Origin: Sphaerolaimus hirsutus
Taxonomy: Eukaryota; Nematoda; Chromadorea; Monhysterida; Sphaerolaimidae
Direction: 5' to 3'
Assembly: GCA_964036195.1 (NCBI GenBank)
Contig: OZ038452.1
Coordinates: 6,752,704-6,816,703, forward strand
DNA: 64,000 nucleotides
The notes below the pieces were generated by a model. The model did no database searches. It was not told where the DNA came from and was given only the letters and a program-made list of their open reading frames with translations. The translations under genes were made by a program, and so were the position numbers. Position 1 is the stretch's first letter, and each line of letters begins with the position of its first letter. Below, in pieces: positions 1 through 64,000 of the stretch.

Positions 1-708
1 CACGAGACAAAGTCGTTAGTAAACACAATCAGAGTCAAGGTAGTAAACAATAATGAAGTAAAACAAGCAGAGTCAAGGAAGTTAAACATTCATTAAAAGC
101 TTTTGTCTATTGATTGCTTCGTTAGCTTTCATTTTCACGCGCTATTTATTAATCTAAAAGTATCTATTTGTTTCATAGATTATAAATAGAAAGGAAACAT
201 TGCGTGATTTATAAACCATGTGTCACTTCTTTCCGGATCCTGTAAAATGTCACATGTCATTCAAAATGTCAAAAATCATGTAAAATGTTTTGACAAATGT
301 AAAAGGTCCTGCAAAAAATGACAGTTTACATGACTTTTGACACTTTACATGACATTAGACATTTTACAAGGTCTGGGAGTCTTTTGCCAGACGAAACTTT
401 TGCCATTGATTCTTCAAAAACTACGTGCTAATTGCATTTTCAGTTTCATGTAGGTAGCTGATCATCCCTAAATATTGACGAGTCCAATGTCAAGATTTCT
501 ACACACAACTTACAAATACTGTTTCTCCCAACTCTACAGTACTCTACTCGATTTTCTCTCCACCAAGGCACTAACAAACTAAAAACACTAATTCTATCAA
601 AAACTCAATTCACATCAAACATCAAATCGAACATCAAACATCAAAAGTGCCGTGTCCAAGCTGGCGGCCTTCAATGGGTCCGGCTTGCACTCGGACCCCA
701 CCAGCACC
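1..708. other. Upstream region and possible 5' UTR of the GPCR gene
   Basis: No coding gene is seen. About 231-380 is a copy of the splice-ready palindromic family (CCTGTAAAATG ... CATTTTACAAGG). From about 592 to 708 the receptor frame is open without an ATG and is probably 5' untranslated. No convincing TATA box or initiator could be assigned. Confidence 0.5.
231..380. mobile_element. Splice-ready palindromic element
   Basis: CCTGTAAAATGTCACATG on the left and GACATTTTACAAGGTCTGGG on the right, with a TGTCA-rich interior. The right AG site is altered to ACAAGG. Confidence 0.7.
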
Positions 709-769
709 ATGGATAGTGGGACTGCTGGAATTGGCGGCGGCTGGATGGAGACTGTCGCCCCGCCCCCTG
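709..769 (+). CDS. GPCR exon 1 (start codon, N-terminus)
   Basis: ATG at 709 lies in CACCATGG, a near-ideal Kozak context. The exon encodes about 20 Gly-rich residues and ends in phase 1 at the donor G|GTTGAG (770). If the donor is ignored, a TGA at 772 ends the frame. The frame stays open upstream to about 592, so an earlier exon cannot be excluded, but no other upstream in-frame ATG exists there. Confidence 0.7.
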
Positions 770-3700
770 GTTGAGTTCGGGTTTGAGTGGTTTTGGCTGT
801 TTTGAAGTTTTTGGGTGAATAGTTGAATGAGATTGGATGAGTTCTGCAGTTTTTCATTCTTTGGGTGAAAAAGTGCAAAAATTGGATAATGTGTTTCTTG
901 GACAAATAATAATTAGTCTATTGGAACTGTGTAGTTATTCAAGCTGAAGTCTTTGGAATGGGTTTGGAATTCTTGAATAATACACTACGAATTAAGATCT
1001 TTTTTACTAATAAAATGAAACAACATTTTACATTAAAAAGAAAAAGTGCAAAACTTTCATTTCTTCGATATTCTAAGTTCTATTCTAACCACGTTTTAGT
1101 CGTGGCGTGGACGTCAAGTGGTGTTATAATCTCCTAGTATTGCCTACATTCTGGAGGGGGTGGTATTCGAGCAGGGCAACTCCTACAAGCGTAAATACAT
1201 TCTACAGTATCTCACATCCAACCCCCCTCCCCTAAGGCTTGGTGCACATCACCGCGTCCACGAGCGCGCCCAGCACCCTGCAAACCACGCTCAATGGCAC
1301 CGCGATCGAAAACGACCACACTTGTTTGGAGGACATGTCCAATTTCCAAACGTGCTGTTTTTACGACCAAATGGAGTATTTGGACATTAAAATTTGGCTC
1401 GCCGCTTTCGTGGGCAGCATCATGTCTTTGGCGAGCATTTTCGAGAACTTGCTACTGTTGTATATGTTCGCTACTAGGTGGGTGTTTGTTTTGTTGTTGT
1501 TGTTTTTTTTGTTTGTTTTTTTTTGTTTTTGTTTTTTTTGTTTTTGGGGGGGGTGTTTTTTTTGGTCTTTGCTTCTATCGAAATGCCAATTTTTTCTATT
1601 TCTTTTCTATTTTCTATTGATTTCTCCTGATGAAATTTGTGTGCATGAGAAGGCTCTCTTTGTAAACTAATTCATCCTGAAAACGGAAAATTTGCGACCT
1701 GTTTTTGAAACAATCATGTCATTTTATGACGTTTTCAAAATTTCCTCTTCTAGATGGCGGCGTTTTAGAATTGGCAAAATTCCAGCTTGTGTGAAGACAG
1801 TAGAAAACTAAATACCCCACAAACAACCCAAACATTTACAAATAACATTCGCAGGGTGCAATTTCGCACGAGCAACATGTTCTACATGATGTTCCTGGCT
1901 TTCTGCGACGTGTTCGTTTGCGCTTCATACATCTGCATAATGGGCGTGCAAGTTTTCGCTGAGTATTTTCAGGTTTGTCTATAAATTGGTGGGTATTGAG
2001 CGGAAGCGCCTGTGCAAATTGGAGATCAGGTGCCAGTCTCAGACCCTGTAAAATGTCACATGTCAGGTAAAGTGTGAATAGCATTGAAAAAATTTCAGGG
2101 AGATTTAGATTTTATAAAATCTCAGAAAATGTCAGAAAATATAAGATTTTCTCAGATTTGTATTATTATTTGTATTTGTATTTTGTATACAAGTATTTGT
2201 ATATTTGTATTTTCTGAGACTCAAATACATCACACCCACACCCATTTCCCAGGTGCTAACGTTGTACATAATGTGGCACCAGTACTTGCGGCCGATGTTC
2301 GCCGTGTCGCACATTGCAATGTCCGCGTCCGCATTTCTCATTATGATGGCCACATTTGAGAGGTTTATCACCACTGCGACTAATTTTAGCGTTCGTTTTT
2401 TTTCATAGGGGGGGGGGGGGTAATTTTATTTGGGGGGACGAGTGACGTAAAAGCACTGAACGGTAGTATTGATGGAATGATACCAGGATACTGGGGGTAC
2501 AACGCCATCGTAGTTTTCCTGGCACGGCGCCATTTCAAAACGGAGCCAACATTGGCGCCATCTATTTACCGTATTTCCTCGAAATACCCCCCGGGGGGTG
2601 ATTGTTTCATAGTGGTCCCGAGAGGGGGGGGGGGGTTAAACGAGGGGGGGGGTATTTCGAGGGGGGGGGGGTTATTATTTCACAAGAAAATTTTTGAAAA
2701 CCAAGTACGAAATTGTCGTCTGAAACGTACGCAGACGTCGAAAAATGCAACAAAAACTGCCATTTATAAGGTTCTGTCGACTAATATTAGTACATAGATG
2801 GTATAAACACTGTTCTAACGTGATTCCGACATTGTTTTAACGTGTGTTCTGCACTACGCAGAACATAAACTGCCGTATTTGTCATGTACGTTCTCTTTAC
2901 ACTCAATTTGGGGGGGGGGTATTTCGAGGGGGGGGTGATTGTTTCATAGTGGTCTCGAGAGGGGGGGGGGGTCAAACGAGGGGGGGGGGTATTTCAAGGG
3001 GGGGTATTTCGAGGAAATACGGTATCTCTGGAGTCTGGCGCCTAGCGCCATTTTTTGAATTGTACCCTTGGCGCTTCGCGCCATTCTTTCCGGCGCTTTT
3101 CCGAAACTAGAGTATATAGTGCAAGGAAAGTTTCCAAAAACTATTTACCTAATTTAATTAAATTAAAGAGTGTGTTTCATAAAAAAATAGTTTTCCACGA
3201 ACAACGCTTTTCAAATATCGAGTGAAACCTCTCATTTTTCTACCTAGTCTTTATAACGTCTCAAATTCCAAGTTAAAAAAATCTACAATATACCCAGTGG
3301 AATTATTCGGGGTAATACGGTACCATATTCCCCGCACCCAATCACAATCCAACTATTTTCCCGTACAGCGGATGCAAAATTGGCTCAAAGAGCACCGGCA
3401 ACTTTTGGCCATAATCGCCTGTTTGGCGGGCGTTTTCTGCAAGGGAACTGTGTATTTGGAGATTAAGGTCATATGGAAGCCGTGGTGTGATGTGCGTTTG
3501 TGGGGGGGGGGTAGTTTTTTGCCCGACATGTTTTTTTCGGGTTGCCCGATTGATTGTACCGGGAAATGTGTTGTCTGTGGCCAGTCATAGTACCACTTTT
3601 TGTCACTTGCGAAATACCAACAATCAAAACGACGTGTCTAGCCAATTCAATGTCATCAGATGACTTGTAATGGAAAAAGCGCCATGGCGCTTTGTCGAAA

Positions 3701-6700
3701 CACCAAGCGCCAAAGGCGCCAGAGCATAATGGCGCCAAGCGACAGAAGCGCCATGGGGGCAGTCCCAAGCCCTGTAAAGTGTAAAGTAAACTGTCAAATG
3801 TTAAGTCAAATGCAAAGTGAAGTGTCAATCAAAACAAAAAAGAAAAGATTTTATTACTGAACTTTGCATGACAATTGACAGTTTACTTTGCATTTGACTT
3901 TACATTTGACATTTGACTTTGCATTTGACTTTACATTTGACACTTTACTTTACACTTTACAGGGCTTGGGACTGCCACCTGGCGTTGTTCCTTTGGCGCT
4001 AGCGCCAAGCGCCATGACGCTTTTCCATCACTACGGATGACATAACTTCTATTTTCCAAAAAAAACTGCTTAAAAAGTTTCGAAATTTTTTTAAATAACT
4101 TTCCAGGGATTTATGTCGGTTCTACCGGGTGGTTCAGAAATAAACGGCCTACCATATTACTCATTATGGAAATTCTGGTTCAGAAATATCAGCACTGTAA
4201 TAGCGCCATTTTTTACACTCGCTTGCTGCAATACAGCCATTGTTATAGCACTTAAAAGACAGAATAAACAATCTATGAGAACTATGATGCTGTCTATGGC
4301 TGTTGGGAAGTGAGTTTTTGGACTGAGTTTTCCGTTTTTCGCGTCACACAAGTTGACATTGGGTATTTATTCAACTGCATTCAATGTCAACTCAGAAATA
4401 AGTTGACGGCTTGCAGAACCATGTTCAACTACCCATGCTGCTATATCTCAAATCAAAGTGAATCAATAAATAAATCTGAATTTACATTACCAGTTCAATA
4501 ACACTCACTGTCGATTAGTGTGCGTAGCGCCATCGCCTCTAAACACACTAGTTGTCCATTGGTCAGCGGTCAACTGGAAAATTTATTTCGTAAAATATTT
4601 AATTCAGAGTAATGCATAATCTTTTAACACGTCTTAAAAAGCGTTTTGTGAACTGATGCACGTTTAAGACAAATATTTAGTTGACCGCTGGCCAACGGTC
4701 AACTTGTATTGCAGAGCATGCAATGGCGTATTTATAATGCTTTATTTTCGCCTAAATCACACCTGCAAATCTAACGTCGAAACACTTGGAGTTTTTTATG
4801 GAAATACCCAGTTATCATCCGTCTTCTGCACTGGCCGTTATGGATCATACTATCGTATCTCTTCTATTAGAATGGCGTAACTTGACTTGAACTATCTGGC
4901 AATAGTTGCATTGCATTATGTTCATATATTATAGTATTTACTCAAATGTATTTTTGGCGCTGTTCCAGTTTTTTTTCGACATGCCATTCACTTTCAGAAC
5001 CCTGCCAAATATATTATTTCAGAAAATTTCTCAAAATAGATTTATTTTCAAATTTCTCCGATATTATAAAAATTTCGTTATATTATTTAATATAAAAATC
5101 TAAATCTTATGTTTGTTTTATTTTGTGGTATTTTTTAAACTCTCAAAAATACTACAAAGAATATAATTAATTCTCGCTCTGTGGAAAATCCTGGAAAAAA
5201 AGTTACATCTTCTGATATTTTTTAAATACAAATCTCCCAGAAATTTTATAATTGCTATATGGGATATGGTAGATTTGATTGTGTGCGGCCGGTGGTGTAT
5301 GCCATTCTATTAGAAAAAACATGGCTCAGAATTTTTATGATTAATTCTCCCATTTTTAGCTGCCCGCTGCCGCCCAAAATTAGCACAGTGTCGCGAATAT
5401 CGAACCTAACTGCGCTTTCTCAAAATGGGTCAGCCATAAACATATTTTAGATCGCACTACTAGCTTTCTGGCCACCAGTGAAAAAGTATATACTACCGTA
5501 CTTCCTCGATTAAATTTCCATTGGATATCCCACATTCGATTAATCCTCTCCATGTTTATTCGGACCTGTGATTTATGTCTTGTGAAGACAATATCCCTCG
5601 ATTTATCCAACATCAAATTGGCTGTCAAAAATATACCCGAGTAGCTATTCAGAGGAAATACGGTAGATATGGCTAGTCAATTTATTTTTTTACCAGTTGA
5701 GCTTCAGAATATTTTACAATTTATAGCTTAAAATTCAGTTAAAGGCAGAAGTTGTAAATCTTTGGTTGATCTATGGCGTTACACCAATGGTTTCCGTTGC
5801 AATTATTGATATTGTCATGCGTTTATTATATTTACAGCGATACACACTTGGCCACGGCGCTTTTCATGTAGTTGGCGTCATGCCAAGCACCATTGCCGCC
5901 GCGGTAGGTTGCCTCCAGGTGCCAGTTCCGCAAAATGAGAAGTGAGAAGTGAAATGGCAAAGGCGAAGTAAAAGCGCAAAGGCCAAGTGAAATGGCAAGT
6001 GGATTGAGAAGGAAATTGGCAAAAGAGAATAGGGAAATTACTTTTTATTTATTTATTTTTTACTTAGCTTTTGCCAATTCACTTGCTCTTTTCACTTCGC
6101 CTTTGCCATTTCACGTGTCACTTCTCATTTTTCGGTGTAGCGCCAGTATGCTTTTTTCTGTGGCGTAGCGTAGCACCACGCCCCACGGTGTTCATGGCGC
6201 TAGGTGCTATATTGCAGCACTCCGTCAATAGGCACAACGGCACACAAGGCACAGTTAACTAGGCACAACGTCAAGTGAAAACTTTCAATGTTTCATATCA
6301 GAATATTTGACAGACTGGGTACATTTGGGTACCTGAATGTCGATATTTAGCCTACCATCACTCAACATTCTTATTTTATTTTTTCTCGTATTTTCATGGT
6401 TACGCATAGGGCACGTGCTAATGGGAGATCTGGGAAATGACCTTAATCAATGCCAATCCCAGATCTCTCATTTGCGCCAGAAAAAGTTAAATCTCGTATT
6501 TACACATATAAAACGGCACATGCAGAATGGTTAAGGCTGAAAATCTCGATGAAGGTATGGCAAAAATCAGGTAATTGTGTGGTCTCAAAATATAACTTTT
6601 TTCTAATACGAATTTACCTTGGATGGAATCTACTAAATCTGAATGTAAATTTGGGAGAAATGCTGAAACCTTTGTCCAGAAAAACACCATTAAAAAGCAA

Positions 6701-9700
6701 GACTTTGCCGTGAAATTCAACATTATTTATCAATAAAAAACGCTAAAGCCGTCTACGCGCATTTTTTATACTTTATTTGATACCTGAACAAAACAATCTC
6801 TCAATGTAAAATAAATAATACTTTATGGAACTGAAACCTTGGGAATTTGTCGATATCAGGTGTGCACAAACAAGTAATCCTGAAAATGTCAAAAAATTAA
6901 ATACCGTATTTCCTCGAAATACCCCCGGGGGTTTATTGTTTCAGAGTGAGAATTTTGAGAGAAAAACGTGAAAAATGCAACAATAACCACCATTTTTAAG
7001 TTTTTACAGCCTTATATAAGGAATGTAGATGGTATAAACGATGTTCTAACGTAACACAGTAAGTGTTTTGAACGTCTGTTATGCATTTCCCGGACCACAA
7101 ATCCATAGTGCCCATTTTGAGGGGGGGGGGGTATTTCGAGGAAATACGGTATATTATTTCTAAGATTTATAGCGTTTTTAAGCGTACGCGACCGAAGTTG
7201 TTAACGGAAATTTCCAAAGCTGATAAGTCTATTTTAAGCACATTTCAGTTTACCGGATTGTATACGAATCTCCGCAGCAGTAGCTAACTGGAACCATACT
7301 GGAAAACTTTCTTTGTGTTTGAAACAGATTGAAAAGCTTTGGACAACTCAGCTGTCAACTAGTTCCCTTGTATCCTTTATCACACATAAAGAATTAACCT
7401 TTTCCATGCCAAAAATTCACAATTAACAATTGAGTACATTTTCGGCAACTGCGAATTGGTCCCACACTTTAGATACCTGCTGAACACCATCATGCGTTTG
7501 GTCCCAGACGACGTTCGTATAAGGGCGGAAAAGTCAAAAGATGAACAATATAGAAAACGGACTATGGAATGGTCGGATATTAATTTTAGGGATTTGCACC
7601 TTTTTTGCATCCTCCAGACGTTCTAGGGAATGAAAATGTGTTAAATTTGGAGACTGTTTCCGAATTTCGGAAGCTGCCTGCGGTCTGCTAACTAGTGATG
7701 GAAAAGCGCCATGGCGCTGGCGCCTGGCGCTAGCGCCAAAGCAAAAAGCGCCATGGCGCTTTTGGCGCTTGGCGCTAAAACGCTCTGGCGCCATTGGCGC
7801 TTGGCGCTGGGGTTTGAGAAAGCGCCATGGCGCTTTTGGCGCTTGGCGCCATTTTCTGGTGGCGCTATTGGCGCCTGGCGCCGGCATTTTAAATGGCGCC
7901 AAAAAAGCGCCAACCATTTTAATAAAAAATTGTTATAATACGGTGAAATCGACACTGCAGTTGATCAATTTTAGGCAACTGAATAAATATTGATGAATAC
8001 CGTATTACCTCGAAATACCCCCATGGGGGTTTATTATTTCGCCAGCAAAATTTGAGGGGGGGTTAATTCGAGGGGGGGGTTTATTCAAGGGGGGTTTTTT
8101 ATTATTTCGCCAGAAAATTTCGTGGAATTCGTAGTAAAGAATACGCTATTTCTTACACAAAAACGGTAATAAATGTGAGAATATAGGTTATATTGGGGCT
8201 ATAGATGTACATCTGTACACAAATGAGCGTATAAGAGTAGCTGTGATGCAAATAAGTAGTAATAAATACATCATGTACATTGCATACATGATGTACATCA
8301 TTCCGGAGGGGGGGTATTTCGAGGGGGGGGGGTTTATTATTTCCCCAGCCCATTTTGAGGGGGGTTAATTCGAGGGGGGGATAATTCGAGGTAATACGGT
8401 ATTAGGGTTAGGGTTCAAACGGGATTGACTTTTCGGGATCGGGATCGGGATTCACTTTTTGAGATTTCGGGATCGGGATCGGGATCGGGATTGGGGTTTT
8501 GGGATCGGGATTGGTATTTTTGAGATTTCGGGATCAGGATCGGGATCGGGATTGGGGTTTCGGGATCGGGATCGGGATCGGGACTGGTAAATCCCGGAAT
8601 TTCACGGGATCCGGGATCGGGATCGGGATCCCGTTTGAACCCTAATCGGGATCGGGATTGGTTTTTTGAGATTTCGGGATCGGGATCGGGATTGGCCGGG
8701 ATTGGGGTCACGGGATCGGGATCGGGATTGGGATAGGCATTTTTCCGGGATTGGGATTGGGTTCTAGGGATAGAGATTTTGGCCATTTTTCTGGCATTCA
8801 CAGTTGTTCATAAAGGTCTCAAAACACTGTTGGATGCCAGAAAAGTGGCATAAAATTGACGCTGGGGGATTGCATCCACTTTTTTGCATGCAAAAACGTC
8901 ATTATTTCACTTTTTATGATTTCCACTAATTTTTCCGGGATCGGGATCCCGGACTTGGGAGTTTCTCGGGATCGGGATCGGGATTTGAAAACTTTTGGGA
9001 TCGGGATCGGGATTGGTATTTTTGAGATTTCGGGATCGGGATCGGGATCGGGGTTTCGGGATCGGGATCGGGACTGGTAAATCCCGGAATTTCACGGGAT
9101 CCGGGATTGGGATCGGGATCCCGTTTGAACCCTAATTAGGGTAGACTTTATATAAATAGATGTGAACATCAAATAAAAGCAGAGGTGTTAAAATCGCGGT
9201 AAATCCCCTTTTATGCTTTGCTCCCAATTCTTTCTTGCAGTCTAAATCAGGGGTTCAGTCTGGCGGGGGTTGGAGGGGGGTGGGTGGTGGTTACCCCCCA
9301 ACAAACGCTCCGGCTATCTATCTATCCCCGGTGCCGCTCAACTATCTATCTAACCTGAGGCTAAATTTTAGGCTACTATCGCTCGAACCACCCAGCCCCC
9401 CCCCCAAATCGACCAGATATATATCTCTCCAGAGCGGTTGATTAAGAAATTTTGCCCCGATTTAGTGGTTGTTTGAATGGGCAAAAGTTGAATAGACTAC
9501 TATGACTTCAACGGTACGTCACTCACAGTTAAGCACTCATTTTTCTACCATCAAATTGTAGAACAAATTTTTTGGCGCTGGCGCTATTGGCGCTTGGCGC
9601 CATCACCCTCTGGCGCCATTGGCGCTTGGCGCTGAGGTTCAGAAAAGCGCCATGGCGCTTTTGGCGCTTGGCGCTATTTTGCTCTGGCGCCATTGGCGCC

Positions 9701-12700
9701 TGGCGCCGGGGTCAGAAAAGCGCCATGGCGCTTTTGGCGCTTGGCGCCGAAAGCCTGGCGCTTTTTCCATCACTACTGCTAACTATGCTATTTTTGTGTA
9801 GGGAGATTTGTGTTTGGGTATTGCACACGTTATGGACCAAAGTTGTCAATTCATTTGAATGGGATGAAAAGGGTAAAATGACATTTTCTGGAAAATTCTG
9901 CAGAAAACAATAAAAATACATAATATTTAGGTATAGGTAATAAAAATAAAATCCTATCAAAAGCATATAGAAAATAAGCATATAATGTGCATATAGTAGA
10001 ATTCATGAAATACAATAAACCCAGTAATATACCTCTATCCATCATAACGCATGTCATACCCTTTTATTATTTTGATCATGAAATCAACTGAGTGTGCATC
10101 ATGCAACTAAACACAAATCAATTAATTGAATGGGTGTCGTGACGGTGAGATTTCGTTGAGAATTTTTTTCATAAACCATAAAAATTGGAGTCATGCCAAA
10201 TGCTTTGGGGGGTGCTTTTGTTCTGTTATGATTTGGAACTTCATCGGCTTGTGTGCACGATTCTAAGTTTGTATGCTAAATAGCTCTTATTTACATTTGC
10301 AAATATAAAACTGGCATTGCAAAATTGTAACTAGGTAGTCATGGTTGGATGTTTTATCCATTCATTTTATCCATTTTACGACTTATATTTACATTTATTG
10401 GCCAAAAACTGCGGCATATTTACTTTCGGTTCTAATGATTTGGTTCCAGTATTTTTGTTGTCATATCTTACGGTTTGTTCGATTCCGTTCAGTTAGACGA
10501 ATGGTAAATGTTTTTCTGCGGGACCGATACACATATACCCTTATTAAATGGACCCGTATAATTGGAACCCAACGTAAATTAAATCTAAAAATCATGAAAA
10601 TGAAACCCTGTCTTTGCGCCGATTACACACTCTTGCACACACAGTTTTCCATTGCAAATGTTTCGGCTGTCGGAACTTTCGAAGCCTGCTTACTGTAGCC
10701 ATAGGAAATTCATTTACAATATTGGTATAAATATTTATTTATGTATATACCACGTAGACAAAATAGACATTGATGCCCCACAAACCAGTTCCATCGCTAG
10801 TTGGAAAATTCCTCCAAAATTAAACAAATATTATTTAGTTCGGTTGATATTTACGTTCATTTAAACCCAGTACATTTAGTAGCCGAACCCAATCGTTTCC
10901 CAAACCCGCATATCAATCAATCAAGCCCCATCCACACAAACCATCCACAAACTAGTCGGGTCAAAAGTGCCCGACAAGTGCCCGACAAGTGCCCGACACC
11001 CGACAAGTGTCCCGCCACTCAGGGTGGCTCGTCACGCGGCCATAGCCGTCGGTCGGGCGACCCGAGCGCTCAGCGTCAGCATGCATCAGCCCGACGTCGG
11101 GCACGCTGGGCAACATCGCAATGGGGCCGCTTTGAATGGCTCTGTCGGGCGGCCCTTTTTGCCCGCCGCCGGGTGCGCGTCCCACTTTTGCACTTGGTTT
11201 TTGGGCTTAATTGTGGAGGTTTTGTTTTTTTTGTGCGTGACACTTAGCGGCTAGTGGCTAATTTCAGTTTGTGTTTTGCATCGTGGTTTGGATTTGTGTC
11301 GTTCGTTGTGACTGTTAAATTTACACTGAACCTACCGTGTTGTGCAACGTACGCGGTGCAATGCAATTATTTGACGGTAACCCTCATTTCATGTGTTGAA
11401 ATTTTTTGACCCGACAAGTTTTTTCGGGTAATCACCAGGCATCATTCAACACTTCACAATTCGAAAAATTGCTTCTCTGTATTTGTTAGTTGTTCGAATT
11501 TATAAAAAATATATTTGTATTTGTTTGAAAAGTCGATAACGAAAAATCTGAAAGTTACAGTAATTCGATCCACAGTAATTCTATTCACCGTATAAGAAAT
11601 TTCAAACAGCATATCGACATTAGATACCGTATTTCCTCGAAATACCCCCGGGGGGTTTATTGTTTCAGAGTGAGAATTTTGAGGGGGGGTTAAACGAGGG
11701 GGGGGGTATTTCGAGGGGGGGGTTTATTATTTCGCCAGAAATTTTTTGAAAACCAAGTACTAAATTGTCGTCTGAAACGTACGCAGACGTCGAAAATGCA
11801 ACAAAAATCGCCATTTATAAGACTCTAAAGACTTGTATAAGTGTGTAGACGTATAATCACTGTTCTCACACAACAGAGTCGTCGTTTTTAACGTGTGTTT
11901 TGCATTACCCAGATGACAAACCGCAGCCTTTGTCATTTACGTTCTCTATACACTAAATTTGGGGGGGGGTATTTCGAGGGGGGGGTTTAAAAGTTCATAG
12001 TGTCCATTTTGAGGGGGGGTATTTCGAGGAAATACGGTAGCTTGATTTTGCCCTGCACTTTGACCAAATGGTCATATATGCAATAAATTGTATGACAAAC
12101 TGCAATTGCTTGCAATTTTATGTATATACCGAAATTAGGTTTTTATTTTATTTGTTGTTTTACCCACCCACGTGCATAACTATTAACCCTAGTGTTCCAA
12201 TAAAAGTAACCCCACCCGCAAATCGATGTTCACCTAACACATTAGCACACATATAACACCTCATGTAAATCGGTTTTCGTGTGCAAATGGGAGATTTGTG
12301 GGTGCAAAATACTCTCATTTGACTACAAGCATCGGCTATTTTATCCCCCATTTGACTTGCAAATCGATTTGCACAAGCATTCACTAACTTTCACCCTCAT
12401 TTGTGTTTTAAGATTTGCACAATTTCTTTTAGTTGCGGGGTGGCTTGGCTGCGGCGCGAAATTTTATTTACCCGACGAGCTTTTTTTGGGCAACGACCCG
12501 ATTTGAAATTAATTAAAACCGTCACGGATTGATGTTACTCTGGGGCGCAAGTGGATAAGTGACAACAAAAGTAGTCAGTTGTGAGTAAAGTGACAAATGG
12601 AATTGGGAAGGACAAGTAAATTTTTGGATATGAAAGTACCTGTCACTTATAACTTGCGAAAAAAAACCCTGAACTACATTACGTCGAGTAGCAAAAAATT

Positions 12701-15700
12701 CAACTGTATTGCATCGGGTTGGCCGGAAAAAGTGTCGGGTAAATTAAATTTTGAGCCCCCTGCAGCACGTTTTCATTAACATATGCAGCTGACAAAAGGG
12801 TGGGAAAGAGTGAATGGAACGGTAAGTTGCCGTCAGGTCTTTTTACCGGCAATTACCGGTAACGACAGTTCATACACTGTTACACCTACGATAAATTTTC
12901 CCACCCTATTTGTCGCCTGTGTATGCGCACCGCTTTTGTCAATCTTTCGTGCTTTCACACATGCGAAACTGTTGTCGCTATTCGTTGGGCATAAAAGAGG
13001 GATGTAAAAAATCGTTATTTCTTTGATTTTTTTTCAAACTTGACAACAAAGAATGGATCATCGCACCATCCCCCATGGATGCCACTGAAAAAATCAGCAC
13101 TATTTATAAACATTATAAATAGCACGTTTGCAGTGTGCAGCACGGCCGGTCAGCCCCTGCAACTAGAAGAAACAGAAAAAAGAAAAAAAAATCACTAACT
13201 CCGCCCACTTTCACACTCAGGGAAGCTGCTGAACAAACGAAAAAATCAGTCAGGGCGGCCACAAGAATGCTCATTTTGGTTGTGACATGCTATTTGATCG
13301 CCAATACTCTCAGCGTAATAATCACGACTTGGGAATTCTACGATGACAAATCGCTGTTGGCGCAGAAAAAATTTTACACTTTGAGCGTGGATTTTGTCAA
13401 TGTGCTGACTGGTTTGTGAAGGGGGGGGGGGTTGGGGGGGTATAGATTGGTGATTGTAAAAAGTCGCCAAGAAGTTTGTGCTAAGCGCAAAATTCACCAT
13501 GGCGCTGTTTGCATTGTGCTTGTGTCGGCGCCAGTGCCAGGATATTTTGAGGTGCAAAAATTAAATACCTTGAATTTAGTCAAATGTAAAAAAAATAATT
13601 CACATCTACCTACATTTAATTAATTCAATCCCACCCGCAGTGTGGGCAGCGGCAGTACGGTTACCGATTTACTGGTCCTGCAATCAACAGATACGAGTCG
13701 AGCTAAAGGCTATCTTCCAAACTGACTTGCCCAAGGTAAACCGGTTTCTTTAGTCCCCCCCCCCTCCCGACCAAAATTGGTGACGCCAGAAAACCCGGTC
13801 CCAGAATAATTTTGGCGCGAAAAGGAATGAATACTTTCAAAGGTAAAATTTAACTTTACTTAAGGCTTAACTCAAATCCTGAGAAAGTTTGTTGAGCTGA
13901 GTGACTTCGTGACGTAAAAATTTGCCCGCCCACAACCAAATGTGATTTTGAGTGGAAATTGCCCCTACCACCCACACGGAAAAAAGCTAATGCCAAAACC
14001 CAACTTCCATCAAAAAATTGTGACGCCAAATTTTACGTCTCCCAAATTGGAGACTTACTCCCTGTCCAGGGTTCAATATCGTATCCTGTAAAGTGTCAGA
14101 TGTCAGATTGTGCAAACTGCAACAATAAAAGTTTTTTTTCTTGTTTTTTTTCACCAAGAATGTGACATTTTACATGGCACTCAATTCAATACGACATTTC
14201 ACAGGGCGCGGGACTGGCGCCCGATATGTTGATCAGTGGCGAAGTGGCAAGGTTCCCCCATAATCCATAAAAATACCCCCCCCCCCCCCGCAGATCGCAG
14301 CAGCCTGCTGCTGCGCGCCAGTGCACTGTTTCAGTTTCACCGCGGAAAAGACCAAACAGGCGCCAGTCCCACACCCTGTAAAGTGCCCTGTAAAATGTTA
14401 GATGTCACGCAAAGTGCCAAAGGTCGTGTAAAATGCCCTGCAAAATGGCAACCGAGTTGCCATTTTGCAGGGCATTTTACATGACTTTTGACACTTTGCA
14501 TGACATCCAACATTTTACAGGGCACTTTACAGGGTCTGGGATTGTCCCAGGCGGCGAGCGGCAGCAAGCGGCTCACCTTGACCGTCGTCCGCAGGCACTC
14601 CCATTTGGTCCAACAGAACTCTGGGCCCAATGTAACTGGGACCACAGATGTGAGGGCCGAATGTGATAGACCTATTAGTGGGGTCAGAGTGGTCGGGCAG
14701 GGGGTTGAGGCGGTGGGTGGGGTTTGTTGTTTTGGTTTGGGTGCTTTTTGGGGTGGGGTATTCGTGGCGGGCTATTTAGTTGTGGTTTTTAAATGTCAGA
14801 ATTCAAAAGTCTGGTTGGAGAATGTCTGGCAGAAAAATACTATTGTACTGGTGGCTTGATTCTTCAGCTGTGTTCAAGTGCAGTTTATGCACAATTTGAA
14901 CTGCTCTTCAAGCTTGTAATAGGAATAACCCCTTACTACATGTATTTATGTCATGTACACACATGAAAAAACACAAATGCACTAAAAATGGGGAAACTAG
15001 ATACAATTGAAATGTGACTGAATCATTGCATAGCACTGCAAGTTAAGCGGCGCAAATGTTAAATATAAATAATATTTAAATAACACTGTTATAGACACAC
15101 AACCTATTACTTTTAATTAGGTGTCATAGTTCCACAATTACCGCAATAACCCCCCCCCCCCCCCATCAAACAGCAAGTTCACCATGGCGCCGCTTCAAGA
15201 CTTGCCTCCCGCCGCGCTTCACCCATCTATTCCGCCTACTCATACCAGCAGGTTTGTGTGCGAATCGTCACAAAGAACCGTGGCATAGGACAATTTGACA
15301 CAGTAATGTCCTTACAAGGGACAGTTTGACACGTACCGAACGTGAAGCGTGACCGCTTTTGGCCCCTGGCGCCCTATTGGCGCGTGGCGCTGAGGTATGG
15401 AAAAACGTTGTGGCACTTTTGGCGCTTGGTGCTGTTTTTGCATGGCACCAGGGACAAAAAGCCTGGCGCTTGTGGCGCCAAAAGCGTTATTTTGCTGTGG
15501 CTCCACTGGCGGTTGGCGCTAAAGGTCGAAAAAGCGCCATGGCGCATTTGGCGCTTGGGGTAAAACTTCTGGCGCTTTTTTACATCACTACTCATCTCTC
15601 ACCCCCCCCCCGAACCCCACAGACACCCCACCACCCTCACGACCAACAGTACCAACAGCGGTTTTCACCGCACAACTACAACTCGGCCACGGGGAACAAC

Positions 15701-18700
15701 TCGGCCGCCAGCTCCAACTTCGGCTCGCCCGCCAAGCTGCTGATGGACGCCGCCGCCGTGCCGCTACTGACTGGGAATAGGGGGGTAGATGGGGGCCATG
15801 TTCAAGGGAGGGATGTGAGAGTGGTCGCCGTTGAGGCTACCGCTGGTGGGTTGGGGGGGGGGGGGTATTTCGGTTGGGATGGATTTGCAGTTTGATGGGG
15901 GGGGTAGAAAATTGATTTGAGTAAACAATACTGAATGAAAAATAAATTTATTCTGCTTTTGTCGACAACAATTTCAAAATAATTGTATGTGAAATTTCGT
16001 TGCTCCTTCATTTAATATATATATACATAGGTATACTCGGCGGACCGCACGCTATGCATTTTTCTGAAGGAAACACTCCATCATGACGTCATCGTTAATA
16101 GAGTAAAACTTGTTCCAGCAAAAAAAACCGTTTCGGGAAAAACATTCGTCGCTTGTACGCGACTCCGCCTTTTTCTTTTTAAAATATTTTTTTTTTGTGA
16201 AATTGCATACATAAGTATCGTACTCGCGCGTTTTAGACTAAGACATAAATAATTTTGGGCGCATACTTTGCGGTCCGCCGAGTATACTTTTATTTAACAA
16301 TAAATAAGGTATAAGTCGGTACGTAAAAAAAGTACTTAAATTACCGCATTTTAAAGAAATTTAATTATAAATATTGAAGCTGAAAAACAGGAAATTACAG
16401 ATAAAAAATGAGCTGAGCAGTGGTCACGTGGTGAAAATTGACCAACGGTAAAAAGTTGTTTTCCATTTTATCTAAATCCTCAGAAATCGAATCATATGAG
16501 GCATAATGTGGTCACTGGTGAGAAAGTGATTACCGTATTTCTTCTAATAGAAGAGCAGGTGGTCACTTATAGATGGTCAATATTTTTGCTTTTTATGTAC
16601 ATCCCTTGGATTTTCTGAAATACTCTGTGAATGTGAAGTACCCAGTGCTCCTGAAAAAGTGCGCGTTCGCATGGGTACTGGTAAAATCAAAGTATTTTAC
16701 CCATGAGCATTTACTAAGTACGTACTAAGTTTACTATTTTAGAGAAAAAAATAATACCCATTCTCTTTCCACACTTACCGTATTACCTCGAAATACCCCC
16801 ATGGGGGTTTATTATTTCGCCAGCAAAATTTGAGGGGGGTTAATTCGAGGGCGGACTTATTCGAGGGGGAGGGGTATTCCCCAGCGCATTTTGAGGGGGG
16901 TCAAATCAAGGGGGATAATTCGAGGTAATACGGTAACCCAAGCTCGTGTAATTGACCCTGGTTAAATATAATACTTGCAGCGGAGCGGAATAGTGTTCAA
17001 ATGGATTAGTGCAGTGAGTCCTCGGATAATCCAGTATGGGAGCGTGCATTTCACCGCGTCATATTGCTTTACACCCCCAGCCGGAATTACAGCTCAGCGG
17101 CGTTTGACGTGAAATGATGACGTCGTAAAATTGATTACATCAAAATAGACAAAGGTACAGCATTGAAATTTCAGAATTAGATAATTCTAGTAATTGTGTG
17201 TAATGTCCCAAAAAAAATTTATCAAATAATCATTATCTAAGAAGTTTTTGATTTAACGTCAAAATTTTTTGGTGACGTAAAATGTTTGACGTGAAATGTT
17301 GACGTAGAATGTGTAAATTTTGATGTAAAATTAATAACTTATTAAATAATAATAATTTTCTTAATTTTTTTTTAGGACATTACACACAATTACTAGAACT
17401 ATCAAATTCTGAAATTTCAATGCTGTACCTATGTCTATTTTGATGTAATCAATTTTACGACGTCATCATTTCACGTCAAACGCCGCTGAGCTGTAATTCC
17501 GGCTTAACGATGACAAAAGCTTTGGAAAAAGTGTTTTTTTCTAAAGTGACTTTAGAATTTTTTTTTTTTGCGAAAATCGTTTTCGGATTTTAGAATTTTT
17601 GTCATCGTTACATACACCCCACGCCGCTGGTTGAATTTTCGCGATATCAAATTTATGTTGAAATAGAGCTGAAAATGTCGAAAAGAGAACTCTCGAAAGA
17701 TTGTTTTTTATTACCTAGATTGGTGTATATGAAGGGTGTGCTTCTAAAAGTACCGATCTACAAAAAATCGATTTTGAGATAATCGCGATTGAAAGTTTGG
17801 AGTATGCAATACCCATACATGGGTATTGGCTATGGGAATTTTGGGTATGGGTATTTCGGCCATATTGTTGGGTATCCACATGCATGGGTATAATCATTCA
17901 TTATACACATAACACTAGCTATATAAAATTTAGTGAATTGTATTTTTGTAGTACAGTACATTTTAAAGGAACAAATTGGTAATAGCATGTAGATCGGTAT
18001 TTTTTCAAGCACAAAATCAGAAAGCTGTAGATCGGTACTTTTACCCATAATAAAAAAGCACAAAATGAGTTATTGCGCAACCGGACGCCGATCTAACATT
18101 GGTACTTTTAGAAGCACAAAAAAAATGTGCAGATCGGTACATTTTAAAGAACAATTTTGAAAAAAGTGTGTAGATCGGTACTTTTAAAGACACAAAAGCT
18201 GAAAAAGCTTGTAGATCGGTACTTTAAAAATTTCAAAAACTGTATTTTGCGATTTTTTTGCTTTTTTCGACCCCCCATATCTCAAAATTGAATTTCGCAC
18301 CCCCCACATATTATATATATTTTTGAAGCGCATGTTTATGGGGACGCCAAAAATGGTCCTAACTCAAATTTGAAAAATTTGTAGATCGGTACTTTTAGAA
18401 GCACACCCTTCATATGTATTTATATTCAATCATTCATATGCGCGATATCGGTGCAAAATTAAAATGTCCAGTTTAAAACATCATTAGAAATGATAACGTA
18501 AGATAATTTCAAACGATAACTTACTCTATGAAAACAAACAGACACACAATTTCACCCGATCCTTTCATAAACACCTTTTCGACGAATTTATTTTTCACGG
18601 CACTTTTTAGTTTAATTTCAACTTCACGCAGCGTTTGCGTTTGCGTTTTAAATCTATCCTCGCACACATCACTTAGCCTGGCGATAACAGCCCAGCTTTG

Positions 18701-19488
18701 CTTAAAATTTCCACCTTTTCCAAGGGAGTGCTACATTTCACAAGCCATCCAAAAACCAATCCCAAAAATTCCCGCCCACAGGCTCGTCTCACACTCGATG
18801 GAAGCGCGGCGGGGCGGCGCGCGGCAGCTGCCCGTCTGCAGTTGTAGCATCTACCCGGGTGTCGCACTCGCAGCACGCCTACATCCGGCCCACGTCGGGC
18901 ACGGACCTGAGACGCGACCCGCCGTCGGGCGACCCGCTGTTGGGCAATCGGGCGCGGCCCATGTCCATGGTAGTGGACGCGACGGTGACTATCCGCAGAT
19001 CGCTGCCGCCCGACCTGCGTCTGGACCTGAGCACGACGCACAGGCAGCGCGGCTGCGCCAACCAGGTGCTGCCGGCCGAGCGGCTAGCCAACGGCTCGGT
19101 GCAGCGGCAGCAGCAGCAGCAGCGCGGCGGCCGGCCCGCCGCCGCCGCGCCGCACTTCCGACTGCACAACCACAGCCCCGACAGCTTGGACGGGTGGGGC
19201 GGCGGCGACCCGCTGGCGCGCCGCCCGCCCGCCGGCGAGCTGATGCTGTTCGACTGCGCGCACAGCGGGCACCCGTGCGGCGGCGCGCCCGCCCAGCGCG
19301 GCTGCGGCAACGGCCGCGTCGAGTGCCCGAGGAGGTACGGCGGCCCGCCAGCCAGGGGCTTCTCGCCGTTCCGCTGCGCTGGCGGCAATGATTATGATGA
19401 TGGGCCGCCAGTGCACGTGCCAATTGAGACGCTCAGCTACTTTCACAATGAGAAGTGCTACATTTCTACGTGGGAAAGTACTATTTGA
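709..19488 (+). CDS. Class A (rhodopsin-like) GPCR, orphan peptide-receptor type; multi-exon gene
   Basis: The gene encodes a seven-transmembrane receptor of roughly 740 residues, expected in the plasma membrane and signalling through G proteins. Exons are 709-769, 1237-1477, 1855-1972, 2253-2390, 3369-3467, 4107-4309, 13221-13411, 13641-13735, 14294-14377, 14533-14649, 15174-15251, 15623-about 15814 and about 18874-19488. Phases agree at every junction up to 15623. ATG 709 was chosen for its CACCATGG context. Visible hallmarks are an N-glycosylation site (NGT, residue 40), TM1 with FENLLLLY, TM2 with LAFCD, FERF (about 176-178) in place of DRY, a TM6 with long ICL3, and TM7 with LPIYW in place of NPxxY, followed by a Cys cluster that could be palmitoylated. 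It resembles orphan FMRFamide-receptor-like GPCRs by general pattern, but the ligand cannot be inferred. The link to the last exon is the least certain part. Confidence 0.82.
1237..1477 (+). CDS. GPCR exon 2 (extracellular N-terminus and TM1)
   Basis: The acceptor is CTCCCCTAAG| and the donor CTAG|GTGGGT. It starts in the phase left by exon 1 and ends in phase 2. It encodes the glycosylated ectodomain (NGT), a CC pair, and TM1 from IWLAAF to LLLYMF, with the conserved Asn in FENLL. Confidence 0.9.
1855..1972 (+). CDS. GPCR exon 3 (ICL1, TM2)
   Basis: The acceptor is CATTCGCAG| and the donor TTTTCAG|GTTTGT. The phase-2 entry completes an Arg codon. TM2 contains LAFCD, the equivalent of the LAxxD motif. 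The exon ends in phase 0. Confidence 0.9.
2253..2390 (+). CDS. GPCR exon 4 (ECL1, TM3, ERF motif)
   Basis: The acceptor is CATTTCCCAG|. It encodes LYIMWHQYLRPMF, then TM3 ending in ATFERF, a variant of the (D/E)RY G-protein contact motif. The likely donor is AGC|GTTCGT, a weak site, so the 3' edge could move by a few codons. Phase 0 at both ends. Confidence 0.82.
2567..3024. mobile_element. MITE with TACCGTATTTCCTCG termini
   Basis: Starts TACCGTATTTCCTCGAAATA and ends with its inverted copy (CGAGGAAATACGGTA). The interior has the conserved ACGTACGCAGACGTCGAAAA block and G-runs. It lies in the GPCR intron between exons 4 and 5. TA at each end may be the target duplication. Confidence 0.85.
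3369..3467 (+). CDS. GPCR exon 5 (ICL2, TM4)
   Basis: The acceptor is TTTTCCCGTACAG| and the donor GATTAAG|GTCATA. It encodes RMQNWLKEH, then TM4 (LLAIIACLAGVF). Phase 0 on both sides, 33 codons. Confidence 0.85.
3665..4033. mobile_element. hAT-like element, GGCGCC family
   Basis: Left TTGTAATGGAAAAAGCGCC (first bases altered), right GCTTTTCCATCACTA. Flanks CAGATGAC (3657-3664) and CGGATGAC (4034-4041) match at 7 of 8 bases. The splice-ready element at 3760-3974 is nested inside. Confidence 0.8.
3760..3974. mobile_element. Splice-ready palindromic element, nested in a GGCGCC hAT-like element
   Basis: Starts CAGTCCCAAGCCCTGTAAAG and ends CTTTACAGGGCTTGGGACTG, near-perfect terminal repeats. 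The interior repeats (A/G)TTTGACTTT(A/G)CA motifs. It lies in the large GPCR-gene region upstream of exon 6. Confidence 0.85.
4107..4309 (+). CDS. GPCR exon 6 (ECL2, TM5, start of ICL3)
   Basis: The acceptor is AACTTTCCAG| and the donor GGGAA|GTGAGT. It encodes ECL2, then TM5 from FRNISTVIAPFF to IVIALKRQ, then the basic start of ICL3. It ends in phase 2, which matches exon 7 across an 8.9-kb intron and restores a Lys codon. Confidence 0.88.
5929..6150. mobile_element. Palindromic element related to the splice-ready family, without splice sites
   Basis: Left GTGCCAGTTCCGCAAAATGA, right CATTTTTCGGTGTAGCGCCA. The interior repeats AAGTGAAATGGCAAAGGCGA on both arms around an AT-rich loop. It lies in the 8.9-kb GPCR intron. 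Confidence 0.65.
6902..7151. mobile_element. MITE with TACCGTATTTCCTCG termini
   Basis: Both inverted termini are present. It is a shorter member of the family with G-rich subterminal tracts, in the long GPCR intron. Confidence 0.85.
7998..8401. mobile_element. MITE, TACCGTATTACCTCG subfamily, nested in 7693-9775
   Basis: Termini TACCGTATTACCTCGAAATA and CGAGGTAATACGGTA. Its last base is the first base of the ATTAGGGT duplication of the neighbouring GGGATC element, so it inserted first. Confidence 0.85.
8409..9134. mobile_element. hAT-like element filled with GGGATC repeats
   Basis: Starts TAGGGTTCAAACGGGAT and ends ATCCCGTTTGAACCCTA, flanked by the 8-bp duplication ATTAGGGT (8401-8408 and 9135-9142). 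Most of the interior is (GATCGG)n-type repeat. An internal end-like sequence at about 8631-8644 suggests a composite or partly duplicated element. Confidence 0.88.
11625..12039. mobile_element. MITE with TACCGTATTTCCTCG termini
   Basis: Full-length copy of about 415 bp with both termini and the interior block around ACGTACGCAGACGTCG. Highly similar to 23106-23526. Confidence 0.88.
13221..13411 (+). CDS. GPCR exon 7 (end of ICL3, TM6, ECL3)
   Basis: The acceptor is TTTCACACTCAG| and the donor CTGACTG|GTTTGT. It encodes EAAEQTKKSVRAATRM, then TM6 (LILVVTCYLIANTLSVI), then ECL3 and the start of TM7. It ends in phase 1. The TM6 pattern is typical of invertebrate neuropeptide-type class A receptors. 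Confidence 0.9.
13641..13735 (+). CDS. GPCR exon 8 (TM7, helix 8)
   Basis: The acceptor is CCCACCCGCAG| and the donor CCCAAG|GTAAAC. It encodes VWAAAVRLPIYWSCN, a TM7 with LPIYW in place of NPxxY, then QQIRVELKAIFQTDLPK as helix 8. It ends in phase 0. Confidence 0.88.
14068..14219. mobile_element. Splice-ready palindromic element, just upstream of GPCR exon 9
   Basis: Left CCTGTAAAGTGTCAGATG, right GACATTTCACAGGGCGCGGG then ACTGGCGCC, the full terminal form of the family. It is in the intron before 14294. Confidence 0.7.
14294..14377 (+). CDS. GPCR tail exon 9 (Cys cluster), left of the inserted element
   Basis: A poly-C acceptor (CCCCGCAG|) in phase 0 continues from helix 8 into IAAACCCAPVHC, a Cys cluster where a palmitoylation site is expected. 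The coding sequence then runs into a palindromic element at about 14359. The element's own terminus supplies the donor CCT|GTAAAG at 14378. See the 14359-14548 entry. Without this exon, direct splicing 13735 to 14551 is also in frame. Confidence 0.55.
14359..14548. mobile_element. Splice-ready palindromic element (introner-like) inside GPCR coding sequence
   Basis: Termini are GGCGCCAGTCCCACACCCTG and, on the other side, CAGGGTCTGGGATTG. The arms pair over most of the length. Left arm gives CCT|GTAAAG (14378), right arm TTTACAG|GGT (14533), a 155-nt intron. CAGGCG at 14357-14362 and 14548-14553 may be the duplicated target, though it overlaps the terminal repeat. Removing the element joins two phase-0 halves of one exon. 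Confidence 0.65.
14533..14649 (+). CDS. GPCR tail exon 10, right of the inserted element
   Basis: The frame runs through SGSKRLTLTVVRRHSHLVQ to the donor GAT|GTGAGG at 14650, phase 0. The acceptor could be the element's terminal TTTACAG| (exon from 14533), an inner TTTTACAG| (from 14521) or CCCAG| (from 14551). All three are phase 0. Confidence 0.65.
15174..15251 (+). CDS. GPCR tail exon 11
   Basis: A poly-C tract precedes the acceptor CATCAAACAG|, and the donor is CAGCAG|GTTTGT. It encodes 26 residues including RLASRRASPIYSAYSYQQ, Ser- and Arg-rich with potential kinase sites (RRAS). Phase 0 at both ends. Confidence 0.65.
15355..15590. mobile_element. hAT-like GGCGCC element, left end missing
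   Basis: GGCGC-based repeats ending TGGCGCTTTTTTACATCACTA, directly upstream of the acceptor of the GPCR tail exon at 15623. No matching left terminus is visible. Confidence 0.7.
15623..15814 (+). CDS. GPCR tail exon 12
   Basis: The acceptor is CGAACCCCACAG|, preceded by a C-run. It encodes HHPHDQQYQQRFSPHNYNS and a GC-rich Ala/Ser/Asn stretch. Possible donors in phase 0 are GGG|GTAGAT (15785) and GAT|GTGAGA (15815). If neither is used, the frame continues to a stop near 15895, giving a short-tailed isoform. Confidence 0.6.
16032..16286. mobile_element. Inverted-repeat element with TATACTCGGCGGACCGC termini
   Basis: Starts TATACTCGGCGGACCGCA and ends GCGGTCCGCCGAGTATA. The interior includes ACTCCATCATGACGTCATCG, shared with 34283-34560. 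Confidence 0.85.
16776..16935. mobile_element. MITE, TACCGTATTACCTCG subfamily, short copy
   Basis: Termini TACCGTATTACCTCGAAATA and CGAGGTAATACGGTA. Only the G-rich subterminal parts remain. Confidence 0.82.
17079..17504. mobile_element. Large palindromic foldback element
   Basis: Arms of about 125 bp, starting AGCCGGAATTACAGCTCAGC, pair with only a few mismatches. The loop again contains GACGTGAAATGTTGACGT motifs like those in the arms. A second small palindrome with TAACGATGACAAAA termini follows at about 17504-17611. Confidence 0.85.
17727..18414. mobile_element. Inverted-repeat element with amplified GTAGATCGGTACTTTTA motif
   Basis: 35-bp terminal repeats (ATATGAAGGGTGTGCTTCTA ... ). 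The subterminal motif GTAGATCGGTACTTTTA recurs about six times inside at irregular spacing, often with AAGCACA. No ORF of note. Confidence 0.83.
18874..19488 (+). CDS. GPCR terminal exon (GC-rich C-terminal tail, stop codon)
   Basis: An open, very GC-rich frame runs to a TGA at 19486-19488. It is rich in Arg, Pro and Gly, has a poly-Gln tract (RQQQQQR) and ends HNEKCYISTWESTI. Phase-0 entry needs the acceptor CACTCGCAG| at 18873. A stronger acceptor, CGCCCACAG| at 18781, enters in another phase. Membership in the receptor gene is inferred from strand, phase and composition; it could be the end of a separate gene. Confidence 0.55.
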   Translation, partial: HAYIRPTSGTDLRRDPPSGDPLLGNRARPMSMVVDATVTIRRSLPPDLRLDLSTTHRQRGCANQVLPAERLANGSVQRQQQQQRGGRPAAAAPHFRLHNHSPDSLDGWGGGDPLARRPPAGELMLFDCAHSGHPCGGAPAQRGCGNGRVECPRRYGGPPARGFSPFRCAGGNDYDDGPPVHVPIETLSYFHNEKCYISTWESTI

Positions 19489-19574
19489 GTGGAGAAGATT
19501 GATATTTCTGTTTGGTAGTTTTTATGCACACTCAATTTGAATGGGACTGGATTGATGAAATTATTTGTGTGATT

Positions 19575-19977
19575 TTACTCGGCGGACCGCAGAGTATGTC
19601 CAAGAGTTGTTAAAATACTGGTATTTTTGGAAAGCGTACGCGTAAGCGTAAATAAACTTTCCAAATTTTGATTATGGTTACTAGAGCGAAAGGTATTTTT
19701 ACAAGCGTTTTTGGCCGGGAAAGCGTACTATCAAGCATATAGGTATTTTCTGAACGCGTAAGCGTAATTATAAATACCCATTCACCCGGGTATTTCGGGT
19801 AAGCGTAAATACTCTTTCGCAACTTTGGTATAATATATCTCCATCATAATTACTTGATCGAAAACGCACGACGTATGTATACGCACTTTCACAAAAAAAG
19901 TATTTCAAAAGAAAAAGGAGGAGTCTAATACAGTTTGGTGCTTGAAATCATGCACAGCATGCGGTCCGCCGAGTATA
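19575..19977. mobile_element. Inverted-repeat element with TATACTCGGCGGACCGC termini
   Basis: Left TTTACTCGGCGGACCGCA, right GCGGTCCGCCGAGTATA, just downstream of the GPCR stop codon. It may lie in the 3' untranslated region. Confidence 0.8.
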
Positions 19978-20246
19978 GTTAAAAAACTTTCCGAGCATCA
20001 TGCCTTTCGTTTTGTAACTGTTTGATGGAAATATGTGGAGGGGATAGTTGGCAACCATGTCAAGTGAAAAGAAATGTTGTAAGCGTTATGGAGAGTCACA
20101 ACGAAAGTTGTATGTGCCTGGCAATTTAATAAATGACAAGAAAAGCAAGCTCACAACGTTAGCTGCCACTTAAATAAAACTTTTGTATCACCTGTAAAAT
20201 TTCTTGTCATTTGACAGGACACTTTTCTTGTCATTTGACATAAGAC

Positions 20247-20358
20247 TAGTGACGGAAAAGCACGAGAAAAAATGGCGCCAAGCGCCAATGGTGCCATAGT
20301 GCAGGCACTTTTTGGCGCTATCAAAAAGTGCCAGCGCCACGGCGCCATTCCATCACTA
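20247..20358. mobile_element. Short decayed GGCGCC hAT-like element
   Basis: Left TAGTGACGGAAAAGCAC, right GCGCCATTCCATCACTA. Flanks do not match, so the target duplication is lost or the ends are misjudged. Confidence 0.55.
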
Positions 20359-20372
20359 CTTCACACTTGACA

Positions 20373-20563
20373 TATACTCGGCGGACAGCACACCTAGTAT
20401 GAAAACCTACCATAATTTAATGAGTAAAATCTTGTGATAAATTTCGTAATTTATTCTTCCATAGTATAAATGAAATATAATGATGAAAAAATGTAAAAAA
20501 TGGTTCATTATTCAGATGGGTTATGGTAGGTTTTCATACTAAGTGTGATGTCCGCCGAGTATA
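20373..20563. mobile_element. TATACTCGGCGGAC element with an inner second terminal pair
   Basis: Outer termini TATACTCGGCGGACAGCACA and ATGTCCGCCGAGTATA. Inner pair CTACCATAATTTAATGA and CAGATGGGTTATGGTAG. Confidence 0.82.
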
Positions 20564-20844
20564 CATAACGTGGTTTTACATCTGTCTCCACATTTTACAT
20601 CTGTTCCCAGTGCATTTACCTAATGATAAATGATAGGTTTTCAAATGATGAGGTATTCTTCACGTTTATAAATATTGTGGAGACGTTATTTTCTGTCCAA
20701 ATGCTATTTCAGACAAATTATTTACGATATTACCTAGTTATGTAGTTTTAACTTTTTAACATGAGTTGTATCCATTATGTTATTATTTCTGGGGGCGAAT
20801 GAACAGACAGGGAATTTATGTAATTTAACAAACGATGTCAGGTT

Positions 20845-22183
20845 TAGTGATGTAAAAAGCGCCAGACTTTTGGCGCCAAGCGCCAAAAGCGCCATGGCGC
20901 TTTTGGCATGCGAGCGCCAAGCGCCAATGGCGCCACAGCAAAATAGCGCCAAGCGCCAAAAGCGCCATGGCGCTTTTCTATACCATGGCGCCAAGCGCCA
21001 ATAGCGCCAGCGCCAAAAAATTTTGCTGCATAAAATGCAGCGATGCAAATGCAGTGCTATTGCTTGCTATCTATTTGTTTGTCAACAGGTTCCCATCCCA
21101 ATTTAAAGCTTGCTGACTAGTAACACTATCCAGTGTTGTATACACATATACCATATTTCCTTGAAATACCCCCCTTCAATTAACCCCCCTCGAAATACAC
21201 CCCATCTGGAATAAGGTAGATCATGTATCCAATGAACATGAGATCCACCTTCCCAGACAAGTTCACCACCCATTTTTTTATTTCATTTCGAATGCAATAG
21301 CTCTGTCCATGGGGGTGTTCTAAAGCTGAAACTTTGTATAGGTATATAAAGTTGTAAGACCACTCTACTCCCCAACAATGGGGGAGGTGCGGAGACTCAC
21401 TACAGGGGATGCTATCTATGATAATATGACTATGGAATGATCTATGATAATATGACCAAAATATATCCTATTTGGTCAATTAATTACGTTTTGGGTACAA
21501 AAAAACTATACTTTACTACGACCATTCATAAAAATCCCCCCGGAATAAGCCCCCCTCGAAACTCCCCTCAAAATTTGCACCCTGAAAAAATAAACCCCCT
21601 GGGTGTATTTTGAGGAAATACGGTAGGTACTTCATGCCAGTACTTCATTCCACAGCAACAATACAACTTCATTTGCAATATAATGCAACACTATGCATTT
21701 GAACGCTGTTCGTCGGCTCGTCATCAAGCCTTGAATTGGGATGAAAACCAGTTGACATAAAATGTCGTTGAAAACTAGTGCGTGTATGCCCATTTTATGG
21801 TGAACGTTTTGAATATCCTTGCAATTGCATGGACATGGTTTACAAAATAAGCAAGTAGAGGGTTTGTTCTTCTTGTAACACACTTACAGTAACACATTTA
21901 CTTATGTAACTCATGCAGGCAAGGTCTGTTTACATAAGAAAAATGTTTATTTTTTGTACTACTTGGCGCTTTTTTGGCGCCTTATAAAACGCTAGCGCCA
22001 AGCGCCAATGGCGCCACGACATCATAGCGCCAAGCGCCAAAAGCGCCATGGCGCTTTTTCGTAGCACAGCGCCGAGCGCCAATGGCGCCACAGCAAAAAG
22101 GCGCCAAGCGCCAAAAGCGCCATGGCGCGTTTTGCTTTGGCGCTAGCGCCAAGCGCCAGCGCCATGGCGCTTTTACATCACTA
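20845..22183. mobile_element. hAT-like element, GGCGCC family, with nested insertion
   Basis: Starts TAGTGATGTAAAAAGCGCC, ends GCGCTTTTACATCACTA, and is flanked by GTCAGGTT on both sides (20837-20844 and 22184-22191). The GGCGCC arms are at 20855-21020 and 21961-22183. The element at 21149-21625 is inserted between them. Confidence 0.87.
21149..21625. mobile_element. MITE with TACC(G/A)TATTTCC termini, nested in 20845-22183
   Basis: Left TACCATATTTCCTTGAAATA, right TTTTGAGGAAATACGGTA. The interior differs from the main subfamily and resembles 40000-40186. Confidence 0.78.
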
Positions 22184-23105
22184 GTCAGGTTTCAAATCTG
22201 AATTTGTATTTATTTATCTAGGTACTTTAAATTTGTACTCAACGTGTGTATTTGTATTTACCCATATACCTACTTAAATTTGATTTGATTGTAATATGTC
22301 ACTTAAAAAGCAACATCATTGGTATTTTACACATAAATTTTTTATGTTGTTTTATTTTAAGCATTTCGTCATGTGCTAAATATCATATGCAGATGTATTT
22401 TCACAAAATGTTTATATGATTTTAAAATACTCAGCCAAATGTGCTACAGAAAATAAAGCATCTTTCACAGTTCTCATTTTCACAAGTCTGTTTCAGTTTC
22501 TCATGCAGAAAGCGCTAATTACCTCCAAACAATCGTATTTCTGGTGCCTAATTTCGCAAAAGGAATTCTGACTTAGAAAGCGTTGTTTCTGATGTTTTAG
22601 TGGGAAAAGTGCCAATTTTTCGCTTCTCCTTAACCCGGTTGTTTGGAGACAAAATTTTTTTATCAACACGGGATGGGCGAGCCTCCATGGCAAAGCCCCC
22701 GTCGTAAGACAATCCCTGTGAACCATAATAATAATACACTACCGGTCAGAATAGTTGAGACTCTCCACCGTCATCTCATAAGGGAAATTTGGACGTGTGT
22801 TCGCGTGCACGTCACTCCTCAACCGCTCAGTGAAAATTGTTGATATTTGAATATAATGTAATTTTATGTCGGGGCTAACGTGAAAATCGATGGAATCTTT
22901 CTACGACTGCCCTAACCCAAGATATGGTGGGTCTGAAAAAAGTTAATTTTTCTTTAAAAAATTGGGTGTTGCCCAAAAATAACACAATTTGCACATCAAT
23001 AACTGGTTCATTTGTCAACCGATTCTGGTCAATCGACTCTTAAAATGATCACAAATGATTATAGAGTTCATTTTTGAGGTCAAATCGGTGATGTAGAATT
23101 GTGCA

Positions 23106-23526
23106 TACCGTATTTCCTCGAAATACCCCCGGGGGGTTTATTGTTTCAGAGTGAGAATTTTGAGGGGGGGTATTTCGAGGGGGGGTTTATTATTTCGCCA
23201 AAATTTTTTTGAAATCCCAGTACTAAAATGTTGTCTGAAACGTACGCAGACGTCGAAAAATGCAACAAAAATCGCCATTTATAAAACTCTAAAGACATTT
23301 ATAAGTGTGTAGACGTACAAACACTGTTCTCACAAATAACAGAGTCATCGTTTTTAACGTGTGTTCTGCATTGTCGGGATGACAAACCGCAGCCTTTGTC
23401 ATTTACATTATCTTTACACTAAATTTGGGGGGGGGGTTTATAAGTTCATAGTGTCCATTTTGAGGGGGGGTATTTCGAGGGGGGGGGGGTATTTCGAGGG
23501 GGGGGGTATTTCGAGGAAATACGGTA
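23106..23526. mobile_element. MITE with TACCGTATTTCCTCG termini
   Basis: Full-length copy, both termini intact, with the same interior block as 11625-12039. Confidence 0.88.
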
Positions 23527-24120
23527 TATCAATTTGGGCCTGCGGTTATTGGTATGGATGAAAGACAGAAGTTTGAAGTGCTATAACTTTTGATTGGTAA
23601 GAGATAACGATCTGATTCTTACGGTATTCTGTTTCTGTCAATCAAGAGTATACGATAGCATGTTCAAAAAATTATTTTGCGTGTTGAATAACTGGGTCAA
23701 ATCGGAGTACGGAATTTATACATCACTAAACTGACGTCAAAAGTGGAATCTTCAGGTTGTCCCAATCATTGTAACATTTGAATGATCCAAATCGGCCCAA
23801 GTTATTGAGCTTCAAAATAAATCCCCATGATTGGCCAGATTTTTTATTGACCACCTTTTTATAGACCGCCTTTATCTAGTGACCGGGGGATTATTCAAGC
23901 AAACAAATTTTTCCAGTCATAGTCCCGACCTGAAAACCCAACATACTCGAACAGCATCAAAATTGGGCCAGGGATAAGTAACTGGAAAGCAACAAAAGTG
24001 AGGTGGACCCCCAGCCTCCCAGCTCTATTGTGAAGTCTCAACTATTCTGATCGCTAGTGTAATAACCCGGTTTTTCGAAATACTCGCAATAAGTCAGCAA
24101 CGTACGTACAGAAAACGACC

Positions 24121-24292
24121 CGGTGCGGTGCTTTTCGGTGTTAGCAGTGGCAACCGCTGCCGCCGGTGCCTTTCGGTGCCAGTGCCATTTTTCAGAATGG
24201 CACCGGTGCCGGTGCGGTGCCATTTTATGGCCTGCGCTGACAGTTGCCATTTTCATGCGATGGGAGAGGTGCCGGTGCCTTTATCATCACTA
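24121..24292. mobile_element. hAT-like element with GGTGCC repeats, left end missing
   Basis: GGTGCCGGTGCC-type repeats in both orientations, ending GGTGCCTTTATCATCACTA, closely like the GGCGCC family terminus. Half a splice-ready element follows at about 24293-24335. Confidence 0.6.
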
Positions 24293-24885
24293 GTGACATT
24301 TTACATGGTGCGGACGGACTGGTCCCTGGTTGTAATAACATATTTTTAACTCGTGTTCATAACCGATTCAAATTACAATAGGTTTTCAGGGTGAAGTACA
24401 TGTGATGAAAAACTTGAATATAGTAGTTTATTAGGTTATCTACCCGTCCAACACTTGGCAAGTTATTTCATAGAAAATATTTGAACATTACAAATAGGAA
24501 GAGTAGAATCAAACTTCAAAGCGATTCACTTGATGTAAATAAAGCAAGTAAAAACCAGTGACAAACAATTATTTGAATAATTTAGTTATGATTCAATTTA
24601 TGTAGCAAGCTTTTACCGTAAAGTGCTGCTCTGGTAATTAAACACCCCAGGGCCAGGGGAGTACAGTTATCTGGTGCCAGGGAAATTATCTGGTGAACAT
24701 TCGTCGGGCACACAACGAAACCCGACAACTCTGTCGGGTCAATTGAATCTGAAGCCAAAACTTTTGGGGGGTTTTGGGGGATTCAAAATTTCAGCAAAAT
24801 TTATGTGTAGCAGCAATGCAAATGCAAGTAATCAATACATCATGTATATATTGCATATACGATGTACATCATTCCGTAGGTAGGG

Positions 24886-24969
24886 GGTGTTTCGAGGGGG
24901 TATTATTTTCCCAGCCCATTTTGAGGGGGGGGGGGGGGTAATTTAAGGGGGTAATTCGAGGTAATACGG
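24886..24969. mobile_element. Truncated MITE, TACCGTATTACCTCG subfamily
   Basis: Only the right end remains (GTAATTCGAGGTAATACGG). The preceding TACATCATTCCG is shared with the interior of 7998-8401. Confidence 0.6.
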
Positions 24970-27660
24970 CATTTGTCGCTCCCTGTAGAACAGAAGAGAA
25001 GGGTGCTCAAAAATGGATCGGGTACGATAATTTTGTCTCATTCTCGTGGAGCGTTGTGGTTCTCAGAAGCACTTTACAGTAGTTCGTTACATAAGTGGAA
25101 GTATCACTAAAATGCCACCTAAACAATGCCAATTCACACTCAGTATCAATATAAAAAGTGCTCAAAACACACAACAATATCTCTTCTATGATAGTCGAAA
25201 GCGTACAAAAAATGCTTCGCAATATTTATAAATACTCAACAATAAATTCGATGAAAAAAAAGTTTTTTCGCAGCGTGCTATGCGGCGTCACAAAAAGCTT
25301 TCGCAAAATCGATAAAAAATCAACTTTTTATGGCAAAAAAACGTCATGCACAAAAGTAGTGAATGCTTAAAAACATCCTGCAGTGGCCTAGTAGAGGGTA
25401 CATAACTTGGGAGGGGTATAACTTTTTGGTAACCTGCTTAAAGTATTTTTTGTTATGCACAGCCCCATTAAAAAAGTTATGTACCCTATAATTAGGCCAC
25501 TGCAAGCTGTGATAAGATATTCGCTACTCACAAAAACCGTAAATTATACAATACCATAGCACAATTTCTCAGCGAGATCGTTTTCTAAGTCGTATAATGA
25601 GGATGATCGCAAACGAGCTAAAACAATTAAAAATATGCAAAAATATGTACTTGTAGTACTATAGCATGTGAATTGTAATGCTTGGGTTTCAGTAAAATAC
25701 AGAGCAGATAAAAACAGCCAATACATGTCTAATATCAATGTAACATAATTTTTGTCAACAATGCTGATGCTGTTTTTACAGGGTTTTTTTTCTATATGTG
25801 TTGGTATCCCCCTATTTACATATTACATACACAATATCAAAACTTTTTGAATAAGCCTTCTGATGACTTTTACTTGTAAAATACTTTGTTGACTAGTAGT
25901 GTATTCCAGGAGGGTAGTTGTTCAAAGAAGGTTATTTCTGTCAGAATATCTACCAGGGTCTACCACCAAAGTATTGCACCAATATTTATGTTACACAAAC
26001 AGTGGAAGACATCTATCAATTTCTTTGATGTAGGTATAGCATATAGGCATGGCACTGTAATGTATACATTGCGGGTCTAGATTTGCTACTCTACAGTAAC
26101 ATTACCAACATTAATACAACACAACACTTGTCCACAATCATGCTGTAAAAGTTAACAAATTTGGCTGAATACATTGATTGGAAATAGTAGAAAAGAAAGA
26201 TATTGGAAAACATACTGTATGTAAAATAAACATATGAAAGCATGAAAATGGCATCTGACATCACTATGTAGCCACTTTGTGGCACATTCATGCAAAAAGT
26301 CATACAATTTTGTCTATACTATACAAACGCATAAAAAACGATGTAACAAACAACCAACACAATTATGACATTTTGAATAACATTTAATCCCACACCCATC
26401 ATGTGACAAAGTTCAGTTTCAAGTTTCAAATTCTCAGTACATGCCTGCCTGCGAATTTTATCAATGCTCTGCTAAATATTTAGGCTTTCAGATGCACTGT
26501 AAATTATGTATCTGTAAATGTTTCAAAAATTTACAGGGTGTGGAATGGTCACCAGATGCCAGAAAAATGCATGCACACAATTCTTGGCAAAGCAGTGGCT
26601 ATGTCAAAATTTAATTGCCCAACAGATTTTTTACAGGTAGCCATTCATCAGAGATGATGTGTATTGGGTCAACTAAACTTCATCCCTGGCACCAAATTCA
26701 AATAAAAATGTAAGACCCGAATGTGTACAAATGAATGCCTCACATTATAATTGAATTTGGGTCCTGGGATACATGAAGCTGGAACTTAAAGCACAAAGTT
26801 ACAAGCTAAGGGTTAAAAAGAGTGGTGTATCACAGTATGATACCTAAGCTAGTGTTTGTCATATTCAAAAACACAACGTTCAATTACTTTATAAAAATCA
26901 TTTTTATGTCAAGAAAAAGTGTACAGAAGTCTTAAACAAATAAATAAAGCTGCCACGTGAATGAAAATCTACAAAAATGTTCAAAAATCTACAAAAGAAA
27001 AATAGATGAAATACATTACATTTTAACACAAAAACTTCTGTCGTCAATTCTGGAAGAATGTCCCATTGTCACCTGGGGTTAGAGTTGCTAAGATATTGCA
27101 TTTTTTTATCGGTATTTGTAAAAAAGCACACGCTATATGATATTTGATACATCAATGCAACCCTACCTGGGGCCAATTCCCATCCATGTCAAGTAAAAAT
27201 TGTCAGTAACAGTAATATGAATTCAGTCATCAACTAACAAGCGATTTGTAACATTTCTTGATTCTTGTCACTTGTCAACTGGTGATGTTCAAAGTGCCAC
27301 AACTTTTGCGCCAAACACCATACAATGGCATTTTAATGAGTTTTGCACCAAAAATATGGCGCCAATAGCTAAAAGTGTCATAGCAATTTTACATCACTAT
27401 TTTCACTTGACAAAGTGTGAAATTGGAATCCGGTCGTCACAACAATCTTCAAAACCTATCATAATTGTACTTATGAATATTGAATTGTCAATCCGGATAA
27501 AAAGTTAACTTACACACCCTAAAACATTACAAAGTAAAATGGAGAACACTCAACAATTTGCAATTCAAAACTCATCTTAGGTATGTTACTCACGTATAAA
27601 CATAACAGCGCCAAAACTTGGCGCCACGGTCCATTTTCTCCGGCACCCCCCTGGCACCCC

Positions 27661-27867
27661 CTACCTCTGCATAAAGTTATAGTTATTCTCCTTCTCATTA
27701 ATAACCGGCTCCAACGGGTGCGGGGTTACGGTAGCAGTGGGCGGAGTCGGACCGGCGCCCGGTTCCGCGGCGAAATATTCGGCTACGAAACCTTTGTGCA
27801 CCACAGAATCGTCAGAGTGGAATTCTAGGCGCAGGGTGGATGATGATGAGGTGAATACAGATGGGTT
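27661..27867 (-). CDS. tld: Tolloid exon 18 (end of CUB5, C-terminal tail, stop)
   Basis: Encodes [20 protein letters not shown] and FVAEYF, then a Pro/Thr-rich tail ending NFMQR and TAG at 27663-27661. The acceptor CCCCCGCAG| follows a C-rich tract. 69 codons including the stop. Confidence 0.92.
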   Translation of the reverse strand, partial: NPSVFTSSSSTLRLEFHSDDSVVHKGFVAEYFAAEPGAGPTPPTATVTPHPLEPVINEKENNYNFMQR

Positions 27868-30800
27868 CTGCGGGGGTTTTGGGGGGTTTGAAATGGGTTT
27901 GTGATTGGTTATGTGGATTCATTTTGTAGGTCTCTTGGTTGAGAAAAACTTTTTATATAATTTTATAAAATTTATAATTTTTTAGATGAATAATTTCATG
28001 TGTACATATACATTTAAAGGTAGGAAATCTGAGTTGTTAAAATAAACTAAACTTCTGCCGCCACATATTTGCAGTTCAAGTTGGCCCACTGAGCCACAAA
28101 AAAATATAGATAGAAAAAGCTATGAAAATATCCCAAAATTATAAGAAAATGCGCCAAGATTAACAGCTTTTTCCAATCACTCATCGCCCACCACATTTTT
28201 TCTAGCAAACAATGTAAATAAAACCATGGCAGAACAACAAAACCAACAACATTGCCGCAGAATCGACCAAATGTTTGTTCACCGTCGAACACCTCCACGT
28301 AGTCGTACTCGCAGTTGCCTTCGTGCTCCAAATCGAAGTTTGTGAACCTGCGAACAATTTTTGAATGGAAGAAAGTGCACGGGCGAAAGTGTAAAATGTC
28401 AGATGCCCTGCAAAATTTCTTTTTATTGCGTGCTTTATGTTTTACATTTGACATTTGACAGATCTGTGCGGCATTTTACAGGTCCGGAATTTGCAACTAA
28501 GTGTTACTGTAGGGCAGTGCTGAACTCTACTAGTAAAGTAAAGTAGTGGCAAATGTCATGCAAATGTCAATAATTAAAGAAAAATGATTTTATAACAGAA
28601 CTTATGAGATTTTGGACGACATTTGACAAATTTGTATTCACATTTTCTTGATATTTGACACTTCAATTTTCACTTACAGGGTATGCACTTACGAGTGTGC
28701 GTCTTATTTATTGAATCGCTTACAACTCGTCACTTGTCCACTTGCGTAACTGGCCCCAGGAACTTTAAATTCCCATCACTCCAATGCCCTGCAAAGCAAC
28801 TTCTAAAACGCCAACCTCAATCTAACGGCCATGTCGCTGGTGGGCGCGTGTATGGTCCAACTGCAGGCCTGTTTGGTTGGGTACTGGCCGCCGCCGTAGA
28901 TCGCGTGCGAGTAGATGAAGCCCACGGACTCGACTGCGTGCAGCTCGCCGCCGCACACTGAGAGTTTTGGATGTAGAATATTTTAATTTTCTAGAATAGT
29001 TTAATTTTGAGTGGCATGGGTTTAAATGGGAAAATTTTTATTTTTCTTAATAGAGCAAGAAACGTATCTGACAACGTTTTTTTTTAAATATCAGATTGCA
29101 TTTCAGTAATTTATACTTTTGATACTTTTTACACACAGAAATTACATCGGAGATCACAATAAAAGAAAAACATTGGTTTTTTAATATTCTTTGATAAACC
29201 ATGCGCCGTTTTCTCAAACTTTCTCAAATCAAAAAATTCATCACTAAATTTTTCAGAAAACAAACAACAGGAAAAAGCTACCGCAACTCCTCCCTTTCTG
29301 AGATTTCCATTGAAAATCTAACATTTGCCAAGAATTACAAAAATGTAAAAAGTATACATACTCCCACTTTCTACGTGATTTTATTTGGCAAAACGATATG
29401 CTGATTTCCATGCAAAGCGTTAGCTCTGTGTAGGTATTGTTAAAAACGGGCTGTGCTAAATAATGTCGGGCAATCAAATTTACCCCCCCCCCCCTCAAAA
29501 AAGCCCCCCCCCCACCAACCACTAGTATACTGCGCCTTGAATCCCTTCCTAGACACGCTATTATCCGTGGTGAACACCATGTACAGTTCATTGCCGCCGG
29601 TGCGTACAGGGGCCGGTCTTTTGGTGCCGCAAAAGCGAGCCAACTCCGTCGCTGATTCGCTGCTGCCGTCGTAGAACTCCACCCTGTCGTAGCGGCACGT
29701 TTGATGGCGTTCTAGTTCGAAATCGTCGAATTCCTGCGGGGGGGGGGGGGTTGTTTTTTGACGAATTTGTGTTTTGAAGACATTTGAGCTTTCCAGAAAG
29801 GATCATTTTCTTAGTTGTCGGACTCCTCATTCCGGTGAACTCAAATGTGTTCAAAGCTTATCTCTAAGTTTCCGAATTGCGGTTATAAACTAGTGTGCGT
29901 GGGCTCAAAAAGTGCACTTTAAGACCAGGTTACTTAAAAGCGACAAATTGATGTAAAGGCTTGGTTAAATTTCAAATGCGCGGTCAAGTCAAGTGAAAAG
30001 TAAAATTGATCGTAAACATTCGAATGGTTTGGCAGTTAAATATGAAAAGGGGTGCCCGACGAGACGCCTTCATAAAGGGTGATATGTTTCATGGCTTTGT
30101 TTCAGCACGTAAATTCTCAATTTTCAGCTTAAAAAAGCATTCAAACAAAAGTTAAATTTCTGAAAAAATGTGTAACTTTTTGTTCGCAATTCATAACATA
30201 CGGTGCAAGGCATGCATAAAAAACAAAACCCTCAAACAACCCCCACGCACCAACTGAATCCTATGACCAGGCGTAGTAACAATATGCCAAATACAAGTCT
30301 GTTTATCCATATAATGATGTGGGTAATTGGGACTGTGCACCAAACCATTGGGTGCGTCGATTTGATGTTTGCATCCCCCCTCCTTGCAATTGTGTCCGTC
30401 CTCTGCTAGCACGTAGCCGCTGTGACATTCGCACGCGTAGCTGCCGATCGTGTTCTTGCAGATTTGCTGGCACCCCCCGTTGTTAAGGTCGCACTCGTCC
30501 CGGTCTGGGGGGTTCCGTTTTTTTGTGCTTATTTTGCGGGGGGTGGCGGGGTCGGGTAACTCAATAGATTGTAGTGGGCACATTTTCAGTGCGAAATTGG
30601 TTGTTGCAAAATAAATATAGATTATTTTAAGAAAATCTCATTCAAAATAATTTCAGAAAATACCCCAAAAAGTTAATATTTAAGATAATTAAGATAGAAA
30701 CGTTTTAAAATAGATATCACCCAAGAATCTGGGGCAAATGTTTCTGGCAAACACAAATTACTGGCGCCGCTTCAAAAGCCGGCCCGCGCCGTGTGAAATA

Positions 30801-33800
30801 AAATGTAAAATACCAGACAAAGTTGTGAAATGCCATGTAAAAGTAATTAGGTAGTTTTTAATTACAGTAAGAATTTTACAATCCTACTTTTTACAGGCAC
30901 CAGCCTCAGCTTACATAAAATTTCTTGCGCTGTTTTAGAAAATTGAAATACCAACAAATCCTCACAAATAAAACCACCAACCAGTGAAGAAGATCGCCGC
31001 AAATCCACTCTTTTGAACAGTAGAATCAGAACTGAAAATCAGTCGCAAACGATTTGTTTCCGATGTGACCGCTGGCTGGGCGCCCTTGCCGCAGAAAATG
31101 CCGTGTCTTTTTGCCGCTTTTCCGGAAATTCCCACTGATATAACTTCTACGGAGTCGTAGTTGCACTCGTTCTGAAGATTTGGTTGATTTTTGGGAAAAT
31201 TTTGGTTTTTAAACTCTGATATAATTTAGGACATGAATTTTACACTATTGTACTTTTTTTGCAGGGAAACAATGATTTTTTATTACGGCACAAAACCAAT
31301 AAAATAACAACAAAAAAACTCACATTCATTCCCTCCACCTCAAAATGGGTAAAATTGAGGGTGATCTTGTAACTCGGCAAAGCCTCAATCTCCCACACGC
31401 ATTTCTTATTAGCCGGGTATAGATTCGGGAAATTCGGGCTGGTTACGGTACCGTTATCCGCTTTTATATAGCCTCCGCAAGCGGCGTCGCAACGTCTTTG
31501 ATCCGGTGCCAATTCGAAACCGATATCGCATTCGCAGCGGTAGCCGCCCAATTCATTGACGCATTTTTGTTCGCAGCCATGTTCCCCAGTTTGACACTCG
31601 TCGAATTCTGGTGGGGGGGGGGGTTAATTGAGGGAGAAGGTGGGGGTCGTGGGGAGTATTTACCGTGCTGGAACGTGTGGCGGTTTAATGTACCGTATAG
31701 AGGCACTTCCAGAACGTGTAAAACGTAAAATGTCATGCAAAGTGTCAAAAGTCATGTAAAAATTTATTTGAAGGCGTAAAACATAAGTAAATTTGCCATT
31801 TTACATGCCATTTTACATAACATTTTACATAACGTTTGACACTTTGCATGACACTTTACGTTTTACACGTTATTACTAAGAATAACCACCACAAATCCCA
31901 GTTAGTCCACAGTGAAAAATACGCACCTTTGATGAACATCAGCGAAAATCCCTTCTTCTGCACGGTGTTGTCGCTAACAAAATGTATACGCATTTTGTTG
32001 TGCGTGGAATTCAGGTCGCCCCTAGGAATTGTACCTTTTCCATTTGGCTGTGCTTTTTGGGAACCGCAGTACAGAGCTGCAAAGGTATATGGGGTATTTT
32101 GAAGGAGTTGCTGATAATATTTTTCTGCTAAATATTTAAAGTATTAGAGGGTATTTCGAGGGGGATAATTCAAAACATACCGTGTATACGTATTTATATC
32201 TTGCAAAACTGTGTTTGCTGCGTGTTGTAATGATATGGAAATTATCACACAAAAAATTACACATTCAATCATACCAATAAAACATGATCAACTTATCATA
32301 CAGCAGTAAAACGTCACCCCTCGAATTTCCCTCAATAAAACCCGAAATTCCGAAAGAAAAACACCCCTTTAAATAAGTCCCCCTCAAAAATCCCCTAACA
32401 ATCTACAAAAACCACCGACCAATCTGATGGGCATTCTCCTCCGCACCAGAATAAATCTCCAATCTATCATAAATGCAATCATCGTGACCTTCCAGTTCGA
32501 AAAGGTTGAATTTGACCGCCACTTGGTACCCCTGGGGTACCAAAATGTCCCACCAACAATCGACATTTGCACGGTAATCGTGCGGGTACCCGGGGGATTC
32601 GATTACACCCCTGTCGGCGGCTAAGACACCCCCGCAGCGCACTGGGAGGGGGGGGGGCGGAGTTTAGTTTGAACTGAGTGACATATGTATATGGTTTTTT
32701 GGCGGGCAGCCCGATAAGTTTTTTTTTGGGTGTTTTCAAGTGACAGGTTTTGTTGTTGTAATTGCCAGAGTTTGTCGATTGTCTGTCAGTCAATTTTTTT
32801 GTTGCAAATGACAGATTCGAGAATTTTTAATCCAGAAATCTCGATAATTGGAAAATTCGAAATTCGCAACACACAACCAACTATAATAAGTCAGATACAA
32901 GCTGGGCACCGGTTGCAATATAGTCGTAGCCAGCGCGTCCATGCTGTCGGGCCCCACGAGCCCTGCATCGGGCTGGTCCAATGGGGAGGCTGATGCGCGA
33001 AACTCCACCCACAAACGCTCGCCCGACGACGAGAACACCGAGGGCGTGTGTCGCGAACCGCACAGACGGGCTGGGGGTTGTTGTTTGTTTGTTTTTTGGG
33101 GGGGGGGTTGGAGATGGATAATTGACAAAAAAAGTGGTAAGTGATTGGCGAGGTTGAAGTGAGATAGGTTAAATTACCGAATGTAATTAATTGTAACTTG
33201 GCAAATGAAACTACACTTCGAGCTTATTCACTTGCGTTTTGCAGAATTTGCGTTTTTGATTTCATAAGATACCTAAACTTGAATGCGACAGTTCTATGTT
33301 CTGCGTTACCGTATTTCCTCGAAATACTCCCAGGGGGTTTATTTTTGCAGGGTGAGAATTTTGAGTTGAGGGGGTAAACAATGGTGGGGTACATCGAGGT
33401 ATAAATTCATAGTGTCAATTTTGAGGGAGGTATTTCGAGAGGGGGGTATTTCGAAGGGTTATTTCGAGGATATACTTATTCTCAAAAATCTACTCAAACC
33501 ACAAAAACTAAAAACCTAAAAAGGGTCATGCCCCCTCCAAAAACCACAACCCCCTCACCCACCAATCAGCGGGCTGCCCGCATAAAACCCATCCCTGATC
33601 TCCAAATAATTCTCAGTGGCCCTTTTACACTCGGCCCCGACACCCAATTCGGGCAGAACTAATTGGGTTACATTCACTGTGACAGTTTCACCTCGCGAAG
33701 CGATTATACGCCATTGACAGTGGCGTTTTGCGGTGCGGCGGGTGCGGCTGCGTCGTTGTGTGGGCGCTGTGGGGGGGGGTGTTTGAGGGGGTGGTTTGGG

Positions 33801-36800
33801 GGTTTGGTAAAGGGTGTTGGGTAGAGAAAAGTTGTGGGCGAGTATCGGGCAAATTATGAGGGCAAATTATAAAGTGACAAAAAATTGGAGTGTAAAGTAT
33901 TTTTAATCAGGTAATTTACGTCACGTCATAGCATTAGACACTTAGCACTTGGCTGACCCTTGGTGTTTACTTTACAATTAAATACATACCATCCCAAGAA
34001 CCGACCCTGTACATCAGTCGTTTTTCCACCCTCTGTACGCACTTCAAATTCATCCAAACTACGTTTCTTTCTCCGATTGGCTGAAAATTCAGTCGTCTCA
34101 TCGCTGATTGGTTGATCACGTTGAACTACAGTAGGTGGATGAGCATTTCGCTCGGCCGTACCTTTTAGTTCGGTTGAAATTGCGATCGTGCCACGCGCGT
34201 CTAGGAGAGTCCGGCCGCAAGCTTTTTGTGGGGGGATTAATCGAGGTGGGAAGTGAATATTTATTTGACAAGAGTACCTAAGTAAACTCGGCGGACCGCA
34301 AAGTATGCGCCCAAAATTACTTATGTCTAAAGCGATAACGCGCGAACAGGAAATTTATGTAAATATGTAATACACACATTCACAACAAAATTTAAAAGGA
34401 GAAAGGCGGAGACGAGTACAACCAAGTATGTAAATATGTAAATATGATTGTGCCTGAAATCATTTGTATCTTTTTGGATCAATTTTTATTTTATTAGCGA
34501 TGACGTCATGATGGAGTGTTTCCTTCAGAAAAATGCATAGCATGCGGTCCGCCGAGTATACCGAAATACGACGAAGATACGACTCAATCGATCAACCCAA
34601 AAAATAAAAAATCTAAAAATAAAAATCCACCCCAAACCCACCGGGACACTTATACAGCTTGTGCGTTTGCACGATGTCACCTGGGCTCAATTTCAAACGC
34701 TGCCCAATTTCTGGCCTGTAGCCAGTTACACTGTTTGGCTTGGGTAGTATCGTGTCTATGTTGAAACCCCTAGAAAATGTGTCCCGCGCATAGTGCATTA
34801 TGGATGAATAGTCGTAGGGTTCGCCAAGGGAATTGACTTCGTCCGGTTTTAGTTTCTCGAAGTTGTAATCTTGGCCTGTGGGAATGGTGGGAGTTTTCGT
34901 ATGGTTTGGTGACTTGACAGTGTGCGTGTGCAGTTGACGTTGGCAGCATGCCAATGATAACTAACACATGTGAGTACTTTGATATTTATTATGGAACGAT
35001 TGGTGGGTAAAAGTGTTTCACGTTCCTGTTTTTGTTACTTTACAAGAGTTGCGCGTGTTACTGATAGTTGGCAAGCTGCCACCGTAAGACATAAATAACT
35101 GTGCCTGACAATTGATCCAAATATTGAGTCAAATATTAAATGAAAGCAACCAGTACTCTACATTGTGTGAATTGACACTAAAAGTAAATACAAATATTTC
35201 AAAATAGACGTGATAGGTTTTTCTGAAAAATAGACATTTCTCGCTGTTCTCAACTTATTCTCTCTCACCCTTGCCACTTGAACTACCCTTTTGGCTCAAT
35301 GCCAAAAGACGCCCCCCAAACCAACCATGCTGTATATTATGGTAGAATATATCCACAAACTGGTCTCTATCTGGCCTCGTATGTTCATGCCAAAATCCGA
35401 TCACGTGCCCCAACTCGTGGACAACTATTCCGAATTTGTCGCAGTTCTTTCCGATGCTTATCGCCTGGGCGCCGTCGCCCCGCCGGCCGACGAATGAACA
35501 GCAGCTATTTGTAAAGGTGGGGGCGGAGTTAGGGTTAAAATGGGTTTTTGGCGGTGGGGGGGGGGGGCAGTCCCGCACATTGTAAAATGTATGTGAAATG
35601 TGAAATGTCATTTAAATGGTCATGTAAAATCTGGAAGTTCATGTGAACTTTCATGCATTTAAAATGTAAAATGGGCAGTAACGTTCCATATTGTTTTCAC
35701 TGGAGATACGATTTTTTATAATAAACTTATATGACATTTTACAAGGTGCGGGACAGGCCCCACGAGGGCGCCTTTCGAAGAAGTACTGTACCCTTTCCTG
35801 AACCTACAATTTCAATGTGGGTATTTCGAGGGGTGGGGTGAATTCAAGGTATACTCGGCGGACAGCACACCTAGTCTAAAAACCTACCATAATTTAATGA
35901 ATAAAATCTTGTGATAAATTTCGTAATTAATTATTCCATTTTAAAAACGAAATATTATGATGAAAAAACTGTATAATTTTTGGTTCATTATTCAGATGGG
36001 TTATGGTAGGTTTTCATACTAAGTGTGCTGTCCGCCGCGTATAATGCTATGCAGTGGCGTCAGGTGAATGGCACTAGACAATGTGTAAAAAGTGTGGGGT
36101 AGTGTAAAATTATGATAAATGCGTCAGAGCGATGCAGTGCACTCCTTACTGCACAGTGCACTGAATAAATCAGTCAATGTACAGGTAACAGGACCTGAAG
36201 TGAGTTATAAAAAATCCCACCTAAATAATCCCCCCCCCCCCAAATAGTCTGACGGTCAAAAAATACCACTTTCCGAGGTAAATCCACAGTGACATAAGCC
36301 CCAAAACCTACCCGCAATCGGCCACAGTAAAAACGATGTAATTGTCAAAGTTGTCATTCGGCTGTTTCTCCACAAACGACACGCAAGTGTGATTTTCCCA
36401 GTGTCGCATGGCTCGAAGGAACATTGATGCCTTTTCGCCTGAAAAGGTTTTTTTGGATGGTTGATAAATGTTTGGATGGATTGAAATGTGTAGTTGGTGG
36501 TTGGCAAACTGCCAGGCTTTTGATAAACAGGCCATAATTTATGACCGGGGCATTTTACATGTAAGAATGTTATTTATTTACTCTTCTTTTTGGACTTTTC
36601 GTTTTTATTCGCATCACCATTCAATTTTATCGATATGGATATCGGCATTTTACATTATCTTAAACATTTTACATGAGACCTGACATTTTAATTTCTACAT
36701 TTGTACTCTGTTTACATTTTTTCATGACATCTTCCAGGATGCAAGACTGGCCCAGATCTTTTAACAAATTTAGCAGATGCATTCTAAAATGATATTAATT

Positions 36801-39768
36801 CCACTCCCCGCCCACTGGAAATCCCCACATTACCTAAATACAAACATACAGAGAATGAAACCAGGTAAGGAGGACAAATGACGCAAAAATTCTAAAAATG
36901 CAGCACCAATTAATGCTTATTAAGTCGCGACAGCTGCAAGCCAACTTTGCAAAACAATGTCGAAAGCAAATATCACCGCAAAAGTGGCAGCTGGGTCTAG
37001 CGACAGGGCCCCAATTCCATTAATAGATCATAAGGCGCATATAAGGCGCCCACACTCGCTAGTTGACATCGCATATTTGTGTCAACTAAAACAGTCTCAA
37101 TGTCAACTAAATAAAACAAATAAATGTTAAAAGCACCACACTTGACCGAAAAAAAGGAAATTAAGTGCCATGATCTAAAATAAACACCTATGCTCTATCA
37201 GATAGGAAAGTTGAATTTACATAAATCACTAAAATTTAGTTGACACGAATTCAGTTGACATCCAGGGTGTGTGGCGCCTACCGGTAAGGCGCCAGACGAG
37301 TGAGTAAGCGGGTTAAATTACGCACGTTTGTGTTGGCGCCTTAATTTAACCTGGCCCCAGTAGCCACGTGGGTGATAATTAGAAATAGATTGGCGCCATT
37401 TTTTTGGCGTCATCGAGAGGCAGCGCCATGGCTCATTTGGCGTTTGGGCTATTCAATGCAATGCTTTTTCTTGACTAGTACTTGAATAATGATTCATGTG
37501 TATGCGTGTAAATATATATAATACCATTCTCTCCCTCCCACACATTAGTAAGCTTGGGCTATAATTAGCACAAGTTTACCATAAATCACTAGGGGACACC
37601 AACGAAATTTCCCAACAAAGTTTCTTGGACAGAAAAGTCCCTATTTTACTGCTGATTACGATTTATAAAATATACATTTTATTGCGTATATACCATCAAA
37701 TATTTACTTTCTTTCGACCAAACGTGCCGAAAAAAATATACACGGCGATAAAATTTCTCCCAGGTGTAAATATGGTGTCAAAATTGGTAATTACAAATTA
37801 AATCAAAAATATGTTTTATTTAGAATACTTATGGCTATGGGCAATCACCCCGACCCAATAAACACATACCGTATGTTCTAAAGAAATAAGTATCCAAGTA
37901 AAATGTCTAACATTATAATTTTGAACTGGTTTATGGGGACACATTCTGTTTTCCAAGCTCAATTAGACGGATGGGCAAAGGTTGCGGAACTAAATGTCTG
38001 GTCACAAAATACGTACAAAAACTAGCGTTGGGAAAATCGTTATTAAAAAATTGAAAAGGGAGTTTTTTAAACTACCAATCAGAGAGTTCGATACAAACAA
38101 CTTCATTTTGTGTGTAACTGACATTTTTGAAAAAAAAGTTTTTAAAAAAGCGCTAGCCCTACACTAGTTTGGCCCGGGTCGGGTGGCGTGATCAAAACAT
38201 AACATAAAAATGTATGCCAGACAGCCAAAATGTATGCCCGGAACAAAAACGAAAAACTCAAATTTTCCACCACCATGTCAAATACGTGACATTCGAAAGG
38301 AAAAACAAGCACAATTTCTCCAGGGACCAATTCGAGTCATGTAAAATGTCACACAAATGTTTTAAAATTACATACAATATAAATATAATACAAAAAATTA
38401 ACCGTAAAATTTGTCTTACATTTACATCAACCGTTTTACTGGGTGTGACAGTGGCCATAACCCAAAAGGAAGTTTCAAACAAAAACAGTCGAATAAAACC
38501 CCCGAAACACAATCGCACCAACCACTGAAATTCGCCGGGATCTGATAAGGTATAACGGCGTGGGGCCAGACGCGTTCCGTTCTGCCCGTGGCCGCGCGCC
38601 GCCGCCGGCCAACTCGAGGCTGGTGCTGGTGCTGATGGTGTTGGACAGCATGGTGGTGGCTGTAAATTTGAGAGAAAAAATAGATTTGAATTTTGGGTAT
38701 GCGCTAGGGCGGGAGTAGATTTATAGACCATGTGAAATTTTATTATCAACCTTGTATAGTACCCCCATAGACTATTAGCTTTTAGCCCCATAGACTTTTT
38801 GCCAGGGGCAATAATCTAGGTAAATTTCAATGATATTAAGGAACATATCAATTTCAATAAAAATTCACGATTCTAAAACTTTTTAGAACACAAAACAAGT
38901 CCAAAAACCCACTGATGGTGGCCATGGTGTGTTCTTCGACGATTGGGCGATCGATATGCCCGCTGCCTGTGTCGCTGCATGCGTCGCAGCCATCGAATGT
39001 CGCCCTCCAGTAGGGCAATGTCGTTTAGGAAGCCGCCTGGTTTTTAGGGCGTTTTTAGGAGTAAAATTTACTTCCTAGTTTTATTGGGAAAGCTATGCAC
39101 AGAGCCCAGCGTGTGTGCACTACACTTGTTTATGCCCGACAGATTGTTTTCGAATTTGCCCGACAATTTTGAAGCATTCACTTCCACGAACCCCTAAAAA
39201 TGATAAAAAGTTATTGAGCGAGTTCCGGTCATTGATAAAATGGAATCGCAAATTTTACGCGTACGGTTCCAACAAAAACATTTTCCAGCGCTGAAGTCAC
39301 CTGCAGTGATAAACCTACATCTCCTTGAAAAAAACACCCGTCCAATAATATCTCAAAGATAAGCAGGAGGCTATTCAGAATAAATACGGTAGCCAGAAAA
39401 TTGGACGACAATGAACAGATCCACAATAAACAACAACAACAACCCATCTAACCTGCCTTACAAATAGCCATGCCCTGATCAGAACTGCTCCAATACGGAA
39501 ACGCATAATTTTGCAATTGTTCAATAGTCCACGTGGAACTATAATTTCTCGCCGGAACAGTCAAATTATCACCAAAATTGTCATCAGGAACCAAAATATC
39601 GTCGGCTAGAAAGTCGATCAAACTCCGCCCACGGGCGTTGTCGTGAATGTTGTCATTATCGTGACAATCGACAATGACAATTGTCAATGTTAAGTACAAT
39701 GTCAAATATATGTAAATCTTGGCGCCAGTTGTCAGTGTCGCCAGGCGCCAGGATTTCGCGCCAGCCAT
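27661..39768 (-). CDS. tld: Tolloid/BMP1-type astacin metalloprotease; 18-exon gene
   Basis: This is a secreted zinc protease of about 1100 residues. Family members cleave BMP antagonists such as Chordin/Sog and process procollagen. Domain order, seen directly, is signal peptide, prodomain, RRRR at about 164-167, astacin, CUB1, CUB2, EGF1, CUB3, EGF2, CUB4, CUB5. This is the full Tolloid/BMP1 plan and usual length. Zinc motif [12 protein letters not shown] is at about 264-275, the Met-turn SIMHY at about 319-323, and the CGCC cluster at about 235-238. Exons, 5' to 3' on the minus strand: 39768-39453, 39036-38913, 38659-38523, 36438-36312, 35504-35326, 34875-34642, 34221-34162, 33766-33563, 33070-32910, 32641-32420, 32076-31927, 31607-31324, 31171-30982, 30504-30251, 29733-29520, 28957-28816, 28347-28248, 27867-27661. 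Phases agree everywhere except inside the 33070-32910 exon. Paralogue identity (tolloid or tolkin) is not resolved. Confidence 0.95.
28248..28347 (-). CDS. tld: Tolloid exon 17 (CUB5)
   Basis: Encodes [20 protein letters not shown], then GRFCGN. The acceptor is TTGTTCGCAG|. The donor is either AAT|GTTGTT (28251) or GTT|GTTGGT (28248), both phase 0, so one residue is uncertain. Confidence 0.9.
28385..28490. mobile_element. Splice-ready palindromic element in a tolloid intron
   Basis: AAAGTGTAAAATGTCAGATG on the left and GGCATTTTACAGGTCCGG on the right, about 105 bp, between exons 17 and 16. A more decayed relative occupies about 28530-28680. Confidence 0.6.
28816..28957 (-). CDS. tld: Tolloid exon 16 (start of CUB5)
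   Basis: Encodes [33 protein letters not shown] and MAVRLR. The acceptor is ACTCTCAG| and the donor TTGAG|GTTGGC. Phase 2 at the end, matching the next exon to give an intact CUB core. Confidence 0.9.
29520..29733 (-). CDS. tld: Tolloid exon 15 (end of CUB4)
   Basis: Encodes [51 protein letters not shown]. The acceptor follows a long C-run (CCCCGCAG|) and the donor is AGTG|GTTGGT. It ends in phase 1. Confidence 0.94.
30251..30504 (-). CDS. tld: Tolloid exon 14 (EGF2, start of CUB4)
   Basis: Encodes [20 protein letters not shown] (calcium-binding EGF), then CUB4 with [20 protein letters not shown]. The acceptor is CCCCCCAG| and the donor CAGTTG|GTGCGT, phase 0. Confidence 0.94.
30775..30905. 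mobile_element. Decayed splice-ready palindromic element in a tolloid intron
   Basis: AAAATGTAAAATACCAG on the left and CCTACTTTTTACAGGCACC on the right, between exons 14 and 13. Confidence 0.5.
30982..31171 (-). CDS. tld: Tolloid exon 13 (end of CUB3)
   Basis: Encodes [42 protein letters not shown]. The acceptor is ATCTTCAG| and the donor CACTG|GTTGGT. It ends in phase 1. Confidence 0.93.
31324..31607 (-). CDS. tld: Tolloid exon 12 (EGF1, start of CUB3)
   Basis: Calcium-binding EGF domain ([20 protein letters not shown], six Cys), then CUB3 from [19 protein letters not shown]. The acceptor is CCCCACCAG| and the donor AAT|GTGAGT, phase 0. Confidence 0.94.
31704..31871. mobile_element. Splice-ready palindromic element in a tolloid intron
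   Basis: AACGTGTAAAACGTAAAATG on the left and CACTTTACGTTTTACACGTT on the right; long arms with TGTCA and ATGTAAA motifs. Between exons 12 and 11. Confidence 0.75.
31927..32076 (-). CDS. tld: Tolloid exon 11 (end of CUB2)
   Basis: Encodes [28 protein letters not shown], the closing half of CUB2. The acceptor is CTTTGCAG| and the donor AAAG|GTGCGT. Phase 1 to phase 1. Confidence 0.92.
32420..32641 (-). CDS. tld: Tolloid exon 10 (CUB2)
   Basis: Encodes [19 protein letters not shown] and [14 protein letters not shown], a canonical CUB first half with calcium-site acidic residues. The acceptor is CCTCCCAG| and the donor ATTG|GTCGGT. Phase 1 to phase 1. Confidence 0.93.
32910..33070 (-). CDS. 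tld: Tolloid exon 9 (end of CUB1) with apparent frameshift
   Basis: It starts in frame ([23 protein letters not shown]), but the expected CUB ending ([10 protein letters not shown]) lies in another frame near the 3' end. At 161 nt the exon is one base short of, or two over, the multiple of three that phases require. Read literally, the next exon hits a stop after a few codons. The switch falls in GC-rich sequence about 32925-32975. Confidence 0.8.
33307..33476. mobile_element. Decayed MITE in a tolloid intron
   Basis: Left TACCGTATTTCCTCGAAATA, right decayed (CGAGGATATACTTA). Between exons 9 and 8. Confidence 0.7.
33563..33766 (-). CDS. tld: Tolloid exon 8 (CUB1)
   Basis: Begins with an unusually basic insert ([12 protein letters not shown]), then [17 protein letters not shown] and [17 protein letters not shown]. 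The acceptor is CCCCACAG| after a C-run and the donor ATTG|GTGGGT. Phase 1 to phase 1. Confidence 0.9.
34162..34221 (-). CDS. tld: Tolloid exon 7 (start of CUB1)
   Basis: A 60-nt exon encoding [15 protein letters not shown], the first strand of CUB1. The acceptor is ACAAAAAG| and the donor AAAAG|GTACGG. Phase 1 to phase 1. Confidence 0.88.
34283..34560. mobile_element. TATACTCGGCGGACCGC element in a tolloid intron
   Basis: Left TAAACTCGGCGGACCGCA, right GCGGTCCGCCGAGTATA, between exons 7 and 6. Shares the CATCATGACGTCATCG block, in reverse orientation, with 16032-16286. Confidence 0.82.
34642..34875 (-). CDS. tld: Tolloid exon 6 (Met-turn, end of protease)
   Basis: Encodes [15 protein letters not shown] and [13 protein letters not shown] (Met-turn), ending HKLYKCP at the join to CUB1. 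The acceptor is TTCCCACAG| and the donor CCCG|GTGGGT. It ends in phase 1. Confidence 0.95.
35326..35504 (-). CDS. tld: Tolloid exon 5 (zinc-binding active site)
   Basis: Encodes [11 protein letters not shown], then [19 protein letters not shown] with all three zinc-binding His and the catalytic Glu. The acceptor is ACAAATAG| and the donor CATG|GTTGGT. It ends in phase 1. Confidence 0.96.
35568..35766. mobile_element. Splice-ready palindromic element in a tolloid intron
   Basis: CAGTCCCGCACATTGTAAAA on the left, TTTTACAAGGTGCGGGACAG on the right. Just upstream, on the minus strand, of exon 5. Confidence 0.75.
35850..36043. mobile_element. TATACTCGGCGGAC element in a tolloid intron, with inner terminal pair
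   Basis: Outer TATACTCGGCGGACAGCACA and GCTGTCCGCCGCGTATA; inner CTACCATAATTTAATGA and CAGATGGGTTATGGTAG. Between exons 5 and 4. Nearly identical plan to 20373-20563. Confidence 0.82.
36312..36438 (-). CDS. tld: Tolloid exon 4 (astacin domain)
   Basis: Encodes [15 protein letters not shown] and [11 protein letters not shown], conserved astacin sequence. The acceptor is CTTTTCAG| and the donor TGCGG|GTAGGT. It ends in phase 2, completing the CGCC cluster with exon 5. Confidence 0.93.
36540..36760. mobile_element. Decayed splice-ready palindromic element upstream of tolloid exon 4
   Basis: GCATTTTACATGTAAGAATG on the left, TCATGACATCTTCCAGGATG on the right, with inner ATTTTACAT motifs on both arms. 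Confidence 0.45.
36761..38522. other. Tolloid intron 3 (exon 3 to exon 4), mostly unannotated
   Basis: No exon or clear complete element is seen. There are scattered GGCGCC motifs (37270-37440) and an ATGTAAAATGTCACA fragment at about 38337-38352. Confidence 0.5.
38523..38659 (-). CDS. tld: Tolloid exon 3 (processing site, start of protease)
   Basis: His/Gln-rich, then [10 protein letters not shown], a furin-type site that would release the mature protease, then [13 protein letters not shown], the typical astacin start. The acceptor is TTTACAG| and the donor CAGTG|GTTGGT. It ends in phase 1. Confidence 0.92.
38913..39036 (-). CDS. tld: Tolloid exon 2 (prodomain)
   Basis: Starts [17 protein letters not shown], the conserved Tolloid prodomain motif, then a basic, His-rich stretch. 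The acceptor is AACCAG| and the donor CATCA|GTGGGT. It ends in phase 2. Confidence 0.9.
39453..39768 (-). CDS. tld: Tolloid exon 1 (start, signal peptide, prodomain)
   Basis: ATG is at 39768. A hydrophobic segment ([16 protein letters not shown]) forms the signal peptide or anchor, followed by an acidic prodomain. The donor is GGCAG|GTTAGA, phase 1. Confidence 0.88.
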
Positions 39769-39999
39769 GGTGATTTTCGCTGGCGCTGCGACGCATCAAT
39801 TAGCAGAGGGATGGCCGTTTTGTGCGGTCGCGGTAAATGTTCTTTCCGTGCGATTTATGTCGCCTGGATGGGGGGGGGGGGGTAAATGAGGGTGTAATTT
39901 GGGACTTCGGTGGCAGGTTGACAAAACCTAGTCATGATAGTAGGACCGTGGTGGTCACGTTTGATCCCTAGTTGATAAATTAACCCCTGATTAACCGTA

Positions 40000-40186
40000 G
40001 TTTCATGTACAGATACCTAAATATTTATATCCTATTTGGTCACTTTATTACCGGCTTCGGGCATACAAAAGCGTGTTCTTTACTATAAATTTGACGAAAT
40101 AATAACCCCCCCCCCCCCCTCAAAATCTGTACACTGAAAAAAATAAAACCCTTGGGCTTTGGGGGTATTTCGAGGAAATACAGTAT
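40000..40186. mobile_element. Truncated MITE, subfamily of 21149-21625
   Basis: Right end GGGGGTATTTCGAGGAAATA then CAGTA. The interior shares TATCCTATTTGGTCA with 21149-21625. Confidence 0.6.
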
Positions 40187-40400
40187 ATATTTATTTCTTA
40201 GCGTGTATGGAATGTCTTAGCAATGACGCGCCGATGCATCAATACCCGCTTTCACGAAAAAGAAGAATATTTTTATTAAAAAAATAAAAAAAATTCTCAT
40301 TCGTGAAAGTTTTTTAGTTTTTTTTTGGAACGATTTTATTATCATTGTTGATGATGTCATGATGGAGTGTTTCGTTCAGCGTGCGTGCGGTCCGCAGAGT
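40187..40400. mobile_element. Truncated TATACTCGGCGGACCGC element
   Basis: Right end GTGCGGTCCGCAGAGTAAAT; the interior has GATGATGTCATGATGGAGTG as in 34283-34560. The left end is not recognisable. Confidence 0.55.
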
Positions 40401-41046
40401 AAATACGTGTATTTTGCGCTAGTCGACAGTATGGTGACGTTTTATTTATGATTTGAATTATAAATCAAACGTCAACAGATTAACCATGTATTTCAACTAG
40501 AGGATTTGAAAACACGAATTTCAATCGAAGTCATAAGAAAAGTGCCAAAAACCAAGCGAGTTGCAAATTTCATTTCAAGTTTCTATCAAAAACAAATCCA
40601 ACCAAGTGTCAAATGTCAATGCATGCCAATTTCGAAACTTGTCACTTGACACTTGACAAAATTAGCCCTCATCCTCACCTCAAAAAAACTGGTGACGTCA
40701 GTAACTGGAAAAGTGTTCCACTGTAAGATATCAGCCCATAAAATGTCTCACTTTCAGTGTCAACATATCGTCGGCAGAAAGAATAAGAAATGTCCTTGGT
40801 AGATAGTGAACAAAATGTCTCATTTTTGGCACGGGTAACGCATAAATGTCATTTTTCGGCGCGGGCCTGTTTTGAACAAGAGTTATTAGAAAGTACCGCA
40901 CTTGAAAAGTATACGTGAACGTGAAGTATTTTGAATTTACTCACTTCCGAAAATTTTACCAATGGAAACGTAAAAGTACCACCGGCTCAGAAAAAGATGT
41001 GAAACGAAACGTACTTGTATAATTTTCATCAAGGACAATGCATAAG

Positions 41047-41476
41047 TACCGTATTTCCTCGAAATACCCCCCTGAAAATGGACACTATGAACTTATAAAC
41101 CCCCCCCCCCCCTCGAAATACCCCCCTCAAATTTAGTGCATAGAGAACGTAAATGACAAACGCTGCGGTTTGTCATCTGGGTAATGCAAAACACACGTTA
41201 AAAACGATGACTCTGTATGTGAGAACAGTGATTATACGTCTACACACTTATACAAGTCTTTAGAGTCTTATAAATGGCGATTTTTGTTGCATTTTCGACG
41301 TCTGCGTACGTTTCAGACGACAATTTAGTACTTGGTTTTCAAAAAATTTCTGGCGAAATAATAACCCCCCCCCCCCCCCTCGAAATACCCCCCCCCCTCG
41401 TTTAACCCCCCCTCAAAATTCTCACTCTGAAAAAATAAACCCCCCAGGGGCGGGGGTATTTCGAGGAAATACGGTA
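41047..41476. mobile_element. MITE with TACCGTATTTCCTCG termini, reverse orientation
   Basis: The interior is the reverse complement of the copies at 11625 and 23106. It ends 4 bp before the element at 41481-41704. Confidence 0.88.
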
Positions 41477-41480
41477 TATA

Positions 41481-41704
41481 TATACTCGGCGGACATCACA
41501 CTTAGTATGAAAACATACCATAATAACCCATCTGAATAGTGAACCAACCAGTTTTACACAGTTTTACTTACCAATTATACAGTTTTTTTTCATCATAATA
41601 TTTCGTTTTTACTATTGAATAATTGATTACGACATTTATCACAAGATTTTATCCATTAAATTATGGTAAATACGTTTTCATATGTGTGCTGTCCACCGAG
41701 TATA
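41481..41704. mobile_element. TATACTCGGCGGAC element with inner terminal pair
   Basis: Outer TATACTCGGCGGACATCACA and GCTGTCCACCGAGTATA, inner CATACCATAATAACCCATCTG on one side. Inner part reversed relative to 20373-20563. Confidence 0.78.
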
Positions 41705-42866
41705 TACCTATATTTAAATCGAGAAAAAAAACGTAAAACGTAAACATTCAAAACTTTTACTCATAAAGACATTGGTCTTTTATTGTGCTGAAACATGTAA
41801 ATACTTTATATACTTTTTGGCGGCTTGCCATAAAGACAAAACACTGGAAATTGATCATACACGGTGAATCAATGTTAAAACATAAGGATAGTCCAAAAAA
41901 GAAAACGTAAAACCGAGCTCAAGTACTTTCTGAAAGAAAACGTAAACGTATTTACTCGGTACTAGTATATTTAGGTACTTGAAAAAAGTTTTCGCAACAA
42001 TGCGTCGAACATATTGAAGCTTTCCGCGCGCGAAAAAATCGTCACCCAAAAATTCTTTAAGCAGAGCGCTGTGAAATGACGGAAAGATGGGACAATAAAT
42101 TTGGCGCTAAGAATGTCGGGAATGTGAAATTGTGAACTTTAGGGCCGGGATGAAAATGCGGGATGAGCAAATAGGATAAGCATCTGCTAGATAAATTGAA
42201 TATTTAAAATGTCGCTTTATTTATCTAATGTATTTGTAAATTGGAATTCTTTCGATAAATAAATAAATATCAACTTTTAGAATGTCATTTTGAACAGCTC
42301 TACACACTAGTTTACGGCTGAAATTTCGGATGAATATGTTTAAAACACAACTGAGTTCACCAGAATGAATCATTTTCTATTCCCGTCAACAGTAATTGAC
42401 GGACTCCTACGCGTAAACCTTCAAAACTGATTTTTTAAGTTTTTAAAAATTCGACCGTAAACTAGTGTGCGTCCGGCCATTGCCTAATAGTATTTATAAG
42501 AGAGAATTAAGAAGTAAAGCAAGATTCTGCAGAGATCTTAAAGACAAATTTCTTTTGTCAAGACGAGTGGAACAATTTTATCGACCCGAAATTTCCTTTT
42601 TTACAACTGCAAGTGGCCCACGAGTTCAGCAATAATTAACTTGGTGGTAACAATTTGCGCGAACGAAAAAAGTTTGAAACAAATTGCGTCTAATTCGCGT
42701 TGGCACAGGATACAACACTGAAAATCCCAGAAAAAAAGAAAATTAGTCATGTCTAGTTGTAAAAAACTTAATACACTGATCGGACTGAGCCTTATACAAA
42801 CGGTGTTACTGTATTTTGATGAATAAAGTATCTTGGAAAAATGTGCAACAAGTTCAACCCACGGGG

Positions 42867-43742
42867 TAGGGTTTGGAATTTCAAAAATTTCGGTTCCGGT
42901 TCTCGGTTCCAAAATATTTCGGTTCGGGTATCGGTTCTCGGTTCCTCAAAATTTTCGGTTCCGGTTCTCGGTTCCAGTTCTTAAGCTCGGTTCCGGTTCG
43001 GTTCTTTCGGTTCCGAAATGTCAAAATTTCGGATCCGGGTAATAAACTTACCGGGTATCAGGTAATAACTGCTTGAATAACAGATATAACATAATGATAT
43101 ACTGTAGCATGCTCAAACAACCCCAGGTATGAGTGAGCTTATGGAAATATAAACCTCCCTCGAAATATCCCCAGCCTGAAATGAGTATACAGATAATGTA
43201 ATTGCCAAAAAGTTTGTGAAATGTTGTCTCATCTTGATATGTCACATGTTGTGACATCTCATGTTGTTGACATGAGTTTCTAATGAGAAAACACATTAAA
43301 ACCAATGACTGAGTTACGTTAGGATAAGGCTCATACCATCTACATACTTCTATAAGTCTATAGACGCTTATACATATCGGTTTACATGTCGCTCATACAT
43401 GAAGTACATTACAAACAAGTAACAGGGGACATGGGAGAACATGGGACCTATTTCCCAATAATACATCTGAGTGATGGTGCGTGCTAGCGCGCAAAAATTT
43501 TTTGCATGGCACCTCCCAAAATGGTATGGGAATTTGTATTTTTCCGAGTTTTTTGATGTCTCTGCATAAAAAAGGGTATCTACAAACATTTCGGTTCTTT
43601 CGGGTATTAACATCGGTTCCGGGTATTAGTGTCGGTTCTCGGTTCAGGTTCGGGTATTTTCTTCGGTTCCGGTTCTCGGTTTCAAAATATGCTTGGAACC
43701 GCGGTTCGGTTCGGTTCGGGTCGGTTCGGGGTCCCAACCCTA
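42867..43742. mobile_element. hAT-like element with GGTTC-repeat arms
   Basis: Starts TAGGGTTTGGAAT and ends GGTCCCAACCCTA, flanked by CCACGGGG at 42859-42866 and 43743-43750. Both arms are made of GGTTCCGGTTCTC-type repeats. The middle contains a diverged CCTCGAAATA-type segment. Confidence 0.87.
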
Positions 43743-44074
43743 CCACGGGGTGACCAACGCAATGTGATGATAAAAATGATTTTTATATTTTTTATTCAGA
43801 TGGAATAAATTTGGGTAGGTATATACATGTCGATTAATTTCATTGTATTGGCCTACTGGCGGCACACATTACAACGAAAGCTACATTATATCACCTGAAA
43901 AAAATCTTCATAAAAACTTTTCATCATGACATCGCATTGCACTCACTTTCAGTGAATTTGGTTCATATTATCATTTGCAGGGCTGTATTCACTGTATTAT
44001 TCAGCAAAATATGGTAACTTTCGTTGTATAGCGTTCAGTCCGATCAGTATTAGGTGAGTGTGCGTTCAGTGGAC

Positions 44075-44388
44075 TAGTGATGTAAAAGCGCCATGGCGCT
44101 GGCGCCTGGCACTGGCGGTTGGCGCTAGCGCCAAAGCAAAAAGCGCTATGGCGCTTTTGGCGCTAGGCGCTAACTTGGTGTGGCGCAATTGGCGCTTGGC
44201 ACCACGACCATGAAAACCGCAATGGCGCTTTTGGCGCTATTTTTACCCGTCGCCAGGAAAAAATGCCTGGCGCTGGCGCTTGGCGCTAGCGCCATGGCGC
44301 TTCTGGCGCCATTGGCGCTAGAGGTCGCAAAAGCGCCATGGCGCTTTTGGCGCTTGGCGTCAAAGTCCTGGCGCTTTTTACATCACTA
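44075..44388. mobile_element. hAT-like element, GGCGCC family, compact 314-bp copy
   Basis: Starts TAGTGATGTAAAAGCGCC and ends GGCGCTTTTTACATCACTA, flanked by perfect 8-bp duplications CAGTGGAC (44067-44074 and 44389-44396). The whole interior is GGCGC(T/C)-based repeat. Confidence 0.9.
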
Positions 44389-44396
44389 CAGTGGAC

Positions 44397-47300
44397 TAAA
44401 AATACAACATCAATCGAAAATATAAACTTCATGATTTACAGCACATTTGCGATGGAAAAAGCATTGTTTACAGTGAACGTGTATTTACAAGTTTCACCTG
44501 AAACTGTAAAATGAAACTTCACGCGGCGCGGTCAGAAAAAAGTCGACTCAAATTTCTCGAATTGTGTAAAACTATTGAAAAATCAACGTTTGGAAGTGAA
44601 TTAGCATTTCAAAAACCTCGGGAATTTTTTCGATCTCACAAAATAAATAAATAACTTTCCCCCGGATTATATTTACTGGGTCAAAATTTGCTGGCGAAAT
44701 AATATTCCTGGAAATACGGTATATATAGTCATACATATTTTATTCCAGGTTTTTCGAGAAACAAATTAATCATTTTTTTTGAAATATTTTATGAAATTAT
44801 CTTTTACAATATTTTCCAAAATTTACCCATTTTTGGAACGTCAAATAAAATAAATAAATACACGCTGTAAACATTATGCGGTGATACCAATTCCACAAGT
44901 GGACAAGTGACAAGATAAGTGACAAGTGATAAGTAAACTTGTAAGTGGTAATGTGAGGATGTCAAGTTTCAAACGGAAGTTACGTGGACAGTATATTCAA
45001 CAAACAATATACCAATATATGTTTAATTACTTGTCACTTAACAATAACTTTTCCTGCCACTAGTAGTCTATTTGCGGAAATAGGCGCCCGATGCCAAAAT
45101 CGGACACAATCACGTGATGATAATTAAACTTCTATAAATCAGCCATTCATTTCGCGGCGCGGCAATAAAAAATCGCTGATGAGATGACACAGTGTTTGGC
45201 AGACACACAGATTGGCAAAGAAAAAGACACATTACAAATAGAAACAACGTCTTACAGTGACAATTGAAAAAAGTGACTAATATGACATTGAAAAAGGCAT
45301 CTTAGTTTCGAGATAAAATAAATGAATCGATTATCGATTTTAGCAAAATCTAATCAATCAATTTATACAGTGACATCAGTGGGGGGTGTCATTCCGATTC
45401 AATCTGGTGTATTCAGATACATTTTATGCAGCTCCAATGTGGTAATTAGATATACCATATTTTTTCTAATAGGATGGCATACCTCCAATAGTAGTTCGCC
45501 TCGAATAGAACATCAGGTTTTGGCATATTATTTCACTTTTACAAAAACAATAGAATGACACCTTTAATTTAACAGTAGAAATTAGTGTGTCAGTGGAGGA
45601 ATTTCAAACACCAAAATGTAAAAAATGCATGGTGAAAACATTCAGAGCATTCAAATATACATTTTATTTTGAATTGATGCCCTGACATTAAAATATTGCT
45701 GAAAATTCATTAAAAATGACAACATGTTAAAATGAAAAATGTGGGGATATGTGGACAAAAATTCAAAAGCAAAGAAAAATAGGTGAAAAATAGTGTGGCA
45801 GCATCTGATAGAATGGAAGGTAAAAAATTAAAATAAACAGAAAGGGTATCTTCTATAAGAAGAAATACAGTAATATTTATGTTATGCATTTTCAGACATG
45901 CAATTATGTTAAGTCTACTAGTTACTCAATACACAGTTCACATGTGTCAATCATGACACACACATACAACTGTTATAAATTAATAAAAACATTCATTGAT
46001 ACTAAAGCAACAATATAAAATGATTTAACATTGACATGGATTTTTGGTATGGTGTGGTACATTCAACTGAGCCACAATAGAGATGGTAGTTCTTATTATA
46101 GTATAATTTAAAAACACAGCATCAGCCCTAAAAACCCAGCCCCTTAAAACATGTAAACACTTAATGTAACATGTAAGTCATTTTGCACAATGCCTAGGCA
46201 TCTCACATTGGCTGCATCCAGATCATCTATCAACTATTTGAAAAAACATGTTGATCAGACTACTTCACATGAGTTTCATCATATGTTATGGTTGGCATGC
46301 TGCCAATACAAGACATAAATGACTGTGTATGGTGTCAAGTCACTGGAACAAATCATGTTCAACATAAACTTTTCTACCTATCTGCTCTTCCAGAGAGTAG
46401 TGAAATGCGAAGTGAATTGAATATGTTAAATATTTTTCAGCATTTTATTGTCACCTGCCATTTGTTTTAATATTAATTTTTCTCACCTCACATATCAGTT
46501 CACTTCTAGCACAGTAGCATTTGAACTGTGCTTTTCCGCGTCATACGAAGTGACTAGCATTTTAAATGATGCACTCCCACATTTAACCAACAAAAACGAT
46601 TAGCAAAAATGTGTCAGCACGACATAACCCACTGATGTCACAGCGGTACTATACAATTGATTACCTATTGGTAAATACAAGAGTGGAAATATATCACTTT
46701 CCAAGGTCGTTATCAATGCTTGTCATTTTTAATCTTTATGCGATGTACCCCCCCCCCCTGTGCGCAGCGGCGGCGCCACCAAATAAACAAATATGCTTCA
46801 TTTCAGAGGTGTTTTTTCGATGCTTTTCGACCAGACGCAAACAATTAAATGTATTAAGATATTATTATGTAAACAAAAAGAAGTAGTTGAGAGCGTTCGT
46901 TCGTTGTCAGGCAAGTGATAAACATTGAGAATGCACTTCCAACGAGCCGCCAAACCCGGGTTTCGAAACCGACTGGAAATCGGGTTAAAAACGTCGGGGA
47001 ACACTATTTGAACGCTTGGCGCCAAAGTCCTGGCGCTTTTTCCATCATTAGTTCGATGAAATGTTTCAGATGAAGTTTCTTTTTACGATGTATTGAGCAG
47101 ATTTTGAGGATAATTTTTACTTGGGGGGCGGCGCGGACTGAGGGACTGGCCATATTTCGGGTCGGGTCGGGTCGGGTTCATCCAATCCATGGAACCCAAA
47201 TCGAAGTAACATCAAGTATAAGAAGTTGCATAAAATTGGCTGCGGCGCCATTCCAAAGCACCAGGGGAACCTTTTTCGAAGCGAACCAGTACAATGTAAG

Positions 47301-47984
47301 AAAAAGTAAAGTGATGGATCCCAAGAGACTCATCAGTAGTTCATGGGAAACTTCAGCCGCAGCACTATGTTTACCGTTAAAACAAGCTATTTTGGGTAGA
47401 CCGCATGCTTTGCACGGGGAATGGAATGTTACCATAATTTGATGAATAAAATCATGCGATCAGTTCGGTGAAATGAGGGGATTATTCAAGGGTAAATACC
47501 TTCTCATTTTCTCTCTCTGTGTGCAGTAATCAAGACTATTGGTTACAAAAGTAAATAGGCACAACCCAGACAATTTGTACTAATGCGCAGCCGCGTTTCC
47601 GTTTCCGGCCTAAATCGGACCAAATTTGGAACAGAAAACTTGATAAGGCACGGAATTTCACGGAGGAAGCATAGCCGCAATTGCAGACACGCGAGAATCA
47701 AATGAACTATGGGCTCAAATTCAATTTGTACCAAAACTTTTCTCCATCCCTGCAGTATCGATGGCAAACAGAAATTTGAAAATATTTTCGGATTTTAGAA
47801 TTAAAAAATTCAGTCAGAAAAGTGCCAAACATAGATAACTGAAAATTCAGAATTCCTTTAAGAAATATTGTGGTTTTAAAATGTAGGTAAGTGTAATGCG
47901 TATAGAAACAATTAAGAGATTCACAGCAACTACCGGAAAGCTTTTGTACAATATTTTCTTCAATACAACTTTTGTTCAATCAAC
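44397..47984. other. AT-rich intergenic region without recognised genes
   Basis: Only short unsupported frames. A fragment of the GGCGCC hAT-like family (CTGGCGCTTTTTCCATCATTA) is at about 47018-47051, and a TACCATAATTTGATGAAT fragment at about 47430. A GACAAGTGACAAG-type palindrome spans about 44890-45065. Confidence 0.5.
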
Positions 47985-48234
47985 TATACTCCAGTTACTT
48001 TACACCCTGCAGGCATGGTTCCCGCTGGAAGCGTGCCAACGATTTTTTTACGCATGCGATTTTCATAAAAAGTTGAGAAAAGTAATCTTTGTTATAATGC
48101 TAAAGGTTAACTTATTCACAACAATGATTTTTTTCATTTTTTATACAAAAATCGCATGCTTCATCCTCTTTGGCACGGTTCCAACGAGAGACATAAATGA
48201 GTGCGAGGGTAGAGTATCATGTCCGCCGAGTATA
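47985..48234 (-). mobile_element. TATACTC inverted-repeat element, uninterrupted copy
   Basis: Reverse-oriented homologue of 48661-48833 plus 61056-61129. Shared blocks include GTTCCCGCTGGAAGCGTGCC and ACGCATGCGAT. It ends CCGCCGAGTATA, and the next element starts in that TATA. Confidence 0.85.
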
Positions 48235-48580
48235 CCATATTTCCTCAAGTTACCCCCCATGGGGTTTATTTTTTAGAGTGGAAATTTTGAGGGGGGGGGG
48301 GTAAAATGAGGGGGTATTTATAGGGAGGGGGTTATTATATCACCAAAATTTTTTTAAATCCCAGTACCAAATCGTTGTTTGTAACGTACACAGATGTCAA
48401 AAAATGCAATAACACCACCATTTATAAGACTCTAGACTGTTCTTACATAACAGGTATAAACCCTGTTCTTACATAACACACTCATTGTTTTTAACGTGCG
48501 TTCTGCGTTTCCCAGAGCTTTCGTCATCTATGTTCTCTATACACTGAAGTTGGGGTGGGGTATTTCGAGGAAATACGATA
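48233..48580. mobile_element. MITE abutting the 47985-48234 element
   Basis: Starts TACCATATTTCCTCAAGTTA and ends CGAGGAAATACGATA; interior block recognisable but diverged. Its left TA is shared with the end of the neighbouring element. Confidence 0.75.
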
Positions 48581-48833
48581 CTACAATTGGAAAGTTTCAA
48601 AACTGATCAAAACATTCAAAAACTAAAAATTCAGTGTTTCAGGTTAGAAAATCTGCTTAGTATACTCGGCGGACATGATGCTCTGCCCTCGCAATAATTT
48701 ATGTCTCAGGTTGGAAGCGTGCCAATGATGACAAAGCGTGCGATTTTTGTATAAAATATGAAGAAATCATTGGTGTGAGTAAGTTTATGTATAGCATTAT
48801 AACAGAGATGACTTTTTTAACTTTGATGGCAAT

Positions 48834-49891
48834 TGTGTAACATTATCGTAAAATGTAAAACCTTTAATATTTAAGTTGACGTTCTTATGTTTGCTTTTAT
48901 ATTTAGTTAATTCAATTTATCAAGATTCCATTTTTATTTACATTCCAATTTTTAACATCTTCACATTCGTCATTTAATATCTCTAGCGACGTTGTTTACA
49001 ACGTGCGCTTTACATCGCTCACATATTTAGATCTTAGTCATTGCTCACATTCCGCCACATTTCCTTGACAAGCAGCACGCAAATACGCCGTCAAGTTTAT
49101 GTTAAGCGGCGGGCTCGCCCCAAGCGGGGGGCCGAGCCTGCGTGCCATTTCAAATGTTGTCTGGCTTGTCTCACATTTTCACTATCTTGCCAGTTTAGCT
49201 CGCTTTTCATCGGAGAAGCGAGCGGGCAAGGATTGAACTTTCACAATTGGAAATGTTGGGTAAAAATCGGAGATTAGAGCCGACCGATTGGCGCCAAGTC
49301 AATCGCCATTGGTCTGGCCCTTAAAAGCCGATCTCACAGCTAAAATCGGCAGTGTTTGCAACCTCGTCAACTTCACACGAATCTCTTCCTAGGATCTAAA
49401 TAAGCGCCGTTGTCACTTTATTAAGTCGCTTGTTTTTGGTGCTAAGTTTTAACTCTTGGTGCTTTAAGTCACCTCAGTGCTTATTCACACCCGCGCTGTT
49501 TGAGGTGCTTGGTTCACAACCGCGCCACTTAGTTATCGCCTTTTGTCGGCTGTGAAGCGGCGTTTACTTTAAATTGCCTTATTTCTCCGGTAATTAGAGC
49601 TTCTTTTACGTTTCATTTGAGTAATTAATTTAGTTGTAAATTAATTCCTTTATTTACGTATATTTTATATAATCTAAATTCGCTTTAATTTTATTTTAAA
49701 TCTAAATTCGCTTCACACTAACTCACGTCAATTCTCTTCAACTCAACTAATCACATTTGATAAAATAACGGAACGTCAACTAAGAGACGATGCTTCACGT
49801 CAACTTTCATACGTTCACATTTGTCCTCTTCCTCGGTTAGGAATAGGAGCTCGTTCACAAGTCACTTCAATAAGTTCCGTATTATTTTACA
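48834..49891 (+). repeat. 5' LTR of the BEL/Pao element
   Basis: Nearly identical to 59954-61050 over most of its length. It lacks the segment corresponding to about 60789-60857, which in the 3' LTR carries the AATAAA signal, and it differs from it in a short block near 49540-49560. The interior direct repeat TCTAAATTCGCTT occurs twice here. Confidence 0.94.
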
Positions 49892-49908
49892 TGGCGCAGC
49901 GAGCAGGG
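49892..49908 (+). promoter_or_regulatory. Primer-binding site of the BEL element
   Basis: TGGCGCAGCGAGCAGG follows the LTR end (ATTATTTTACA) directly. BEL/Pao elements use a tRNA-primed site here starting TGGCGC. The primer tRNA is not identified. Confidence 0.7.
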
Positions 49909-50168
49909 TGACTAATTAAATAATTGGTCACTCTAATTAAGTCGTCTCTCGCAAAATTTCATTGGAAATTGTGTTTCACAGTCTGAGTCACACGCACAAG
50001 GTTACGGTAACACGGTTTTGGACGCAAAATCGTTAGTAGCGCGTGCATATTTACTTACGATTTTACAAGTACAAGTCACAAGTAACGAAATATTTATTCT
50101 TATTATTTTATTTCGTTCACAGCTAGCTACCACTTTGCTAATAAGCAATAAATCGATCGAACTTTGCT

Positions 50169-53100
50169 ATGGCCGAAGAACGCCTACGCGCTCTGCGAGG
50201 TGCATCCGCCGCCTCGGCTATGCCTCCGAGCAACGTAGATGAGTCCGACACAACTCATCCGTTGACTCAGCATAGCTGGGCGTTGACTGGGGTGCGCACC
50301 GGCGTGTTACGATTCACAACCAAACCGATTCCTAAAATCGTCAAAGACGAGTCACAACCCACCGCCGTAAACTTACGCTCGGCGGAGGAAGTATTAGAAT
50401 TACTTCAAGCCTACGTCTACCAAGCCGAGCTGAAACGCTCGGACCTGTCCACAGCTATGGACAGATTCACATCTATTGTCCAAGATTACATCACAAGCTT
50501 GGACAGAGACCAAGACGGTTCGGCCGAAGAAGCAAAGAGCGCCAACGCGAAATTGGAGCGCGCACTCTACTCTGGCTCAAACAACGCGACGATGCTCATG
50601 GATGAGCTGGAATTGAAGATGGCGTCCGCCCAAGCGCAAATCAAATCCGCGGAAAGGTTGATACTTTCCCTGAAAGGTCAGTCCACTGTTGATTTAACTA
50701 CTCAACCCCCTTCACAACCACCCCTCAATGTCACATCGGGAAGTAGTTCTCAACCTTCACAGCCGGAAACTTTGTTAAAGTTACCAAAAATCGAGCTTGC
50801 TAAATATAACGGTGATCCGTTAGAATGGGCAGCTTGGTGGGAAATTTTTCGAGTACAAATTCACGACAGAGCTACTTTATCAAACGGTATGAAATATACG
50901 TACCTCAAGCTCAGCCTCACCGGTCCGGCAGCCGAACTGCTGGCCGGATTAAAAGGTGATGGTCGTGACTACATCACAGCGGTCACCATGTTACAATCAA
51001 ACTTTGGTAAAACGCATAGGGTACAAGCAGCCCTTTGGGATAAATTGTATTCACTCGAAAAGCCTTCGTCAAGAGGAGACTCCCTCACAAATTTCACACA
51101 AACCCTTTTGTCAACTCTCAACCAACTAAAAGAAAGGGGTGAAAGTGTCGATTCAGGTGCAGTTTTAAGAATAATTCGTGGTTATCTCCCCGATAATATT
51201 GTTCTTGCCATCACAGAAGAACACCGGAATTCGATGCACACTGCTGCAACCGACGACACAGAACTCACAGTCGTCAGGTTTGTTGACGCATTAACTACCA
51301 TTGCTCGTGCTCGGTTAGATGCGATGAAAACTGAACAACAAAGTTCACAATCTTCAAATGTTGTTCAGAAATCACAAAGTTCATCGTCAAAAAAGCCACA
51401 AAATGGAGGTGGTTGGCAACAGCAAAAGAAAAAGGGAAATAAATCACAAAATACTTTTTCAAAGCAAAAACCTATTCACAACACGGTTGCTTTTGCTGGT
51501 ACCAATGCTAACGTTGGTAAACCACCAGGAAAAAATAAAAATTCCACTCAACCTCCCAAAACTCCCGCGGGCGGAGCGGCTAATCAAAAGCAGTTTTCAC
51601 AACCTGCTGCTGATTATCGCAAGCCGAAATTTGAGTGCTTGTTCTGCGGCATCAAAGAGCACTACACCACCGATTGCCCTCAATACGTCACACCGAGAGA
51701 GCGCATTGAACGGTTGCAAGCTTTGGGCGATGTGTGCACCCGATGCACACGCAGAGGCCATCAGGCAGATCAGTGCACTCAAAGACTGAGTTGCTACTAT
51801 TGTCGCCAGATTGGTCAGCATCACGGGGCGTTCTGTCCTACCAGACAGGCACCCGCAAGGCGTCAGGTAAACAATTCACAAAATAAAGCCTTTGTCAAAG
51901 CAACGAGCGCTAATTTTGTCAACGCTCAGGTAATCACAACGGGCGCGGCTTCGTCACAAGCACCGCCATCGTATCCGCCTTCACACACGGAAACGATGAG
52001 CGTGTGTGTCATCCCCCCGGACGACAACGATTTTCGGTGGAGACAGCAGACGCTGTATCAAATGGATATGGATGGCCCGCTAGACATGGGCGAATGGCCG
52101 AAGCCCGCTAACGAGCTCCAGGCGAGAGCTCAGGAGGAAGCCCGCAAGTATCACAGCGAAAACAAGCTGTGGACGACGCTCCGCGCCGGCCTCATCAAGG
52201 ACGGCATGGACATGGAGACAGTCGAGGCTAAAATCCGCGGCTTCCAACAGAAACGGTACGAGGTGTACCCACACCTCAACCCGAACCAAATGTCATCGTC
52301 GGTGCCACTTCAACCCAGTCACAGGCCCACGGTGGAGGTGCTGAGCGCACAGGCGGGTTACGGTAACCCCAACACCATTACCAGGCAGCAGGCCGAACAA
52401 GAATGTGAGTTCGATTTTGCGCCTATAGTTCATTTGCAAGTGGCCCAGGCTTCATTAATTAATAAAGACGCTGAATTAAATCGAGTCACAGACCCTTTGT
52501 TAATATTCTTTGACACTGGATGCGAATATTCATACATCAAAGCATCCGTGGCAAATGAATATAACTTTGAAAACAAAGGAGACATTGTTCTTCAAATGAA
52601 CGTGTTTGCGACAAAAACGCCTGTCACAGTCAATACGTTTTTGATCGAGGCCGTCATGCCTATTTACAAACACGTCGACAATAAGGGCAATATGTTACAA
52701 ATTCCGCTCACATTGCGAGCAGTTGATAATTTGGCAACATATGCATGCCCACCTCCTTTGTCACAAGATGATAAAACAGTCATTTATATTGTGTACGGTA
52801 AACATGCACAAGAACAATTCGCGGAACCGCTTGAATTGACAGAAATGACTGATGAGTTTTGTCACAAACTATGTCAACCAGATGTAGTCATTGGTCAAGA
52901 CTATTATTGGAAGTTCGATATTCGACCAACAGAAATCGAACTCCCATCTGGATTGATAATAGTTGAATCTATACTTGGATTGATGCTTGGCGGAAATGCG
53001 TCATCACAGTCATTTGTCACAACACCCGACATTTCGCCACATCAATTCATGGTTTCATGCAGTTCACATGCATCATCAGCTGTTGCTGTTGGCCAAGAGA

Positions 53101-53531
53101 CATTATTTCAATTTCACAGTCTCGAGTCAATAGGCATCACAGATGATCCATTATCACATGATGACGATATAGCTGAACAGTTAATTCTGGAATCAATTAC
53201 TCTTGATCCAGAAACTGGACGCTATAGCGTAGATTGGCCATTCAAATCAACAATTCACGAATTGCCAACCAACAATGCAGAAGCATTTCGCCGCTTTCTG
53301 TCGTTGTTGAAACGGTTTCGAAAAGATCCCGATTTATTTGCAACATACGCTAAAGTCATCTCTGATCAACTTCACAAGGGTGTCATAGAACCCGTCTATG
53401 GTTCACAAGATGGTTTGCAAGAACACATCTTACCTCACCAACCTGTCATCACACCTGGCAGATCGACAACATGTCGAATAGTGTATGATGGTTCTGCAGG
53501 CAAGCCAAGTCTCAACAATTGCTTATTTTGA
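50169..53531 (+). CDS. gag-pro: BEL/Pao Gag-protease and start of reverse transcriptase, ended by TGA
   Basis: 1120 codons from ATG 50169. Residues 1-480 are Gag-like (coiled N-terminal half, then a DUF1759-type capsid region). Two zinc knuckles follow at about 486-545 (CLFCGIKEHYTTDC, and a second Cys/His cluster ending CYYCRQIGQHHGAFC). A retropepsin-like domain holds the catalytic FFDTGCEYSYIK at about 780. The end, with HQPVITPGRSTTCRIVYDGS, is the first part of a BEL-type reverse transcriptase. The frame stops at TGA 53529-53531 inside the conserved RT core. The downstream ORF is in the same frame. Confidence 0.95.
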   Translation: MAEERLRALRGASAASAMPPSNVDESDTTHPLTQHSWALTGVRTGVLRFTTKPIPKIVKDESQPTAVNLRSAEEVLELLQAYVYQAELKRSDLSTAMDRFTSIVQDYITSLDRDQDGSAEEAKSANAKLERALYSGSNNATMLMDELELKMASAQAQIKSAERLILSLKGQSTVDLTTQPPSQPPLNVTSGSSSQPSQPETLLKLPKIELAKYNGDPLEWAAWWEIFRVQIHDRATLSNGMKYTYLKLSLTGPAAELLAGLKGDGRDYITAVTMLQSNFGKTHRVQAALWDKLYSLEKPSSRGDSLTNFTQTLLSTLNQLKERGESVDSGAVLRIIRGYLPDNIVLAITEEHRNSMHTAATDDTELTVVRFVDALTTIARARLDAMKTEQQSSQSSNVVQKSQSSSSKKPQNGGGWQQQKKKGNKSQNTFSKQKPIHNTVAFAGTNANVGKPPGKNKNSTQPPKTPAGGAANQKQFSQPAADYRKPKFECLFCGIKEHYTTDCPQYVTPRERIERLQALGDVCTRCTRRGHQADQCTQRLSCYYCRQIGQHHGAFCPTRQAPARRQVNNSQNKAFVKATSANFVNAQVITTGAASSQAPPSYPPSHTETMSVCVIPPDDNDFRWRQQTLYQMDMDGPLDMGEWPKPANELQARAQEEARKYHSENKLWTTLRAGLIKDGMDMETVEAKIRGFQQKRYEVYPHLNPNQMSSSVPLQPSHRPTVEVLSAQAGYGNPNTITRQQAEQECEFDFAPIVHLQVAQASLINKDAELNRVTDPLLIFFDTGCEYSYIKASVANEYNFENKGDIVLQMNVFATKTPVTVNTFLIEAVMPIYKHVDNKGNMLQIPLTLRAVDNLATYACPPPLSQDDKTVIYIVYGKHAQEQFAEPLELTEMTDEFCHKLCQPDVVIGQDYYWKFDIRPTEIELPSGLIIVESILGLMLGGNASSQSFVTTPDISPHQFMVSCSSHASSAVAVGQETLFQFHSLESIGITDDPLSHDDDIAEQLILESITLDPETGRYSVDWPFKSTIHELPTNNAEAFRRFLSLLKRFRKDPDLFATYAKVISDQLHKGVIEPVYGSQDGLQEHILPHQPVITPGRSTTCRIVYDGSAGKPSLNNCLF

Positions 53532-53564
53532 GGCCCAGTTCTCACACCACTGGCGCTTGGATTA

Positions 53565-56500
53565 ATGCTTCGTTTCAGAGCCGGAAAAGTGGTGTTATTG
53601 GCAGATATTGAGAAGGCATTTTTGCAAATTGCTCTTCACCCAAAATCACGCGCTTTCACAAAATTTTATTGGCTGCGTGATGACACCATTCCGACTCACG
53701 AAGACAATATTCAAATGATGCAATTCACAAGGGTGCTATTTGGTCTCACATGCAGTCCATCCATTTTGTCGACTGTTATCAAATATCACCTGGAAGCGGA
53801 ACTAGCTCACATGCATCCCGCTGATTCACACAAACAAGCGAAATTGGAGCTGTTGCTCAACAGCATTTACGTTGATAATTTAGTTATCAGCGTAGATGAT
53901 GAAAAATATGCAATACAGCTCTATCGCTTAATTAAAGCTGTTTTTGCAAGAGCAAATTTCAACATGCGCGAATGGATGACAAATTCGCGTATTGTTTCTG
54001 AGAAAATCAAACCTGATGATCTCAACCCGAAACAGTCACAATACATCAAAGTAATGGGTCTTGTTTACAATCACATTGAAGACACCATTGCGGTGCCAGC
54101 TCCCAAGAAAGATTTCACGCTCATTGTCACAGCAACACGCCGCAATCTGAACAAATTGCTGGCTTCAACATATGATCCTATTGGCATCACAGCACCCGCG
54201 TTATTTCGGTTGAAATTTCGCGTATCACAAATAATTCAAAGGTGCAATGTCACAACCTGGGATGAACTCATCGAAGACTCAGAGGCAGATGACTTATTGG
54301 ACGATTTGAAACGACATCTCTCGTCCATAAGTCAAATCAAATTTCCTCACTCATTTCACTCTTTTGGCATTGATGTCAAAGCCGAAACACGTCCATTAGA
54401 GTTACATGTGTTTTGTGATGCCTCTAAAGACGGATACGCCGTTTGTGCTTATTTGCGGCAACAAGCGATTTCACCTGATGAATATGGCTATGAGGATGAC
54501 CGATATTTTAGTGGTTTTCTCACAGCTCGCACAAAATTAGCCCCACTTCCGTCAAAACAAGGTCAACCCCTCACAATCACACGCTTGGAATTGCTCGGTG
54601 TCACAATTGGTGCACAGCTCATCGATTATTTACATCATGAACTCGTTGAGCTAGGTGGATGGAAAATTCACAGCAATTTCTTATGGACCGATAGTACAGT
54701 TGTCATTGGCTGGCTATATACTTCACAGCCGCTGGCTACTTTTGTCAACAATCGGGTCACAAAAATTCATTCATTCATGTCCAAGCACTGCATTCAAATC
54801 TGCAAGGTTGCTACAAAAGACAATCCAGCTGACATTGCATCACGGGGATGTACTTTTGATCAACTAATGATTGAAACCATGTGGTTCACAGGACCATCAT
54901 TTTTCGCTGAACCTTTCACAGCAGACATTGTTGACATTTCGCAATATCAAGCTCAACCTGTCACCGAAGAGCTTGCGAAAGGCGACACTCACATCAGTCG
55001 ACCTTTATATGCTGGTGCAGTAACTTCACAGCCTGCTTCACAGCCAGCTAATGCTCTTGCACAACAGGTGCCTGTCAATTTGGACCCCAATTTGTCACAA
55101 AATGTAACTCCTCAAAATCTGTTTGTCGAAAGTCGACAACGTCACATCCCTTCAAATCCGTTCGAAATCGACATTCGACGATTTTCAACATTGTCAAAAT
55201 TGTTGCGTACTGTCGTTTATTTGCTTCGCGTCAAAACATATTGGCTGAATCGCTCTATGCATAAAGCTGCAAAGTGCAAAAGCGAATATTTGTCAAAACC
55301 TATCACACACGCCGATCTGAACGAAGCATTTAGACATGTATTGCGCATTGCACAAGTTGAGGAGTGCGCCAGTTGTATTTCACAAGCACAACTGGGCAAA
55401 CACCACATGCTCAAATGGGACGCGTGGAACAATTTATTATATTGTGTCACGCGTGTGTCTCACAAAGAACACCGAAACCCTTTGTTGTTTTACTACCTAC
55501 CAAAAACTGGGTGGTTAACAACGCTTGTGGTTACTCATTTTCATGAGCTTGCTGGTCACAGTGGCATGCTTCACACTTTAGCAGATTTACGCGAACACTG
55601 CTGGTTGTCAAGTGCCAAGCAGGTAGTTGCAAAATTTTTGCGCAAATGCGTCACATGCCGCAAAGCGGAAGGAGGTCCATTCACATTACCTGATTTTCAC
55701 ACACTACCTGTCACTCGAACTCAATCACAAATCAAGCCATTTCAACACATGGGCATTGATTATATGGGACCGTTAGTTTATTCACAGAACGGTACCTGTC
55801 ACAGTCAACACATTTTGTTGTTAACATGCTTCAGCACACGCGCCATTCATTTAGAGTCAACTAATAGTGTCTCGACAGCCGACACAATTATGGCTCTAAA
55901 TCGTTTTATTTCGCGTCGCGGCATGCCGGACACAATTTGGTCCGACAATGCCCCCGCGTTCAAAAATTGTGTCAAATTATTGCCGGACGTAAAATGGCAT
56001 TTTATCACAGCCAATAGTCCTTGGCAAGGCGGTGTGTACGAGCGCATGGTCGGTCTAGTCAAACGCTTGCTCAAAAAAGCATGCGGCAGACGTTGTCTCA
56101 CATGGCATGAATTTCTCACAGTCATGCTTGACGTCGAATTCTCCGTCAACACGCGACCATTGTCCTATTTGTCAAACACAGACATTGGTGCAGCGATACT
56201 GCGCCCAATACATTTTCTTTGGGGCACCCCACCACCATGTTACATGGATGAAAAACGTGAGTTGGAACTCGATTCCACCACGATTAAACCCATGCAAAAA
56301 ATTCCAAAAGAGGAATGGGATGGGCCAACTGATGGATCCTTCAATCTCACATCCTCACAAATCGAAAAATCTTACACAGTCACACCCCCACGTGTCAATG
56401 ACGTCAATTGCATTGACGAAATTGCACTCAACTCTGTGCCTGGAAAGGACAGAGATGACATCACACTACTTTGGGACCAAATTCGTCACAACCGTGAAGT

Positions 56501-59500
56501 GCTCTGGTACAAGTGGTCGCGTCAATATATCGACCTACTCAAGGATCGAGCGAAAAATCAACGCTTGAAAAAAGGCACTATCAACGAAGCTCCCAAACGT
56601 GGCCAAGTGGTGTTAATCACTGATGATAAACAACCACGCGGCATGTGGCAAATGGGCCCCGTTCACGAGATACACGTGTCAAGCAATGGCAAAATACGTG
56701 CAGTCACAGTATTGTCAAGCAACGGCTGTTGCACACGTAGATCTCCATCTAACCTCGTGCCTCTTGAAATCGACACAGAGGACGGTGTTGAATATAAAAT
56801 CGACACTGAGGTAAAAGATGATGATAAATCACAACCTCCACCTGATAAAGGTGATGATTCACAAACAGATCAATCACATCAACAATCACAATCTTCACAA
56901 CAAGATGCAAGACGTGCAAACCCACGTCAAACATGTCGCTACACTGGCACATATTCGTTCTGGGGAAACGTGTCGCATTTAATGGCACTCACGTTGCTAA
57001 TACAATCAAAATTAGCTAACGCGCTAACATGGACAGATCAATATCACAAAACTTTCAATCTGTGCCATAAAACACGCACTGGTCACGCAATTCAACTTCC
57101 GGAAAAAGTAACATGTCATTTTCCTCAAGTCACGGCCATAGAGGATATTGTGATATCCATATGGACGTTGCGTGTTCAGCCGCAAACAACACCTATTTAT
57201 AGATGCTTTGAACAAGAGCATACTATAGTCACATATATGAGTCTGGTGGGCGGAAAAGCTATGTTGCCACCAGAGATCATTAAAAATCACAGAGTCACAA
57301 CCTACGATTGCATGATCGCCTACCAAAATAAAACTTGGAAAGGCGAACCCTTAATAAAAATCGGTCATGCATTGTGGAGCACCAACAAATCACTTCACAT
57401 TGATTATTGTTACTTTTGTCACAATATGAGTAACACAGTGATGAATTTTCACATTGCAGGTGTGGTTGCAAGTCTTGACGGAAAGAAAATTGTTTCCGAA
57501 ATTCAAGATTTGTCACATTGCAACCCACAAGCCGGCTATTGTTACGACAGCGACAATGGCGTCTCTTTATGGAATGCTACTGCTTTCAACAAACAGTGCG
57601 CATTCCAAGAGATTGGTCAATTTGATGCACAATATTCACAAAATCATTATGTAGTAGAAAAACTGCAAGCTGCATTTTCAGTCACATGGAGATCACAACA
57701 ATTTCCAAATAATGCAGAATGTGTACCAAAAGACGCAAAATATATTGACCAAGGCTCGGCATTCATTCAATTTCTTCGATATCAACTTAAGAAATTGAAA
57801 AAACCTGAAACCGAAAAAGCTCCTCTTCATTTCAAACTCGCACCCAATCTTGATGTTGGTGTATTTCACTTGCTCACAGCCCGTCAACAATATGAAGTTG
57901 ACAAAATTGCACGTTTAGAACGAAAACAATTTGGATCCATCTGGCAACAATTATGTCACATCCGCCAAACCCAGCTGGATATAATTCATGCAATCGTCAC
58001 ATTCAATCCCACGCTTGGCTTGCGAGCATTGCTAGGACGTCAAAATCTCTATGCCGAATGGCATGGAGATATATTGATGTTCTGGGATTGTAAACCTGTC
58101 ACAGCAGAAATTATTTATTTTCAACATCAATATAACAATACTTGTTATAAATTTCTGCCGGTCAAAGTCACAGACCACCCACATATTATGTTCGTTGCTC
58201 CCGGAACCAATGATCTAATCACACATTCACCAATAGATCATTGTCTCATGAAAGATCACAAATATTATCAATTAAATGATAATTCATGGGCCAACGAAAA
58301 TGGACCAACGAATTTACATGTCACAAAACTCCCAATCAAATTAATTTGGGCTGGCTCGTGGAAACCATTCACACTAAATGTTTCCGGGTCACCAGGTGTA
58401 AGCATGACTGACATTGCATTCAGTATCATGGCTGCACATCACCACTTTCAAAATTTGCAACGACTCGAACAACAAGTCACACGTTCAGTCGATTATATTG
58501 CAACAAAATCCAACGATCCTAAAGCCGTGCAGGCATATATTGCTGGCATCGGTCAAGGGGTTGGTGCATATTTTGAAGGTGTAGGGAAAGAATTGGGTCA
58601 CATCACTCACGGTAGTGTCACAGGTGGTGCGTCTGCATTAGACACGTTACTTACTGGGCCACTTCAAACAGCTGTGAACATCATACTCATTATTATCACA
58701 ATTGCTTGTATTGGGTATATTGGTTATGTTTACATGCAGTGGCGGCTCGTAACCGGCAGGGGTATGCTGCCAGACATCAAGGGCTTTTTCCGAAGAAAGG
58801 GCAGAAGGGACAGAAGCCCAAACAACAGGGGCCCCCGTCCGTTCAGCAAGGAAAAATCGGTAAGCGATGGCGACGTAACCGCCAGAAGAAACCGAAAAGC
58901 GGCTTCAACAAACCCGCTTTGTCAAGTCAAACCGTCACACAATCGTCAAGTTCGTCACAGTTACATACAAAGTTTGTCACACCCCTCAAGCGAGTTTCTC
59001 CATTCAAACGGCTTTCAGGACGCTCGGTACAGCCTAGATCGGATCCCCCGGTCGGTTATAGTACCCAGCGCACCGAAGAAATCGAGATGGAGACGGGTGC
59101 ACACCGGGTCACAAAACCTGCACCCCCCTGCGAGTCACAAACGCAGGGCTCTTCACCAAACGCCAGACTCACAGTCACCGAGCCTGTCACAACGGAGGTC
59201 ACAATGGAAGACGCGATCCCTGACCGCGAGCCCTTGCAAAAGCGACTCAAGAGATTCGCTGGAGTCGCAGGGCTCCCAGGTGAGCAGCAATCGTCACACC
59301 AGACATTTTCCTTTATACCCCAAACTTTTCACAAATTCAATAACATCAATAAAAAATTGGTCAAATCAAAAGTTAAACGATCTAAAAAGATCCGTGACTT
59401 TCCTCAGACAAACACCTTCACAGTCCGACATAGAGCTCGGAGAGATGGAAGAAAATCACGTTCAAGATCTAGATCCCCCTCCGTACCATTTGACCAATTC

Positions 59501-59870
59501 AACTCAATCACTTCACAGTGTACGACCTCATTCACAACCTCCCACGTCCCCTTGCTACCAAGCCAACCGCTTGCAGCAACGGAACAATGGCAGCCCACCG
59601 AGCCGTCAAAGACGAGCGTCGACGAGACCGACACGCTCCGACAAGCCCTCGAGCAGCTCGTCGAGGAATCTGAGAAGCTCCCCAACTGGCCAGGTCGACC
59701 AGCGGGGGCCCCAGAAGACCAGGCGCCCGGGCACGGGGAAGGCCACCAGCCTGAGGAGGATGCCGTCGAACCCATGGACGAGCATCATGAGGAGGGCCGG
59801 GAAAATGCCGGCATCGAAGACGCCGACGATCTGCTACCACAGGAGTGATGAGAGTATCACAGGCGTTTGA
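53565..59870 (+). CDS. pol-env: BEL/Pao reverse transcriptase, RNase H, integrase and Env-like polyprotein
   Basis: 2101 codons, in the same frame as the Gag ORF. Reverse transcriptase has the catalytic YVDN at about residue 103. RNase H has FCDASKDGYAV, RLELLG and WTDST. Integrase has an HHCC finger (HELAGHSGM ... CVTCRK) and a DDE core with GIDYMGPL, IWSDNAPAF and SPWQGGVYE, then a DUF5641-type C-terminus. From about residue 1138 comes an Env-like part: a hydrophobic leader, Cys-rich ectodomain, a Gly-rich juxtamembrane stretch, one membrane segment near 1703-1725 (IILIIITIACIGYIGYVYM) and a 375-residue Ser/Arg/Pro-rich tail with PPPY at about 1971-1974. The reading frame itself is unbroken. 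Confidence 0.93.
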   Translation: MLRFRAGKVVLLADIEKAFLQIALHPKSRAFTKFYWLRDDTIPTHEDNIQMMQFTRVLFGLTCSPSILSTVIKYHLEAELAHMHPADSHKQAKLELLLNSIYVDNLVISVDDEKYAIQLYRLIKAVFARANFNMREWMTNSRIVSEKIKPDDLNPKQSQYIKVMGLVYNHIEDTIAVPAPKKDFTLIVTATRRNLNKLLASTYDPIGITAPALFRLKFRVSQIIQRCNVTTWDELIEDSEADDLLDDLKRHLSSISQIKFPHSFHSFGIDVKAETRPLELHVFCDASKDGYAVCAYLRQQAISPDEYGYEDDRYFSGFLTARTKLAPLPSKQGQPLTITRLELLGVTIGAQLIDYLHHELVELGGWKIHSNFLWTDSTVVIGWLYTSQPLATFVNNRVTKIHSFMSKHCIQICKVATKDNPADIASRGCTFDQLMIETMWFTGPSFFAEPFTADIVDISQYQAQPVTEELAKGDTHISRPLYAGAVTSQPASQPANALAQQVPVNLDPNLSQNVTPQNLFVESRQRHIPSNPFEIDIRRFSTLSKLLRTVVYLLRVKTYWLNRSMHKAAKCKSEYLSKPITHADLNEAFRHVLRIAQVEECASCISQAQLGKHHMLKWDAWNNLLYCVTRVSHKEHRNPLLFYYLPKTGWLTTLVVTHFHELAGHSGMLHTLADLREHCWLSSAKQVVAKFLRKCVTCRKAEGGPFTLPDFHTLPVTRTQSQIKPFQHMGIDYMGPLVYSQNGTCHSQHILLLTCFSTRAIHLESTNSVSTADTIMALNRFISRRGMPDTIWSDNAPAFKNCVKLLPDVKWHFITANSPWQGGVYERMVGLVKRLLKKACGRRCLTWHEFLTVMLDVEFSVNTRPLSYLSNTDIGAAILRPIHFLWGTPPPCYMDEKRELELDSTTIKPMQKIPKEEWDGPTDGSFNLTSSQIEKSYTVTPPRVNDVNCIDEIALNSVPGKDRDDITLLWDQIRHNREVLWYKWSRQYIDLLKDRAKNQRLKKGTINEAPKRGQVVLITDDKQPRGMWQMGPVHEIHVSSNGKIRAVTVLSSNGCCTRRSPSNLVPLEIDTEDGVEYKIDTEVKDDDKSQPPPDKGDDSQTDQSHQQSQSSQQDARRANPRQTCRYTGTYSFWGNVSHLMALTLLIQSKLANALTWTDQYHKTFNLCHKTRTGHAIQLPEKVTCHFPQVTAIEDIVISIWTLRVQPQTTPIYRCFEQEHTIVTYMSLVGGKAMLPPEIIKNHRVTTYDCMIAYQNKTWKGEPLIKIGHALWSTNKSLHIDYCYFCHNMSNTVMNFHIAGVVASLDGKKIVSEIQDLSHCNPQAGYCYDSDNGVSLWNATAFNKQCAFQEIGQFDAQYSQNHYVVEKLQAAFSVTWRSQQFPNNAECVPKDAKYIDQGSAFIQFLRYQLKKLKKPETEKAPLHFKLAPNLDVGVFHLLTARQQYEVDKIARLERKQFGSIWQQLCHIRQTQLDIIHAIVTFNPTLGLRALLGRQNLYAEWHGDILMFWDCKPVTAEIIYFQHQYNNTCYKFLPVKVTDHPHIMFVAPGTNDLITHSPIDHCLMKDHKYYQLNDNSWANENGPTNLHVTKLPIKLIWAGSWKPFTLNVSGSPGVSMTDIAFSIMAAHHHFQNLQRLEQQVTRSVDYIATKSNDPKAVQAYIAGIGQGVGAYFEGVGKELGHITHGSVTGGASALDTLLTGPLQTAVNIILIIITIACIGYIGYVYMQWRLVTGRGMLPDIKGFFRRKGRRDRSPNNRGPRPFSKEKSVSDGDVTARRNRKAASTNPLCQVKPSHNRQVRHSYIQSLSHPSSEFLHSNGFQDARYSLDRIPRSVIVPSAPKKSRWRRVHTGSQNLHPPASHKRRALHQTPDSQSPSLSQRRSQWKTRSLTASPCKSDSRDSLESQGSQVSSNRHTRHFPLYPKLFTNSITSIKNWSNQKLNDLKRSVTFLRQTPSQSDIELGEMEENHVQDLDPPPYHLTNSTQSLHSVRPHSQPPTSPCYQANRLQQRNNGSPPSRQRRASTRPTRSDKPSSSSSRNLRSSPTGQVDQRGPQKTRRPGTGKATSLRRMPSNPWTSIMRRAGKMPASKTPTICYHRSDESITGV
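59087..59848 (+). CDS. Long overlapping reading frame within the Env-tail region
   Basis: In the +2 frame relative to the Env tail, the DNA is open from 58706 to 59848 (380 codons); the first ATG is at 59087 (253 codons). The product would be Arg/Ser-rich in the middle (RKSRSRSRSPS) and strongly acidic at the end (EEDAVEPMDEHHEEGREN). I recognise no family. It could be an accessory protein reached by splicing, or an accident of low-complexity composition. Confidence 0.35.
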   Translation: METGAHRVTKPAPPCESQTQGSSPNARLTVTEPVTTEVTMEDAIPDREPLQKRLKRFAGVAGLPGEQQSSHQTFSFIPQTFHKFNNINKKLVKSKVKRSKKIRDFPQTNTFTVRHRARRDGRKSRSRSRSPSVPFDQFNSITSQCTTSFTTSHVPLLPSQPLAATEQWQPTEPSKTSVDETDTLRQALEQLVEESEKLPNWPGRPAGAPEDQAPGHGEGHQPEEDAVEPMDEHHEEGRENAGIEDADDLLPQE

Positions 59871-59953
59871 TTTTGATTTTGTTTCACATCAATTTGCCGA
59901 GATTGGCTGAGATAAAATTAAATTAGATTTAATTTTTATTCTAGTTTCGGGAG

Positions 59954-61050
59954 TGTGTAACATTATCGTAAAATGTAAAACCTTTAATATTTAAGTTGAT
60001 GTTCTTATGTTTGCTTTTATATTTAGTTAATTCAATTTATCAAGATTCCATTTTTATTTACATTCCAATTTTTAACATCTTCACATTCGTCATTTAATAT
60101 CTCTAGCGACGTTGTTTACAACGTGCGCTTTACATCACTCACATATTTAGATCTTAGTCATTGCTCACATTCCGCCACATTTCCTTGACAAGCAGCACGC
60201 AAATACGCCGTCAAGTTTATGTTAAGCGGCGGGCTCGCCCCAAGCGGGGGGCCGAGCCTGCGCGCCATTTCAAATGTTGTCTGGCTTGTCTCACATTTTC
60301 ACTATCTTGCCAGTTTAGCTCGCTTTTCATCGGAGAAGCGAGCGGGCAAGGATTGAACTTTCACAATTGGAAATGTTGGGTAAAAATCGGAGATTAGAGC
60401 CGACCGATTGGCGCCAAGTCAATCGCCATTGGTCTGGCCCTTAAAAGCCGATCTCACAGCTAAAATCAGCAGTGTTTGCAACCTCGTCAACTTCACACGA
60501 ATCTCTTCCTAGGATCTAAATAAGCGCCGTTGTCACTTTATTAAGTCGCTTGTTTTTGGTGCTAAGTTTTAACTCTTGGTGCTTTAAGTCACCTCAGTGC
60601 TTATTCACACCCGCGCTGTTTGAGGTGCTTGGTTCACAACTGCGCCACTTAGTTATCGCCTTTTGTCGTAATTAAGTGCCTACTTTAAATTGCCTTATTT
60701 CTCCGGTAATTAGAGCTTCTTTTACGTTTCATTTAAGTAATTAATTTAGTTGTAAATTAATTCCTTTATTTACGTATATTTTATATAATTTTGTTTACAT
60801 TTATTTCTTTGTATTTAATTGTCTAAATAAAAACGTTCGTCAAAACCTTTCGAAAACAATCTAAATTCGCTTCACACTAACTCACGTCAATTCACTTCAA
60901 CTCAACTAATCACATTTGATAAAATAACGGAACGTCAACTAAGAGACGACGCTTCATGTCAACTTTCATACGTTCACATTTGTCCTCTTCCTCGGTTAGG
61001 AATAGGAGCTCGTTCACAAGTCACTTCAATAAGTTCCGTATTATTTTACA
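59954..61050 (+). repeat. 3' LTR of the BEL/Pao element
   Basis: Starts TGTGTAACATTATCG and ends ATTATTTTACA, like the 5' LTR. It carries a candidate polyadenylation signal AATAAA at 60826-60831. Substitutions against the 5' LTR are few, for example near 59999, 60137, 60262 and 60468. Confidence 0.95.
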
Positions 61051-61129
61051 GCAATCGCATGCGTAAAAAAATCTTTGGCACGCTTCCAGCGGGAACCACG
61101 CGTGCAGGGTGTAAAGTAACTGCAGTATA

Positions 61130-63157
61130 TATTGAAATAGAATACGAAAATAAAATTCTGAAAATATAAATATTGAGCACAAATTTAAAATTCAAAAACT
61201 CATTTAATGACATGAAAAATATCAACTTTCACACTTTCAAATACTTTTTACAGACAGTTTACCATCGTTACTCTGCAAAAATGGAGGACATTCACACATT
61301 GGGAATCGGACCAGAACAGTTTCCCCAGCGGAATGGTGGAAAAAATGCAATTCTGAAAATGGACGCAAAACGAAATCAATCTAATGTACAGACTGGAGGC
61401 TTTTTATATTTCGGAGGAAAAGAGAGAAACGAAAAAAGTTGATCTGGATTTCGTATCGTATGGGCAAAAAGTTCACAAGGCAATCCACATGTGATAAATG
61501 AGTACATGTAAAGATATTTTAATATAAGAAAAAAAAATGACAACGAACATTTAATGATGCGGCCCGCCCAAAAACACCACATCACGTGAACGTCACGAAT
61601 AGTAAAAAAGAAAAAACAAAAATATATACTGCAAAATCTAGAAAGTGCCACCAAAGATGGTGTTTACCAGAAGTGAGGACTCATACGAATAATAATCTTT
61701 ATGACTATCAGAGTGCGCAAGTGATGAAAAAACGGATATAAATGCCGCAATCAATCATAAAATAAATAATCAATTTAATTAACCAATCGTTTTTGGGCGA
61801 CAGTTAATTTTCTTTGATACCCTTGATATGACACAATTAATTGGATTGACATGTATTTTATTTTGATTGCTCGACCAAACGAAGAAGCCACCGATTAAAA
61901 GAAAATACAATCTACAAAAATCGGGAAGCCCGAAAACTCGGGTTATATTGAATTCCATCAGAGAAAATCACCGCGGGGCGAAAAACTAAACTCATCAGTC
62001 AAAGATAGTCCACAAACAAAAAAATCGTCCCACCAAAAAGCGCCCCAAATTTCAACGACATTCAACCACCATCTAGACATCAAAAGCGCCCAAAAATACT
62101 CAAAATAAATACACATGTAAATGCTAGGGACGTCCCACTGGGAAGGTGGGAATGCCACAAAGAAATCTCCCATTTCTGCACATGAGGAAGGCACGAACCA
62201 TGCAAAATGGCTGGTATATGGGAGCGGTATTTCACAGTCACAAGAAGCTCATTTGCATAGACGTGTTCAGTGGATTTGGGACAGGGGGGCACTTATGAAA
62301 AGTGGTCAAGTGGCAGTAAGTGATGTGTGGTGAAGGCATAAGTGTTAAGTTGAGTAACTTTTACGTTTGACTGTTCTTTAATTTCTTGGCTTTCCACTTA
62401 CTTATCACTTTCTCGACGCTGTTTGCGCCATTGTCAATTGCAGGATTAGCAACATTCATTATTCAAGTGTATTCTGAATAGTTAAGAAACTATTTTGAAA
62501 TGTGTTAATTGTGACATGGGTGAAGGTAGAACACTGAAGCATTGACAAAATAAACATTTCAAAAAGTCTCAAAAACCGACCTCGCAAGCACCCCCCCCCC
62601 CCCCAAAAAAAAAAACAGGCGTCAGGCGTCAGACCCCCCCCCCCCCCCCAAGATGCAGTGCTCTGCACACCGAAAAGATCAATAAAGAGAAGATGGTACA
62701 CGGAGCACCGCGCGGAGCAACGTGTTTACATACACAAATACATACACAACACACGCGGGGGGGGCACTGGAACTGGACGCGTTCCTTTTGATGTTTCTTC
62801 ACATTTTGGATTTGGCCCGGGTCAATCGGGTTGACAAATCTATCAGCCAATTTTTCCGATTATTTGATGAATTACGGTATTTGCATACGAGTTCAAAGGA
62901 ATGCGACTGCGCCAAAGCTAAATATGAAATGCATCGCACTGCACGACAAACTTTCCGCGGGCGTTTCCCTTTTCGCAATTCGCAACAACTTTGGCCAACT
63001 GCTTTCGAAATACCTGGGATGAGATTTAATCGACCCGACACGTTTTGTCGGGTCGGGTTACCCGAGCCGATGTATCTTGATGATTCAATACGCAACGCTA
63101 CGCAATTCAATTGGCGGTGTATTGATACCGCATAAGTAAATGTGTTCATTGGGAGTG
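61130..63157. other. AT-rich intergenic region downstream of the BEL element
   Basis: No recognised gene. The longest frame (62722-63135, 137 codons) lacks any known domain and includes a CCCGACACGTTTTGTCGGGT palindrome. Long C-runs occur at about 62590-62650. Confidence 0.5.
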
Positions 63158-63318
63158 AACTCCCAGACCCGGCAAAATGTCCTTTGTCACGTAAATCACG
63201 TTGTCAAGTAAATTTCAAATGTCACGCAAAGTGTCAAAAGTCGTGTAAAATGTCATGTATACATTTTACACTCTGACACTTTGACATTTGACACTTTACA
63301 CGGTGTGCGATTGGCAGC
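63158..63318. mobile_element. Palindromic element of the splice-ready family
   Basis: ACTCCCAGACCCGGCAAAATG on the left (GT lost) and GACACTTTACACGGTGTGCG on the right; interior of TGTCA and AAAATGTC motifs. Confidence 0.6.
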
Positions 63319-63345
63319 GGACTGTATACTTTGCATGGGGTGTTA

Positions 63346-63484
63346 CCATATTTTGATGAATTTGTGTAAAGTTTGATGAATTTGATGCACGTGTAACGTT
63401 GTGCACGAAAGCCAACAATCATAAAAGTAATGGAATGTGCCAAACATGTAAATTTCGGGCTTTTTATTCAGACGGGATACGGTA
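63346..63484. mobile_element. Small inverted-repeat element with TACCATATTTTGATGAAT end
   Basis: Left TACCATATTTTGATGAAT, right TTATTCAGACGGGATACGGTA. It is the free-standing form of the inner pair found in 20373-20563 and 35850-36043. A related left end is at about 47430. Confidence 0.6.
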
Positions 63485-64000
63485 GATTTCACTTTTACGG
63501 TCCAAATATAATATCAAATGCGACCAAATGGATCGGACGAAGAAAACAATATCGGGCTAATTAAATTTGATGCATGTACCCGAAATTTGTGATGTCACAG
63601 CTTTTATGTTAGATTTGAAATTATGGCCCCACCTCGCGTAATGTGCGATACCTAAGTAGATAGCAGTTTTTTTACGTAAATTGCCCCCCCCTGTTAGTAT
63701 GAAAACGTATTTACATATTTCAACACGTATAACACGATTACGCACGTTAAATTTATCATCCCGAATTATCTTTCAAAATCACGCAAAGTTGAATTTTCTG
63801 GAACAATGAAAAAGGTGCAAAATAAAGTGCAAACACAATCGTGAATAAATAAATATAAAAAATAAATATAAAATCTACATACACCATTTGCGAAATGCAG
63901 CCATTCTACTTCCGTATAAGGTTGTGCTTTTTGAACTCGACCCGACATTCACACGCGGATTCACATGCAAATACGAGATTTAAATAATATATAGTCCACT

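What the first reader, a model, noticed from the sequence alone, without database searches (positions are those of the whole stretch)
14294..14649. A palindromic transposon appears to act as an intron inside a GPCR exon
Sequence shows two phase-0 coding halves (14294-about 14358 and about 14549-14649) separated by a palindromic element of about 190 bp. Its own ends give CCT|GTAAAG at 14378 and TTTACAG|GGT at 14533. Splicing there removes 155 nt and leaves a 12-codon in-frame addition; retention would shift the frame. Introners with splice sites in their terminal repeats are known from some eukaryotes. That this copy is a recent intron gain is inference.
Basis: partly seen in the sequence, partly recalled or inferred. 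Interest (0 to 1): 0.9.

Follow-up and report, generated by a model that had tools for sequence, protein, structure and literature searches.

The report
Palindromic transposon that makes introns
A small hairpin-shaped transposon sits inside coding exons of several genes of a roundworm-like animal, including this receptor gene, and fits those genes as a ready-made intron; this bears on where new introns come from.

Summary
In detail: a near-perfect palindrome interrupts the C-terminal tail exon of a nematode-like GPCR. The window's genome (348 Mb) is held and has many copies. Of 40 copies read (39 fetched plus this one), the consensus is 189 bp, 184/189 self-complementary, flanked by a CWG triplet (identical on both sides in 24). 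Removing element plus one triplet gives a conserved domain running across the junction in 11 loci (3 with weak scores), among them PKG, an intermediate filament, a SMAD, NUP210, TRPV and an SDR. I read it as an introner family: the element carries the 5' splice site (GTGCC), the duplicated triplet supplies the 3' end. For the window copy the likely intron is 14360-14550 (191 nt, GC-AG because GT became GC), restoring AAA CAG|GCG GCG. Unexplained: 6 of the 11 loci end in CTG (GT-TG) and 1 is antisense (GG-AG). So the spliceosome tolerates TG here, or the hairpin guides removal. No RNA data were available.

The parts
13641..13735 (+). GPCR exon E7 (TM7, helix 8), ends phase 0 at AAG|GTAAAC
   Evidence: aligns to C. 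angaria and other nematode receptors
14276..14293 (+). poly-C tract + GCAG 3' splice site of the tail exon
   Evidence: highest of 2,887 plus-strand AGs, matrix from 12 other introns; same poly-C + CAG form at minus-strand acceptors
14294..14359 (+). left half of the interrupted tail exon (22 codons, IAAACCCAPVHCFSFTAEKTKQ)
   Evidence: phase 0; first 21 codons score 0.365 bits/codon, reached by 0.56% of 1249 overlapping stop-free intron windows (7 of 359 of those with GC >= 0.5); a reverse frame scores 0.468
14357..14359 (+). left copy of the CAG triplet
14360..14547 (+). palindromic introner copy (188 bp; family consensus 189 bp)
14548..14550 (+). right copy of the CAG triplet = proposed 3' splice site
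14360..14550 (+). proposed intron (191 nt, CAG|GCGCCA...TCCCAG|GCG, GC-AG); removal gives AAA CAG|GCG GCG
   Evidence: family structure; frame
14361..14361 (+). C where the family consensus has T: 5' splice site GC instead of GT
   Evidence: GT 34, GC 3, GG 3 of 40
   Evidence: motifs present; donor score -1.71
14399..14401 (+). TAG met in phase 0 if the element is retained
14551..14649 (+). right half of the interrupted tail exon (33 codons), phase-0 donor GTGAGG at 14650
15623..15895 (+). further tail exon, open to TGA at 15893-15895
   Evidence: found only at this place in the genome
14063..14220 (-). older, diverged copy of the same family in the intron before 14294
   Evidence: 27.7 bits

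Best explanation
The element is a young copy of a non-autonomous, nearly perfectly palindromic DNA transposon (MITE) that works as an introner. It inserted at a CAG in the exon coding for the receptor's C-terminal tail and duplicated that CAG. In the pre-mRNA the unit from the first base of the element through the right-hand CAG (14360-14550) is removed, joining AAA CAG to GCG GCG with no change to the protein. The element supplies the 5' splice site at its very first bases (GTGCC; GCGCC here), a C-rich end supplies the tract before the 3' site, and the duplicated CAG supplies the 3' splice site. Shown: family structure, flanking triplet, exonic position of conserved-gene copies, continuous domains after removal. 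Inferred: that removal happens in RNA, that the spliceosome does it, and that the GC donor is used in this copy.
For: Genome search with the window piece: 40 of 2,429 candidates scored; the long rows are copies of the element. Of 40 copies (39 fetched, plus the window) 31 have exactly the standard length; consensus 189 bp, 184/189 self-complementary; left end GT in 34, GC in 3, GG in 3; right 3-mer CAG in 21, CTG in 11, other in 8; left and right 3-mers identical in 24. Joining flanks without element and one triplet gives a domain running across the junction in 11 loci: L022 intermediate filament (E 1.4e-15; vimentin without gap at the junction), L025 kinase (E 1.1e-5; PKG1 E 2.3e-19, no gap at the junction), L031 NUP210 (7.1e-9), L045 VWA (4.9e-5), L014 attractin (9.7e-12, only 7 residues left of the junction), L004:2467-2281 TRPV (Inactive 3.1e-15, gap-free), L012 (RE28239p 1.2e-5, gap-free; Pfam MH2 only E 0.2; SMAD by recall), L041 SDR (1.7e-5), and weakly L050:3716-3514 Frag1 (0.0028), L044 7tm_1 (0.0081), L037 Frag1 (0.022). 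Of the Pfam scores, those of L025, L041, L050, L044 and L037 are under Pfam's own cut-offs. The PKG locus also has cyclic-nucleotide-binding and further kinase exons within 9 kb. Sense orientation: 10 of these 11 loci, and 27 of 38 copies by codon score. Six copies have CTG, CGG or CCG on the left but CAG on the right (L023, L026, L027, L030, L042, L046; L030 and L046 are near-duplicates), as expected if AG is selected at the 3' end. For the window copy, acceptor 14294 is the best plus-strand AG and both halves share phase 0.
Against: No RNA. Six of the 11 loci end in CTG and one is antisense, so only 4 of 11 have canonical ends at the seamless boundary (GT-AG in 3, GC-AG in 1). Three copies changed away from CAG on the right while the left is CAG (L017 AAG, L034 CTG, L047 ATG). 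Not every copy looks exonic: the best coding frame is open for 20 or more codons on both sides in 26 of 38, not in 12. An independent codon-score test of frame agreement across the junction gave only 14 of 38 (6.3 expected), and the window copy failed it. Orientation of each copy was set by matching its ends to the consensus, so the GT count is partly by construction. Sense frames of 27 of the 39 fetched copies and antisense frames of 20 were sent to Pfam, so the sense tally is not from equal effort. No convincing paralogue or empty site of this receptor tail was found, and no relative fixes the tail. The stem buries both splice sites.
Confidence: 0.72

Rival explanations
1. Hairpin-guided removal: the long inverted repeat folds in the mRNA and the element is cut out and the ends ligated without the usual splice-site rules, as in SOS splicing of DNA transposons in animals. 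GT and AG at the ends are then incidental.
For: Stem of -164 kcal/mol; 7 of 11 domain-spanning loci have non-canonical ends (6 CTG, 1 antisense GG-AG) yet the host domains are continuous after removal. SOS splicing is described in a review whose passages I read (PMC13247085).
Against: Sense bias (10 of 11 loci; 27 of 38 by codon score) and the change of the right-hand triplet to CAG in six copies point to the spliceosome.
Confidence: 0.2
2. One reading: splicing from CCT|GTAAAG (14378) to TTTACAG|GGT (14533), adding 12 codons.
For: Both motifs exist and the result is in frame in this copy. The GT donor may be preferred now that the edge donor is GC. Acceptor score 5.5 against 3.4 for the edge site.
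Against: Donor scores -1.71; 76% of all GTs in the window score at least as high, though 2 of 12 real donors score -2.0 when left out. In a standard copy these sites give 37 extra nt, which would break the reading frame of the other genes.
Confidence: 0.12
3. The insertion is retained and truncates the receptor tail at the TAG in the element (14399-14401); the downstream exons are dying or this is a damaged allele.
For: Both edge and internal donors are weak; the seven-helix core is complete before the element.
Against: Downstream tail exons 14551-14649 and 15623-15895 remain open in the right phase; another copy sits in a PKG gene ahead of most of its kinase domain.
Confidence: 0.12
4. No intron gain: 14294-14359 is not coding, E7 splices straight to 14551, and the element merely sits in an old intron.
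For: TCCCAG|GCG at 14551 is also phase 0 and scores 3.45; no homologue fixes the left half.
Against: The strongest plus-strand acceptor precedes 14294; codon score of the left half is exon-like, though a reverse frame scores higher; the CAG/CAG triplet rejoins the two halves in one frame.
Confidence: 0.1

Closest known systems
Introners of DNA-transposon origin (Gozashti et al. 2022, PMC9860276: section 7 and passages of abstract and other sections seen)
   Same: Repeated element that is itself the intron; terminal inverted repeats; short target duplication; one splice site carried by the element, the other co-opted from the duplication; GC donors occur; some families change protein length.
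   Different: Here almost the whole element is one palindrome whose two ends differ by a few bases, giving it a direction; the CWG target yields CAG or CTG at the 3' end, so 6 of 11 domain-spanning loci lack AG. That paper reports introners in only two animal groups; the word nematode does not occur in its main text.
Introners of Aureococcus that carry both splice sites and add 12 bp (same paper, Fig. 2F legend)
   Different: The family here is best explained by seamless removal; the 12-codon addition would be a peculiarity of one copy.
SOS splicing of DNA transposons (Zhao et al., Nature 2026, cited in PMC13247085; original not held)
   Same: Inserted DNA transposon removed from host mRNA in animals; that hairpin-forming ends are the signal is my recall.
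   Different: Here there is a directional bias and a splice-site-like end; whether SOS splicing shows such a bias I could not check.
PIF/Harbinger-type MITEs (recalled, no call)
   Same: 3-bp target duplication of CWG/TWA type, short non-autonomous element with inverted repeats.
   Different: No transposase was looked for; near-total palindrome.

Membership tests
Introner (intron-generating transposon) | Many similar copies in one genome at exon-interrupting positions | tested here: met
   40 copies scored of 2,429 candidates; joined flanks give a domain across the junction in 11 loci; 26 of 38 copies have a best frame open 20+ codons on both sides
Introner (intron-generating transposon) | The element spans the whole intron, end to end | tested here: met
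   PKG and TRPV align without gap at the junction when exactly element plus one triplet is taken out
Introner (intron-generating transposon) | Terminal inverted repeats and target duplication | tested here: met
   184/189 self-complementary; 3-mers identical in 24 of 40, different in 16 of 40
Introner (intron-generating transposon) | Canonical GT-AG at the element boundary | tested here: inconclusive
   GT in 34 of 40 left ends; right CAG in 21, CTG in 11 of 40; 4 of 11 domain-spanning loci canonical (3 GT-AG, 1 GC-AG)
Introner (intron-generating transposon) | Spliced in RNA | not testable with these tools
   No RNA-seq available
Introner (intron-generating transposon) | Intron absent at that position in relatives | not tested
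   Relatives' gene structures not held; no convincing paralogue of the GPCR tail
SOS-spliced transposon | Inverted repeats able to pair in the mRNA | tested here: met
   (predicted fold of the window copy)
SOS-spliced transposon | Removal independent of orientation and splice-site letters | tested here: inconclusive
   10 of 11 sense, but 6 CTG and 1 antisense
PIF/Harbinger MITE | 3-bp CWG/TWA target duplication | tested here: met
   identical triplets CAG or CTG in 24 of 40; the family rule itself is recalled
PIF/Harbinger MITE | Mobilised by a Harbinger transposase | not tested
   no transposase search was made

The most novel reading that the evidence does not exclude
The family makes introns that do not need GT-AG: the palindrome folds in the pre-mRNA and directs seamless removal at the CWG boundary whether the 3' end is CAG or CTG, and at least once in antisense. 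Exonic transposons in conserved genes would then be tolerated through hairpin-guided excision and only later refined into ordinary GT-AG introns, as the changes to CAG at the right end suggest.
Probability: 0.2. Interest if true: 0.93.

Novelty: new variant of a known kind. Interest (0 to 1): 0.8.

Why it matters
How new introns arise is a long-standing question, and one large survey found introners in only two animal groups (PMC9860276). A young family (the 40 copies read are a median 5.8% from consensus) in a nematode-like animal with a chromosome-scale genome offers many datable candidate gains in conserved genes. Because the insertion triplet (CWG) produces CAG and CTG ends side by side, it is a natural experiment on which 3' ends the animal spliceosome, or a hairpin-guided system, accepts.

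Tried and rejected
Tail orthology: three protein searches found nematode receptors (C. angaria E 7.4e-54, Anisakis, Diploscapter; also unnamed ones) but nothing that fixes the tail; P0004 aligned over it only loosely, and the last search had no hit. GPCR family by Pfam: 7tm_1 E 1.3e-4, below its cut-off; the FMRFamide-receptor label is recalled. Direct-repeat test at the window copy alone: 6-bp CAGGCG shared, p 0.017 by shuffling; later replaced by the triplet seen in the family. I first took the duplication as 5 bp (CCWGG) and changed to 3 bp when mismatched copies were listed. Nematode SL1 RNA (RF00198): no match, and no control rang, so it decides nothing. Pattern counts of CAG and CTG left ends and the family PF01484 did not complete. 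A count of 13 of 13 sense was dropped: it rested on frames chosen mostly in sense and on one-sided domains; after antisense frames of 20 copies were sent the tally for domain-spanning loci is 10 sense, 1 antisense. Two of the 10 (TRPV, second Frag1) are extra copies found in fetched loci, for which only sense frames were sent. L010, L016, L024 and L029 have domains on one side of the junction only and are not counted; L035 gave only weak, inconsistent matches. L038 and L046 are near-duplicates and were left out of the 38-copy tests.

Full report
What is there. The window is part of a 348-Mb genome, G000:C3:6752704-6816703. A seven-helix receptor gene runs on the plus strand from about 1.2 kb to 15.9 kb; the named relatives found are nematode receptors (the FMRFamide-receptor label is recalled), so I call the animal nematode-like without having tested its phylum further. 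TM7 ends at 13735 in phase 0. The tail exon starts at 14294 after a poly-C + GCAG acceptor, the best of 2,887 plus-strand AGs by a matrix from 12 other introns. That exon is interrupted by a palindrome that folds at -164 kcal/mol.

What the family shows. Searching the genome with the window piece scored 40 of 2,429 candidates; the long matches besides the window are 85-93% identical. I fetched 39 copies with flanks. With the window copy this makes 40. Aligned, they give a 189-bp consensus, 184/189 self-complementary, with the ends GTGCCAGTCCC and GGGACTGCCCC. The flanking triplet is CWG and the same on both sides in 24 of 40; in 16 it differs. Element plus triplet is 192 nt in a standard copy; 31 of 40 have the standard length. 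Median divergence from the consensus is 5.8%, range 4.2-9.5%; the window copy is at 8.0%.

Copies in exons. Joined flanks have a median GC of 0.51 (0.39-0.68), and in 26 of 38 copies the best coding frame is open for 20 or more codons on both sides, 22 of these in sense; 12 copies do not pass. Taking out the element and one triplet gives a conserved domain across the junction in 11 loci: intermediate filament (vimentin), PKG, VWA, NUP210, a SMAD-like MH2 end, attractin, TRPV, SDR, and with weak scores two sites in one Frag1/PGAP2-like gene (PGAP2 recalled) and a 7tm_1 receptor. The PKG and TRPV alignments have no gap at the junction. Cyclic-nucleotide-binding and further kinase exons lie within 9 kb of the PKG copy, and in the genomic frame the element there holds three stops, so it must leave the mRNA if that gene works. 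The SDR gene has another exon downstream.

Mechanism. In sense orientation the removable unit reads CWG|GTGCC...GCCCC CWG|exon. With CAG this is a seamless GT-AG intron: the donor comes from the element, the acceptor from the duplicated triplet. Sense copies prevail: 10 of 11 domain-spanning loci (p 0.012) and 27 of 38 copies by codon score (p 0.014), though sense frames were tested more widely than antisense ones (27 of 39 against 20 of 39 fetched copies). In six copies (two of them near-duplicates) the left triplet is CTG, CGG or CCG but the right one is CAG, as if the 3' end had been improved to AG; in three the left is CAG and the right is AAG, CTG or ATG. This is roughly how an introner is expected to behave.

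The window copy. Left triplet CAG 14357-14359, right triplet CAG 14548-14550, element 14360-14547. One base is missing at the right end and the donor T is C. Removal of 14360-14550 gives ...ACC AAA CAG|GCG GCG AGC..., phase 0, no added residues. In this copy they leave 36 nt; in a standard copy 37 nt, a frame shift. They remain a possible fallback for a copy whose edge donor has become GC.

Results against this reading. Six of the 11 loci end in CTG, so their seamless intron is GT-TG; one (SDR, L041) is antisense and would be GG-AG. Only 4 of 11 are canonical at the boundary. A codon-score test of frame agreement across the junction, blind to homology, gave 14 of 38 where 6.3 are expected, and the window copy did not pass it. 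The left half of the window exon scores as coding, but one of its reverse frames scores higher. No RNA and no orthologous gene structure were available, and no convincing paralogue of the tail was found in the genome by the one search made. Hence the spliceosome is inferred, not shown, and hairpin-guided excision as in SOS splicing (review passages, PMC13247085) stays open.

Known or new. Introners from DNA transposons with one carried and one co-opted splice site are known (PMC9860276), in only two animal groups in that survey. Three searches of the held library, judged by titles and starts of abstracts, showed no introner report for a nematode; PMC9169325 on nematode introns speaks of introners only as a general example in the passages I saw. 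Papers outside the library may exist. The near-total palindrome and the CAG/CTG ends set this family apart, so I call it a new variant of a known kind.

Noticed in passing
window 50145-59870 (+): Two very long adjoining ORFs (1128 and 2112 aa) that look like a gag-pol retroelement of BEL/Pao type (label recalled); observed only.
   Followed up: no
window 28047-35611 (-): Exons that read like a tolloid/BMP1-like gene (CUB, EGF, astacin-like peptides, recognised by eye), used here for codon and splice-site statistics.
   Followed up: partly
window 14276, 29738, 31613, 32648: Runs of 10-14 C just before CAG acceptors: a C-only polypyrimidine tract at several acceptors of this window.
   Followed up: partly
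window 7743-7901, 9579-9748, 21994-22158: 74-bp minisatellites rich in GGCGCC/AGCGCC, and TTCGAGGGGGGG repeats elsewhere.
   Followed up: no
L050 (C16:5308000-5317999): This Frag1-type locus holds two copies that interrupt coding frames plus several diverged copies, suggesting repeated gains in one gene.
   Followed up: partly
L030 and L046 (C1:7828190 and C1:7861540); L036 and L038: Pairs of near-identical loci with the same insertion: the element was duplicated together with its host sequence.
   Followed up: no
window 239-379, 2030-2091, 3756-3978, 31702-31869, 63157-63316: Diverged copies of the same family elsewhere in the window, several in introns.
   Followed up: partly
window 17079-17504, 20364-20572, 35850-36043: Other inverted-repeat elements (148-nt arms; TATACTCGGCGGAC family), possible further MITE families.
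   Followed up: no
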